DNA from: Diphasiastrum complanatum
Lineage: Eukaryota > Streptophyta > Lycopodiopsida > Lycopodiales > Lycopodiaceae
Length of the DNA stretch: 64,000 bases
NCBI GenBank assembly: GCA_029204225.1
Contig: CM055106.1
Coordinates: forward strand, 186,001 to 250,000
Direction: 5' to 3'
Below the pieces are notes generated by a model. It saw nothing but the letters and a program-made list of their open reading frames with translations. It did not search any database and was not told the DNA's origin. Each line of letters begins with the position of its first letter. Position 1 is the stretch's first letter. This document shows, piece by piece, positions 1-64,000 of this stretch. A program made the translations under genes and the position numbers.

Positions 1-348
1 ATTTATCTTTGCATCTTAAACCAAAAAATTCACTTCCAAACGCAAAACTTCAAAAGGTTTGAAATGTGTGATGATGGACTTTTCAAGACAAATCTTGTAA
101 GTCCTTGTGAGGCTCCAAGCCTCATGCATCTTTCCACAAAGGAAACACCTTTCCTTGGATTTGTCCTTCTTGCCTTTGCACTTTGAACTTGAAGCTCCAT
201 CCTTCACCTTGGCCCCCTTGCTTTGGTTCTCCTTGGATGGATTGGTCTTCATTTTGTAGCATCTTGAGACAAAACGATCTCTCTTGCCACAAAGGTTGCA
301 TTTAGGATCCTTACTTGCCTCCAATAGGTTGCCACCTATTGATGCCAT
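1..348 (-). pseudogene. partial gag-like ORF with zinc-knuckle remnants (element remnant)
   Basis: The minus-strand frame from the ATG at 348 begins MASIGG and continues LLEAS, then CNLCGKRDRFVSRCYK and a Lys-rich stretch with KDGASSSK, then CFLCGK. The beginning (LLEAS) and the KDGASSSK-plus-CxxC block match the gag protein of the autonomous copia element at 39475-40349. The main gag domain between those two blocks is missing. The first knuckle lacks the canonical His, which suggests loss of RNA binding. The reading frame runs off the left edge of the window. It is homologous to the 584-residue ORF of the complete element further right. Confidence 0.55.
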
Positions 349-2135
349 GATGAGGAAGTAAAACCTTCTGATATGACTTTTCAAAATGTAATTTGTGACT
401 CTCAAGAAACTAGATTTGAACACATTCAACAGTCTAGAAGGATCTACACAAGATCTAGACCACAAATTTGAATCATATCTCTTTTCAACCTAGTCAATTG
501 GAAACTAATTTTTTCTTTGATCACTAAGACAAAAGAACTCTATCAAATCACAAAAATCAGATCCAAACACTCCTATTGGACTCAACAAATACCAATGACT
601 CTTCCTCTTGGGAGTTGGAATGGATTCGACAAGATTTGACTCCTAGATTTTCCTTTTCTCTTGACTAGTTTACTCAACTTTTGAGATTCTTGAACAAAGT
701 ATGGGTTTTGTTTCAAATACTTGAAAATCAAACTTAGTCACTTCTTTTGGACTCACTCTTAACCCAAATAATCTCACTCTTGAGATTTGGATTGAATTTG
801 ATTTGATTTGATTTGACAACACTATACCATAAATTCTCACAAGAAAAAGGATCTTCACTAGATCACATAAACTTGACATGTATACTTGATTCAAACACAC
901 AAAGATCAGATCCAATCACCCATTTTGGAAAAGAATCTCACTCTTGAGATTTGGACATGAAATGGTTTGATAACAATCTATGTCAGTAATTTTTCACCAA
1001 GCTTAAAATTTAGACATCTAGAAATTCACAAAGATCCCAACCATGCATGAACACTCAAATATGGACTCCTCCCTATTCTAGACTCTCAATGGGATCACAA
1101 CTTGACCCTCACACTCTCACGAAGAAAGTTGAATAGAACTTATTTGAGTTTCATACATATAATGTCAAAATTTTGCTCAAAAAATTGAATTCATTCACCC
1201 CTATTGGACCAATGACTCTACCTCTTTAGAGTTGGAATGAAATTCAAATTTTCAGAAATGTGATACTTCTCTCTCACTAAGATATGTGCTTACAAAGAGC
1301 TAATGCCACTTAGAAAGATTTGATCACAATGAAGAAGACAATTTTTCCACCAAAGTCAAGAATTGAGTTACTAGTTCTTGCCCTCTACAAAGGAAGGATC
1401 TCTTGAAAATTTTGAATCAATCACAACACATATGCCTCACTCACCTTTGTGACTTTAATTCAAGCTAAAAAACACACTCACACACTTGAGTAGGGGAGAA
1501 CAATGTGACTTGGATCTCAAATGTTTCTCCTAGTACTTGCCAACAATTCTTATCACCTTGTATAGGTAGATTTTGCCTTTATGAGTGTTTGTGCTCTAGA
1601 AATTCACTTAAGATTTCACTTTGAGGACTTATCCAAGGGTGACTTCTAGCACTTAGATGCTTCTAATCTTAACCCTTTCACTCTTGAACACATCTAGAAT
1701 GAAGGTACAATGGATTTCAATCTCTCCCCTTGCAAATCACTCCTTAATCTTTGGTTTATAGCACTCTTTCTCTCTCAACTTCAATGTACACTCAAAAAAT
1801 CAGAGAATCAACTTCAATGTACTGTAAACAAGCTTTAATCATCTATATGATTGATCTAAACCAAGAACAAATCAATGGAATAGAAACAATACAAGTGAAA
1901 GCTTGAAAAATGCACTAAATTAACTCAAAATTGGGTGTATGAAGCTTAAAATGCACCAAACTGAATTTTACTGTCCAAAATAGCTCCTGTATGGCCCCAC
2001 ACGTGTGGAAAGTACACCAGCAGCCCATAGCAAGATTTGGTACAAATATGATGGTTCTAACTATCCATTCAACCTCGCTACCTCAATATTAGCTTGTTTT
2101 CAAAAACCTGCCAATTTGGGTATAGTTTAGATCAA
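1..2135 (-). mobile_element. 5' remnant of copia-related non-autonomous LTR element
   Basis: This stretch is colinear, with scattered differences, with 13400-15420 of the complete element at 4768-16306. It contains the start of the same ORF (1-348) and the same long AT-rich leader, with motifs such as an Asn/Thr-poor intergenic run of 'caaagatctcaaccatgcat' type sequence at about 1030. Similarity stops near 2135, just before the primer-binding site and LTR would be expected, so the 5' LTR is missing; the 3' half lies outside the window. It shows that the family has more than one copy nearby. The boundary at 2135 is approximate because it rests on visual comparison. Confidence 0.6.
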
Positions 2136-3021
2136 TGCCTTAGGCATCGCCATAGCCAAAGATCTTTGCTTATGTTTCTCTCATTTGCTCACAAATCCCT
2201 ATCTAAATCTATGTTTCTATCTCCTCCTCCTTACGGCCTCTTCTGTTTTATTTTTAGTTTTGTCTTCTTCATTCAAGATCATCCATCCCCTCTGTCTCTG
2301 TCCTCTCAAGCATATCGCCTCTGAGCATCTTGAACTTTGTTTATCCGCCTTTAAGAATCATCGAGTTTTGATCCAAGGGCTGCTCGTCTCATTATCTGAG
2401 AACCAGACCTGTAGTGTGACTGTCCACCTAAATGTCAAAAATTGCTCCTTCTTGGTCGTAGTCCAGAAGAAGAAGCAAGTAAGCATACACAGGTTATTGG
2501 AAATACACAAATGTATTTGATGATCTGAATCAGTTCGCAGGTAGTGATGAAACATTAAAAAGAACTTTTGTTTGATACTTCACTTACATGTGAACGCCAC
2601 CAATGCTGCTTTTCAGATGCGTGGGAGAGGCGATGGTCCTCCAGATGGTTTGAAATCGCTGTCAGCTAGCATACACAGCCAGGTACCAAACTGAAAAATA
2701 CAAAACTAAAATACAAAACTTCGAATCCAGTTTAAGTTATCAAACGTTATAGTTCAGTCTAATTCGTTGCATCTAAACTGAAAAATACAAAACTTAGAAT
2801 CCATAGGAATTCATCATGCAGATTATCCCATAGACATGGAGGAGGATCTGATCATGAAGGCTATCTCGTAGACATGGAGGAAGATACTGAGAGAGGGAGA
2901 GGGGAAAATTTGAATCGGGGATTAATGTGCATGCATGGGGGCGGGATGCATACATCTCCTCCCCATGCATGCATCTAAAAATTTTAAAAATTTTAGTTAG
3001 TGTTTTTAAAAAGTGCATGAT

Positions 3022-3067
3022 GGGTAGGAGGATGCACCCATGCAACCATGGGTGCATCCTCCTACCC
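3022..3067. repeat. perfect 21-bp hairpin
   Basis: The left arm 3022-3042 (GGGTAGGAGGATGCACCCATG, 21 nt) is exactly complementary to the right arm 3047-3067, with a CAAC loop. A related imperfect palindrome lies about 50 bp upstream and GTGCGCAC/GCGCAC motifs follow. It may be the core of a small foldback transposon or MITE; outer ends and a target duplication were not found. Confidence 0.7.
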
Positions 3068-3489
3068 GATACATGTGCGCACCACATGCGCACAAATAGT
3101 TTTATATATTATCTCATATATATATATATATATCAATTGCAAATTTAATATTGATATTAACTAGGGAGACAGAAAGAGAGCAAACTTGGTGTTGAGGTGT
3201 GTGTGTGTGCTCGTAGGAGGGAGAATTTGCATGGAAAAGGGAAGAGAGAGATAGAAAGAGAGGAGATGTTGAATGAAAAAAAGAGATTTGTGAAGAACTC
3301 AACATTAAGGATGAAAAAATAAGAGGTGGTTGAGGGTAGAGGGTGAGGGCAGATAGTAGTGGATTAAGAGAGGAAGTATAAGGGCTAGAAAGGGGAAAAA
3401 AACAAAAAAACAAAATAAGATATAAAATGAGAACTGAATTTGTTTTAAAATCAAGGAATTTTTTTAAAATTACCAAAATGGTCTTGTAT

Positions 3490-3740
3490 CAAGGAATAGG
3501 AATGAATGATGGATAGGAATAAATGAATGAATGATGGATTTGAACAAATTAATGAATGATAGATAGGAATGAATGGATAGGAGTTAATGGATAGGAATAG
3601 TAATAGTAATAGGAGTGAACGAATAGGAATAGAATGAACCGTGAGGAATACAATCAGGAATGAATATTGACGCATAAGAATGATGATGAAATGGAAATAA
3701 GATCAATTTGAATGAATGAATGAATGGAATTGGAATGGGA
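3490..3740. repeat. degenerate GAATGAATGGATAG-type minisatellite
   Basis: Repeated phrases of gaatgaatg, gatggatagg and aatagg alternate over about 250 bp without a strict period. The apparent minus-strand reading frame here is only the low-complexity complement. Confidence 0.55.
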
Positions 3741-4688
3741 ATTGAAATCACTCATGAGTGTATTCTACCCTCATATAGATGGCCCATGGACCCCTCCAAT
3801 GCACTATGGAGTTTCATGCTCATCCAATGAGAGAGAGAGAGAAGCCTAGGGGAGTTAAAGAATCTCCAAGAGCCTCCATAGGCTTATGGAATGTCAAGAG
3901 ACTCCTTCCATAACCTATGACTCTTTGAATGCCTTTCTTGTGGGAGTTGGGAACTCAATGGACACTTTAGAAGGGCGCCCTCCTACTAGGTCCCATTGCC
4001 CAAGTTGTGCAAGTATACTTTGGTCCTAGACCAATAAAGTGATATGGTTCAAGGTTGAGGCCAAGGTTTAGAAAAATAGTCATCCAATGACTTTCTAACA
4101 CCTCACTAGGTTCCATACCTCCATCCAAGGCATAGACACCTACCTACCCTTAATCAAGGACACTAGTACCTTAATCTAAGACACCTACTCTTAATAGTAA
4201 GGGTACCCCTTATCCAAGGGTCACGTGACCCCATACCTCCAACTAAGGTATAGTCACTTGCATGTCCTTATCCAAGGGCACATACCCTTAATCCTAAGGG
4301 CACCTTGCCATATAGCCCCCAATACTAAATGGACTATTAGGGGTCTGAAGTACTGCTAGTTACATAGGTATGTAACAGCTAAAGTCCTTGCCTTTATACA
4401 TGCGTCCTTCTAGACTCTTGAATAACTTGGCCTCAAGTTGCCATCTTTTTGGACTTGTATATTTGTAAAATATAATAGTATGTTTAAGCCTTTTTAAAAG
4501 AAAAAGGTACTAAAATGGATGACAAGAGGTTAATTAATAAAAAGATTTAAAAGGATTAATGGGCCAAGATAAATAATTAAATAACTAAATATATATCTGA
4601 TGTGAAAATGACTAATTAATGAGATGATTAACGAGATAGGGAAGGAGGATAGAACTAAAAGCATTAACGAGATAGGATGATTAATGTA

Positions 4689-4762
4689 TTAGATAACGGT
4701 CCCTGGAGGGCTCGTTATGAGATTTTGGGGGGGGGGGGGGCAAGCAGCAGCCCCCTCCCCCA
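4689..4762. repeat. left arm of a foldback element split by a retrotransposon
   Basis: The sequence starting TTAGATAACGG and running through TCGTTATGAGATTTTGGGG, a G run, a short spacer and CCCCCTCCCCC is the left part of an inverted repeat. Its partner continues at 16312-16343 (CATAACGGGCCCTTCAGGG, then CCCGTTATCTAACG). Removing the 11.5 kb retroelement and one AATCT copy restores a contiguous inverted repeat with arms of about 40 bp. The arms themselves contain a smaller palindrome, perfect on the right (16313-16338). Confidence 0.65.
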
Positions 4763-4767
4763 AATCT

Positions 4768-5600
4768 TGTGGAAAAAGTACAAAAAGGACCAAGAGTGGA
4801 TCCTAATCTGATCCTCAAGAGGGATTGGTTGTCAGATTACTTGATCTATCAATCTACTTCAGATTAAGATCAATCTAGATCAATTCTAGACACAAAATCC
4901 TAACAAGAACAATCATTAATTGAAGGTAATTGTACTTTATGGTTTCACACATGTGAAACACTGTCTGAGTACAGACTCCAACCTGAAAATCAAGTACACA
5001 TTGATAGAACCTCAAAACAATCAAAACAAATGTAGACAAATGGAGAGAATCACCCAAAATTGCTTCCAAAACCAAGATTGGTGTCTCACATTGATTATGG
5101 CCAAATGTGGCTCTATATATACAATAAGTGAGAGCTCATGGTACTGATCATCCCTATCATCCCACATGTGTGAAGGTGCTTTGTCATATGATGATTCATC
5201 ATGCAAAATTGACACTTGGACAAAACCTTCTATTTTGAGCACTTTTGGTCCATTTTCCTTCTATATGGAGATCTACTTGGAAATCTTCTAGAAGTCAAAA
5301 TTCGCCTACTTCAGCTTATTCCACACATGTTAGCTGTCCTCTACACATGGGATATGACACCTAACCAAAGGATGTGGCTCATGCAATCCATAGATTGATG
5401 CCATGTGTCATATGTCTAGAAAACTAGTTTTTGGCCTTTTTAGCCACTAGAACTTGAATTAAATCATATGTACAACCTATATGATTATGGTACATGACAA
5501 GTACACTATTTTAACACGTGGGAACAGGCTCCACACATGTGTAATCATCCTAAATACATGATTTTTGGCCTCTACCAAGCTTATTTTTGCATTTTTCACA
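4768..5600 (-). repeat. 3' LTR of the non-autonomous copia-like element
   Basis: 833 bp, TGTGG...TTCACA. It differs from the 5' LTR copy (15474-16306) at only a few positions by eye, indicating fairly recent insertion. The opposite terminus is next to a minus-strand purine tract (complement of ctcctcaaaaatc) serving as polypurine tract. Confidence 0.85.
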
Positions 5601-6523
5601 CTCCTCAAAAATCTAGCTTGGAAGATCTAGCTTGATGGAAAACATGATGATCTTGAACTTGACTCCATGGGCTGAATTGGTCTTTGCTGGTTCAAAAGGT
5701 GTGAAGATCAGCCAATGAGCTTGATGTTGATCTGAAATCACCATTTCCATGATAGTGTTTCTTTGATGTTGACATCTTTGATGAACTTGAGAGCTTTGCA
5801 CTATCCTAGCATCTTCGAAATTGATTCCTTCCAAATTTCATGTAGATGCTTGACTTTGAGGCTTGCTCCTTCTTCATGTGCATGCTCCTCCATGAGAAAA
5901 TAAAGATTTCTTCTTGACTTATTAGGATCACAAAGATCTAACATCATATTACCATGATCTAGAGAATTAGACTCATCCAAATTGGCAAGACTATGCGTGC
6001 TATAATAACAAAGTGTTTGCATCATATCTTCATACTTGTTTACCATGCTAATCTCAGATCCAATGAGGCTAAATACTTCATTATGGAGATAAGTGTCTTT
6101 AGAAGATGATTCACTTACTCTCATAAAGAGTTTACAATTTGCCTCAATACAAATTTTCAAACTATGAGTGAACAAATCACTTTTGCTCTTACATGACTCA
6201 AGAGCATACATTTGATGAAAATACCATTTGCTTTCTAATTGATTTAAAATCAATTTCAACCTTTTAAGAACATCATCTATGTTCTCAAGAGAGACTTCAT
6301 ACTCAACTAGTATGGCTTTACTCCAATTTTGAGATGCAATGATCTCACTAAAGCAGATTGATTTATCAAATGACATAAGAGAAGTAAGTATGAGATGTAT
6401 AATACATGAGATATGCTCCTCTTTCCCTTGAAATGTGAGCCACATGGAATCAACCATATTTCTTGAGTTTCTTTTTGGAATCACAACTTGAGAAGGTCTC
6501 TCCTCCTCAATCCTTGGCACACT

Positions 6524-6881
6524 TGTTACGAGCTCATAACCAGTGCCGAACCCTAGGAAACACAGATAGGTCAGATACCACAGTCAGGGTCGTGTCCAGT
6601 GTACATGACCAACAGGGCAAGACAGTGTGAGTAGTGTGCCCCAGCACGGTCCATAGCCATGGCGGGCCTAACACAGCCTAGGAACCCTGTCAGCAGGATA
6701 GGGCCCCCAGTTGGGTCCCGACGTGCAGTCGACCACGTCAGTGCCACGTGGCCGACACTTGGCAGTTGCATGCTACCAGTCCTCACACTGGGCTAGGAGG
6801 GGCTTACTCTATATCAGGGAGTAGGCAAGGTTGGGTGGATCAGTTAGTGTTTGCCCTACTGTGGTGTTAGGATTTATTACA
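6524..6881 (+). repeat. 5' LTR of chromovirus copy 1
   Basis: 358 bp, TG…CA ends, followed after one base by the tRNA-iMet primer-binding site. Conserved with 12401-12758, 50154-50511 and 56107-56464. Confidence 0.93.
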
Positions 6882-7652
6882 TTGGTATCAGAGCCATCTC
6901 CTTCTATGGGAGCTCAATTTCAGCAGGGGAGAAATCCATCAGAGTGCATAGCAACTATGGTTAATATGCAAAGATAGATAGAGCAGGGTCAGCGCTGGAG
7001 AACCAGCTATCTATGGTGGAAATCTCCGTAGGATTACTTGTTCTTACAGTAAAATTTGGATCAGCTTTCTAAGCCAGGTCCAGCGCTGCCAATCAGGGTT
7101 TAAACTTCGATTTTGGAGTGGAAATTCCGGATTTTGGAGCGTTTTCAAGTCATGAAGTTTGATGCAGACCAGCGCTGTCAGAGCAGCCTCCTTCCTTGAG
7201 TTTTGAGTGGAAATCAATGACAAATTGAGCAAGATTTGAAGCGGATTTCTACAGCAGGTCCAGCGCTGGACAGTAGGGGATAAATTTTAGAATTTATCCT
7301 TGCATTTCAAAGGTTTTCTAGAAGTCTGAGCTTCAGACTTGCTTGTCACAAACCAGCGACCTACCAGCTGAGGTCAAATCAGAGATTCAAGCGGATTTTT
7401 GAGTCTAAATGTGGACAAATTGAGATGTTGTCAGACCAGCGAGGGGGGATAGCAAAAGTTTCAGATCTTGTTGCACATTTTCCAACCTCAAATCAGATTG
7501 AGAAAGAAGATGAGAAGGGCTTTTCTGTATTCTCTCTGTGGAAGTACAGTTCTCAGAAAGAGCTAAGTTTCCTTTCCCTTGTACAGTTGTAAATTAGTCT
7601 TTTAGACTTTTTTTCCTTCAGAAGTTAAGGTAGCTCTCTTTCAGTTTCGAAG

Positions 7653-10600
7653 ATGACCACTCCTCAGGGACCTGATCAACCCCCGGAGAGAGGCTTCGAC
7701 GAACTTGAAACAGAAGCCTTGGCTTATAGAAAAGGGAAGGAACCCATGGAAGTAGAAGAACAGGAACAGTTCGCCGAAGAACTCGACGAACTGGTTACCA
7801 AGGAGCAGTTCCTCCAATTGGTAACAGAAGTGGATGAACTGAAGCTGGCATTAGCCAATTTCAAGTCCAGTGTGGACGAATCGTTCGCTGAACTCAAAAA
7901 CTTGATTTTGAGCTCCGCGAAAGGAAGCCTTCCGTCCACTTCTCAGTTATCCCCTTCTCCACTTCCATCAGTTTCGGGTGAGACTTTACGGTCTCACCCC
8001 AGTGTTTTTAAAGACTTAAAGCCTCCTACTTTTAATGGGGAAGAGAAGGATAGAAATGCAGATATTCTACAAACCTTCCTCAGCAAATGGAAGAACATTC
8101 ATGCTCTTAAACAGACCCCTGACCATTTGCAATAAGTGGTGGTTAAATCTCCAGGAGACTGGGCAGACTCCCCGGTCATGGAAAGCTTTTGAAGAAGCTT
8201 TCCTAAGAGAATTTCTACCAGAGAATGAACTTGATAGAGCCTGGGAAGCCTGGGAAAGAACAGTAATGGACAAGTCCCTCATCCAATATATCTAGCAGTA
8301 TCGAGAAGCAATTTTAAAGATTAAAAATATGGATGACTATCAGAAAATCAGGGGATTTGTCCGTGGCCTCAAAGATGAATATAAAGTAGAGGTCCAGAGA
8401 AACTCGCCTACTACCCTTGAGCAAGCTCTCAGATATGCTCAAATCTATGATGATTCAGTGGGTAGGAAGAGAGCGAGACAGCAACCACTTTCTGAGCAGC
8501 TTCCTCAGAAAGACTTTCAATTTAAAAAGAAATTTTTAAAAAGAAAGAAAGAAGATAAATTTAAAGGTGAAGCTCCTCAGAAACGCCCTTCACTCATACA
8601 GCCCTTAAAACCAGATGATTTTGAGAAAGCCAAACAAGAACATTTGTGCTTTGTGTGTATGGGCAAGGGACACACACTCAGACAGTGTCCCAAGGGGCCT
8701 TTCACTAAAAAAGATAAAAAAGATAAAAAACAAGTTCATCTTGTTCAGACTGTATGTTTTCCCAGTGACTCGGCAGCTTCCGAGATCAAAGTGTATCATG
8801 AAGATCATGAACACTGTTGCCAGCTGACCTCTGCAATGCTAGCGAGACCCTTCAGCTTTGGGCCGCATGACCTAGTACGTATGCATGGGAAAGTTGGTAA
8901 CCAGTCAGTAAGAGTCATGGTTGATGATGGGGCAACCCATAATTTCATCAACCACACCCTGGTTAAAAAGCTTAAACTACCAGAGGTACCTAGTCAGCAT
9001 AGGTACATAGTTTCATTAGCTAAGGGTGAAGATAAAAAAATATGGGAAACTATGGTAAGTAAGTTAAATCTTGGTATTCAGGGGTACCAAGATGAAATAA
9101 ACTTTCAGATAATGCACCTGGATCGAACAGACATTGTTCTCGGGAGAGATTGGCTCTACAGTTTAGGACCTTCCCTCCACAGAAACTATCAGGAGAACAC
9201 CCTCAGCTTTCAACATAAAGGCCGAGAGATCCAGTTGCATGGGGAGCATGATGTTCCCAACAGCCCTATGGTCTGCAGTTGAGAGCTCTGTCAGATAATC
9301 GGAGACGAAGACCATCAGGTATTCTTATGTGACTTTCAGTTTATTCCTGAAGTTTCTATTTCCAGTTCTATTCAGCAGAAAATCAGTAAATTAGAAACTT
9401 TATTGTCTAAATTTAAAGATGTTTTTCCTGAAGATTTGCCACATGGTTTACCACCTAGCAGAGAGGTAGATCATGTAATAAACCTAGTACCAGGTACAGC
9501 ACCTGTTTCTAAACCTCCGTATCGGGTCAGCCGAACAGAGGATGAAGAAATAACTAGGAAGTTAACAGACTATCTTGGGAAAGGCCAAATTCAGACCAGT
9601 AGTTCACCATGGGCCTCACTAGTCCTATTGGTGAAAAAGAAAGAGGGGTCTATGCGTCTTTGCATAGATTACAGAGCCCTCAATAAAGTCACAATTAAGA
9701 ATAAATACCCTATGCCTCGGGCAGACGAGTTGTTTGATCAACTCGACGGGGCTAAGTTTTTCAGTAAAATAGACCTCAGATCGGGATATCATCAAGTCCG
9801 TATAAAATCGGAAGATGTCTCGAAAACAGCTTTTAGGACTCGTCACGGTCATCATGAGTTTAAGGTGATGCCATTTGGGCTCACAAATGCTCCAGCTACC
9901 TTTATGACCTTCTCAGACCATACTTGGATAAGTTTGTAGTCGTATTTTTAGATGACATCCTCATCTACAGCAAAACGAGGAAGGAGCATCTAAAACACCT
10001 CAGAAAGGTGTTTCGACTGCTCAGAGAGCATAAGCTTTATGCTAAACAATCCAAGTGTGAATTCTTCGTTGAAGAAGTAGCATATTTGGGTCACATTATC
10101 TCTTCAGATGGGATTAAGATGGACCCAAATAAGGTTAAAGCCATACTCAGTTGGCTGAGACCTCAGAATATTTTGGAACTTCAAATCTTTCTTGGTCTGG
10201 CGGGATATTACAGACGATTTGTCAAGGAATATGCTCAGATAGCAGTCCCTATGACAAATCTTCTTAAGGGGAAGGGAAAGGAGTTCATTTGGGAGTCCGC
10301 ACAATAGGAGAGCTTTGATGCTCTCAAAACAGCCTTAGCTACAGCACCAGTCTTAAAAGTCGTCGACCCCAATCAGCCATTTGTGGTCAAAACAGATGCT
10401 AGCGACTTTGCAGTAGGCGCTGTGCTAACTCAGGGTGGACGACCAGTTGCGTTCAAGAGTAAAAAACTCGAGCCAGCTCAGACTAGGTACAGTGCCTATG
10501 AAAAGGAGCTCTTTTCTATAGTCCATGCCCTTAAGACTTGGAGGCATTATTTGTATGGTGCCAACTTTGAGGTCCTGACAGACCATGAGAGTCTCAGATA

Positions 10601-12389
10601 CCTTTGCAATCAACCTGAGCTTAGAGGTCGGAAAGCTCGTTGGGCAGAGTTGATGCAAGAGTTTGACATGTCTATCAGATATAGGCGTGGAAAATTCAAT
10701 ACAGTAGCAGATGCCCTTAGCAGAATGCCTATGATAAACGAGCTGAGTTTTACTCAGATTCGTAATTAGTTACTCGAGTCCTTGAGAGGGAAATGCCAGC
10801 ATGATGCATTCTTCTCTAGTATCTGGAACTCAGTCCAGAACAGACAGTTACAGACTCCAGAACCAGTTCCCGGGGCTGGTGCCAGTTCATCCAAGAATAC
10901 GGCAGCTTCCGTTGAGGATGATGATGAGTCCGAGTATACGTCGTCAGATGATGTTGAGGATTCTGAGCCTGTATTACCCAAGCAAACCCCTGTGGTTGAG
11001 GGTCAGTTGACTCAAGGATTCAAATGGAAACAGTATTCCATTCAGGATGAGTACTTGCTCTATAGAGATAGAGTATGTGTCCCCAATTCAGAGGATTATA
11101 GGCAGCAGGTCCTATATGAATGTCATGACAATCCTAGCGCGGGACACCCAGGCATACAGAAGACCTATGAGCTTCTTCGTAGGCAATTTTTTTGGCCCAG
11201 TATGAAAAAGGACGTCCACCAGTATGTAACCAGTTGCCAGAAATGTCAAGTAAATAAAGCGGAGCGTTTAAAGGCAGGAGGGTTGTTGCATCCCTTAGAA
11301 ATACCAGCTGGTAAATGGGAGAGTATCTCCATGGATTTTATAGTAGGCCTGCCTAAAACCCAAAAGGGTAATGACGCTATATGGGTCACAGTTGACCGTC
11401 TGACCAAAATGGCTCATTTTATTCCGACCAAAACAACCGTTAGAGCTCCAGAGTTAGCGAGGTTGTTTGTAGACGGGCTATTTGAATTGTACGGTCTACC
11501 TTCCGGCATAGTCAGCGACCGGGACAGTAAGTTTACTGGAAATTTTTGGAGGGCAGTATTCCATCATCTCCATACTAAACTTAATATGAGTACCACCGAC
11601 CATCCACAGACGGACGGTCAAACAGAAAGGGTAAATCAAGTGCTGGAGGATATGCTTCGTGGATACGTCAGCAAGAGGCAGACTAATTGGGAGGAGTATC
11701 TCTCGATATTAGAGTTTGCTTACAACAGTACCAAACATTCAGCTACGGGATACAGCCCATTTATGCTGATGTACGGTTTTCAGCCACGCTCACCCACAGC
11801 TGTAGGGTTTAAACAAGAAAAAGTTGAAGCAGCCAGAAACTTTTTAGAAGACCTAAACCAGATGATAGAACATGCTAAGCGTAGCATTAGACAATCCCAG
11901 GATCGAGCCAGGCATTATGCAGATCCACACAGACGGGATGTGCAGTTCTCCACTGGTGAGAAAGTCTACTTGAGAGTCCCAGTTGACTCTAAAACCCTCA
12001 AATCAGGAGTGTGTGCTAAGTTGTCTCCAAGGTATTGTGGTCCCTTTACCATCAGTAGGAGACTAGGCGAGGTCACCTATGAACTAGAACTCCCACACAG
12101 CAGTAAGGTTTTTCCAGTCTTTCATGTAAGTCAGTTACGAAAAGCCTTAACCAGATCAGATAATCTGGTAGGGGACAGTGTTCTAGTTCTCCCATTGGAT
12201 CCTCAACAACCTCCACATGAACCAGAGGAGATTCTTGATAGTAGAGAGACGCAGACTCGTCATACTCTATACCGAAAATATCTGGTTAAGTGGAATGATC
12301 AGCCTATTGAGAATGCCACTTGGGAAAGAGGCAGCGTCCTTCGCAAGATTTTTCCAGACTTTGTCTTAAAGGACCAAGACGGTTCTTAA
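7653..12389 (+). pseudogene. gag-pol of chromovirus copy 1, multiply disrupted
   Basis: Domains in order: gag from MTTPQG at 7653, a CCHC knuckle (CFVCMGKGH…C, about 8645), a protease with [11 protein letters not shown] (about 8920), RT (9403-10307, with FLDD at about 9945), RNase H (10383-10769, [12 protein letters not shown]), integrase (HHCC about 11110-11250; core with SMDFIVGLP and [13 protein letters not shown]), and a C-terminal chromodomain (YLVKWNDQP, about 12280). Lesions compared with copy 2: about 43 bp deleted at 8132 (frameshift), TAG at 8293-8295, TGA at 9280-9282, about 13 bp deleted near 9910, TAG at 10305-10307 and TAG at 10767-10769. The last ORF (10782-12389) still reads through integrase and chromodomain. 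The element cannot produce its own polyprotein. Confidence 0.93.
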
Positions 12390-12400
12390 GGGGGAGAGAG

Positions 12401-12758
12401 TGTTACGAGCTCGTAACCAGTGCCGAACCCTAGGGAACACAGATAGGTCAGATACCACAGTCAGGGTCATGTCCAGTGTAAATGACCAACAGGGCAAGAC
12501 AGTGTGAGTAGTGTGCCCCAGCACGGTCCATAGCCATGGCGGGCCTAACACAGCCTAGGGACCCTGTCAGCAGGATAGGGCCCCCAGTTGGGTCCCGACG
12601 TGCAATCGACCACGTCAGTGCCACATGGCCGACACTTGGCAGTTGCATGCTACCAGTCCTCACACTGGGCTAGGAGGGGCTTACTCTATATCAGGGAGTA
12701 GGCAAGGTTGGGTGGATCAGTTAGTGTTTGCCCTACTGTGGTGTTAGGATTTATTACA
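12401..12758 (+). repeat. 3' LTR of chromovirus copy 1
   Basis: 358 bp, preceded by the purine tract at 12388-12400 and ending TTATTACA just before the second ACACT. Confidence 0.93.
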
Positions 12759-13795
12759 ACACTTGAACCTTGAGATGATTCTTTAAGATCCTCTTCATGG
12801 TGCTTCTTCTTGATGGAGATCCGCGACCTCCATGTCTTATAATGATCACAACAATCATGACCATTCAATATGCACTTCGTATGATTATCAAAATTACTTA
12901 TGCTAGAAACATAAGTCCAAAAATCACCACAACTTGGCATGATTTTTCCAATATTGAAATCAAAAGGTATTTCCATCTCAATAAGGCTAACTACTTGCTT
13001 ATGGATATAAGTGTCCACTTTGGATGCTTCACTTATTCTCATAAGAAGTTTACAACTTGCCTTTAAGATTGATAACTTACAATTTTCATCTTTATGAATG
13101 AACACATCATTCATGATCTTATTGAAACCAAAAGATCCTACATTATGAAGATATTTCCATTTCCTTGACTTCATAACTAATGTAAGCTTACAAGGAAAAT
13201 ATATTTTGCTATCTTTTAAGGCATCACACTCAACTAGTATTGCCTTAATCCACCTTTGAGATACAAAAATCTCTTCAAAGCAAAATGGTTCTTCGTAAGT
13301 TGACATGATAGCATAAATGAAACTATTTTCATTTTGAGATTGCCCCTTATTCTTGATTGATTTCTCTTGGATAATAACAATAAGTTTGAACTTATCTAAA
13401 GTTCCAAGCAATCTACTCTCCAAGGACATGAAATAAATCCAAGTGACATCTATCTTTGCATCTTGAACCAAACAATGCACTTCCAAATGAAAAATTTCAA
13501 AAGATTCAACATGTGTTGTGATGGACTCTTGAAGACAAATCTTGCAAGTCCTTGTGAGACTCCAATCCCCATTCGCCTTTCCACAAAGGAAACACCTTTC
13601 CTTGGACTTGTCCTTCTTGTATTTGTATTTTGAACTTGAAGCTCCATCCTTCACCTCGGCCCCCTTGCTTTGGTTCTCCTGGGATGGACTGGTCTTCTTT
13701 TTGTAGCATCTTGAGAAAAAATATCCTCCCTTGCCACAAAGGTTGCACTCAGGATCCTTTCTTTCCTTCAATAGGATGCCACCTATTGATGCCAT

Positions 13796-15473
13796 GTGAA
13801 TAAAAACCTGTGATATGATTCTACAAATGTAATTTGTGACTTTCAAGAGATTAGATTTGAACATCTTCAATAATCTAGAATGATCTACAAAAGATCTAGC
13901 TCACAAACCTAAGAATCAATTTCACACTAATGACTAGTCACTTGGAAACTTTGCTTTGATCACTAAGACAAAAGCACACAATCTTTGAATCAAATCACAA
14001 AAGAAATAAGATCCAATCTCCTATTGGACTCATCAAATACTAGTGATTCTTTCTTTTGAAAATTGAAATGGATATGAAAAATATTTGACACCTAGATTTT
14101 CCTTTTCACTTGACTAGTTCTCTCAACACTTGAGATTCTTGAACAAAAGATGGGTTTTGTTTCAAATACATGAAAATCAAAATTAATCACTTCTTTTGGA
14201 CTCACTCTTGACCCAAATAATCTCACACTTGAGATTTAGAATGAATTTGATTTGATTTGACAACAAACTATACCACCAATTTTTCACAAAGCTTAAAAAA
14301 TTAGACAACTAGAGATTCACAAAGATCTCAACCATGCATGAATACTCAAATATGGACTCCTCCTCATTCTAGACATCCAATGGGATCTCAAATTGACCCT
14401 CACACTCTCACAAAGAAAGTTGAATAGAACGAATTTGAGTTTCATACATACTATGTCAATTTTTACTCAATAAATTGAATTCAATCACTCCTATTGGATT
14501 CCACCAATTACTCTACTTTTTAAGACTTGGAATGAAATTCAAAAATCAAAAGTTGTGATTTTTCTCACTAAGATGTTGTGCTTCAAAGAGCTAATGCCAC
14601 TTAGAAAGATTTGATCACCTAGGAAGAGACAAACTCTCCACCAATAAAAACACATAATGAGCTTCTAGATCTTGCCCTCTACAAAGGAAGGAACTCTTAG
14701 AAAATTGGATCTCTCTCTCTACACATTTGCCATAGACACCTTAATGACTCTTTTCAAACCTTACAATCACTCAAACAAATTGAGTAGGGTTGAACAATGT
14801 GACTTGGATCTCAATCTCTTTTCTAGAACTCTCAATTGAAGCCAATCTATGTCAAATTCTACAAAAGATTTGCATAGATGCTCTATATGCACTAGAAACT
14901 CTCAAAGGTTTCACTTGGAGGACAGATCCAAAGATGTTTTCTAGCAAATTGATGCTTCTAAATTTAACCCTATCACTCTTGAACAAATCTAGAGTGATGG
15001 TACAATGGATTTCAACCTCTCACCTTGCATATCACTCCTTAATCTATGATTTTTAGCAAAATCTCTCTCAACTTCAACATGCACCAAAAAATCAGAGATA
15101 ATAAATTAATGCACCTAATTCAAGCTTCAAGTTTAATTTCTTGGCTGATCTAATCCAAGAACTAATCAAGAGATTAGATTCTCTATAGAAAATGCTTAAT
15201 TTTGCACCAAAAATCACTCAAATTGGGTATGTGAGTCAAATTCTACAAATTTTTGAAATTTCTTAGTCAAAACTGAAGTTGTACAGCCTCACACTTGTGA
15301 AAAGGGTTCCTACAGCCCACAACAAGATTTGGACCAAAAATTTTGAGGATAGCTATCAAATCCAACTTGCTACACAAAATTTGACTAGTTTCCAAAAAAC
15401 TGCTAATTTTGGCCTTGATTTGGATTACTCCTATCAATTTCAACAAAACCTCTTGTACTAGGCTCTGATACCA
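13796..15473 (-). other. AT-rich untranslated leader of the non-autonomous element
   Basis: About 1.7 kb between the 5' LTR and the ATG at 13795, without a long ORF. Its first part (about 14880-15473 on the plus strand) is recognisably related to the leader of the autonomous copia element at 40370-40951. The phrase before the LTR complements TGGTATCAGAGCC in both, so both use initiator tRNA-Met as primer. Leaders of this kind normally carry the packaging signal. Confidence 0.7.
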
Positions 15474-16306
15474 TGTGAAAAAAGTACAAAAAGGACCAAG
15501 AGTGGATCCTAATCTGATCCTCAAGAGGGATTGGTTTTCAGATTACTTGATCTATCAATCTACTTCAGATTAAGATCAATCTAGATCAATTCTAGACACA
15601 AAATTCTAACAAGAACAATCATTAATTGAAGGTAAGTGTACTTTATGGTTTCACACGTGTGAAACACTGTCTGAGTACAGACTCCAACCTGAAAATCAAG
15701 TACACATTGATAGAACCTCAAAACAATCAAAACAAATGTAGACAAATGGAGATAATCACCCAAAATTGCTTCCAAAACCAAGATTGGTGTCTCACATTGA
15801 TTATGGCCAAATGTGGCTCTATATATACAATAAGTGAGAGCTCATGGTACTGATCATCCCTATGATCCCACATGTGTGAAGGTGCTTTGTCATATGATGA
15901 TTCATCATGCAAAACTGACACTTGGACAAAACCTTCTATTTTGAGCACTTTTGGTCCATTTTCCTTCTATATGGAGATCTACTTGGGAATCTTCTAGAAG
16001 TCAAAATTCGCCTACTTCAGCTTATTCCACACATGTGAGCTGTCCTCTACACATGGGATATGACACCTAACCAAAGGATGTGGCTCATGCAATCCATAGA
16101 TTGATGCCATATGTCATATGTCTAGAAAACTAGTTTTTGGCCTTTTTAGCCACTAGAACTTGAATTAAATCATATGTACAACCTATATGATTATGGTACA
16201 TGACAAGTACACTATTTTAACACGTGGGAACAGGCTCCACACATGTGTAATCATCCTATATACATGATTTTTGGCCTCTACCAAGCTTATTTTTGCATTG
16301 TTCACA
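15474..16306 (-). repeat. 5' LTR of the non-autonomous copia-like element
   Basis: 833 bp, TGTGAAAA…TTCACA. It contains tATATATACAATAAG (about 15822) on the plus strand and several CACATGTGtg/CACGTGTG palindromes of E-box/G-box type (for example 15653-15660 and 16219-16242), which could be bound by plant bHLH or bZIP factors (inference). Confidence 0.87.
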
Positions 16307-16311
16307 AATCT

Positions 16312-17280
16312 CATAACGGGCCCTTCAGGGCCCGTTATCTAACGTTATTAGCACCTTTTTTTTTATTACCTCATATATTGTGTATTCATACGATTTTAAT
16401 ACCGTATGAATACATCTTAATTGTGTGTCTAATTATACTTCTGCGCACGACAATATCGCGCAAGAGCAAGTTAGCAATAATGCAAGATGCAAATGGGTAA
16501 TCTATGCATGTTGCGTTTTCTCCTGTGCGATTCCACCAGCATTTTGCGTTTGTTGCTCTGTTCTTTCTGACATTGAAGCCTGGATGGAGTTTTTAATGAG
16601 TTTATTATCATTCTCAAAGTAGTGACAAGTTTCAAGTTCTTTTTTTCCCTCTCAATTCTAATAGACAATTTGTTTTTGAGATTTTATGGATTATCTACTC
16701 CACATTATGCTTTCAATAGAGCAATGCATACAAACGCTCATAATGCTCAATTGTAACGTTTCTATGACAAATTGCAACTGCAACATGCTGAAAAATGGCC
16801 TCCTAACTAGATTACATAGAAACATCCAACAATTCATCACGTGCAATAGACTCCAAAATAGGCTCACCATTAGGATCATTGATCAGCTTCTTCCCGATTG
16901 ACATCATCCGTAAACTCCCAAGTCACAATCCGAAGATCCAAGGCAGAAATTGAAGCAATGCAGGGCAAAAAAACACCTCAAACCCAAGGAAACCAGTCTA
17001 GAGAGACGATGGATCATAGATTAGGAAGAAATAACGAAGTAATTTCGATTGAAATTGCGGAAACAAGAGGATCGAGCAACATACGAGGAAACCAGCCCAA
17101 AGAGACGATGGATCACAGATCAAGCAAAAATAATATACATGAATATTGTATAATATACGGTGTGCAACCAAAAACATACAGCCAATTACAACATATTATT
17201 CGCCACTTTGAATTTCGTTAAAAACTAAAGGTGCTAACAAGATAGGGAAGGAGGATAGGACTAAAAGCATTAATGGGATG
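16312..17280. repeat. foldback right arm and adjoining TIR-like region
   Basis: 16313-16338 is a perfect palindrome, ATAACGGGCCCT plus its complement around TC, forming the right arm of the split foldback. Beyond it, TTATTAGCACCTTT (16345-16358) is inverted at 17227-17240 (AAAGGTGCTAACAA), suggesting a decayed DNA element of about 0.9 kb. Inside, 16960-17135 carries two diverged copies of a phrase (GGAAACCAG…AGAGACGATGGATCA). 17235-17273 repeats 4629-4667 directly with few mismatches. No gene is recognisable. Confidence 0.45.
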
Positions 17281-17419
17281 GGATGGGACGAGACGATGTG
17301 AAAGGATTAATTGGATGGGATGCGAGATCGTTCGAGATCGTTCAATGGAGGAGAGCTCGGACCCAAATATTAATATTATATATATTTGATGTGCGACAGA
17401 GCAACAGCAGGAGCACGCC

Positions 17420-20400
17420 ATGGCCATGGCAATGACGACTAGAACAACGTTAACAGGACGAGGAGGAGAAGGAGAAGTAGGCCTTTGTTTCAACCCCAAC
17501 GACGATCGTCGTCATGGCAGCCTCTTCTTCTTGTTCCTCTCTGCCGATCCTTCTTCTCCTCCTCCTCCTCCTCCTCATCGATCTCTACTTTTTTGCCCTC
17601 CTCGCCTCATCATCAGACCCACAAATGAATACGCCCTCTCATCTCCTTCTGCTTCGCTCAGTTGTACTACTGCTGCTCTTCTTCCTCCTTCCAGAGGTCA
17701 TCCTCGGATGGACGTCACCAGAAAGGAGGCACTGTGGATTAACAACAATCGGTTCAATCCTCATTGGGTTCGTGCCAGGCTACCTGTCATGCTACAATTT
17801 CAACAACGGAAGCCATCCGCTTTTTCAGCACCTCGGGGCTCGGGTATGCTTATTATTTCTGTCATACTCTTTTTAACTCGCCAGCACTCCGTGGCTGGCT
17901 GAGGGGAGATGAATTTGTAGAGATGCTTAAATCCACATTGACAATCCTTAACCATGTTTCTGATGCATTCTGGTTTACCCTTAGGGCATGCCGACAGACT
18001 GGTTAGAATGGAGCAGCTCTGGCAGGAGTTTTTCTTAGATCCATCGCAGTGGTGGGACAATAGATTGACTAAGGTGCGCCACATTTCAGGCTGCACTTGC
18101 TTTGGCTAATCACCTCTTACTTGAATTTTATTGTTGCTATGATATTATGGGTATGAAGCCGATTGGTTTGTGTAGTCGTTTTCCTTTAAGTTGAAGCTTT
18201 GACTGTGATCTGTATAATTTATATGCAGAAAAGTCCAAGGCATCCGGACTTTAAACATAAGAGGACGCTTGAGGTCCTATGGGTTGATGGTTGGCTCAAT
18301 CCCTCCTGGGTAAAAGAAAAGATGGCTTCTATGACATTGGGTCATATACAATCTGGTGATGGATTGAGATCACGGTATGGTTTTAATCTTAAGTGTGCGG
18401 GTGTGAGATTACCACATGTCCTCCTTTTTCTTGCTCTTTCAAAATTGACACTTGTTCATATTTCTTTATCATCATTATATGAATCATGCAGGGTGCCCGA
18501 CTCCTTTTGCAATGGTGATGAGCTGAGCAAACTCTGTGAGGAGGGACGCTTGAAAGAGGCCCTACATATGTTGGAGCTTATGGTCCAGCAAACTACTAAA
18601 CCTCCAATTCATGCCTATGTTTGCCTTTTGAAGGGGTGTTCCAGAAGGAAGGCCCTGGCGGAGGGCAAGCAAGTGCATGCCCTTATAGTCCAAAGTGTAC
18701 TTGATTCAAATATTTTCTTAGCAAACACCCTTGTTCACATGTACTCCAAGTGCGGTAGTGTGCTGCATGCACACAAAGTATTCAAGAACATGCCTCAACA
18801 CAATGTGTATTCGTGGACTGCTATCATCTCAGCATATGCTGATAGTGGAGAAGGTGAGGAGGCTATTAATTTGTTTCAGCAAATGCAAGAGACGGGCTTA
18901 GCACCAGACAAGGTTCTGTTCGTTGTTGTCTTAAAAGCATGTGCCAGCCTAGCAGGCCTGGAACAGGGCAGAAAGCTCCACTCCGACATCATAAAAAGAG
19001 GCTTCCAGTCGGATGTGGTTGTGGGAAGCACCCTTGTTAACATGTATGCAAAATGCGGGTGCACAGAGGACGCCCGTGAGCTGTTCGACAACTTGAGTGA
19101 ACGAGATGTGGTTTCATGGAATGCTATGATTGCGGGATATGCACAGAATGGTCTTGGCAAGGAGGCCCTTGCTCTGTATGAGCAAATGAAACAGGAAGGC
19201 ATGCAGCCAAACAATGTCACGTTTGTTCTTCTCCTAAAAGCATGTGCCAGCCTAGCGGCCCTGGAACAGGGCAAACAGCTCCACTCCGAGATCATGAAAA
19301 GAGGCTTTCTGTCGGGTGTGGTTGTAGGGAACATCCTTGTTGACATGTATGCAAAATGCGGGTGCACAGAGGACGCCCGTGAGCTGTTCGACAACATGAG
19401 TGAACGAGATGTGATTTCATGGAATGCTATGATTGCGGGATATGCACAGAATGGGCTTGGCAAGGAGGCCCTTGCTCTGTATGAGCAAATGAAACAGGAA
19501 GGCGTGCAGCCAGACGATGTCACGTTAGTTCTTCTCCTAAAAGCATGTTCCAGCCTAGCCGCCCTGGAACAGGGCAAACGGCTCCACTCCGAGATCTTAA
19601 AAAGAGGCTTTCAGTCGGATGTGGTTGTGGGAAGCACCCTTGTTAACATGTATGCAAAATGCGGCTGCACAGAGGGCGCCCGTGAGCTGTTCGACAACAT
19701 GAGTGAACGAGATCTGGTTTCATGGACTGCGATGATTGCGGGATATGCACAGAATGGGCTTGGCAAGGAGGCCCTTGCTCTGTATGATCAAATGAAACAC
19801 GAAGGTGTGCAGCCAGACAATGTTACGTTAGTTCTTCTCCTAAAAGCATGTGCCAGCCTAGCAGCCCTGGAACAGGGCAAACAGCTCCACTCCGTGATCA
19901 TGAAAAGAGGCTTTCAGTCGGATGTGGTTGTAGGCAGCACCCTTGTTGACATGTATGCAAAATGCGGCTGCACAGAGGGCGCCCGTGAGCTGTTCGACAA
20001 CATGAGTGAACGAGATGTGGTTTCATGGAATGCGATGATTGCGGGATATGTACAGAGTGGGCTTGGCAAAGAGGCCCTTGCTCTGTATGAGCAAATGAAA
20101 CAGGAAGGTGTGCAGCCAGACATTGTTACGTTAGTTCTTCTCCTAAACGCATGTGCCAGCCTAGCAGCCCTGGAACAGGGCAAACAGCTCCACTCCGTGA
20201 TCATGAAAAGAGGCTTTCAGTCGGATGTGGTTGTAGGCAGCACCCTTGTTGACATGTATGCAAAATGCGGGTGCACAGAGGGCGCCCGTGAGCTGTTCGA
20301 CAACATGAGTGAACGAGATGTGGTTTCATGGAATGCGATGATTGCGGGATATGCACAGAATGGGCTTGGCAAGGAGGCCCTTGCTCTGTTTGAGCAAATG

Positions 20401-21243
20401 CAGAGGGAAGGCACGAAACCTAACGAGGTCACATATATTAGTGTTCTCTGTGCATGTGCCCATTCTGGCCTAGTAGATCAAGGTCGTTATTTCTTTGATT
20501 CCATGTGTAAAAATCAGGGTGTCACACCAACCAAGGAACACTATGCGTGCATGGTTGATCTTCTAGGGCGTGCAGGGTGCTTGGCCGATGCTGAGCTCTT
20601 TATCAACAAAATGCCAATTCAGCCTGATATTGTGGTTTGGATGACTTTGCTTGGTGCTGCTAGAAACCATGGCCATGCGGAGATAGGAAGACGTGCCTTT
20701 GATCGTGTCGTGCAGTTGGACCCAAAAAATGCTGCACCTTATGTGCTGCTATCAAACATCTATGCAGCTGCTGGTAAGAAGGATGAGTTAGCAAAGATCA
20801 GAAATCAAATGAAGGAGGCAGGTGTCAAAAAAATGCCTGGGTGCAGCTGGATCGAAGTTGATAACCAACTGCATGCCTTTGTTGTAGGTGATGCAACTCA
20901 TCCACAAAGCAAGGAGATTCACGCTGAACTGGATAGATTGGTGGGGTTGATGAAGATGGCAGGGTATAAACCTAATTTAAGCTTTGTGCTGGATGATGTG
21001 GAGGACGAGGAGAAGGAGAATGCTTTGTGTGGACATAGTGAGAAGCAGGCCATTGCTTTTGGGCTCATCAACACGCCTTTTGGGACACCTATTCGCATCA
21101 AAAAGAATCTTCGGGTGTGCGGTGACTGTCACAATGCCACAAAGATCATCTCAAAAATTGTTGGGCGTGACATCAGTGTGATGGATGCAAACAGAAACCA
21201 CCATTTTAAGGATGGCTTCTGTTCCTGTGGAGATTATTGGTGA
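17420..21243 (+). CDS. PDF-motif / PPR-DYW organelle RNA-editing protein
   Basis: Predicted exons are 17420-17843, 17985-18073, 18229-18374 and 18492-21243; each junction has GT-AG and keeps the frame. Exons 2-3 encode WQEFFLDPSQWWDNR, then PDFKHK and a LW…W(L)NP.WV stretch. This is the PDF motif known from plant organellar single-stranded-DNA-binding (OSB) proteins. Exon 1 ends with a second partial copy (EALWINN…NPHWVRARL). PPR repeats of the PLS type follow, including five near-identical units of 101 residues. The C-terminus has E domains (PGCSWIEV) and a DYW cytidine-deaminase domain with HSE (HSEKQAIAFG), CGDC and the final CGDYW. DYW-PPR proteins edit C to U in mitochondrial or plastid transcripts; PPR repeats read the RNA. 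The third intron (117 bp) is a multiple of three without a stop, so it may be retained. The start (MAMAMTT) is uncertain; the first half of the first PDF copy may lie in a missed upstream exon. Confidence 0.85.
17844..17984 (+). other. intron 1 of the PPR-DYW gene
   Basis: The donor CGG|GTATGC and the acceptor CCCTTAG|GGCATG join codon phase 1 and restore the frame leading to WQEFF…WWDNR. 141 bp. Confidence 0.65.
18074..18228 (+). other. intron 2 of the PPR-DYW gene
   Basis: Donor AAG|GTGCGC, acceptor TATGCAG|AAAAGT; joining gives LTK-KSPRHPDFKHK, which completes the PDF motif. 155 bp. Confidence 0.75.
18375..18491 (+). other. intron 3 (or retained in-frame segment) of the PPR-DYW gene
   Basis: Donor CACG|GTATGG, T-rich tract, acceptor CATGCAG|GGTGCC; length 117 bp, no stop in frame. 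If retained, it adds 39 hydrophobic residues (LLFLALSKLTLV…) that fit neither the PDF motif nor PPRs, so splicing is the better reading. Confidence 0.6.
18907..20421 (+). repeat. five tandem 303-bp PPR units
   Basis: Units begin at about 18907, 19210, 19513, 19816 and 20119. Each encodes one P-L-S triplet of 101 residues sharing LLKACASLAALEQGK, MYAKCGCTE and SWNAMIAGYAQNGLGKEAL. They differ from each other at only a few nucleotides, notably at residues that set PPR base preference (for example N/D pairs around QPDN/QPDD/QPNN). The near identity implies recent duplication or gene conversion. Confidence 0.9.
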
Positions 21244-21633
21244 TGATAAGTTGAAAAAAGCTTATTTGGACAGCAGGCAGAAGGCTTGATTTTTTTGGGA
21301 GTTTTTTGGCAGCCTTGGTTGTCACACTTTTAACTTCACAATGACGGCCAAGGTTGATCACTCATATGGTGTATTCTTATTGGTCTTTTATACAAGTTTT
21401 TGACCCCCATTTTCTTCCACTTTTGCTTTTGAGGTTTTTTGTTGATGTTACACCAGACCAACTTTATTGTAAGATTAACTTTCATTCATTCGCGGTTTTT
21501 TGGCCAGACTACTTTCCCTACCCACAATTAATTTTTAGCCCTTCGTTTGAGAAATAGTATACCTTGTTTTCAAAGTGAGTCATAAATTGCTTCATTTCCA
21601 AATCTTAAATGTGTGCTCAATGACATGTAATAC

Positions 21634-21681
<48 letters not shown>

Positions 21682-23379
21682 TACACACACACAACATATT
21701 TTCTATTGATCAAATTATTGTTTTCACATATCGCAATTTTTTTTTTATCTAAACATGGATATATGTTATGCGTTTCAGGTAAATGTACTTAATGTAGTAT
21801 GGAGTTTGTCATGCACTTCGTGCTATATTGACATCACTATCTTGGATTTTATAAGTTTTTTTTTGGTTGGTAGTATTAGTAAAATTTGGATTATTTTTCA
21901 TTGTTTGCTTTTTGTTGGTTAAAATTTTCTAGAAACAAATACAAGCCCTTACTCGGTCGTTAGTTTTGGAACTATACATGTTTCAATTTTTGCTCTATAG
22001 TACTTTTTTGGTACTTTATTCTCTATACATGTATTCTCTTTGCGTCGTTGCGTTGAGCCTTTTATAGTTGTCTGGGCTCAGTTTTTTCGGCTTCTTTTGA
22101 TGACTTTTTTAGTTTGTTATTGGATCCTAGTGCTTGTTTTTCCCCTTGGTTCACCCTTGGCTTCGTCTCGTTGTTGTGCTCTCCTTTGGTTTTGTTGTCA
22201 TCTCTCCCTTGGCCATAGATGCTCCCACTCCATGTCCGTGATGTGGCGGTTGGTTTGTTGTTTGTTCCTTCTGTCCGGGTGTGTGGAGTGTGAAAATTTG
22301 TGAACTTACTACTTCACTATTATTGGCAATTTGGGGCCAAAACTCATAAATAAATTTAGAGATAAGTTTTCCCACTTGTGTAGAGGCTAAACAGTAACAT
22401 TACTATTTTTGGAAGGTTCTAGAAGTGTCAAAATTCAGAGGTCTAGGAGGACTTAGTTTTGATGTCCACAGAATGGCTTGCAATTTTTCGCTTAAATAGT
22501 GGAGGATATTGGATCGGCTATCTGCTGCACAGAGGCTCATTTCAAGATCAGAATAGAATTGGAAATATTTTTAGGCTTCAAATAGGTTAATATGTAGTGC
22601 TTTTGCGTGTTTTGTTCTAACTTTTTTGTATTAGACTTTTTTTATGTCTAAATGTTTAATTTTTTGAATTTGATGTTGTTTATTATTGGTAGCTAAACTT
22701 TAAACTCTATTCTTAGACAGGCTCATAAGCCCAACTTTGACTCTTGACAGATCTACTAAGGTTGTGTGTGCAGACGTTGGCCTTACCTTGGTGCAATTAG
22801 CCTAAAGACAACATGAACACAAACAACTTTTCTAGCAATAGATGGTGGTTTTGTTTTAAGGTTCTAACACAAAGTGGATAGTTCCTGCTCCAGACAAGAG
22901 ATTCATCTTGGATTCACTCCCGGACGCACCCAATGTAGGCCAGATTTTTCGTTGAAGGATTGGTGTTGTCGAAAGATCCACAACAAGGGAAGGGCCCACA
23001 CTGCCCTTACGTGAGTGATCGGGGTAACGCCGCTTCCAATCTCGGGGGCCGTCTCGATCACCCCATACTCCTCAGCCAATGAGAGTTTTTCAGGCTCTCA
23101 AAAGTATGATTGCAAGGAGAGGACTACTAAATTCTAATCGTAGTGAAGCTAAACCCTAATTAAAGTTTGTTCAAGGTATTTGATTTTGACATTAACGTGT
23201 CATGTAGGTGCTCAACATGACACAAAGGACTCTATGCGAAGGTAGGTCTTTTGTCAGGAGAGATCATCATAGATCTTTTGTGATCAGGCATTGAATATCT
23301 TATTCTAGACGCTATGGGGCTAAGGATCATCTAGCTAGGATTCTGCTGATACTCAACCAGAATCAATTGAATTCAGCTA
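21244..23379. other. 3' flank of the PPR gene; non-coding
   Basis: T-rich DNA with no supported gene. It holds a (CT)n(CA)n microsatellite (21633-21693). At 22880-23060 is a phrase of the type 'gattcactcccggacgcacccaatg' and a GC-richer block (GTCTCGATCACCCC) that looks like a fragment of an LTR element, but no ends could be defined. Short frames on either strand have no recognisable content. Confidence 0.5.
21633..21693. repeat. (CT)n(CA)n microsatellite
   Basis: About 25 bp of CT followed by about 35 bp of CA with one interruption. Confidence 0.9.
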
Positions 23380-23609
23380 CAATCCTGAGAAGTTTTCACA
23401 CGTGTGGGGACAACCCAAACAATGTGAATGGTCTCCTAAAGTATGAGTGATTGCACATAGATTAGCACCAAATTGATAAATGGCAATTCTAAGGCAAGGG
23501 CACTAATTACATGCATCAAACACTCAACACACATCATACACATGTGAAGGCAACTTGTTATGAAGAAAACAAAGTGCCGCTCGGGTAGAAAGAGAATACA
23601 ACAAAGGCT

Positions 23610-23665
<56 letters not shown>

Positions 23666-24240
23666 CTACAAAATCTCTATGTAGAATTTCCAAATCTCAC
23701 CAAAAAACTTAGTATAGAATCACTCTCCATCTCTCTCAATGCTAGCTCAAGCCACAAGAGGTGTAGTCCACATGAAATTTGATTGGACTCCTTACAAATC
23801 TCCTCCTAATTTGATTGGTCTAGTGACATAAGGTCCCTTGAATATGACTGGACCAATTTCATGGATCTTACACTTTTGATTGATCACATGACTTCATGAC
23901 AACACATAACAAAGTGTCACTAGCCCTCTACCATTATGCCTTGTGTAAAGAGCCTACACTACCTCGAGCTACATCACACACTGAAATTGGCCTAATTACC
24001 TACTAACATGTGTGCATGGGGTAAAAAATCAAAGTACCCCCCAAACTCAATATTAAGGCCTATTCACTATTCAACTCTTCATAAATGAGCTAAAAAGGTT
24101 ATGACTACCCTCCACATGTGGGAACATGCTCCACACATGTGAGATTTCACTATGTACATAATATTGCAAAAAAAAAAGCTAGATTTTGCCTATTTTTCAC
24201 ACTCTTCAAAAACTAGCTTGATGAGATACTAGATCAAATA
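23380..24240 (-). mobile_element. diverged solo or partial LTR related to the copia family
   Basis: The right end (about 24100-24240) matches the LTR end of the 833-bp family: CACATGTGGGAACATGCTCC, then CTAGATTTTGCCTATTTTTC, ending TTTTTCACA near 24208. Next comes the complement of the same purine tract (CTCTTCAAAAACTAGCTTG). The left part contains CACACGTGTGG (about 23398) but has drifted. A (GA)n microsatellite lies inside at 23613-23661. It is an older relative of the elements at 4768 and 35620. Confidence 0.5.
23613..23661. repeat. (GA)n microsatellite
   Basis: An uninterrupted run of AG dinucleotides of about 49 bp. Confidence 0.9.
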
Positions 24241-24246
24241 AGAAAC

Positions 24247-25396
24247 TTGAGATACTTGTTGAGTGGATCCTTTTGTGTGAATATGTTGAGTGTCCATCCA
24301 TCCATCCATCCATCCATCTGCCATCCGTGCCAAATATCCGACTTTCCCTTCATTGACTCCCAATCCACCTTCGACTACCAGGAGCTCCAGCTCACATTCT
24401 CCCATTTCGACCTCCAAACTAGCAGAGAGAGCACCTTCTACTAGGACCTTCAGTACGCTACAACGGATGCCGACACCTCCTCCCTTCAAATCGACCCCAA
24501 CATGCCTCACCTTGAGATTGCATCTCCTCCTCGAGGCCCCTCACCACCTTGCACCATTTCGCCTCCTGCCTCTTCTTCACCACCCCCCATAGTCTCTTCG
24601 CCCCCCAAATTCGATCCTCCATCCACATTCATCGTTCCTCCACGCCCCATCGACAACCTTCCTGATCTTATGGCGGTGCACAAACACTGGTACAATAAAG
24701 TTTTTTGGGTACCCGATTCATCCAAAAATATCCGGATATTAAGACTAGAGTGGCTATACATTAATAGGGAAGCTGGACGGACTCCTAAAGCTGACATCGG
24801 CCAACCTCTTGGCCCTTCTGCATCCACAACCAGAATGGCGGAAGGCGGCGATCCTGCACAACCCAGATACTCCGACAACTCCTCCAGTATTAAGGGCAGA
24901 TCCAGCATACCATCCAATGCCCAGAAGGAGATCTTGGTCAGCATTGAAGACTCCAAGCGTCGGGGCCTACAATTGGCCAATAATAAAATCAGAAAAGGGT
25001 TGGAGCACAGTGGTCAATTTCCAAAGGGCCCTCAACCACTTTATGAGCGACACGGCTAATTTTCCAGATCCCATCATACTGGAAGCCTATTATAACGTGG
25101 AGACTTTGCTGACAACTGCCAAGGTGGTTACTAGGTGGGACTTATGTGTTGGCGAGTACTGTTTTGACCCTAATAAAGCCTTCAAAATGTCGACCATTGT
25201 GGATCAGATGCTTCTGTACCGGACCTACCATCGCTTGTCTACCACGTCATTTGTTAATATCACGAGGTTGGAAAGATGGTACACGACAAGTTTCCTTAGA
25301 AATACGCACCCGACGTTCGGCCCAATCCACTCGCAATCCACGATGCACAGCACATTATGGACCCATTTCGTTTGCGTTGTTGTAGACACCCACTGA
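24247..25396 (+). pseudogene. decayed proline-rich ORF of unknown origin
   Basis: The reading moves between frames (24290-24592, 24502-24760 and 24760-25396), so at least one frameshift near 24760 is needed. The N-terminal part is low-complexity Pro/Ser, starting with a CATC tetranucleotide run (24295-24320). The rest (HWYNKVFWVPDSS, then NFQRALNHF, LEAYYNVETLL, DLCVGEYCFDPNKAF and LYRTYHRLS) looks like a globular domain that I do not recognise. It precedes a purine tract and a putative LTR start at 25819, so it could be an accessory or gag-like ORF of an LTR element. No RT or integrase is seen. Confidence 0.3.
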
Positions 25397-25808
25397 AAGG
25401 TTCGCAATGCCGAAGATACAAAGGGAAAACAGCTAGAACGGGCTCCATGAAGCATGCTTCACCACCGAAAATTTCTCTTAAAAAAAAAAAAAGCCCAAAA
25501 AGTATCCAATTACTCATTTTTATTTTTCTTGTTTTTCATGTTAATTCAATTTCTCCTTCTTATTTTTATTTCTATTTATTCTTTCATTTATTTATTTCTA
25601 TTTTATCTATTTGTACAAACGCTTTTTACATTTTCCCCTCTCTCAACTTTGCTTTTGTTGCCAAAATTTGTTTCCTCACTTTTCGTCAACTCTATATTCT
25701 CTCTTGTCTATATCTCATTTTCCCTTCATTTCACACTGGTCTCACATCGCCACGTACGCCCACGCCAAAGACATACGCAGGTGCCAAGGGACCTATCACC
25801 AAAAGCAC

Positions 25809-26510
25809 AGTGGGGGCATGTTAGAAGATTCTAGTGAAGATTCTTCTAATGGATTCCAAATGCCAAAAAGATGCACTGTACTCGTAAGCCAAAGGCGCGA
25901 GAAATAGAATTAGATCTATGCTCCAATGGGCTGAAAATAAGAAAGGACCCAAGTAGTTTTAAATGCATTTTGTCGTATAACTTTTTAAGATAGTTAAGTT
26001 GTTATGGCACATGGTTTTTGGGTGAACCAAAAACCCTAACCCTAGCTTTGTCTATAAGTAGGGATGTGACACCACTTTGTAATCACTTTTCATTTGTAAG
26101 AATAGAGATTGAGAGAGAGGAGAGAAGCCTCCTCCTCCATTTTTCTTACTTTGTGAAGCCCTCCTATTTTGCCATGATTGTAGATGTATTGTTATTTCTT
26201 AATCATGCTATCACACATTAGAATGATCATTAGCTCATGCTTTCATCCATCAATCCACAACATCACAGATTTGCAAAATAGGTGTTAGAAATCCATCTTG
26301 AGAGATCAATAAGATCCATTAGGTAGGTTTACTTCCATTGCTCCTCTCCCTTGAGAAGATAAGCCTCTTGAGGAGAAGATCTAGAGCTCAAAGAGCCTAG
26401 ATAATCCAAGAAAACCAAGATCCAAGAAGATGATCCATTCAAAACCAAAACCCCAAAAAGAGCCAAGAAGATAGTCAAGAACCTCACCTCACATCTAAGC
26501 CATTCCATTA
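25809..26510 (+). mobile_element. putative LTR with preceding polypurine tract
   Basis: AGTGGGGGCA at 25809 is followed by TGTTAGAAG at 25819, the usual boundary between purine tract and 3' LTR. Downstream is a promoter-like CTATAAGTAG (26050) and an R-like stretch ending in GAGAGAGAGG. The 3' end is not certain; the sequence changes character near 26510. A paired 5' LTR was not found. Confidence 0.4.
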
Positions 26511-28204
26511 TCAGATCCTATGCCAAGATTGACACCCTTGGTAGGCTTAGATCCCATTGAGATCCGTAGCTTAACCCCCTCCCCATTGGATCGAATCCCA
26601 CTACTACACGACAACTCACTCGGTTGGAGATCCAAGCCCCTTCTTTGTCCTCTTGATCGCACCGATCAGGGAGGCACGGAGACGTCGGAATCTAGTGTCC
26701 ACGTCAGCAATCCGAAACAACTTATGGCCTCTGACCTTTGACGTCCTTGCTCTCTGACCGACACGGACGTCGGATTCCGACGTGTTTTGAAGCCTTCGGA
26801 TTCCGACGTTTGTGAATCCAAATTCAAAGTGATTGATTTTTTGTTGTGAGCTAGATCTCACATTTTTCTATTTCTTGTTGTCTAGTTTACAAGGAGTCTT
26901 CACATTCATGGCATCTATAGGAGTTTTTTTTCTTAGAAGCTAGTGAGAGACTAGATACCTCCAACTATTCAGTTTGGAAGGATAAAACATAATCTTTGTT
27001 GATTCTTTATGGTGTAATGGACATAATATTAGGAAGTTGAAGCTTGTGATGAGGCTCAAAGGTGCAAGAAGAGATCAAGGATTGCTCTTCATATTATAAA
27101 AATGAACATTTGAGATTTTAAGCACTTTTTCCCTCCAAAATACAGATTGGTGTGTTTTTTTGGGTTTTTTGGCTAGTTGGTTTGGGTTTCAAGCCCTTAG
27201 AGGCTGTTCAGAGCCTCCTCTACCCTCTCACACCTCCTCCGCTAGCTGTAAACAGTCCAAACACAAAAAAATACAGAAAACTACCTCTAAACTCCCAAAA
27301 ATCTACCTAAACTACTCTAAAAAACAAAAAATAAGCTAAAATGCAACTAAACTAGTTAGTGGAAACCTATCCTCGGCAACGGCGCCACTGTAGGGTCAAA
27401 GATCTCGCGTAGTATAGCCCTCCCGCCTGTCAACAAGGGTTAGATCACTGGATAGGTACCTAACTATGCATAGATGCTACTTTTACTTAGTCTCCTACTT
27501 TCTCCCTTAAATCTACTCACCACTAACACTACTCTCCTTTAACTCTACTCCTCTACACTAACATTCATCATGATTTGGGTGAAGGGAAGGGAGAGGTTGA
27601 GAAGAGAAGAGAGGAAGAGAAAGGGATAGAGAGTGAGGATGGAGGTTAGCTCAAATGCTCCTTATGCTTGCTAATGGAAAAGCATTCATGGCAAACAATA
27701 AACATGAAAATAGAAAGCAATGGAAAACACAATCAAGAGCATTAGTAAGTAGTGAATAGCAATTGAGGATGCTTCTCTTTCAAAAAATGGTAGAGTTTCC
27801 TCCTTCTCATTAAGCATGAAAAATAGTGTACAAATGGTGTCTTTTTATAAAATGGGGAAGGCCCTTGCCCCTCAATCCTATTGGCTAATATTCACAATGA
27901 TCCTATCCATTCATCTTGGACCCAACTTGATCCAAGGGTCCACAAAAAGTACATTAGAAATCACAAGATTCATGTGAGTCCCAATTTGGACTCAACTCTA
28001 AAAAGTAATCTCTAAGTTTAAAAATGACATTGGGCCTCTAGTTTTATTTTAATTCCAAGGCCCAAGTCATGTTTATTTTATTTACAACTTTATTTGCGTG
28101 CTCATTGGGCGATGGGCTTATACACGCAGGATGCCATGCCCTCGCAACACATTTTATTGGATGATTTTATTTATTTACACTTTGTTGGGAATAACCCCAA
28201 CAGG
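26511..28204. other. non-coding; fragments of LTR elements
   Basis: No gene. At 26650-26815 the motif CGGATTCCGACG recurs. At 27370-27400 'CTCGGCAACGGCGCCA' resembles the conserved region downstream of LTRs in many plant retrotransposons, so this is probably an old element fragment. 28182-28204 holds a small hairpin (TGTTGGG/CCCAACA) immediately before the Penelope-like element. Confidence 0.45.
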
Positions 28205-28237
28205 CATTAGTCTAAATGGTAGGTGCCTCTCTCCTAG

Positions 28238-28246
28238 TATAAATAG
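28238..28246 (+). promoter_or_regulatory. TATA box of the PLE pseudo-LTR
   Basis: TATAAATAG, 43 bp before the first base of the ribozyme stem I. Transcription starting about 30 bp downstream would place the hammerhead at the extreme 5' end of the RNA. The same box is at 31618-31626, and as TATAAAAAG at 33740. Confidence 0.7.
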
Positions 28247-28280
28247 AGAAGGAGATCTCATTTGTAACTCACACCTTTGA

Positions 28281-28334
28281 GTGCTCCACTGATGAGCTTG
28301 AGAAATCAAGCGAAACTAGTTTGGAGTTAAGCAC
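28281..28334 (+). ncRNA. type I hammerhead ribozyme (PLE copy A, 5')
   Basis: Core CTGATGA (28289-28295) and GAAA (28312-28315). Stem II is GCTTGA/TCAAGC closed by a GAAA tetraloop. Stem I is CTCCA (28284-28288) with TGGAG (28322-28326), extended by GTG/CAC beyond a 5-nt TTAAG-type bulge. Stem III is minimal: ACTAGT is palindromic, so it is stable mainly in a dimer, as described for PLE hammerheads. Predicted cleavage lies between 28321 and 28322, after the H17 position of the GTT triplet. All invariant core bases are present. Confidence 0.88.
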
Positions 28335-28536
28335 TTTTTTGATAAAGAGTTTCATTTCTCACATCTCCTTCTCTATTTCCTTCTTGGTTATCTAAGTTTA
28401 TGGAATGTTTGTGCATCTAAATAACCTTTTAGATACACTTGTGGTTTCACACTATGTATCATTTTCTCTTTTTCTAAGCTCGTTTGTTTTGTGCCAACGA
28501 TAGTCTATTTCTTCTAACCTAAACCCTATCTTTGCC

Positions 28537-29470
28537 ATGGAGACTCAAGTTGGCACAAGCAAGCGACAACATGTAAACGTCGAAGAAAACTATTTTGCAA
28601 CACCAAGCAGCATGTACGGCATCACGCTCCCAACGGAGATCACCGGATTCGCGAAAAAATGCTGTGAAGAATTCAAGAAGCTCCACACAAGTCCTACAAA
28701 AAATCCAAAGCACAGCTGCTGAAGCTTACACAACTCAAGCAAGAAAGTCACATTCCCAATATCCTCAAGATGAGTTCACCAAAGACTCAGATAGCGCATA
28801 TGTGTGCACAAGCTCTTCTGTCTTTTTCTTTGGTAGAGCTTACAGAAGAGTACAGAGCAGCATGCTTCGATGCTTACCTACAAGCTTTCACCATTGTTGT
28901 AGAAGACGAAGAAAAAGGTTTGACCTCTTATTGCGAAAACTTTGAAGGCAAACTTATAGATATTCTTGCACCCTTGGAGGAAGTCACCCTTAGCGACTCC
29001 TTCAAATCCTCAAATCTGACAGCATATTGGAAGGACAGACTCTCTTCCAAGTTTCGGAACCTCAACAACTCCTACAAATGTGCAACACACTAGAAGAACA
29101 CTACTACTAAAGCAGCCTTTGTACAATGCAAAAACGCTTTGGATGCTACGATGCAGGAAGCTGACTCGATTCCTAAGGAGCAAACCATTGTTGAACTCGT
29201 CAAAGCAGAGGTTGCCAAGCAACTTAAACAACAAAAGCTACCGCAACATAGCAAGCCAAAAGCTAGTCTTGCGGGCCAAAAAAGTCAACCGAAGAAAAAC
29301 ATTTAAAAAGTCACATGGCTTTTGAATGCACAACAAGGCAAGATCAAAGAGGTACAAGCAGATCAAAGGGCCAAAACAATGCAAGCGGTTCAAAATGCGC
29401 CAAAAATCGGCAACAGCAGAGGGGAAGGACAACATCCCGCTCTGCTGACCTATTTTCTCTGCAAGAAGAA
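28537..29470 (+). pseudogene. ORF1 of PLE copy A, disrupted
   Basis: Starts with ATG at 28537 (METQVGTSK), ten bases after the pseudo-LTR. The frame shifts near 28715 and continues through KLTQLKQESHIPNILK, then MSSPKTQIAHMCAQ (28770), LVELTEEYRAAC, TAYWKDRL and a Lys/Gln-rich tail, with stops at 29091 and 29304. It resembles no domain I can name. The heptad-like and basic tail composition would fit an RNA-binding or coiled-coil ORF1 (inference). Some Penelope-like elements have a separate first ORF. Confidence 0.55.
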
Positions 29471-29599
29471 GTCGGTCTGCCCATAAGTATGGCTCCAAAA
29501 GTCGTCCTCAATCCGCTCCAAGTCAAAATGTGGAAAAAGCTTATGTTCCTCCTCATCATCGAGACAAGGGCAAAAGCGTTGCAGGTCCCTCTTCTGGCT

Positions 29600-31430
29600 T
29601 CCAATCCTAGACTTTCATCACTATGCCATCTTGCTTTTTGGTAAGAAGTTTCCATTTGAAGTTGATTTTAGAATTACCAGTAAGTCAATTCGCAATCTTT
29701 CTGACCGAATTCTTTTCTACCATGAGCAGAAGCTTTTGAGTCTAGGTCTAAACTTTATTCTTCGACTTATTTGCCAAAATCTTCAATCTATTCTTGCCAA
29801 TTATGAAGAACTTTGTAGATCTTATCATTTGAGACACTTTTTCAAAACTTCCAATGACTCCTTTTCACTTTTTAAAATTCCTAATCGCCAATGGGAACCA
29901 CCCGTGAAGTTTTCTCCTCTTGAAAGTATTTAAGACACTGAAAAACAATTTCTTGAGACTCTTCTATCTAACACCTCCAGTTCTATTAAACCTTCCCTAC
30001 CTAGAAATCTTAGAATTGCCCTTAAGCAATTATCGTCTGATAGCTCTATTGTTATCAAACCTGCAGATAAGAATCTAGGATTGGTAATCCTTAATAGAAC
30101 CTAGTATGTAGATGAATGTCTCTTCCAGCTCTCTCATACAACAATCTATCGATCTGTCCTTGAGATTCCCTGGTCTGAACTTCTTTCCAGAATCCAGTTT
30201 GCTTGCTCCAAGTTTTTACATATCTTATCTGAAGAAGAGTACAAATACATCCTTCACGTACCTCCCAATGGTTTTAGAGCTTGTATCTTTAACCTTCTTC
30301 CCAAGATTCATAAACCCACCCTTGTAGGAAGACCTATATGCTCCTACAATGGTTATATCTTTGAGCACGCTTCTATCTGACTACATCATCAACTCCTTCA
30401 TGTTCTTCTTAAGCAACCGCAACATCTTATAGATTCTCTTTCTCTTATTAAAGAAGTCTCTGAGTTTACTCTCCCACCTAATGTCATTCTTTTCACCTTC
30501 AACGTGGAATCCTTGTATCCCAGTATTCCTACCAAAGAGGGCTTGCACGCACTGCAAATCATGATCAGTAGAGAGGATTTCTCAATCAAAAGAATCAATC
30601 TTATCATGACTTTGGCCACTATCGTGCTAAACCACCATTATTTGGATTTCGATGGAAAATTTTGGCAACAAGTACAGGGGTACAACTACGGGAAGTAATT
30701 TTGCTACAGTTTATGCATGTCTTTTCCTATGTCATATGGAACAGTTACAGGAAAAAGTTTTTCCTTTTCAGGAGTTGATTTATTACAGAAGATATATCGA
30801 TGATGCTTTTGGTTTATGGAATGGTACTAATGATAGTCTCCATAGCATTCTAAGTTTGTACAACTTTTGTTATGAAGACGAAATTAAAATCACTTCTTCC
30901 ATTTCCAACAAAGAAGCAGATATCTTGGATATCCATTTTTTCAAGGATGATAATCTCGCCACCTCTGGCAAACTCTCCTCTAGGTGTTTTCAAAAGGCCT
31001 TAAACAGATATCAATATCTATCTTGGTCTTCTGGGCATCCACGACACCAAAACGAAGCTTTCATCACAGGAGAAATGCGTTGATACATTATCAGAAAAAG
31101 CCTCTGAAGATCAAATTCTACAATCGTCTTCGAGCTCGCGGTTATCCATTAAAAATGATCAAAAAATGCTTCAACAAAGTTTCCTACAGACAACGACTAG
31201 CTCTTCTCAACACTCCTAGACAACGGAGTATAAGGAAAAGGGCCCCTCTAGTTATTAAGTTTGATTATTCCAGTTATAGTTGAGGTTCAAATTTGGGGGT
31301 CACCCTAAACCCTAAACTCCAACAGCTATGCCAACAAGTCCCGGAGCTACAAGATATGCCAAAACCTCTTGTTAGTTGGAAAAATCCAAGAAATCTGAAA
31401 TATTTTATGGTAAAATCAAGGTTGAAGCCT
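29600..31430 (+). pseudogene. reverse transcriptase of PLE copy A, disrupted
   Basis: Readable segments are 29631-29933, 30004-30103, 30112-30698 (with stops and a frameshift), 30690-31083 and 31090-31283. Motif A reads FTFNVESLYPSIP, where other Penelope-like RTs have Asp at the fourth position, so a catalytic Asp is lost (GAC to AAC). Motif C YIDD is intact. A one-base frameshift near 30690 splits motif B, and about 21 bp are missing near 31088 relative to copy D. The C-terminal region HPRHQ.EAF..GEM and FYNRLRARGYPLK is conserved in copy D. The ORF ends soon after the thumb without GIY-YIG. Confidence 0.8.
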
Positions 31431-31584
31431 ATTGGTTGATTGCGACGTCATTTAGGCATAGCACCGTTGTGCATTTATTTTGTCACATGGTCATTTATTA
31501 CCAATTTATGGTGATTTGGTCTCTTTCATCACTTGGTCTTTATCAACCAAATTTCGGCGGGGCCAAGTGGCATGAACCAAATGA

Positions 31585-31909
31585 CATTAGTCTAAATGGT
31601 AGGTGCCTCTCTCTTAGTATAAATAGAGAAGGAGGTCTCATTTGTAACTCACACCTTTGAGTGCTCCACTGATGAGCTTAAGAACTCAAGCGAAACTAGT
31701 TTGGAGTTAAGCACTTTTTTGATAAAGAGTTTCATTTCTCACATCTTTTTCTCTATTTACTTCTTAGTTCTCTAAGTTTATGGAATGTGTGTGCACCTAA
31801 ATAACCTTTTAGATACACTCGTGGTTTAACATTATGTACCGTTCTCTCTTTTTCTAAGCTCGTTTGTTTTGTGCCAACACTAGCCTATTTCTTCTACCCT
31901 AAACCCTAA
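31585..31909 (+). repeat. 3' pseudo-LTR of PLE copy A with telomere-repeat end
   Basis: It begins CATTAGTCTAAATGG and ends CTTCTACCCTAAACCCTAAG. The last 13 bases (31897-31909) are nearly two CCCTAAA units. Confidence 0.83.
31661..31714 (+). ncRNA. type I hammerhead ribozyme (PLE copy A, 3')
   Basis: Core CTGATGA (31669-31675) and GAAA (31692-31695) are intact, and stem I CTCCA/TGGAG and palindromic ACTAGT stem III are unchanged. Stem II is GCTTAAG/CTCAAGC with one mismatch in place of the 5' copy's perfect helix. Probably still foldable. Confidence 0.82.
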
Positions 31910-32019
31910 GCCCCCCCAGAGGTTTAGAGCCATTACGCATGTAATTCTGATACGTTTTGAGCAAGTTATGAAAGTTCAGGACCAAAAATCGGGTCTCTAG
32001 CTTAATTTTTTGAAATTTT

Positions 32020-32393
32020 TAGCGCCACTGGTACAACGACTATTAGCACCAATTTTCGTTCTTGGAAAGTGGGGCCTTGTCATCAGCGTGCCACATAAGC
32101 AATCCCAGTCTCGCTCACTTGGAGTATTTATGAGACAAACAACCTTTGTAAAACTCACTCTTTATGGTGTTCCACTAATGAGCTTGAGCGATCAAGCGAA
32201 ACTAGTTTGGAATTAAACACCTCTTCTAATAGAGATTTAGTTTCTCACATTATCTGTCTCTTCTCCATCTTTCATATCGTTCTTGTCTTGAATGCTTCAG
32301 TTCTTTATCTTTTTTAGATAGAATCATGCATTCTCTATTTATAAGAAACCTTTATCTCTTTTGCTTTATGTCACTGCTAGCCTTGTTCCGCTA
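32020..32393 (+). mobile_element. divergent PLE pseudo-LTR, copy B (5'-truncated)
   Basis: From about 32090 the sequence parallels the pseudo-LTR layout: stem-loop ribozyme remnant, TTTAGTTTCTCACATTATC, a TTTTTTAGATAGA block, TGCTTTATGTCACTGCTAGCC, then telomere repeats. It is too different to be copy A's family member, so a second PLE family is present. The left border is approximate. Confidence 0.6.
32165..32222 (+). ncRNA. decayed hammerhead ribozyme (PLE copy B)
   Basis: Stem I TTCCA/TGGAA covaries with CTCCA/TGGAG of copy A. The outer GGTG/CACC helix is longer. Stem II GCTTGA/TCAAGC is closed by GCGA, another GNRA loop. The first core segment is CTAATGA instead of CTGATGA (G5 to A), which should block cleavage. 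Covariation supports a selected RNA structure in the ancestor. Confidence 0.75.
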
Positions 32394-32475
32394 CCCTAAA
32401 CCCTAAACCCTATAAATTCTAAACCCTAAACCCTATAAATTCTAAACCCTAAACTGTAAATCCTAAACCCTAAAT
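32394..32475. repeat. interstitial telomere repeats (CCCTAAA)n, degenerate
   Basis: Perfect CCCTAAACCCTAAACCCT at 32394-32411, then further CCCTAAA units interrupted twice by TATAAATTCTAAA, giving a higher-order repeat of about 23 bp. Fades to CTGTAAATCCTAAACCCTAAATCG. This lies directly after copy B and before copy C. Confidence 0.9.
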
Positions 32476-32479
32476 CGTG

Positions 32480-32885
32480 AGGACAACGGCGTATAAGGAA
32501 AAGGGCCCCTCTAGTTATTAAGCTTGATTATTCCAATTATAGTCGAGCTTTGAATTTGGGGGCCACTCTAAACCCTAAACTCCAACGGCTATGCCAACAA
32601 GTCCCGGAGCTACAGGATATGCCAAAACCTCTTGTCAGTTGGAAAAATTCGAGAAATTTGAAATATTTCTTGGTAAAATCAAGGTTGAAGCCTATTGGTT
32701 GATTGTGACGTCATTTAGACATAGCATGGTTGTGCATTTATTTTGTCACATAGTCATTTATTACCAATTTATGGTGATTTGGTCTCTTTCGTCACTTGGT
32801 CATTACTTGCCAAATCTCGGTGGGGCCAAGTGGCATGAACCAAATGATATTAGTCTAAATGGTAGGTGCCTCTCTCTTAGTATAT
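32480..32885 (+). mobile_element. PLE copy C, 5'- and 3'-truncated
   Basis: Starts abruptly within the RT C-terminus (ACAACGGCGTATAAGGAAAAGG, equal to 33343 in copy D). It then runs through the 3' untranslated region and stops inside the pseudo-LTR just after CTCTCTCTTAGTATA, where copy D begins. It lacks the ribozyme. The join to copy D is at the TATA box (TAGTATA/TATCAC). Confidence 0.75.
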
Positions 32886-33520
32886 ATCACAAAAGATATA
32901 TCGATGATGCTTTTGGTTTATGGAATGGCACTAATGATAGTCTCCATAGCTTTTTTAGTTTGTACAACTTTTGTTATGAAGACAAAATTAAAATCACTTC
33001 TTCCATTTCCAACAAAGAAGCACATATCTTGGATATCCATTTTTTCAAGGATGATAATTTCGCCACCTCTGCCAAACTCTCCTCTAGGTGTTTTCAAAAG
33101 GCCTTAAACAAATATCAATATCTACCTTGGTCTTCTTGGCATCCACGACACCAAATGGAAGCTTTCATCATAGGAGAAATGCATCGATACACTATCAGAG
33201 AAAGAACCAAAAAGGGTTTTGAAGACTTGAAGATCATATTCTACAATCGTCTTCGAGCTCGCGGTTATCCATTAAAAATTATCAGAAAATGCTTCAACAA
33301 AGTTTCCTACAAACAACTACTAGCTCTTCTCAACACTCCTAGACAACGGAGTATAAGGAAAAGGGCCCCTCTAGTTATTAAGCTTGATTATTCCAGTTAT
33401 AGTCGAGCTTTAAATTTGGGGGCCACCCTAAACCCTAAACTCCAACGGCTATGCCAACAAAAGCGGAGCTACAAGATATGCCAAAACCTCTTCTCAATTG
33501 GAAAAATCCGAGAAATCTGA
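32591..33520 (+). pseudogene. chimeric ORF across PLE copies C and D
   Basis: This 309-codon open frame crosses the copy C/copy D junction at 32885. The first about 98 codons are non-coding 3' sequence of copy C. From YHKRYIDDAF onwards (32886) it is the real RT frame of copy D, from motif C to the thumb (FYNRLRARGYPLK, LNTPRQRSIRKRAPLVIK). The RT part is open for over 600 bp, longer than in copy A. No intact fingers or motif A are included, so it cannot be active. Confidence 0.7.
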
Positions 33521-34016
33521 AATATTTCTTGGTAAAATCAAGGTTGAAGCCTATTGGTTGATTGCGACGTCATTTAGACATAACACCGTTGTGCATTTAT
33601 TTTGCCACATGGTCATTTATTACCAATCTATCGTGATTTGGTCTCTTTCGTTGCTTGGTTAATACTGGCCGAATTTCGGCGGGGCCAAGTGGTATGAACC
33701 AAATGACATTAGTCTAAATGGTAGGTGCCTCTCTCTTAGTATAAAAAGAGAAGGAGATCTCATTTGTAACTCACACCTTTGAGTGCTCCACTAATGCGCT
33801 TGAGAAATCAAGCGAAACTAGTTTAAAGTTAAGCACTTTTTGATAAAGAGTTTCATTTCTCACATCTCCTCCTCTATTTCCTTCTTGGTTATCTAAGTTT
33901 ATGGAATGTTTGTGCATCTAAATAACCTTTTAGATACATTCATGGTTTCACACTACATATCATTCTCTCATTTTCTGAGCTCATTTGTTTTGTGCATCGC
34001 TAGCCTATTTCTTCCA
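32886..34016 (+). mobile_element. PLE copy D, 5'-truncated at RT motif C
   Basis: Contains RT from YIDD to the C-terminus, then the 3' region and a pseudo-LTR (from about 33708), and ends CTTCCACCCTAAA. 5' truncation with an intact 3' end is typical of target-primed reverse transcription. The 3' end is followed by telomere repeats (34017-34048). Confidence 0.83.
33783..33836 (+). ncRNA. decayed hammerhead ribozyme (PLE copy D)
   Basis: Stem II GCTTGA/TCAAGC with GAAA loop and the ACTAGT palindrome remain. The core is CTAATGC instead of CTGATGA, and stem I is broken (CTCCA against TAAAG). Inactive. Confidence 0.75.
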
Positions 34017-34048
34017 CCCTAAACCCTAAACCCTAAACCCTAAACCCT
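34017..34048. repeat. interstitial telomere repeat (CCCTAAA)4.6
   Basis: Four perfect CCCTAAA units plus CCCT. On the left is the 3' end of PLE copy D, on the right the interior of a gypsy coding region. On the plus strand the C-rich repeats lie to the left of the gypsy break, as telomerase or end healing would produce. Confidence 0.95.
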
Positions 34049-35619
34049 TTCCAAGTTACTAGATACTCTTGAAGGAGACAATTCCGCAATCGTCGCTCCC
34101 TTCGATCTAGGATTCTGTCTGGCCCATAACTTGTGGTGTCTTTCTCCTCCAGAGACACTAGACCTTCCACCAGGCTATTGCCATCATGCAAACATCTCTT
34201 CAATTTGCTAACATGGAATACTGGATGCACCTTGCATCCTACAGGTAGCTGTAGCTTATAAGCTACTTGGCTCACCTTCTTAATAATCAACCATGGTCCA
34301 CAATACCTACGAGATAACTTGGCGCACTTTCCTGTGCGTAGTCCCTTCGACTTCGAAGAGACTAGTAAATACACCCGATCTCCATTCTCAAATTTTTGAT
34401 AGGTACGGTTCTCACGAGCATAACTCTTTGCCCTAGCTACAGCTTTGGACAAGCTATCTCGTGCCAAAACTCTACAGCACTAGGTACCCTATGCGAAATC
34501 CCTATGATTGTAGGACTCAGTGGCCTGAAACCATAATTGAGTTCAAATGGACTCAATCCAGTGGACGCATGTCTCTTATCATTGTACGCGAACTCCAATA
34601 GCGGTAAATGCTTTACCTAGTCTGTTTGCGTACTACTCACATATGCCCTAAGCATATCTTCCAAGATCTGATTCACTCGCTCTATCCAACCATCCGTCTG
34701 AGGATGCTCAGAGCTACTCATCCGCAACTGTGTTCCAGCTTGGCGAACACCTCAATCTAGAAATTTCCCGTAAACTTGGGATCCCTATCAGAAACTATGG
34801 ATTTCGAAAGACCATGTAACCTGACAGTATTCTGAATAAACAACTCAGCCACTTGCGGAACTGTGACCTTCTTGGTCGTTGTGATGAAATGAGCCATCTT
34901 GGAAAACCTGTCTACCGCTACCATAACAGAATTGAATTCATTCTTGGTCCTGGGTAGCCCAACAATAAAATCCATAGAGATGCTTTCCTCTGAGGACTTA
35001 CTCTCCCGGCCTTGTTCACCTGACAAGCCGTGCAACGCTGGACGTACTCTCTTACATCTCGCTGCAATCGTGGCCAGAAATAATGCCTTCTCAAAAGCTC
35101 ACTGGTCTTATCAATACCAGGGTGCCTTGCGCAGGGACTATCATGGCATTCATGAAGTATCTTACGACGAAGATTTTTCACATCTAACACGAAAACTCTT
35201 CCATTTCTCAATAACATACCATCCTTCACGGTGTATGTTAAATATGTACTGGTGTGTGTCTTGTCTGTTTGGTCGACTACCTTGCGCACATTAGGCCACA
35301 CACGCTAATTGAGCCTTCTTAATCTCCTCCATGAGACCACTGTCAACCACAGTAAGGCTCATCTGATGCAGTATACGAGATAGTGCATCAACGACCACAT
35401 TTTTCTTTTCTCTTTGGAAGCGAATTTCCAAATGAAATTCCTACATCAGCTCGGCCCACCAAGCTTGGTGGCCCTTCAAATCTGGCTAAGTGCAAAAATA
35501 CCTTAAAGTATGATGATCTGTATACACATAAAACTCGGCGCCATATAAATAATGTCTCTACATCTTGAGCTCATGTATAATCGCATACAGCTCTTGCTCG
35601 TGTGTAGGATATCTGTGTT
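34049..35619 (-). pseudogene. broken chromovirus 3: RNase H, integrase and chromodomain part
   Basis: On the minus strand, in order from 35619: RNase H end (THEQELYAII…), integrase zinc finger (HECHDSPCARHPGIDK…CTACQVNKAG), integrase core ([28 protein letters not shown]), a C-terminal domain with RRYCGPWLIIKK and HPVFHVSKLK, and the beginning of a chromodomain (EYLVTWKGF) cut at 34049 by telomere repeats. Several stops and frameshifts occur. It belongs with 41785-44276; a copia element sits between the two parts. Because it lacks its 3' end, it is a truncated, immobile copy. Confidence 0.85.
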
Positions 35620-36380
35620 CTTGATCTATCAATCTACTTGAGATTAAGATCAATCTAGATCAATTCTAGACACAAAATCCTAACAAGAACAATCATTAAT
35701 TGAAGGTAGGTGTACTTTCTGGTTTCCCACATGTGAAACCCTATCTGAGTATGGACTCCAACCTGAAAATCAAGTACACATTGATAGCACCTCAAAACAA
35801 TCAAAACGAATGTAGACAAATGGAGAGAATCACTCAAAATTGCTTCCAAAACCAAGATTGGTGTCTCACAATGATTATGGCCAAATGTGGCTCTATATAT
35901 ACAATAAGTCGGAGCTCGTGGTACTGATCATCCCTTTGATCCCACATGTGTGAAGGTGCTTTGTCATATGATGATTCATCATGCAAAACTGACACTTGGA
36001 CAAAACCTTCTATTTTGAGCACTTTTGGTCCATTTTCCTTCTATATGGAGATCTACTTGAAAATCTTCTAGAAGTCAAAATTCGTCTACTTCAGCTTATT
36101 CAACACATGTGAGCTGTCCTCTACACATGGGATGTGACACCTAACCAAAGGATGTGACTCATGCAATCAATAGATTGATGCAATGTGTCATATGTCTAGA
36201 AAACTAGTTTTTGGCCTTTTTAGCCACTAGAACTTGAATTAAATCATATGTACAGACTATATGATTATGGTACATGACAAGTACACTATTTTCACACGTG
36301 GGAACAGACTCCACACATGTGTAATCATCCTATATACAAGATTTTTGGCCTCTACCAAGCTTATTTTTGCATTTTTCACA
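35620..36380 (-). repeat. 3' LTR of the copia element, outer 72 bp missing
   Basis: Homologous to 41024-41784. It begins abruptly at CTTGATCTATC following RNase H sequence of chromovirus 3. Confidence 0.85.
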
Positions 36381-36392
36381 CTCCTCAAAAAT

Positions 36393-37276
36393 CTAGCTTG
36401 GTAAATCTAGCATAGATCTATCTATAACTCCAAGAGCCAATCTTAATTTTATAAATGCATCTTTAGGCAATGCCTTGGTGAGTATATCAGCAATGCAATC
36501 TGATGATGAAACATGAATAAGCTTGATCTCCTTTGCTTGCACTTTCTCCCTCACGAAATGATGTGCAATTTCGATGTGCTTTGTTCGAGCATGGAAGACT
36601 GGATTGTTTGCAAGTTGTTGAGCTGCTTGATTATCACAATATATGCATGGAATGTCTTCATCCTTGATCACATGTAGCTCCTCCAAAATCCTTTTAAGCC
36701 AAAAAACCTCCTTTGTTGTTGTTGTCATAGCTTTATATTCGGATTCTATTGATGAAAGAGAGATGGTATCTTGCTTTTTGGAAAGCCAAGATATAACTCC
36801 TCCACATAAGAATGTAGCAAATGCACTTATGGATCTTCTATCCATCTTGTCACCTGCAAAACTTGAGTCCGAATATGCTCTCAAACAAATATTAGTCCTT
36901 TCATAAACTATGCCAAAGTCTTTTGTAGCTGAGATGTACCTTAACACCCTTTTTGCTCCTTTCCAATGACACATTAATGGACTTTGCATGTATTGACTCA
37001 ACTTGCCAACACAAAAACTAAGATCTGGTCTAGTGATAGTTAAGTATATCAAGGAACCAATAAGCATTCTATAGGTAGTGATGTCCTCAAAGGATGCTTC
37101 ATCACTTTCCTTAGAACCTTTTACACTTAGTTCCATAGGAGTTTCAACTCCTTTACAATCAATCATGCCAAATCTTGCTAAGATTGATCTAGCATACTTA
37201 GATTGACATATGAAGGTAAAATCATTACTTCTAGTGACTTCTATTCCAAGTATAACTTTAAGAATTCCTAGATCTA
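36393..37276 (-). pseudogene. copia RNase H region, separated by a stop
   Basis: After the stop at 37277 the frame resumes with LGIEVTRSND and KYARSILARFG, then MIDCKGVETPM, LIYLTITRPDLSFCVGKLSQ and RNase H residues (LRAYSDSSFAGD, SSIESEYKAM, YCDNQAA, RTKHIEIAHHFVREK). The ADILTK motif near the end matches plant copia RNase H. The coding capacity is otherwise complete up to the 3' LTR. Confidence 0.85.
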
Positions 37277-39478
37277 CTATCTTAAATTACTAGACAAGGA
37301 AACTTTTACATTCTTAATGCCATCTAGATCATTTCCTGTGAGTATAATGCCATCAACATATAAAACTAAGATAATGATCTTTCCATCATTACATTTGTAG
37401 TACAATGATGGTTCATAAGAACTTACAACAAATCCAATGGAAATAAGATAGGAATGCAACCTAGAGTACCATGCTCTTGGTGCTTGCTTGAGTCCATAAA
37501 GACTCTTCTTCAAGAGACACACCTTGTCTTCTTCTCCATCTTTGATGAAGCCCTCGGGTTGGCACATGTAGATTTCCTCTTCCAAGAATCCATTTAAGAA
37601 AGCATTTGTCACATCAAATTGGAAGAGCTCCCATTTAAAAGAAGTTGCAAGACATATGATTAATCTAATGGTCACAAGCTTTGCAACAGGTGCAAAGGTT
37701 TCATCATAATCTATGCCTTTGACTTGCAAAAAACCTTTCGCTACAAGTCTAGCTTTGTACTTATGAATGGAACCATCTTGATTATATTTCAATCTATATA
37801 TCCATTTACAAGTAAGAGGCTTCTTTCCATAAGGTAAATCAACAAGTTTCCAAGTTTGATTTTCCATTAATGCATCAAACTCTACTTGCATAGCTTTCCT
37901 CCAATATTGAGACTTATTTGCTTCCTCAAAACTAGTTGCTTCTTCAAGCATAGTAGTCAAGAAAGTATAAGAGTTGAGTAGTTGAGAATCTTCCCTTTGC
38001 TCCCCTTTGTCACTATAAGTGAGTCTTGATGGCTCAATCCTTGTCCTTGTTGATCTTCTTGGCACCCTTGGACTTGGAGTAGGTTCCACTTGGTCTTCAT
38101 CTTCATGAAGCTCCTCCTCGGCCATAGCATGATCATTGACAAGTTGAGTGTTGTTGGAAGTCACCTTTCCTTTGGCTTGGAGAGATTCATCAAAAAGTAC
38201 ATCTCTACTAGCAACAAGTTTTTTTGTAATAGGATCATATATCCTATAGGCTTTCTTACTTTCACTATAACCAACAAAGATGCCTTTGAAAGAATTGGCA
38301 TCTTCCTTTTTTCTTGTTTCTAAAGGAATATGTACATAACAAGTACATCCAAAAACTTTCAAATCACTAAGATTTGGCTTTTTGCCAAACAATACTTCAT
38401 AAGGTGTAAGTCCTTCAATGGCACTATTAGTCATTCTATTACAAAGAAAATTTGCACATAAAATAGCTTCTCCCCAAAATGAAATAGAAAGAGATGCATC
38501 TAATCTCATAGCTTTAGCACACTCACATAGTGTCCTATTCTTTCTCTCAGCTACTCCATTTTGTTGTGGAGTATATGTACAAGTAAATTCTCTCTTTATG
38601 CCATTAGTTTCACAAAACTCTTTCATCCTATTGGAGATGTACTCCCCTCCATTATCACTTCTTAATACTTTCAAGCTAGTATTAAGTTGCTTTTCCACAA
38701 GAGTTTTGAACTTTACAAAGGACTCAAAAACTTCACTTTTCTTAGACAAGAGATAAACCCAAGAGTATCTTGATCTATCATCAATAAAAGTGACATACAT
38801 TAGAGCTCCACCATTTGATTCATGTGAAAATGAATGAACATCTGAGTGTATAAGGCTAAGAGGAGAGTTAGATTTTATCAAAGATCTCTTGAAAGGAAGC
38901 TTATGAGATTTGGAGAGTCCACAAGCTTCACAAAGCTGGCCACACTTGGATATGGTTTTGGGAAGTCCTCTTGCTAGCTCTTTTGTCACCATGGTCTCCA
39001 TAGCTTTGTAGTTAGGATGGCCTAACCTTTTGTGCCATAATTCCACTTGAGTAAGCTCCTCCCTTGCCATGTTCACACTTCCAACCATCACATTAGCATC
39101 CAATTTGAATAACCTCCCTTGCTTGAAACCACTAGAAATACATTTTTCATCTTTCAAGATAGAACATGCTCCATGCTTGAAATGTACATCTAATCCACTA
39201 TCCATAAGTTGTCCTACACTCAACAAGTTCTTTGTAATTGAAGGTACATAAAGAACATTGTCTAGATCTACTTTTTTAGATGATCCTAGACATAAAGGAA
39301 TGGATCCAACACCTACAATCTCACATTCTTGATCACTTGCAGTGAAGATAAATCTCTTAGAACTATTGTAAGAAAGTAGATTAGAAAAGTAGTCTTTTTG
39401 GTGAGTCATGTGAGAGCTTGCCCCACTATCAATCCACCAAGTGTCTTGATTAGATGTTTGTGGTGAGGATACCATCAA
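37277..39478 (-). pseudogene. copia pol: protease, integrase, reverse transcriptase
   Basis: Protease WWIDSGASSHMT; gag-pre-integrase with LWHKRLGHPNYKAM; integrase core with LIHSDVHSFS, LRSDNGGEYISN and PQQNGVAERKNRT; copia-type C-terminus with RRSTRTRIEPSRL; RT with TCKWIYRLKYNQDG, KARLVAKGF, ETFAPVAKLVTIR and FDVTNAFLNGFL. The RT active site reads YVDGIILTGND where YVDD is expected, so a catalytic Asp is lost. The frame stops at 37277. The start overlaps the end of gag by a few bases in another frame. No other disruptions are seen over 733 codons. Confidence 0.9.
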
Positions 39479-40349
39479 AGATAGATTGCCTCTTCCTCCT
39501 CCTCAAGCACAAGATTGCCTTGATTGTCCTTCTCTTGGGCATTCTTCTTCTTGTAGCACTCGGATGCAAAATGTCCTTTTTTTCCACAAAAGAAACACTT
39601 TAGCTTCTTCTTGTCCTTCTTGCTCTTGCCTTTGGAACTTGACGCTCCATCTTTGTTCTCCATCTCCATGTCTTGAGTCTTCTTGGATGGAAACTTCTTC
39701 TTCTTGCATTTCAAAGAAAAGTTAGCTTTTTCATCACCATCATTCAAAGATAAGGAACTCATCCTACTTTTGATATGAAGCATACTACTCTCCTCACTAA
39801 CAAGCACACTTTGTAGTTTTTCAATACTAGGAAGTGAATCTTGAATAGAAAAGGTTTGAACAAGATTGGAATAATCACCTCCTAATTCATTCAAAATGAT
39901 TTGAACTAATTCATCATCTTTGATTTTATCATCTATAGAAGACAACTCTTTATTCAAAGATTTGATCCTAAAGACATAATTTTGGGCACTTTCACTACTT
40001 CCTTTCATGCTTTGAAGGATTTGATTCCTAAGCATGAGTATCCTTGAAGTGTTCTTGGATCCATAAATGGCTTTTAATGAATCCCATGCCTCTTTGGATG
40101 TGGTACAAGATGAAATTTCTTTCAAAAGTTCATTACTTACATTCATTTTTATGCAGTGTAATGCAACTCTACATCTCTTTTTGTACTTAGCCAATTCAAC
40201 TCCTCCTTGAGGTTCTACTTCCACCTCAAGTACTATGTCATAAAGATCATGAAGTACAAGCAAAGACTCCATTCGAACTATCCAAGTAGCATAATTAGTG
40301 GATGTAAGTCTTTCACTAGCTTCAAGCAAAACCCACCCACTGATGCCAT
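39475..40349 (-). CDS. copia gag protein
   Basis: The ATG at 40349 gives MASVGG, then a one-base indel leads to LLEASERLTSTNYATWIVRMES, the start of the UBN2-type gag domain (YKKRCRVALHCIKMNVSN, AWDSLKAIYGSKNTSR, YVFRIKSLNKELSSI, SIEKLQSVLVSEESSM). A Lys-rich stretch precedes a canonical knuckle CFFCGKKGHFASECYKKK. About 284 residues. The non-autonomous element's ORF starts with the same MASxGG/LLEAS and keeps the Lys-rich plus CxxC part but lacks the main gag domain. Gag forms the particle that packages the RNA. Confidence 0.85.
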
Positions 40350-40951
40350 TTTTGAATGTGAAAAAGCACTAGAAACTCTTATGGTTTCTCTAAGAGATCT
40401 GAACCTAAAGTCTTCTAGCAATTTAGAAAGCTTATAGACTCAATCCTATCACTCATGAACCAATCTAGAATGATGGAAATTTAGATTCTAGTCTCAACCT
40501 TGCAAAATCACTCCTTAATCTATGATTTTTAGCAATTTCTCTCTTCAACTTCAACATACAATAAAAAAATCAGAGTAGATCAATTAATGCACCTCATTCA
40601 AGCTTCAATTTTAATATTTTGGCTGATCTAATCCAAAAACTAATCAAGGGATTAGACTCTCTATAGAAAATGCTTGATTTTGCACAAAAAATCACTCAAA
40701 TTGGGTATGTGAGTCAAATTCTACAAATTTTTGAAATTTCTCAATCAAAACCGGAGCTGTACGGCCTCACACGTGTGAAAAGAGTTCCTACAACCCACAA
40801 CAAGATCTGGACCAAAAATTTTAAGAATAGCTATCAAATCCAACTCGCTACACAAAATTTGACTAGTTTCCAAAAAACTGCTAATTTTGGCTTTGATTTG
40901 AATTAACCCTATCAATTTCAACAAAACCTCTTGTACTAGGCTCTGATACCA

Positions 40952-41784
40952 TGTGGAAAAAGTACAAAAAGGACCAAGAGTGGATCCTAATCTGATCCTC
41001 AAGAGGGATTGGTTATCAGATTACTTGATCTATCAATCTACTTGAGATTAAGATCAATCTAGATCAATTCTAGATACAAAATCCTAACAAGAACAATCAT
41101 CAATTGAAGGTAGGTGTACTTTCTGGTTTCCCACGTGTGAAACCCTGTCTGAGTACGGACTCCAACCTGAAAATCAAGTACACATTGATAGCACCTCAAA
41201 ACAATCAAAACAAATGTAGACAAATGGAGAGAATCACTCAAAATTGCTTCCAAAACCAAGATTGGTGTCTCACAATGATTATGGCCAAATGTGGCTCTAT
41301 ATATACAATAAGTCGGAGCTCGTGGTACTGATCATCCCTTTGATCCCACATGTGTGAAGGTGCTTTGTCATATGATGATTCATCATGCAAAACTGACACT
41401 TGGACAAAACCTTCTATTTTGAGCACTTTTGGTCCATTTTCCTTCTATATGGAGATCTACTTGAAAATCTTCTAGAAGTCAAAATTCGTCTACTTCAGCT
41501 TATTCAACACATGTGAGCTGTCCTCTACACATGGGATGTGACACCTAACCAAAGGATGTGACTCATGCAATCAATAGATTGATGTCATGTGTCATATGTC
41601 TAGAAAACTAGTTTTTGGCCTTTTTAGCCACTAGAACTTGAATTAAATCATATGTACAACCTATATGATTATGGTACATGACAAGTACACTATTTTCACA
41701 CGTGGGAACAGACTCCACACATGTGTAATCATCATATATACAAGATTTTTGGCCTCTACCAAGCTTATTTTTGCATTTTTCACA
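40952..41784 (-). repeat. 5' LTR of the copia element
   Basis: 833 bp, TGTGG…TTCACA, with the complement of TGGTATCAGAGCC immediately to its left. Contains CACGTGTGAAAC and CACACGTGGG palindromic motifs as in the other copies. Confidence 0.92.
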
Positions 41785-42340
41785 CTTCTTACTCTCAAAG
41801 GTTACTGGTCTACCCTCTTGGCTCAACACTGCACCTACGGCAATGCCACTTGCATCCGTCTCTAGGTCAAAAGGTTTCTAGGTATTCACAATCTTGAGGA
41901 CTGGAGTCGTGGCCACAGACTCCTTCAAGTTCTCAAAACGTTGTTAAGCTTCAGCATCCCATCGAACCACAGTGTTGTTTTTCCTTAATTGGTTCGTTAA
42001 AGGAGCAGCTATCTAGGAATAATTCCTAACAAACCGTAGGTAGAACTTACAAAAGCCTAAGAAAGACTATAATTGGCGTATATCGGCAGGCCTCGGCCAC
42101 TTCTTAACCACAACCACCTTGGCTGGGTCAACCGAAATACCCTCAGCTGTCACTACGTGACCCAAATACTCAACACGAGTCTTACACAACTCTATCTTCT
42201 GAGCATTGGCATACAAGACAGAAGCTTGTAACTTGCCCAAAACGGTGTTGAGATGAATCTCATGCTCCTCAACTGCTTTACTAAAAACCAATATATCGTC
42301 AATAAAATTGACGATAGCCTGATTAGACTTCAACAACTTG
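41785..42340 (-). pseudogene. chromovirus 3: RT and start of RNase H
   Basis: Minus strand, reading NFIDDILVFSKAVEEHEIHL, ELCKTRVEYLGHVVTAEGISVDPAK, then TDASGIAVGAVLSQEGRPVTFESKK. Stops interrupt it. The N-terminal half of RT, protease and most of gag are missing: the frame joins directly to gag-derived sequence at about 42345, so an internal deletion occurred. The copia insertion at 41784 separates it from its own RNase H and integrase. Confidence 0.85.
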
Positions 42341-42803
42341 CATCCCACCTGTCAACAAAATCAGTGAAATGGTAAGCAGCTTTGCGGACCCGCCAACCCT
42401 CATCAATTGGAGACCGTTTCAAATCAAAATACTCTTCCCACTTATGCAACCACTGATCTACGATATCAGTATTGTGTTGGGGAGTGTTTCCAGTGAAACG
42501 AGTAGGTTTAATATCTTTGTCTTCTGGATAGGGTGGAGGTAACATAGGACGAACAACAGAAGACGGATAAGGTGGAGCATACTGCGAGGAAGATGCATAA
42601 CCACCAACTACCATCATCGCTCGCATCTCTGCGACTATCTTTTCCACACTATCCATGCGATCTTGCACAGAAGGGGAAATACCAGCAGGCGAACGGGCAG
42701 CCACTGTAGGCGGATTATGGGCAGGACTAAGCACAGGGCTGGGTGGTGGTGATGGAAGAGCAACGGGTGGACTGAGCGGAATATCAACTCTATCATCTTC
42801 CAT
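42341..42803 (-). pseudogene. chromovirus 3: gag N-terminus
   Basis: MEDDRVDIPLSPPVALP, then a Pro-rich stretch, a helix (QDRMDSVEKIVAEMRAMM) and the conserved gag start IKPTRFTGNTPQHNTDIVDQWLHKWEEYFDLK. It ends in RKAAYHFTDFVDRW, where the deletion to RT begins. Confidence 0.75.
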
Positions 42804-43796
42804 TATGAAACAAAAACAGAGATAGCACGAAATCAAGCTAGAAATTGCACTTATTGAAACACAGTCAAGAAAGGGAAATGTTCAGCTTATTCAAAATTTA
42901 GAACTGAAAGAGACACAAGGCAACTGGAAAGTAATAAATCTCTGGGAAAAACACAAAGCCAGGGACATGTAGTACTTCCCTTGTGTCCTACGCTGGTACA
43001 AAAGTCGGTAAAAAACTTTTTTTGCGCACCAAATCGGTTTGAAAGTCGAAAAAAACAGAAAAAAAAACGAGTTGTTTGACGTCGAATTTCTTCCAAACGG
43101 CAACAGCTTTTCACGAATGGTCAATTGGTAGAAGGTCGCCCTCCTACTAGGCCTAATCTAAAACCTTAACATCAAAAACCGGAGATAAATCGGAGAAGTT
43201 ACGCCCAATCCAAAAATCTGACCTATTTTTGCTTGGAAACCGACTTTTTGGTGAAACAGAGACAAATCTGCTCCAAAACCGGCGTATGATGGCCCTATAG
43301 GATCGCTATGGATACTAGGAACATGCTCCCAAAATCTGATCAGGATCTGAGAAGGTTTTGGAAAGTTATGAGCGAAAATCCTTCTGAAAAAAAATGCGCT
43401 GGAGCTGTAGGAACAAAGTACGCCCAATTTTCCCTGCTAGAAATCGTTGAAACAACTCTGAAAAGATGTGTAGATCAATGCTGGAACAGTAGAAAACGAG
43501 TACCCACAAATCCCTACAAATTTGAATCTATTTCCCTCTTTTTCAGCGATGGAGATAGGCCACAGGAAGGCGATGGAGCATCCCAAAAAATTTTCCACCT
43601 TTTCTCCTTCAAAACGGGTGTTTGTGGGCTCCCTGTATGCTGGAACAGCAGCATTGGAGGCCCACGTTTCTTCTCCAATCTGTCTCCCACGTTTTCTCCC
43701 TCAAAAATCCTTAAAAAACAAGCAAAATTTGACAATTTCTATACTTTCTCTCTCTAGAACGACGTTTTCTCTCTCTAGAACGAGGCTCTGATACCA
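42804..43796 (-). other. chromovirus 3 leader with tRNA primer-binding site
   Basis: About 1 kb of untranslated leader. At 43785-43796 GCTCTGATACCA is the complement of TGGTATCAGAGC, the initiator tRNA-Met site, directly next to the LTR start at 43799. Confidence 0.75.
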
Positions 43797-43798
43797 AT

Positions 43799-44276
43799 TG
43801 TCACAAGCCAGTCTCTCCAAGCTCGTGAATCCTAGAAGCTGGTGTGTAAAATGAACCTCTCAACCATAGGCACCCCCTCCTTGAGTCCTTCTACCTGCTA
43901 TTCCCGTCAACTGGCACATGGCATCCACTTGTGGGTGATCAGTCCACTTGGCACGCTTAGCCCCTGTGACCTGTGAATACTGAGTGACTCATAGGGTACC
44001 ACCCCGTGCCCCGCCAAAGACCTGTGACCCTCTTGGTCACCCCGACTACTTGCCGGCTAGCATCTCGTCACTGACAGCTAGGGTCTCGACGGTCAAGACA
44101 CACCGCATCTCTGACAACTTGTCAGGCGGCCACACCGGGTCACTGCTCGTGACACACCGGTCCCAACCTGGGACAGATGTTCTCCTCGGTCACTGGCCCT
44201 TGCCAATACTTGGCCTCAAGCCCTCTGGTGACCGGCCGTGCCAAGGTCATGATAGAGTCGTAACTGGACTCTAACA
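43799..44276 (-). repeat. 5' LTR of chromovirus 3
   Basis: Begins TGTCACAAGCC after the primer-binding site and probably ends CTCTAACA at 44276 (478 bp). It is GC-rich, unlike its surroundings. No second copy is present because the 3' end of the element was lost at 34049. Confidence 0.65.
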
Positions 44277-44334
44277 TGATCTTTGCCTGAATTGTAGCAC
44301 CCATATTGTATTTAATGAACCTGCTCTGATACCA

Positions 44335-44682
44335 TGTGGGCGAAAACGTGCGTAGTGATGGGCGAAAAATTGCAGGAACTAGATGAGCTAGTACGAATCA
44401 CAGACAACACAACAATCAATTGAATGCATGCAACGCAAAACAATGCTGGAAGAACATAATATCTTTAGTATTTCCTTTTCTTAGAGTGAGTCGACAGTGC
44501 GGCGCCAAACGGCACCCTGAAGCACCTCTTACACTTCTCTTTTCTTCTATTCTTCTATATTTCTCTCTTTGTTGTTCTCATACATATATTTCACCAAGGG
44601 AGTTTACATTAAACTAACAGCTAACTACGTGTTAACTCTTGTAATGTTGCCTACGGCTGATCGTGACATTTTGCGTCTCACA
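44335..44682 (-). repeat. LTR of another element with primer-binding site
   Basis: GCTCTGATACCA at 44323-44334 (tRNA-iMet site complement) is followed by TGTGGGCGAAAACG; the probable end is TTTTGCGTCTCACA (44669-44682), a near-inverted match of the beginning. About 348 bp. The internal region is missing. Confidence 0.6.
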
Positions 44683-45873
44683 ACTGCCAAGTTTCGAATT
44701 CCATAATTCGAATCACTTGACAGTCCTGACTGCCGCAACTGTTCGATAGTTCAACTGCCATTTCACTAATCGGCAGTCATGTGACTATGTCATTGTGTCC
44801 AGCTATAGGTGTCGATGGTGTGTCTCGAACTATTAGTCGTTCAGGGAATGTGTCAAAAAAGGTTGCTTGAGTTCACCATTTCCATGTGTCAAAAGTTAGA
44901 GAGCATTAAATTCATCATTCAGCATTTTGTTCAATCTTCCTATTTTTTATCTTTGGGAGCCAGGTTTGAGTTCCGATTACATCATCGAGCTTTTCCTATA
45001 ATAGAACATTGAGGAATATACTTATAGGTTGTACTTTGGCTATCCATAAATAGGTTGCTCAATCAACAAACTCCAAATCTGAGAATACCATGCTTCAGAA
45101 AGAGACTTACAGCAGGCAATCATGCGTGTTTTGTGAATAAAAATAACCCTCAATGTTATGCACAAATATTCGCATCAATTTTGTAATGAAGTAACTATTG
45201 TTTAAAACAAGCAACTCAAAGCATGGAGTTTGACTTGAAACAGCAAAGACCAAAACTGTGCACTTCATTTTAAAAGGGAAGCTTTAATACTAACTAATAC
45301 TCCGTTTGACATGATTTTTCCGTTCATGTGAATAATCATGCATTGAGGTTGCATTGCTACTCTTGTAGGGTACTTGGGAAGTGCTTAGAGCCTCGATGTT
45401 GTAAACTTGAAGTCAGGGTCCAAGAACAGTTTGCCTAATTCGAATTCTTCATATGTCTCCTTCCCATGTAAATTATCCTTATTCTTATCATGACATGGCA
45501 CAAAACCCCCACATTTAAGGATATGTTTATGCTCATTCTCATTTTTAAAACTTACACTAGCATGCCTCTCAAATAATAAACAATATGACCCAAAATAAAA
45601 CAACTTCGTTGACTCCCAAAATTACTCAAATGTCTTTGCACTGAGTGATAGTATGGGGTATAACATAAAATTAGGTGTAATCAACATTGTTGGTAAAAAA
45701 AATACTTGCAGATTCACAGATAATAACACAAATATTCGGGTAAGCTATTTAGAATCGCAAAACAAAGAATGAGACTTGTGGCACATTTGCCAAATTCAAA
45801 ATTGATGTATACAATGTGCGTACCTGCCCCAAAAGAATGTACTTTGAGAAAACTTGCTTTAATTTTATAAATG
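44683..45873. other. 3' flank of the lipase gene
   Basis: AT-rich, without recognisable coding content. The short minus-strand frame at 45385-45603 has no known motif and is probably chance. The lipase 3' UTR should begin directly at 45873 and run towards lower coordinates. Confidence 0.45.
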
Positions 45874-48825
45874 CTAGTAGTATTGTGGTTTCTGTCCTTG
45901 TATGATTACACTGCTTGTATTTTCCAGAGGTTGTTTTACTAATTCATCTAAAGGGTGCACTTTTGTCCAAACTTGGGCATCTTGATAGCCAAGCAAGAAA
46001 AGCTGGTCCAAAACTGAATCTTCTGCTGGTTCTAAGGCCCAGCTCAGCAGCTATAATAAAAGGAAAACACATTAGTTTTCCAAGAGAGTTATTTCTCATC
46101 TTCGAATTTGCAAATGAAACAATCATGTTAAGCTTCCTACTGCTACATCCATCGCTGAAAAGTCATCCTTCATATTAAAAAAAGCACCAATCTACAGACT
46201 CTTGCCAAGAAGATTGATGCGTACTTGTGTTGTTGTTGCTCTGTTTTCTGGATTGCAATCTGGACTGATGCCAAAACCTTTGTAACCCAATCTAGTCATT
46301 GAAAATGCACATACACGAACCTATCATCCCAACAAAAGAGTATCAGCATGCTTGCTCTCCTTTATCTCATTGCTATGCCAATTCAGTCATTGCCTTCTTC
46401 CTCTTGGACTATCGTATTTAAGAACCTTCTCAAGTTCCTTGAATACAAGGAAAAAGTGCACAATACAACACTACTGTTCAAAGATCTAAGATGGTAGAGA
46501 ACTGTCAAGCAGGCATTCGTACAGTTAAGGGTGCAGCTGTTGGGGGCATGAACTGTGTGATTCCTCCATCAACACATACCCTGTTCCGAAATAGAGTTAC
46601 GGGTCTTGGTGCTAAGTAGCTGCCAAGTCATGTTCAAAAGAAAAATGAATCAACAGTGGCTGCCCATTAGGAGTATATTAGATTTTGATATTGACAGAAA
46701 AAGTTACAAAGTTAATCTTATTATTGTTCAAGCATAAAGGAGAGGCTGTGAATGAGTATTCTACCCACTACTTATATTGCACGTAAATGAGAAGAGCATT
46801 GGAGATTCTAAGATACCCGGGTATGAACGATGACGTGATGAGAGCATTTATTAAGTCATCCTTTGAGTCAAACTGATCAATCAGAAGACCTCTAGGCGAT
46901 CTGAAAACTTGTGTGATTGCAACTGCCAATCATAGACCAGGTAACATGAACAATGACATGTGATTCAATCCAAATTTCAAAAACCCAACAAGCATGCCTT
47001 TTTATTTACTCTTGAACAGTTTAAATCGATAAACTTATCCAGAGCAATTCACATGTACTGCTACTCAAAAGATTTCATAGAAAGTCTCAAAAATGTACTG
47101 AACATGAGGGTCTTGTGAGATGCTTGTAGAAAAGAAAACCAATTTTGAGAAGAATGTTATAAAGCTGAAGCTGAAACCTCGCACTCTTCCGCTAGCCTTT
47201 ATATGAATGTCTTCTGGCAAGACCCGCTCAAGCACAGTTCTTAAAACAGCCTATGAACAACAATGCCAACACAGTGGGTCAGTAAACTGCAAAAACATGC
47301 ACAAGCATCCTGCTAGCCCTTTGGACACATTATAAATCTTAAAAGTCCCAATATTAGAATGAGGTAAAAAGTTTTTATTCACAAACTACAATGATTTTGT
47401 ACCCCAAGTCTAAAAGCAGTCCCATTCTCACGACAATCTTGAGCAAGCTCTTTAGTAGCAATTAAGCCATCCTGCATGCTTGCTCCACCTGCTAACACTG
47501 CGCACACTATTGCACCAGCTGATGACCCAGCCAATGGAGTGTTTTCCTGATCAGAACCAAAATATGACCATCAGTGCATGAAATGATGGGAGAGGAGATA
47601 TTAATTAAATGCAACACACGATGCCTTAAGATTATGAATACATGAAGAATTATTCATAAAATTATATGGATTGACATGTACATCAATTTGAGAAGGCTTA
47701 GCTATGCTAGGAACATAGATTAGTAAGCAAATTGAAAGTGTCAAAATTGCAGCACCAAAAATTCACAAGAGTTATGAAACAAACAGTAGAGAACAATACC
47801 GAGAAAAAGAAAATCTCTTTGGGGTGAGACAGAGAGAGATAGAGATGGAAAGAAGGAAAGAAAGCTTTATTAATGTTTTTTCCATGCCAAAAGGCATATA
47901 AGACTAAAAGGTACATGTCAAGTGTGTGGTATCAGTGCGAGCGCATAAAACATCTCCAAAAACAGTAAAGAAAGTACATGTAGATAAACTATCAAGTACT
48001 CTAACTGCTATGCTCTGAAATGTGAAATGTAATGTACAAAAACATGTGCAATATAGCTAATAGTCTAAAAAACATACTATAGTATCAGTATCATGCTCTG
48101 CTGGGAATGAGAAATGATGTAATGCGAGTTGCTACAGGAGGTACAGCAAGGGTGCGCTGCTGGCACCGTCTGGAAGACTGTCGATGGAATGTGCGTCTCC
48201 TCATGGTAGGTCAGATAGCTTGGGCTGCAACATGACTCTGCCTAATGCATTGTCTCTGATCTCTGTGTGTAAGTGCATGTGCATGTGTATCATCATCATC
48301 ATCAACATCATCACCGGTATCAGCGGACTCTGGATCTGTCCTAGGTCTCCTCTTGGAGAAGAATGATGTGATCTGGAGCTGTGGTGCCAGGAAACTCTAC
48401 TGATCAGTCTGACATAAGTCCTGTCGTAGTAGGAACATCTCCCGTACCATGAGTGCAACCGGCATGTCTCGGAATAAGCAATGATATCTCCCTCTCATCT
48501 CGTAGTAGGTAGGCCATCAGAAGATGAAGTGCTCCTCAGACTCCACCTCATGTAGAGAACATAACTGATATCTAGAATACCTTGGAATCATCCGGTCTCA
48601 ATCCCAAGTAGATGTGAAAAAATACGAAGCTGACCAAGTATGAACCTAAGGCCATGAGATAGTCTAGAAGCTAGATAATGTGGTAAAATAGGGAACCCAG
48701 CTGTATCCAACTCTAAAAAATGAGTCCGATAATAATCAAGTTTGACCCATAACTGGCCCTATCAGATTCAGTTTAGATATGCTCTATATATAAAACATTT
48801 AATAAACCGCTGTATACCAAAAGGG

Positions 48826-48906
<81 letters not shown>

Positions 48907-51900
48907 CAATTGATGTCTTTGAAATACCAAAAGTTATATAAGGCTGGAAGTACAACTCAAGTGTACAATAACCGCTAGGGAGCGTGTATACGTCTCTCCA
49001 AAACAACTTCAAAAAAAAGTAAACCAAACTGGATAACTATAAACTCCTCATAGGCACTCAAAAAAAGAACAATAACAATAGATTAAAACTTATAACAACC
49101 AAGAGTAGCTACTATTGTTCAGGGAATGTATCTGAAAAAAAATGTTATGGAGGAAAATATCTTAAAAGCATCAACTCTCAACATATAACTGGTGCAATGA
49201 GACTCTAAGTTGTTCCAAGGTAAATCTAATGATGCGAGATAATTCAAAGATAAGATAGCAGGGGAGTGTCAGCCTCCAACAACATCCATCCCAAAGAAAC
49301 GAGTGCACTGGAAGTCGAGCTTGACTCTCAAAGGACCTTGCCATACTCTCTAGAGGTATGCACAATGTACGTACCTCCTAATGTATTGATGGGCCCCTTA
49401 GGATGATGGGATATGGAAATGCCAACAGTATATAGTATGCGAGAGGCCTTAGAGAACACCATGATGAGTGATGACATTGGTGGTATAAATGACGTGAAGA
49501 TGTGAGTGCCAAGTATGGATACCTCACCTCCCTCTCTTTAAACTCCGACGTCTTCTGTATGTCTGTGACCAGCCGAAAGAGGGCCTCAATCTGTACTAGA
49601 CACACTACAAACTCTACTAAGATAAACTATTGCGGAATTGAGGGCTTGGCTCGTATCATGCCTCAAATTATCAACCCTTACTCTACACATTGCATATATC
49701 TCACTTGAAACTAAATCGGTCCATATTGACCAGGGAGGCATGACCTTCCCAACTTGGCTAGTGACTGCATGTCTCATACTGAATATAGGGCCTGTGAATA
49801 GTATGCCTTGAGATGTATGAGAAAATCATCTAAAGAGGCTGATTGTCCAAAGTAAACTCTTGATGCTCCAGGCTTGTTCAGTTACCTACAGGGAAAAAGG
49901 CGATTGGATACAAGGGAATCTCTAGAACTAAGTATAAATCGGATGGATCTATAGACAAACATAAAGAAAGGTTAGTTACAATATGGTATCCTCGATAGGA
50001 AGGGATTGAGTAGGAAGAAACTTTTGCACCAATTGCTAAGTTTATTGCTATGAGGACAATTTTGTCTTTGGAGGCTCATTTTGGTTGGAATATCCAACAA
50101 ATGGATGTTAAGAGTGCATTCTTGAATGGCTATCTAGAGGAGAAAGTCTATATTGTAATAGATCCTAACACCACAGTAGGGCAAACACTCACTGATCCAC
50201 CCATCCTTGCCTACTCCCTGATATAGAGTAAGCCCCTCCTAGCCCAGTGTGAGGACTGGTAGCATGCAACTGCCAAGTGTCGGCCACGTGGCACTGACGT
50301 GGCCGACTGCACGTCGGGACCCAACTGGGGGCCCTATCCTGCTGACAGGGTCCCTAGGCTGTGTTAGGCCCGCCATAGCTATGGACCGTGCTGGGGCACA
50401 CTACTCACACTGTCTTGCCCTGTTGGTCATGTACGCTGGACACGACCCTGACTGTGGTATCTGACCTATCTGTGTTCTCTAGGGTTCGGCACTGGTTACG
50501 AGCTCGTAACACTCCCTCCCCCTTAAGAACCGTCTTGGTCCTCTAAGACAAAGTCTGAAAAAATTTTGCGAAGGACGCTGCCTCTTTCCCAAGTGGCATT
50601 CTCAACAGGCTGATCATTCCACTTAACCAGATATTCTCGGTATAGAGTATGACGAGTCTGCGTCTCTCTACTATCAAGAATCTCCTCTGGTTCATGTGGA
50701 GGTTGTTGAGGATCCAATGGGAGAACTAGAACACTGTCCCCTACCAGATTGTCTGATCTGGTTAAGGCTTTTCGTAACTGACTTACATGAAAGACTGGAA
50801 AAACCTTACTGCTGTGTGGGAGTTCTAGTTCATAGGTGACCTCGCCTAGTCTCCTACTGATGGTAAAGGGACCACAATACCTTGGAGATAACTTAGCACA
50901 CACTCCTGATTTGAGGGTTTTAGAGTCAACTGGGACTCTCAAGTAGACTTTCTCACCAGTGGAGAACTGCACATCCCGTCTGTGTGGATCTGCATAATGC
51001 CTGGCTCGATCCTGGGATTGTCTAATGCTACGCTTAGCATGTTCTATCATCTGGTTTAGGTCTTCTAAAAAGTTTCTGGCTGCTTCAACTTTTTCTTGTT
51101 TAAACCCTACAGCTGTGGGTGAGCGTGGCTGAAAACCGTACATCAGCATAAATGGGCTGTATCCCGTAGCTGAATGTTTGGTACTGTTGTAAGCAAACTC
51201 TAATATCGAGAGATACTCCTCCCAATTAGTCTGCCTCTTGCTGACGTATCCACGAAGCATATCCTCCAGCACTTGATTTACCCTTTCTGTTTGACCGTCC
51301 GTCTGTGGATGGTCGGTGGTACTCATATTAAGTTTAGTATGGAGATGATGGAATACTGCCCTCCAAAAATTTCCAGTAAACTTACTGTCCCGGTCGCTGA
51401 CTATGCCGGAAGGTAGACCGTACAATTCAAATAGCCCGTCTACAAACAACCTCGCTAACTCTGGAGCTCTAACGGTTGTTTTGGTCGGAATAAAATGAGC
51501 CATTTTGGTCAGACGGTCAACTGTGACCCATATAGCGTCATTACCCTTTTGGGTTTTAGGCAGGCCTACTATAAAATCCATGGAGATAATCTCCCATTTA
51601 CCAGCTGGTATTTCTAAGGGATGCAACAACCCTCCTGCCTTTAAACGCTCTGCTTTATTTACTTGACATTTCTGGCAACTAGTTACATACTGGTGGACGT
51701 CCTTTTTCATACTGGGCCAGAAAAATTGCCTACGAAGAAGCTCATAGGTCTTCTGTATGCATGGGTGTCCCGCGCTAGGATTGTCATGACATTCATATAG
51801 GACCTGCTGCCTATAATCCTCTGAATTGGGGACACATACTCTATCTCTATAGAGCAAGTACTCATCCTGAATGGAATACTGTTTCCATTTGAATCCTTGA

Positions 51901-54900
51901 GTCAACTGACCCTCAACCACTGGGGTTTGCTTGGGTAATACAGGCTCAGAATCCTCAACGTCATCTGACGACGTATACTCGGACTCATCATCATCCTCAA
52001 CGGAAGCTGCCGTATTCTTGGATGAACTCGGCACCAGCCCCGGGAACTGGTTCTGGAGTCTGTAACTGTCTGTTCTGGACCGCGTTCCAGATAATAGAGA
52101 AGAATGCATCATGCTGGCATTTCCCTCTCAAGGACTCGAGTAACTCATTACGAATCTGAGTAAAACTCAGCTCGTTTATCATAGGCATTCTGCTAAGGGC
52201 ATCTGCTACTGTATTGAATTTTCCACGTCTATATCTGATAGACATGTCAAACTCTTGCATCAACTCTACCCAACGAGCTTTCCGACCTCTAAGCTCAGGT
52301 TGATTGCAAAGGTATCTGAGACTCTCATGGTCTGTCAGGACCTCAAAGTTGGCACCATACAAATAATGCCTCCAAGTCTTAAGGGCATGGACTACAGAAA
52401 AGAGTTCCTTTTCATAGGCACTATACCTAGTCTGTGCTGGCTCGAGTTTTTTACTCTCGAACGCAACTGGTCGTCCACCCTGAGTTAGCACAGCACCTAC
52501 TGCAAAGTCGCTAGCATCTGTTTCGACCACAAATGGCTTATTGGGGTCGACGACCTTTAAAACTGGTGCTGTAGCTAAGGCTGTTTTGAGAGCATCAAAG
52601 CTCTCTTGTTGTGCGGACTCCCAAATGAACTCCTTTCCCTTCCCCTTAAGGAGATTTGTCATAGGGACTGCTGTCTGAGCATATTCCTTGACAAATCGTC
52701 TGTAATATCCCGCCAGACCAAGAAAGATTTGAAGTTCCAAAATATTCTGAGGTCTTAGCCAACTGAGTATGGCTTTAACCTTATTTGGGTCCATCTTAAT
52801 CCCATCTGAAGAGATAATGTGACCCAAATATGCTACTTCTTCAACGAAGAATTCACACTTGGATTGTTTAGCATAAAGCTTATGCTTTCTAAGCAGTCGA
52901 AACACCTTTCTGAGGTGTTTTAGATGCTCCTTCCTCGTTTTGCTGTAGACGAGGATGTCATCTAAAAATACGACTACAAACTTACCCAAGTATGGTCTGA
53001 GGACACTGTTCATCAAGGTCATAAAGGTCGCTGGAGCATTTGTGAGCCCAAATGGCATCACCTTAAACTCATAATGACCGTGACGAGTCCTAAAAGCTGT
53101 TTTCGAGACATCTTCCGATTTTATACGGACTTGATGATATCCCGATCTGAGGTCTACTTTGCTGAAAAACTTAGCCCCGTCGAGTTGATCAAACAACTCG
53201 TCTGCCCGAGGCATAGGGTATTTATTCTTAATTGTGACTTTATTGAGGGCTCTGTAATCTACGCAAAGACGCATAGACCCCTCCTTCTTTTTCACCAATA
53301 GGACTGGTGAGGCCCATGGTGAACTACTGGTCTGAATTTGGCCTTTCCCAAGATAGTCTGTTAACTGCCTAGTTATTTCTTCATCCTCTGTTCGGTTGAC
53401 CCGATACGGAGGTTTAGAAACAGGTGCTTGTACCTGGCACTAGGTTTATTACATGATCTACCTCTCTGCTAGGTGGTAAACCATGTGGCAAATCTTCAGG
53501 AAAAACATCTTTAAATTTAGACAATAAAGTTTCTAATTTACTGATTTTCTGCTGAATAGAACTGGAAATAGAAACTTCAGGAATAAACTGAAAGTCACAT
53601 AAGAATACCTGATGGTCTTCGTCTCCGATTAGCTGACAGAGTTCTGAACTGCAGACCATAGGGCTGTTGGGGACATGATGCTCCCCATGCAACTGGATCT
53701 CTCGGCCTTTATGCTGAAAGCTGAGGGTGTTCTCCTGATAGTTTCTGTGGAGGGAAGGTCCTAACCTGTAGAGCCAATCTCTCCCGAGAACAATGTCTGT
53801 TCGATCCAGGTGCATTATCTTAAAGTTTATTTCATCTTGGTACGCCTGAATACCAAGATTTAACTTACTTACCATAGTTTCCCATATTTTTTTATCTTCA
53901 CCCTTAGCTAATGAAACTATGTACCTATGCTGACTAGGTACTTCTGGTAGTTTAAGCTTTTTAACCAGGGTGTGGTTGATGAAATTATGGGTTGCCCCAT
54001 CATCAACCATGACTCTTACTGACTGGTTACCAACTTTCCCATGCATACGTACTAGGTCATGCGGCCCAAAGCTGAAGGGTCTCGCTAGCATTGCAGAGGT
54101 CAGCTGGCAACAGTGTTCATGATCTTCATGATACACTTTGATCTCGGAAGCTGCCGAGTCACTGGGGAAACATACAGTCTGAACAAGATGAACTTGTTTT
54201 TTATCTTTTTTAGTGAAAGGCCCCTTGGGACACTGTCTGACTGTGTGTCCCTTGCCCATACACACAAAGCACAAACGTTCTTGTTTGGGTTTCTCAAAAT
54301 CATCTGGTTTTAAGGGCTGTATGAGTGAAGGGCGTTTCTGAGGAGCTTCACCTTTAAATTTATCTTCTTTCTTTCTTTTTAAAAATTTCTTTTTAAATTG
54401 AAAGTCTTTCTGAGGAAGCTGCTCAGAAAGTGGTTGTTGTCTCGCTCTCTTCCTACCCACTGAATCATCATAGATTTGAGCATATCTGAGAGCTTGCTCA
54501 AGGGTAGTAGGCGAGTTTCTCTGGACCTCTACTTTATATTCATCTTTGAGGCCACGGACAAATCCCCTGATTTTCTGATAGTCATCCATATTTTTAATCT
54601 TTAAAATTGCTTCTCGATACTGCGAGATATATTGGATGAGGGACTTGTCCATTACTGTTCTTTCCCAGGCTTCCCAGGCTCTATCAAGTTCATTCTCTGG
54701 TAGAAATTCTCTTAGGAAAGCTTCTTCAAAAGCTTTCCATGACCGGGGAGTCTGCCCAGTCTCCTGGAGATTTAACCACCACTTATAGGCCATAGGCCCT
54801 AAAGAAAGACTGGCCTCAATTGCTTGCAAATGGTCAGGGGTCTGTTTAAGAGCATGAATGTTCTTCCATTTGCTGAGGAAGGTTTGTAGAATATCTGCAT

Positions 54901-57900
54901 TTCTATCCTTCTCTTCCCCATTAAAAGTAGGAGGCTTTAAGTCTTTAAAAACACTGGGGTGAGACCGTAAAGTCTCACCCGAAACTGATGGAAGTGGAGA
55001 AGGGGATAACTGAGAAGTGGAGGGAAGGCTTCCTTTCGCGGAGCTCAAAATCAAGTTTTTGAGTTCAGCGAACGAGTCGTCCACACTGGACTTGAAATTG
55101 GCTAATGCCAACTTCAGTTCATCCACTTCTGTTACCAATTGGAGGAACTGCTCCTTGGTAACCAGTTCGTCGAGTTCTTCGGCGAACTGTTCCTGTTCTT
55201 CTACTTCCATGGGTTCCTTCCCTTTTCTGTAAGCCAAGGCTTCTGTTTCAAGTTCGTCGAAGCCTCTCTCCTGGGGTTGATCAGGTCCCTGAGGAGTGGT
55301 CATCTTCGAAACTGAAAGAGAGCTACCTTAACTTCTGAAGGAAAAAAGTCTAAAAGACTAATTTACAACTGTACAAGGGAAAGGAAAGATGACTTAGCTG
55401 TTTCTGAAGACTGTACTTCCAAAGAAAGAATGAAGAGGAACCCTTTCAGCTCCTTTCCCCAAAATTTCAGACCTGCTGTTCCGAAAAATGCCAGTTTGAG
55501 GCTTCAAAACGGTGCTAAATTTCCCGGTTTTTTGAGGATAGTAGCTCGCTGGTCTGATTGCAATCCAACTTGTCCACAAAAAGGCAAATCTGAAGTCCAA
55601 AAACCCTTCTGAATTCTGAAATTTGAGAAGTCTCCTACTCGCTGATCTGGTAGGAATCCTCTTGCTCCAAATCTCTGACGTTGGGGCCCAAAAACTTGTT
55701 GAAAAACCAGATTTTCAGAAGTACTGGCAGCGCTGGCCCTGTTCCTCTTTTTTGGCTTCAAACTCGCTGAGAACCAGTAACTTTTTCCCTGGAAATCGGA
55801 TGTAGGTCTCTGACTGTACAGCGATGGAGGTGCTGGCTTCTTCCTACTCTAATTTCGCTGGGAAAACTATAGAGAATCCTCTCAACTCAGTGGGAAACAG
55901 CTGTTTTTTCAGCGAGTTACCTACACTTGGAATCTGACTCCTTGCTACTGTGATTTCTCAGTGGAAATCAGAAGTTTGAAGGCTGCTCCTACAGCGATCC
56001 TCCTCCTCTATTCCTCTCTGAGAATCTGAGAAACACTTCCTATCTTCTGATAGCTTTCTCTACTACTGTCCTGAACTCCCTAGGATGGAGATGGCTCTGA
56101 TACCAGTGTAATAGATCCTAACACCACAGTAGGGCAAACACTCACTGATCCACCCATCCTTGCCTACTCCCTGATATAGAGTAAGCCCCTCCTAGCCCAG
56201 TGTGAGGACTGGTAGCATGCAACTGCCAAGTGTCGGCCACGTGGCACTGACGTGGCCGACTGCACGTCGGGACCCAACTGGGGGCCCTATCCTGCTGACA
56301 GGGTCCCTAGGCTGTGTTAGGCCCGCCATAGCTATGGACCGTGCTGGGGCACACTACTCACACTGTCTTGCCCTGTTGGTCATGTACGCTGGACACGACC
56401 CTGACTGTGGTATCTGACCTATCTGTGTTCTCTAGGGTTCGGCACTGGTTACGAGCTCGTAACATATATGGAGTACCAAAAGGTTACATAGTAGCAAGAG
56501 ACAAGGTTTGCAAGTTGGATAAGGCATTATACAAACTTAAGCGAGCACCCAAGGCATGGTAACGAGGGTTGATACATACTTTGAGGAGCTTGGTTTTTAG
56601 AGGAGTAGTGCGGAGCCTACACTTTGGTAAAAGATAACCAAATTGTTATTGTAGTGATGTATGTTGATGATCTTCTCATCACAGGTTCTAATGAAGTTTT
56701 GATTCGGAATATCACGAAAGATCTCTCATCAAAGTTTGATGTTAAAGATCTTGGTTCACTACAGTACTTTCTTGGGATTCAGGTATGGAGAGTACCACAT
56801 GGTCTATTTATTTCTCGATCTAAGCAGGCACATGAACTTCTTGAAAAACTTGGGATGTCTAAATGCAAACCTATTTCAACCCCATATGATTGTGGATGTA
56901 AGCTTACAAAAGCTGAGGAAGATCAAGATGTAGATGAAATGTTATATAGATATGTAATGGCAAGTTGTAAGTAGCTGTAAACTTATTTCTACTTGATCAG
57001 CTTATCACAACCATCATGTATAGCACAACTATTCTTTATGTTATTGATTTTAACATATGTATTTCTAACTGCAATAAATCTTCAATCAATTTTTTGTAGG
57101 TTGTATCTACAAAGTTAGATGGCTAACAACTTGATGCAACATCTACAAAGGATTTGGATTGGTCACGAGATGATATTAGACGATTGTTGGAAGTTTGATC
57201 TATTTGACAACTACTCAACCAAATATTGCATATGCTATTAGTATGGTTAGTCAATTTATGGCTAAGCCTAAGCAGGGTCACTAGCAAGCTACGAAGCAAA
57301 TACTCGGATATAGTTGGAAGGCACTCTTAGAAACACTAAATCACCCACTTCCAATTTCCTAAAGGTAAGATGCCCGCATGCATAACTTTCCACTCATGCT
57401 TGACCCCTGGAAAATTTTTGCCTTGCAACCACAAATTGTTGAAATAAATGCCTATTCTACCCCTTTAGGCTTTTTACTGTTGTAACTTGTAAGTTGTGCA
57501 CATGCCATGGGGATATTAAATGAATACATTGTGAACATGGTCCCCTTATGCACATTATAGCAAGTAGTAAACCAGGATACATGGACATCTAGAGCTGAAT
57601 TTAGTAGGTGACACCTCATGGATAACCATCATGCGTGTATGACACGTGGCACCCAAGATCTTTTGGATCTATCAACCACTCACTTGTTGGAATCCATCTC
57701 TCTTGTGAAAGAGCCATTGATGTGTTTATTGTCATCTATCATAGTTGTGATGCTTTATAGGATGACCTTCATGTTTCAGCCTGGTAACAGAGCTTAACTG
57801 AATCCTTGAATAAGCACCTTAATCTTGAAAGTGAGTGACCTACAAGCCGAACATATGTTTTCAAACTGCAGTTCAAATTGATAGAGGATTTATCATTGTG

Positions 57901-59628
57901 AGGATGACAGCATAGTCGCAGCGAATCGCGATTCGCCGGGTATCGCGAATCTCAGACGTAATTTTTTTTTTTTGGGTGCAATTCTCAAAACAAAAAAAAG
58001 AAAAGATGGCACTAATTATAGGGTTTGGAAGTTGAAGATGGAAAACGTTCATGAAGAAAAAAAATGACAGGAGAGTCAGAGAACCTGTTCCTACTTCTGA
58101 ACCTAATCTCAAGAGAAATTTCAAGAGGAGCAAGAGGGCCCACAGAATCATCAACCTCTCAGAGAAGGATAGCACCGTCCCTCCCAAAAGAGAGGCAAGA
58201 GGAACAGATCAAGCTTGGGCAATTCTCAAATCCATGTTTCAGATTGCCCAACACAGCAAGGGTTCTTTACTTAAAGAACAAGCTTCATCCTCTCCAGATG
58301 GATTCGGGACATCAGTTACTGATCATCTCAAAAAGATCCAAGATCTTCGATATCAGCTTGCAGTTGTCGGAGAGGTTGTTGCTGGCAGGATATTGGTACC
58401 GTTGGTTTGAATCTCACAATACGACAACTTTGAAGAAGACCCTTTGTAATGCTGCGACCAGATCTGCCTTTTGGCCAAAAAAGTTTCAAACATCAGCTAC
58501 TCCTTTACAGCCAGAAAGCCCAAGGGCTTCCTGGAAACTCGTGAGAGGCAGGGAAAAACCTTTAAATTCCCGCATTTACGTTACTCTTTCCCTTTCACCA
58601 GAGTATGTCCAATTTTCCATCACGTCTTTCTTTGATATATAAAATTGAAATTTAACATCTACCTTACTATTTACTCTACGGCATTATGCCTTTACAGCTA
58701 CTTTTTTGCTTACAAGGTTCTTGAAAATATAAAGAAAGTCAAGGCCAGCCAGTTGAATTGGGTAACAGTGAAAGTCCTGCCACAGTAGCGCAGGCTTGAA
58801 CCACGTCTGCTTTGCCGTTGACATCTTGGAGCTTTGTAAATTGTGCTCCGTGTTTAGCCTTGGCCGATTGCTTGATGTACAGTGTATTTTTGTATGGCAG
58901 ATTGTAGTATCATTAGTCGTGAATGAAGCGTTACAAACGAAAAAATATACAAAGATAAGTCCACACCTTCTGATGCATTCATTATTTGACAATTATGTCT
59001 GAGAACCAAATAAGTAGCTTTAATCATGACGCATGTGAAATTACAGATGGGTGATACTCACAGTGATGTATCCTTTTTCAATCAAACACTCGCTCACGCC
59101 CAAATGATAAGGAAACACAAGACCTGCAGCTGAAAAGCTGAATCCTGGGCTTGTCAGAAGAGCTCTCTTTCTTTCCGCTTCCACATCCTTGTTCCTCTGC
59201 TCCCAAATCACTGAAGGATCCATGGGATCAACACTAACCGACACAATCGCCTCATCCTCATCTGCGAGGGAGTCATTGACCTCATTTTCAAATTTTGGCT
59301 GCTTCTCAAACCTCAATTCTGCTATTTTCTTGATGAATTGGATAGGCAAAGAGTGGATTGCCCTGATTGTTTGCAAGGAGGTTCTAGAAGGTGTGGCAGC
59401 AGAGAAAAGCAACAAGGAGAAATGGGCTGGCGATTTACATGTAATCTTGTGAGAATGGAAAGATCGCTTGAGCAAACTCACCCTTCCAATTTGTGCTAAA
59501 AATTTGTTCATAGGTCTGAACAGAGCTGCGTGAGGGTTAGACTTCATACCCTCCTGCATCTGCTGTGTAGACATCGCAAAGCCCTCAAGATGATATTGCT
59601 TTGCATGCAGTCCGACCCCCATGCCCAT
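45874..59628 (-). CDS. patatin-like phospholipase (plant At1g33270-like), seven exons
   Basis: Exons (minus strand): 59062-59628, 47403-47546, 47178-47250, 46817-46922, 46523-46619, 46225-46320 and 45874-46050. All introns are GT-AG and the frame is kept, giving 420 codons (419 aa). Patatin features: [17 protein letters not shown] (oxyanion region), the nucleophile elbow GSSAG (Ser198), [27 protein letters not shown] and DGG (Asp314) form the Ser-Asp dyad region of acyl hydrolases. [15 protein letters not shown] and [14 protein letters not shown]…GYQDAQVW complete the family C-terminus. The N-terminal about 100 residues ([12 protein letters not shown]…) are rich in basic and hydroxylated residues, which would fit an organelle transit peptide (inference). 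The first in-frame ATG after a stop is 59628. The enzyme class cleaves acyl groups from membrane lipids. No disabling change is seen. Confidence 0.9.
47820..48760 (-). mobile_element. LINE-like 3' fragment
   Basis: The minus-strand frame around 48480-48580 reads [21 protein letters not shown], then (after a TGA) [15 protein letters not shown]. This resembles the Cys/His-containing C-terminus of plant LINE reverse transcriptases (C..C…ESEEHF…C..Y…R). The 3' region (47880-47960) resembles the one at 48915-49020, so two copies of the same tail are present. The RT core is absent. Confidence 0.45.
48828..48904. repeat. (GT)n(GA)n microsatellite
   Basis: About 36 bp of GT followed by about 40 bp of GA, at the end of the LINE-like fragment that follows. 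Confidence 0.92.
48905..49889 (-). mobile_element. second LINE-like 3' fragment (tentative)
   Basis: 48920-48970 (CCAAAAGTTATATAAGGCTGG, then AAGTACAACTCAAGTGTAC) parallels 47878-47925 (CCAAAAGGCATATAAGACTA, then GGTACATGTCAAGTGTG). Nothing else is recognisable up to the copia fragment at 49890. Confidence 0.3.
50154..50511 (-). repeat. 3' LTR of chromovirus copy 2
   Basis: 358 bp; on the minus strand it begins TGTTACGAGCTCG after the purine tract (complement of CTCCCTCCCCCTT). Confidence 0.94.
50523..52112 (-). pseudogene. chromovirus copy 2: integrase and chromodomain
   Basis: Open frame to the stop at 50523. Integrase zinc finger [16 protein letters not shown]…[13 protein letters not shown], core with [50 protein letters not shown]-like [15 protein letters not shown]; chromodomain [25 protein letters not shown]. 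The insertion near 52030 separates it from the preceding RNase H frame. Chromodomains bind modified histones and direct insertion into heterochromatin. Confidence 0.92.
51997..53298 (-). pseudogene. chromovirus copy 2: RT and RNase H
   Basis: [79 protein letters not shown], then RNase [52 protein letters not shown]. It is uninterrupted for 433 codons. It overlaps the integrase frame at 51997-52112 because of the one-base insertion. Confidence 0.92.
53414..55303 (-). pseudogene. chromovirus copy 2: gag and protease
   Basis: Starts [10 protein letters not shown] at 55303. Acidic N-terminus ([15 protein letters not shown]), gag domain ([45 protein letters not shown]), CCHC knuckle [14 protein letters not shown], protease [17 protein letters not shown], ending [22 protein letters not shown] and [21 protein letters not shown] one-base insertion then shifts it out of the RT frame, ending in a stop at 53414. 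629 codons. Confidence 0.92.
56107..56464 (-). repeat. 5' LTR of chromovirus copy 2
   Basis: 358 bp; next to it (56095-56106) the complement of the tRNA-iMet site reads GCTCTGATACCA. Confidence 0.94.
57331..58050. other. non-coding intron sequence
   Basis: No recognisable coding sequence; contains AT-rich DNA, CACGTGGCACCC-type motifs and a T11 run near 57962. Confidence 0.45.
58051..58410 (+). pseudogene. copia gag-like fragment
   Basis: The ATG at 58051 opens 119 codons. The second half ([14 protein letters not shown], then [23 protein letters not shown]) resembles the UBN2/gag helix pattern of copia elements (W..L…, then yl..i..l..qL...g..v). The rest is basic and unlike gag. It may be an older element piece in the lipase intron. 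Confidence 0.4.
58411..59061. other. non-coding intron sequence next to lipase exon 1
   Basis: No gene recognised; the donor of exon 1 is at 59061. Confidence 0.4.
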
Positions 59629-59983
59629 ATCAACCACTGAGCCAAATTATCTCTGTGGACATGGTGACGAGAAGGAGAGCTGCTGCTACGTCAGTCAGTC
59701 AGGCAGTCAGTCAGAGCTCCTGGCTATGCCTCCGGGCTCCTTGAACCTTCGATCCATGCATCACAAAGATCCATTATGTATATATATATATATAGTAGTG
59801 ATAATTCAAAGAGTGAGCGAGTAGGAATCCAATCTGCCCTTAATCGACACACATCATTGCTTTCGTCGTCCTCCGTCGTCATGATCTTTTTCTTTTCTCT
59901 GGAGACTGGAATGTTGTGGAAGTATTGATCTCATCGTTGTTGTCATTTGCCCGGGCCCGCAGCAGCAGCAGGTGTGAAGGTAT
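59629..59983. promoter_or_regulatory. upstream region of the lipase gene
   Basis: About 350 bp between the lipase ATG (59628) and the hairpin. It has TATATATATATATATA at about 59776-59791, roughly 150 bp upstream of the ATG on the minus strand, and repeated CAGTCAGTCAG (about 59692-59715). A promoter here is inferred from position only. Confidence 0.4.
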
Positions 59984-60080
59984 AGGGGAAGGCCCCCGCC
60001 CGAGGGCCTTCCCAGATTTAAGGCCCACGAGGACCCAGGGCCTTAAATCTGGGAAGGCCCTCGGGCGGGGGCCTTCCCCT
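59984..60080. repeat. perfect 43-bp GC-rich hairpin
   Basis: Arms 59984-60026 and 60038-60080 are exactly complementary over 43 bp, with an 11-nt loop. The arm starts AGGGGAAGGCCCCCGCCC and ends AGATTTAAGGCCC. A shortened degenerate relative lies at 60585-60680. Probably a short foldback transposon; no target duplication was found. Confidence 0.85.
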
Positions 60081-60188
60081 GCGTAAAGCACATTCAAAAA
60101 AATTTAGGTTTTACATTTACTGTGCGGATTTTTAGTGCCTGCCATTTCCTATTCATCGTGTTGGCTATGGAGGTGCTCGTTTTTTTAC

Positions 60189-60577
60189 AGTTCGTGTGTA
60201 TTCGTGTAGAGTATCTCCTACAAGGCAATGGAAAAGGAGTCCCATGGCTTTTGGACAATTCTTTATCGCCAGGGTGCAAAATAGCATCATTCGCTGACTT
60301 CCACAAATTTGAAAATGAAGATGAGATTGAACAGCTAGACACCGTGACCAGCCAAGAGATGCAGCAAAATGAAATTTTTAGAGTCCTCCTAAAGGTATTG
60401 CAATGGATTTTGAGCAGTACATGAATGGCAATAGCTTCATCTCTACATCCTTACAATATGTGCCTTCTTCTGTAGAAGTGTCGTCCAAGAGCTTTTCAAT
60501 CGCTGGACAATTTTCTGCACACAGCAACCAAGTACTCTTAGACAAATTTCTTGCACAGGGTGAGGTGTCAGTAGAGT
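60189..60577 (+). other. unidentified exon-like segments
   Basis: A T-rich acceptor (GTTTTTTTACAG) at about 60190 opens a frame: EYLLQGNGKGVPWLLDNS, then SPGCKIASFADFHKFENEDEIEQL, then TSQEMQQNEIF. A one-base shift near 60385 continues PPKGIAMDFEQYMNGNSFIS, VEVSSKSFSIAGQFSAHSNQ and LLDKFLAQ, ending at a donor-like CAGG|GTGAGG near 60560. The composition is that of a real protein, but I do not recognise the family. It could be a broken gene whose remainder was disrupted by the following inverted-repeat elements. Confidence 0.35.
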
Positions 60578-60584
60578 CGCCTGA

Positions 60585-61057
60585 GGGCCTTCCTTGCTGG
60601 GAGGGCCCTTGCCCGAGGGCGGAGGCCCGAGGGCAGGCCCCGACTAGCAAGGAAGGCCCGAGGGCTTCGGGCCTTCCCCTACGTAATGCCATTGTGCGAA
60701 GGTTTTTTTTTTTTTTTTTGGCCGTTCGATACGGCCGTATGCGTAAACCAGTTTTTTTTTTCGATTTTTTATCGTTTTTTTCTCGCAAATTTTTTACGTT
60801 TGTGGTGGAATGTGGATGTGGACAGCCAATGATGGGCTGCCACATAGCACATGCACATTCCACCGGAGAGAGGAGAGAGAACGTGCATATCATCGGAGAT
60901 AGAACGTGCATTCCACTGGAGAGAGAAGAAAGAACGTGCATTCCACCGGAGAGAGAAGAGAGAATGACAGATTCCTAGGAGAGAAAATTGGATGGACATT
61001 ATGCTCCTGAAGGTGGTCCCAAAATACAAAGGACACCTGAGCACAAGGCATTACGTA
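60585..61057. repeat. GC-rich inverted repeats and TIR-like element
   Basis: GGGCCTTCCTTGCT (60585-60598) is inverted at 60646-60659. The unit ends CCTTCCCCTACGTAATGCC, very like the end of the 43-bp hairpin (CCTTCCCCTGCGTAAAGC). CTACGTAATGCC (60679-60690) is inverted at 61046-61057, enclosing 355 bp with a T17 run and three to four tandem copies of about 30 bp (GAACGTGCATTCCACCGGAG, about 60868-60965). Confidence 0.6.
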
Positions 61058-61890
61058 GATGAGAATAACGCAGATCAACAGTCATCAAAGAGTGAAGTGC
61101 TATGGAGCTCTGATGACAATCATCATGCAGAACCTGAGCTCTGATGACAATAATTATACAGAACTTTTATAGTTGTTTTTACAGAATTTTTACAACTCTT
61201 TTTGCAAAATTTACTGATTTTTTACAATTAGTAAAATTTTGTTACATAAGGTAATAATTTTTTTGTTACACTAAGTGAAATTGTTTTTACATTTGATAAT
61301 AATGTTTTCATTAGAGGAAGTTTAAACACAAATTTTGTCAAGATTCTTTTTGCATTTTTTATTCACTTCTTTTCTAAATGTGACCCAATAGTTTCTTGAC
61401 AGAGTGGCTTTAACGTAACGTTACTTCTTTGAGTCACATTTTGAGTCTACACTAAAAATGGCATAACTTTTGATTGCTATGTTAAAATGCGAATTGGTGC
61501 GTTGGAAAGCGCTCGTCAAGCACTTTCCAATGATATGTTAGATGTCATACTTCTGAGCTACTATTAAAAAGTTATAGCGAGTCAAAGATATTGGTTGAAA
61601 ATAGTGACAAAAATGCAAAAGAGATCTTGGCACGAATTCATATGCGACTCTTTTTGAACTCAAACTTCCTCTAATGACTGTTGGTTAAAACATCTGTGAT
61701 GTTTACCTCTGGGTAAAACAATTTTTTAAGAGGAACCTTACAGAGTGTAAGGTTCTTCCTACATATGGAGTTGCTACAACTGTCATCTTCCTACAATTCA
61801 AGTTGCTACTAAATACACCGAAATTTTTTTTGGAGTGCTTTACGATGAAAGAATACCAACGTTCCATTTTGTTCAAAGTAAGAGAGAGAG
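61058..61890. other. AT-rich non-coding DNA with a small inverted repeat
   Basis: No gene. CATTAGAGGAAGTTT (61309-61323) is inverted exactly at 61662-61676, enclosing about 340 bp; this may be a MITE without a clear target duplication. Confidence 0.45.
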
Positions 61891-62450
61891 TGTGTAAGAA
61901 CCGCCACGTGAAAATCTACAGGATTCCAATCACATGCAAACCAAAAGGACACCTGTGAGCATGAGCCACCCAACCAATATGGAGAGGCTAGTCAATACCC
62001 TAACCAATCCACCCCCAAGCCACAGTGAAGAACACAAGAGAGGCGAGGAAGAACTGGCTCAAGAATCACAATTCACAATAGGAGGATGGGCGAGTTTCCA
62101 CTAGACTTATTCTTCTCAAGAGAGAGAGAGAATATTCCCTTTAGGATCTCCATGCAACCTAAATTGAGCTATTGATCTCCTATTCTTGCATTAAAGCGTT
62201 CTTCACCATGCATGTGCTCCTATGTCCAATTATAGGTCTGGGCCCTCACATGAATTATTTAATACGACCATGTCCGGAATGACATAGCATAACTAATAAC
62301 CACATACAACTGGAGTGATCGGCTATCCACGTCAAGAATCATTCTGATTCCCTTGTACAGGACATGGACATAACATTCTTCCCCCCTTAAACCATTTCTA
62401 TCTCTATAAATGAAAACTAGGGAAAAAAATTTTATGCTTTCGACCCTCTC

Positions 62451-63134
62451 CTATGAATCATCATCTTCAGTCCGTCCCTTCCATCTGATCAAGCACTCGG
62501 AGATAGAACGATTTCTCAATTGTTTATTTCTGGTTCTGAGTACCTTTTCAGGTTCCAAAGGAACACTAAGCAATGAGTCCTCCAAATGGGTAAGATCTTC
62601 CTCTGAACCAACTACTTCACCTTCATGCAAACTTAATTTTAATCGACTTACATGAAACACTGGGTGAGCTGTAGTCTTGTTCTGAAGATCTAGTTCGTAA
62701 GCTAAAGAGCTAATTTTCTTTATAATCCGAAACGGTCCACAGTATCTCGTAGACAATTTATAATGCTTCCCTGTACTCATAGTCTTAGAATCCTTAGGTA
62801 TTCTAAGATATACCCAGTCATCGACTTTAAAATCTCTGGGAGACCTCTTAAGATCGGCATAGTGCTTAGCTCTATCTTGAGCACTACGGATACAATCACG
62901 GTCCACTTGCAACATTTCACGCATATCATGCAAGGAATCTGCAACTTTCTGGATCTTAACAGATGTTGTCTCCACGTTTACCGGAGATCTAGGTTGAAAA
63001 CCGTACATCAGCATAAACGGACTATAACCAGTAGCAGAATGTTTCCTACTGCTATAAGCAAACTGAATCAAAGGAATGTAATCTTCCCACTGAGATTGCA
63101 TGTGAGACACATAAGTTCTCAACATATCCTCCAT
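62451..63134 (-). pseudogene. chromovirus 4: integrase C-terminus and chromodomain
   Basis: [65 protein letters not shown] and HPVFHVSRLK, then a chromodomain-like EPEKVLRTRNKQLRNRSISECLIRWKG. A stop between this and the upstream integrase part (at about 63158) breaks the frame. Confidence 0.85.
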
Positions 63135-63877
63135 AGTTTGATTAGTTCTCTCAGTCTAGCCATCTGATTCAGGATGATCAGAAGAACTAAAACTAAGCGA
63201 GGTTTCAAGCTTATGGAATACAGCTGACCAAAAGTGACCTGTAACTTGGGATCTCTATCACTAACTATATCACTTGGCAGTCCATAAAGCCTAAATAATC
63301 TTTCCACAAAGATCTGGGCTAAATCCGAAGCCTTAGCAGTTGACTTGACTGGTATAAAAGTAGCTAACTTTGTCAACCTGTCCACCACAACCCAAATAGA
63401 ATCATTTTGGCGTTGGGTCCTTGGAAGTCCAACCACAAAATCCATAGATATACTTTCCCATCGTTTCTGAGGAATATCTAGGAGATGTAGCAACCCTCCA
63501 GTCTTTAAGCGTTCAGCTTTGGCTAATTGGCAAGGTCTACACTTAACCACATAAGACTCGACAAATGGCTTGAGTTTCGGCCAATGAAACTCTCTTCTGA
63601 CCAAGTCCAAAGTCCTGTGTATACCTGGATGACCTGCACAGGGAACGTCATGACATTCATAAAGAATCTTCTTCTTTAACTCATCATCCACTGGTACACA
63701 AATTTTTCCATTTCGAATCAGTGGAAATCTGGGTGAAAGAAAGTTCACAGGTAAATCTGGATTTGCAATTTGTAACACGGGAGCTGAAACAATCATTGTT
63801 TTAAGTTTCTCAAAACTCTGATTCAATTCCTCGTTCCAACGGACTAGGTTGATTCCTCTTTTTCTTTTTATTAACAA
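63119..63877 (-). pseudogene. chromovirus 4: RT end joined to integrase, RNase H deleted
   Basis: Begins NLVRWNEELNQSFEKLKTMIVSAPVLQIANPDLPV (the RT connection region), then jumps to the integrase side: NGKICVPVDDELKKKILYECHDVPCAGHPGIHR, CRPCQLAKAERLKTGGLLHLLD, SMDFVVGLPRTQRQNDSIW, GLPSDIVSDRDP. The whole RNase H domain is missing, so the copy is internally deleted. A frameshift after SDRDPK follows. Confidence 0.85.
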
Positions 63878-64000
63878 TTCCTTTTGTCAGATTATTAAGC
63901 GGTGCTGCTAACTTAGCATAATCCTCAATAAATCTCTTGAAAAAAAAGTGTAAAACCTAAAAAAGACTTTACCTACCTCACAGTTTCCGGAATTGGCCAC

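Follow-up and report, generated by a model that had tools for sequence, protein, structure and literature searches.

A telomere-repeat-associated chain of endonuclease-deficient Penelope-like elements in Diphasiastrum complanatum

Positions 28205-34048 of the window (the whole 64,000-nucleotide stretch of Diphasiastrum complanatum CM055106.1 that was analysed) hold a chain of truncated Penelope-like elements (PLEs) arranged head to tail, all on the plus strand. With a probability of roughly 0.86, we interpret it as an old, inactive chain of endonuclease-deficient PLEs (EN(-)PLEs) that were added onto telomere or broken ends by way of RNA tailed with CCCTAAA. EN(-)PLEs have common ancestry with telomerase, and the literature excerpts consulted name few plant species. 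The two many-copy families of this assembly, stacked with telomere repeats between them, make the exposed-end priming model testable in a plant.

Anatomy of the chain

A preliminary description of this DNA recognized four PLE copies, A to D, lying head to tail in one orientation. The stacking and the strand hold, every pseudo-LTR (pLTR) being on the plus strand, but B is of another family and C and D are fragments (Table 1). The pLTR is found at 28205-28527, 31585-31907 and 33707-34027, and also as a diverged, partial copy (32145-32271) and in cut form (32849-32887); the 5' pLTR of A aligned with 93% identity to the repeats beginning at 31585 and 33707. While A, C and D make up one family, B is the 3' fragment of a second, whose 3' end was found at seven other loci with 91-93% identity; where a longer body is present, the adjoining bodies are 70-72% like that of A. 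Simple tandem duplication was considered as the origin of the chain and rejected because B belongs to another family. Copy A (about 3.7 kb) is disrupted by frame changes and stops, and the pN/pS of 0.95 between A and D, calculated on 15 differences, indicates that both are dead copies. One piece of the ORF1 of A resembles the N-terminus of a Ginkgo model (P0024; 35% over 43 amino acids) in a lenient test in which one other match looks spurious.

Table 1 Features of the chain and its flanks (window coordinates)
Feature	Position	Strand	Description	Basis
Left flank of chain	28183..28202	.	Near-palindrome TGTTGGGAATAACCCCAACA, LTR-end-like; 5' side of A stops there	Sequence
5' pLTR of copy A	28205..28527	+	TATA box (28238), hammerhead, tail, telomere-like end; TATAAATA	
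Predicted hammerhead ribozyme of 5' pLTR, A	28281..28334	+	Intact core, palindromic AAACTAGTTT stem III (dimer type)	
Telomere-like motif between pLTR and ORF1, A	28520..28532	+	Encoded	
ORF1 of copy A, broken	28537..29610	+	Gag-like	Reading frames
ORF2 of copy A, PLE reverse transcriptase, broken	29589..31439	+	Ends KPIG-TGA, without GIY-YIG	
Internal coding telomere-like motif, RT thumb of A	31303..31316	+	CCCTAAACCCTAAA (LNPK); recurrent breakpoint in fetched copies	
3' untranslated region, copy A	31440..31584	+		
3' pLTR of copy A	31585..31909	+	Hammerhead 31661-31714; two CCCTAAA-type units at end	
Fragment B, 3' end of second PLE family	31910..32392	+	Mutated hammerhead 32167-32220	
Degenerate telomere array after B	32393..32474	+	82 bp, 23-bp higher period	
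Fragment C	32482..32887	+	5'-truncated in thumb; stops at TATA region of own pLTR; fused to D	
Fragment D	32888..34015	+	YIDD to 3' pLTR; mutated hammerhead 33783-33836	
Internal coding telomere-like motif, D	33426..33439	+		
(CCCTAAA)4.7 array after D	34016..34048	+		
Ty3/gypsy integrase C-terminus and chromodomain, likely target	34049..34479	-	Cut at ...TGGAAAGGG against array	

The gypsy fragment on the right was recognized through a Pfam SH3_Tf2-1 match and a weak Chromo match, and its junction with the array was read from the sequence. The other half of this target was looked for left of A within the window and not found, and a search of the 64-kb window for a second copy of 25500-28204, the DNA left of A, likewise gave none.

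The pLTR appears to contain a hammerhead ribozyme; both repeats of A, 5' and 3', keep its core intact, and mutations alter it in B and D. An Rfam scan of the short stretch matched HH9 at 21.2 bits, under the cut-off of 52, and scanning at the 16-kb scale returned nothing. The prediction is supported by covariation in a set of 9 chosen from 26 hammerhead sites, with the mutated ones left out; a conserved outer stem around the hammerhead was looked for and was not significant. Both CTGATGAG and the CGAAAC core are kept in 22 of the 26 sites, which were collected with a loose pattern, and in five pLTR copies that cover the ribozyme region the search for the core pattern found nothing. We infer that the hammerhead is active as a ribozyme.

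Reverse transcriptase and relatives

The Penelope-type reverse transcriptase (RT) motifs first noticed in the sequence, KPADKNLGL (near 30057), YIDD and RGYPLK, are all present. As also reported at that stage, the coding region ends without GIY-YIG in A and D, and the same applies to C, the KPIG-TGA end lying at 31437 (A), 32700 (C) and 33559 (D); past this shared TGA, no Pfam match was found in the two frames looked at. Full-length relatives from Cryptomeria and Selaginella stop at the same place, and full-length relatives such as P0001-P0008 end 97-106 amino acids past RGYP. The RT read-through comprises 608 amino acids, and the best relative aligned over 99% of its length. Among 120 listed relatives, precomputed annotation assigns GIY-YIG to 11, the first at rank 72, and to none of the 71 closest, some of which are partial models and one of which (P0043) lies in the EN+ clade without annotation; the absence of GIY-YIG is therefore best judged within the 29-row clade to which the query itself belongs. 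No row of that clade carries PF01541 (GIY-YIG), and thus no intact family member with GIY-YIG after the thumb, named in the preliminary description as counter-evidence, turned up there.

Two trees were used to place the RT. A 90-row tree left out P0039, P0040, P0047, P0051, rows shorter than 430 amino acids and most of the ranks beyond 80; in it, the 11 annotated EN+ rows all fell into one clade other than that of the query. A 37-row tree placed the RT on the same branch as a Selaginella protein with 100/99 support. Its 36 proteins were chosen by hand from the 120, including 7 of the 11 annotated EN+ and excluding P0043, P0069, P0074, P0088 and P0092 (in the EN+ clade of the 90-row tree, without annotation), so that its clean EN+ clade is partly due to the choice of rows. 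The end of P0043 resembles an unannotated endonuclease.

Pfam searches of the broken pieces and of the RT read-through returned nothing relevant, and the family assignment therefore rests on the relatives, in which Pfam detected only RVT_1, plus GIY-YIG for P0072. Matches from phmmer against the PDB were spurious repeat proteins and were rejected, and scans of IMG/VR yielded no relative. For the predicted model of the relative P0001, telomerase was the best match among 997 chains aligned. The RT is thus of Penelope type and allied to telomerase, and by RT type and absent GIY-YIG the element classifies as an endonuclease-deficient PLE. Neither the endonuclease nor the EN+ clade position that would place it among the GIY-YIG Penelopes (Dryad group) was apparent.

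Telomere repeats at element ends and inside the RT gene

The 3' ends originally located at 31897, 32394 and 34017 do run into CCCTAAA repeats at those coordinates, that of A reading CCCTAAACCCTAAG. The window contains 16 CCCTAAA heptamers, all on the plus strand and none on the minus strand, with 15 within 31303-34044 and one at 54797. The longer CCCTAAACCCTAAA occurs six times in the 64 kb against 0.00 in shuffles; four occurrences lie at the ends of B and D, and the other two (31303 and 33426) were rejected as true element ends, both being coding (TLNPKL). Missed in the first reading was that the 5' pLTR of A ends in the same telomere-like motif (28520); the pLTR-repeat-leader-ATG layout of A recurs at four other loci.

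A search of the assembly with the pLTR gave at least 36 matches, all of which were fetched except C5025:20265. Complete 3' ends of both families run, in C-rich orientation, into CCCTAAA-type repeats in 23 of 23 cases, or 21 of 21 when L022, L023 and L028, which have one common downstream junction, are counted once; these counts omit two pLTR matches that are 13 nt short (L015 2144107 and L020 78662584) and, like the breakpoint counts below, the near-identical C13 duplicates L017 and L018 of L016. Termination of most copies in unrelated sequence, which had been proposed as grounds for abandoning the idea, was thus not observed. At L015 2144107, the short match is followed by non-telomeric DNA. 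In 3 of 18 ends (L010 171021, L013 and L016 57290331) the repeat is partly the internal motif of the next fragment, and at L010 one repeat run outside the matched pieces has the opposite orientation. Short repeats alone are not proof of targeting, because the initial one or two are encoded in the element and the last bases of the pLTR query, ACCT, are already the beginning of the motif. The motif encoded at the 5' pLTR, upstream of ORF1, would suit a CCCTAAA end that is simply a fixed part of the element, independent of the insertion site. We find this very improbable, as repeat number and variants differ between copies, from two units to long arrays, and the regions are enriched near scaffold ends.

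Specifically, of 14 regions, 8 are no farther than 0.5 Mb from a scaffold end, against 1.6% expected, a count that omits matches on the small unplaced contigs C5025 and C3923 and stands without a control repeat for comparison; three of the 14 lie deep in chromosomes (C2, C8 and C4:52.8 Mb). These distances depend on scaffolding, because only one of ten sampled scaffold ends has telomere arrays: seven have none, two are all N, and on C21 the arrays begin about 5 kb in, behind N's, and recur between units in the first 8 kb of the scaffold. Of the near-end copies, 12 of 16 (9 of 13 with duplicates merged) have the 3' end directed inward, which is a trend only. The chain in the window is not terminal, having 214 kb of other DNA on its left.

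This interior location within a chromosome arm would also fit a single event of template jumping at an internal double-strand break, in which the RT, after copying D, switched to the 3' tail of a different RNA (B) and next to A before the far end was joined across the break, with no telomere involved. The meeting of D's array with gypsy coding sequence at GGG and the A-B joint of just two, probably encoded, repeats agree with such an event, but the 82 bp of degenerate repeats after B exceed the encoded motif, the regions cluster near scaffold ends, and C21 has its repeated arrays between units; we consider it unlikely. Under the preferred model of end addition, the element RNA would end in the CCCTAAA repeats encoded at each pLTR end, which would most likely anneal to a telomere's TTTAGGG 3' overhang or to a broken DNA end that finishes in GGG or GGGTTT. 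The telomerase-like RT of the element would extend the paired end and, since an existing DNA end is extended, would need no endonuclease. Synthesis would mostly stop early, causing 5' truncation, and the new outer end would receive telomere repeats or the next element, such that the head-to-tail stack grows with every 3' end toward the interior. The 3' repeat of a stacked unit, with its TATA box and hammerhead, could provide its downstream neighbour with a promoter and a processed 5' end.

In both families, CCCTAAACCCTAAA (encoding LNPK) is also present within the thumb-coding sequence of the RT, and some conifer and Selaginella relatives have an LNP motif at the equivalent place. Thirteen of 25 internal 5' starts lie within 10 nt of the beginning of the thumb motif, often beside telomere repeats (P 3e-16 for clustering in a 20-nt window). 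Each of the 25 breakpoints is the start of a BLAST match, with starts at body position 1 or at the edge of a locus left out. Alignment breaks may account for some of those in the diverged second family, and upstream telomere repeats, where present, leave the position uncertain by as much as about 15 nt. A breakpoint-associated telomere-like motif inside an RT gene may be a new feature, and the motif may serve as a telomere seed within the element or as a place of template switching. Tentatively, the in-frame, perfect two-unit telomere repeat CTAAACCCTAAA (LNPK) could double as DNA, the exposed TTTAGGGTTTAGGG being a seed for telomerase or for the CCCTAAA tail of the next element once synthesis stops or the end erodes there. 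The element would then possess a built-in fallback cap, through which 5' ends would form repeatedly at one spot and short modules flanked on each side by telomere motifs would result; the LNP motif of the relatives would in part be a relic, within a protein, of telomere DNA.

The same starts might also have arisen through recombination between CCCTAAA stretches with deletion of the intervening DNA, rather than through priming or healing. That 9 of the 13 fragments are immediately preceded by telomere repeats or a pLTR end fits this possible but doubtful route, while motif-free element sequence upstream of three (L010 2380|2771, L014 2624|2770 and L025 1861|2768) and unique DNA upstream of one (L019, 888) argue against it. 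Descent of these fragments from a single ancestor, as one non-autonomous mini-element family, is improbable. Seven family A fragments start at the thumb motif and reach at least body position 2985, as such a family would, but second-family fragments start at the same place and a single origin was recovered in 0% of 200 bootstrap trees, in which weak branches and a label scatter not above chance leave room for one origin. The recurrent breakpoint hints at a possible dual use of the motif as protein code and chromosome-end seed, which is directly testable.

Comparison with known systems

The initial suggestion that a plant example with ribozymes and this sequential structure might be new does not stand as regards the kind of element, as the excerpts consulted already describe EN(-)PLEs from Selaginella, Pinus taeda and Picea abies (PMC9033089), a telomere association of the Selaginella element (PMC12477314) and hammerheads as general in PLEs (PMC6155905). 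Like the plant EN(-)PLEs (Selaginella moellendorffii, Pinus taeda and Picea abies), the present element lacks GIY-YIG, and its RT has a branch in common with a Selaginella protein. As far as those excerpts go, it differs in its two families stacked across the assembly and in a telomere motif encoded at both pLTR ends and in the RT gene.

The Athena elements and Terminons of bdelloid rotifers are, in the portions of the reports consulted, also similar, combining an endonuclease-deficient PLE RT, a hammerhead, C-rich RNA 3' repeats complementary to the telomere and chains at chromosome ends (PMC12477314, PMC3846280) with telomeric repeats embedded in the element (PMC10088271). In contrast to these elements of tens of kb, copy A is short, its hammerhead lies about 200 nt upstream of the repeats, and the repeats are of plant type. 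Plant retrozymes likewise carry a hammerhead in direct terminal repeats, according to the excerpt consulted (PMC6155905). They are small elements without coding capacity, and their hammerheads are of type III, whereas the elements described here encode an RT and have a minimal PLE-type hammerhead. In fact, A keeps ORF1 and RT remains and is thus not a non-coding retrozyme mobilised by others.

Dryad and other GIY-YIG Penelopes have the PLE RT core and pseudo-LTRs in common with our elements, but they encode GIY-YIG, and the annotated EN+ rows fall in another clade. Telomeric retrotransposons of the HeT-A type in Drosophila form head-to-tail stacks on chromosome ends, with a promoter possibly derived from the neighbour. 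The outline is alike, including the possibility of a neighbour-supplied promoter; HeT-A type elements differ in having an unrelated RT class, and here the telomerase-type repeats are retained.

Composition of the chain

In the chain at 28205-34048, a single near full-length Penelope-like element (PLE) unit, A, is accompanied by three fragments (B, C and D); every piece lies on the plus strand. The preliminary description had proposed four head-to-tail copies; their common orientation stands, but they are not four copies of one element, B belonging to a second family and A, C and D to family A. A simple tandem duplication is ruled out as the origin of the chain by the position of B between A and C. 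The Penelope-type reverse transcriptase (RT) motifs KPADKNLGL, YIDD and RGYPLK were borne out in the sequence, as was a coding region without GIY-YIG: the RT ends with KPIG and an identical TGA in A, C and D, and a Pfam scan of two frames past this TGA found no domain. Unit A ends in CCCTAAACCCTAAG. Against 0.00 in shuffles, the 64 kb hold six sites of the motif CCCTAAACCCTAAA: two are coding (31303 and 33426), and the other four mark where B and D end.

Features of unit A
Feature	Position	Strand
5' pseudo-LTR (pLTR)	28205-28527	+
ORF1, broken	28537-29610	+
RT, broken	29589-31439	+
3'UTR	between RT end and 3' pLTR	+
3' pLTR	31585-31907	+

A copia element (35607-41789, minus strand, LTR identity 97.8%) seems to lie nested within the gypsy element next to the chain. 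Two gypsy stretches (7502-12759 and 50153-55457) are 97% alike in opposite orientation, and an open PPR-DYW frame of 1017 aa (18190-21243, plus strand) holds about five 303-bp tandem modules with 93% matches, which looks like recent internal amplification of PPR triplets.

Telomere-type repeats across the assembly

A pLTR search of the 1.74 Gb assembly, in which the window corresponds to C15:186001-250000, returned at least 36 matches. CCCTAAA-type repeats directly follow all 23 complete 3' ends examined, four of them in the window (21 ends when L022, L023 and L028, loci that have a downstream junction in common and look like duplicates, count once). The 3' ends of the second family run likewise into such repeats, and the proposed tie holds for two families. 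Five of the 23 ends pass, through about one unit, straight into an ORF1 leader, which shows the motif to be encoded between pLTR and ORF1. At the other 18 there are at least two units, some of them degenerate, and in three of these 18 the internal motif of the next fragment supplies part of the repeat.

Distances to scaffold ends, which depend on scaffolding since only C21 among ten sampled ends had arrays (behind N's; seven had no telomere array and two were all N), place eight of 14 regions within 0.5 Mb (P = 1e-11), 11 within 2.5 Mb (P = 3e-10) and three deep inside, the regions being merged from pLTR matches alone. Near scaffold ends, the 3' end points inward in 12/16 copies (9/13 with duplicates merged). 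On C13, the PLE stacks at 57.29, 57.37 and 57.46 Mb do not differ in their match identities and are apparently a subtelomeric segmental duplication.

Internal motif and hammerhead ribozymes

The internal CCCTAAACCCTAAA in the RT thumb, body position 2768-2777, is a frequent start of fragments, with 13 of 25 internal 5' starts falling there (over the last kilobase, P = 5e-20 with a 10-nt window; 3e-16 with 20 nt). Nine of the 13 are preceded by telomere repeats or the end of a pLTR (L019 7742, counted among them, has unique DNA bearing about one unit), three by element sequence and one by unique DNA. A poorly resolved tree of 15 family A fragments left the truncated ones ungrouped; a single origin for them retains some plausibility. 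The motif, intact also in three second-family loci (L023, L026, L027), reads TLNPKL; LNP occupies this place in 8/23 relatives with a long enough tail, including Selaginella (11 by text match, three off position).

In the hammerhead that A carries in its pLTR, stem III is palindromic (AAACTAGTTT), suggesting that the ribozyme would act as a dimer. A loose pattern gave 26 sites in the window and fetched loci and none in five pLTR copies; the core of CTGATGAG and CGAAAC is kept in 22, the exceptions being window B, window D and two in L020. Among nine chosen sites of four sequence types, both partners vary in 5/10 pairs, and pairing holds in 94% of cells; the covariation score was reached by 0/500 shuffles, and the number of further pair types by 24/500. 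A longer outer stem folds well in copy A, its covariation being not significant. Further hammerhead types share the PLE stacks, for example on C21, less than 8 kb from the scaffold start, between CCCTAAA arrays. A third element type (L022:2329-2391, minus; L024:6167-6229 and 6705-6767, plus) combines the hammerhead CTGATGAGCTCTCACGAGCGAAAC with a long CT microsatellite, and long CCCTAAA arrays follow its 3' end. A fourth hammerhead, CTGATGAGCTCTTGACTCAAGGGCGAAAC, lies 3' of family B copies (L022:523-590, L023:2059-2126, L028:1655-1722, all minus).

Mechanism and known systems

In published models, endonuclease-deficient PLEs prime on exposed telomeric or broken ends and their truncated 5' end then gains telomere repeats (PMC3846280), and Terminon RNA pairs with G-rich overhangs through the C-rich repeats on its 3' end (PMC12477314). 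The anatomy of the chain fits both. The array after D meets a gypsy chromodomain, the junction being at TGGAAAGGG, which agrees with priming from a broken end that had GGG. The chain may have grown stepwise or may have come from a single template-jumping event.

We met no report of a coding telomere motif as recurrent breakpoint in literature on neighbouring questions, and do not claim it as unpublished. Endonuclease-less PLEs are not new to plants: PMC9033089 lists them for Selaginella moellendorffii, Pinus taeda and Picea abies. Nor are embedded telomere repeats as such new, since they are noted in Athena, which resembles the Diphasiastrum PLE in carrying telomeric repeats within the element (PMC10088271).
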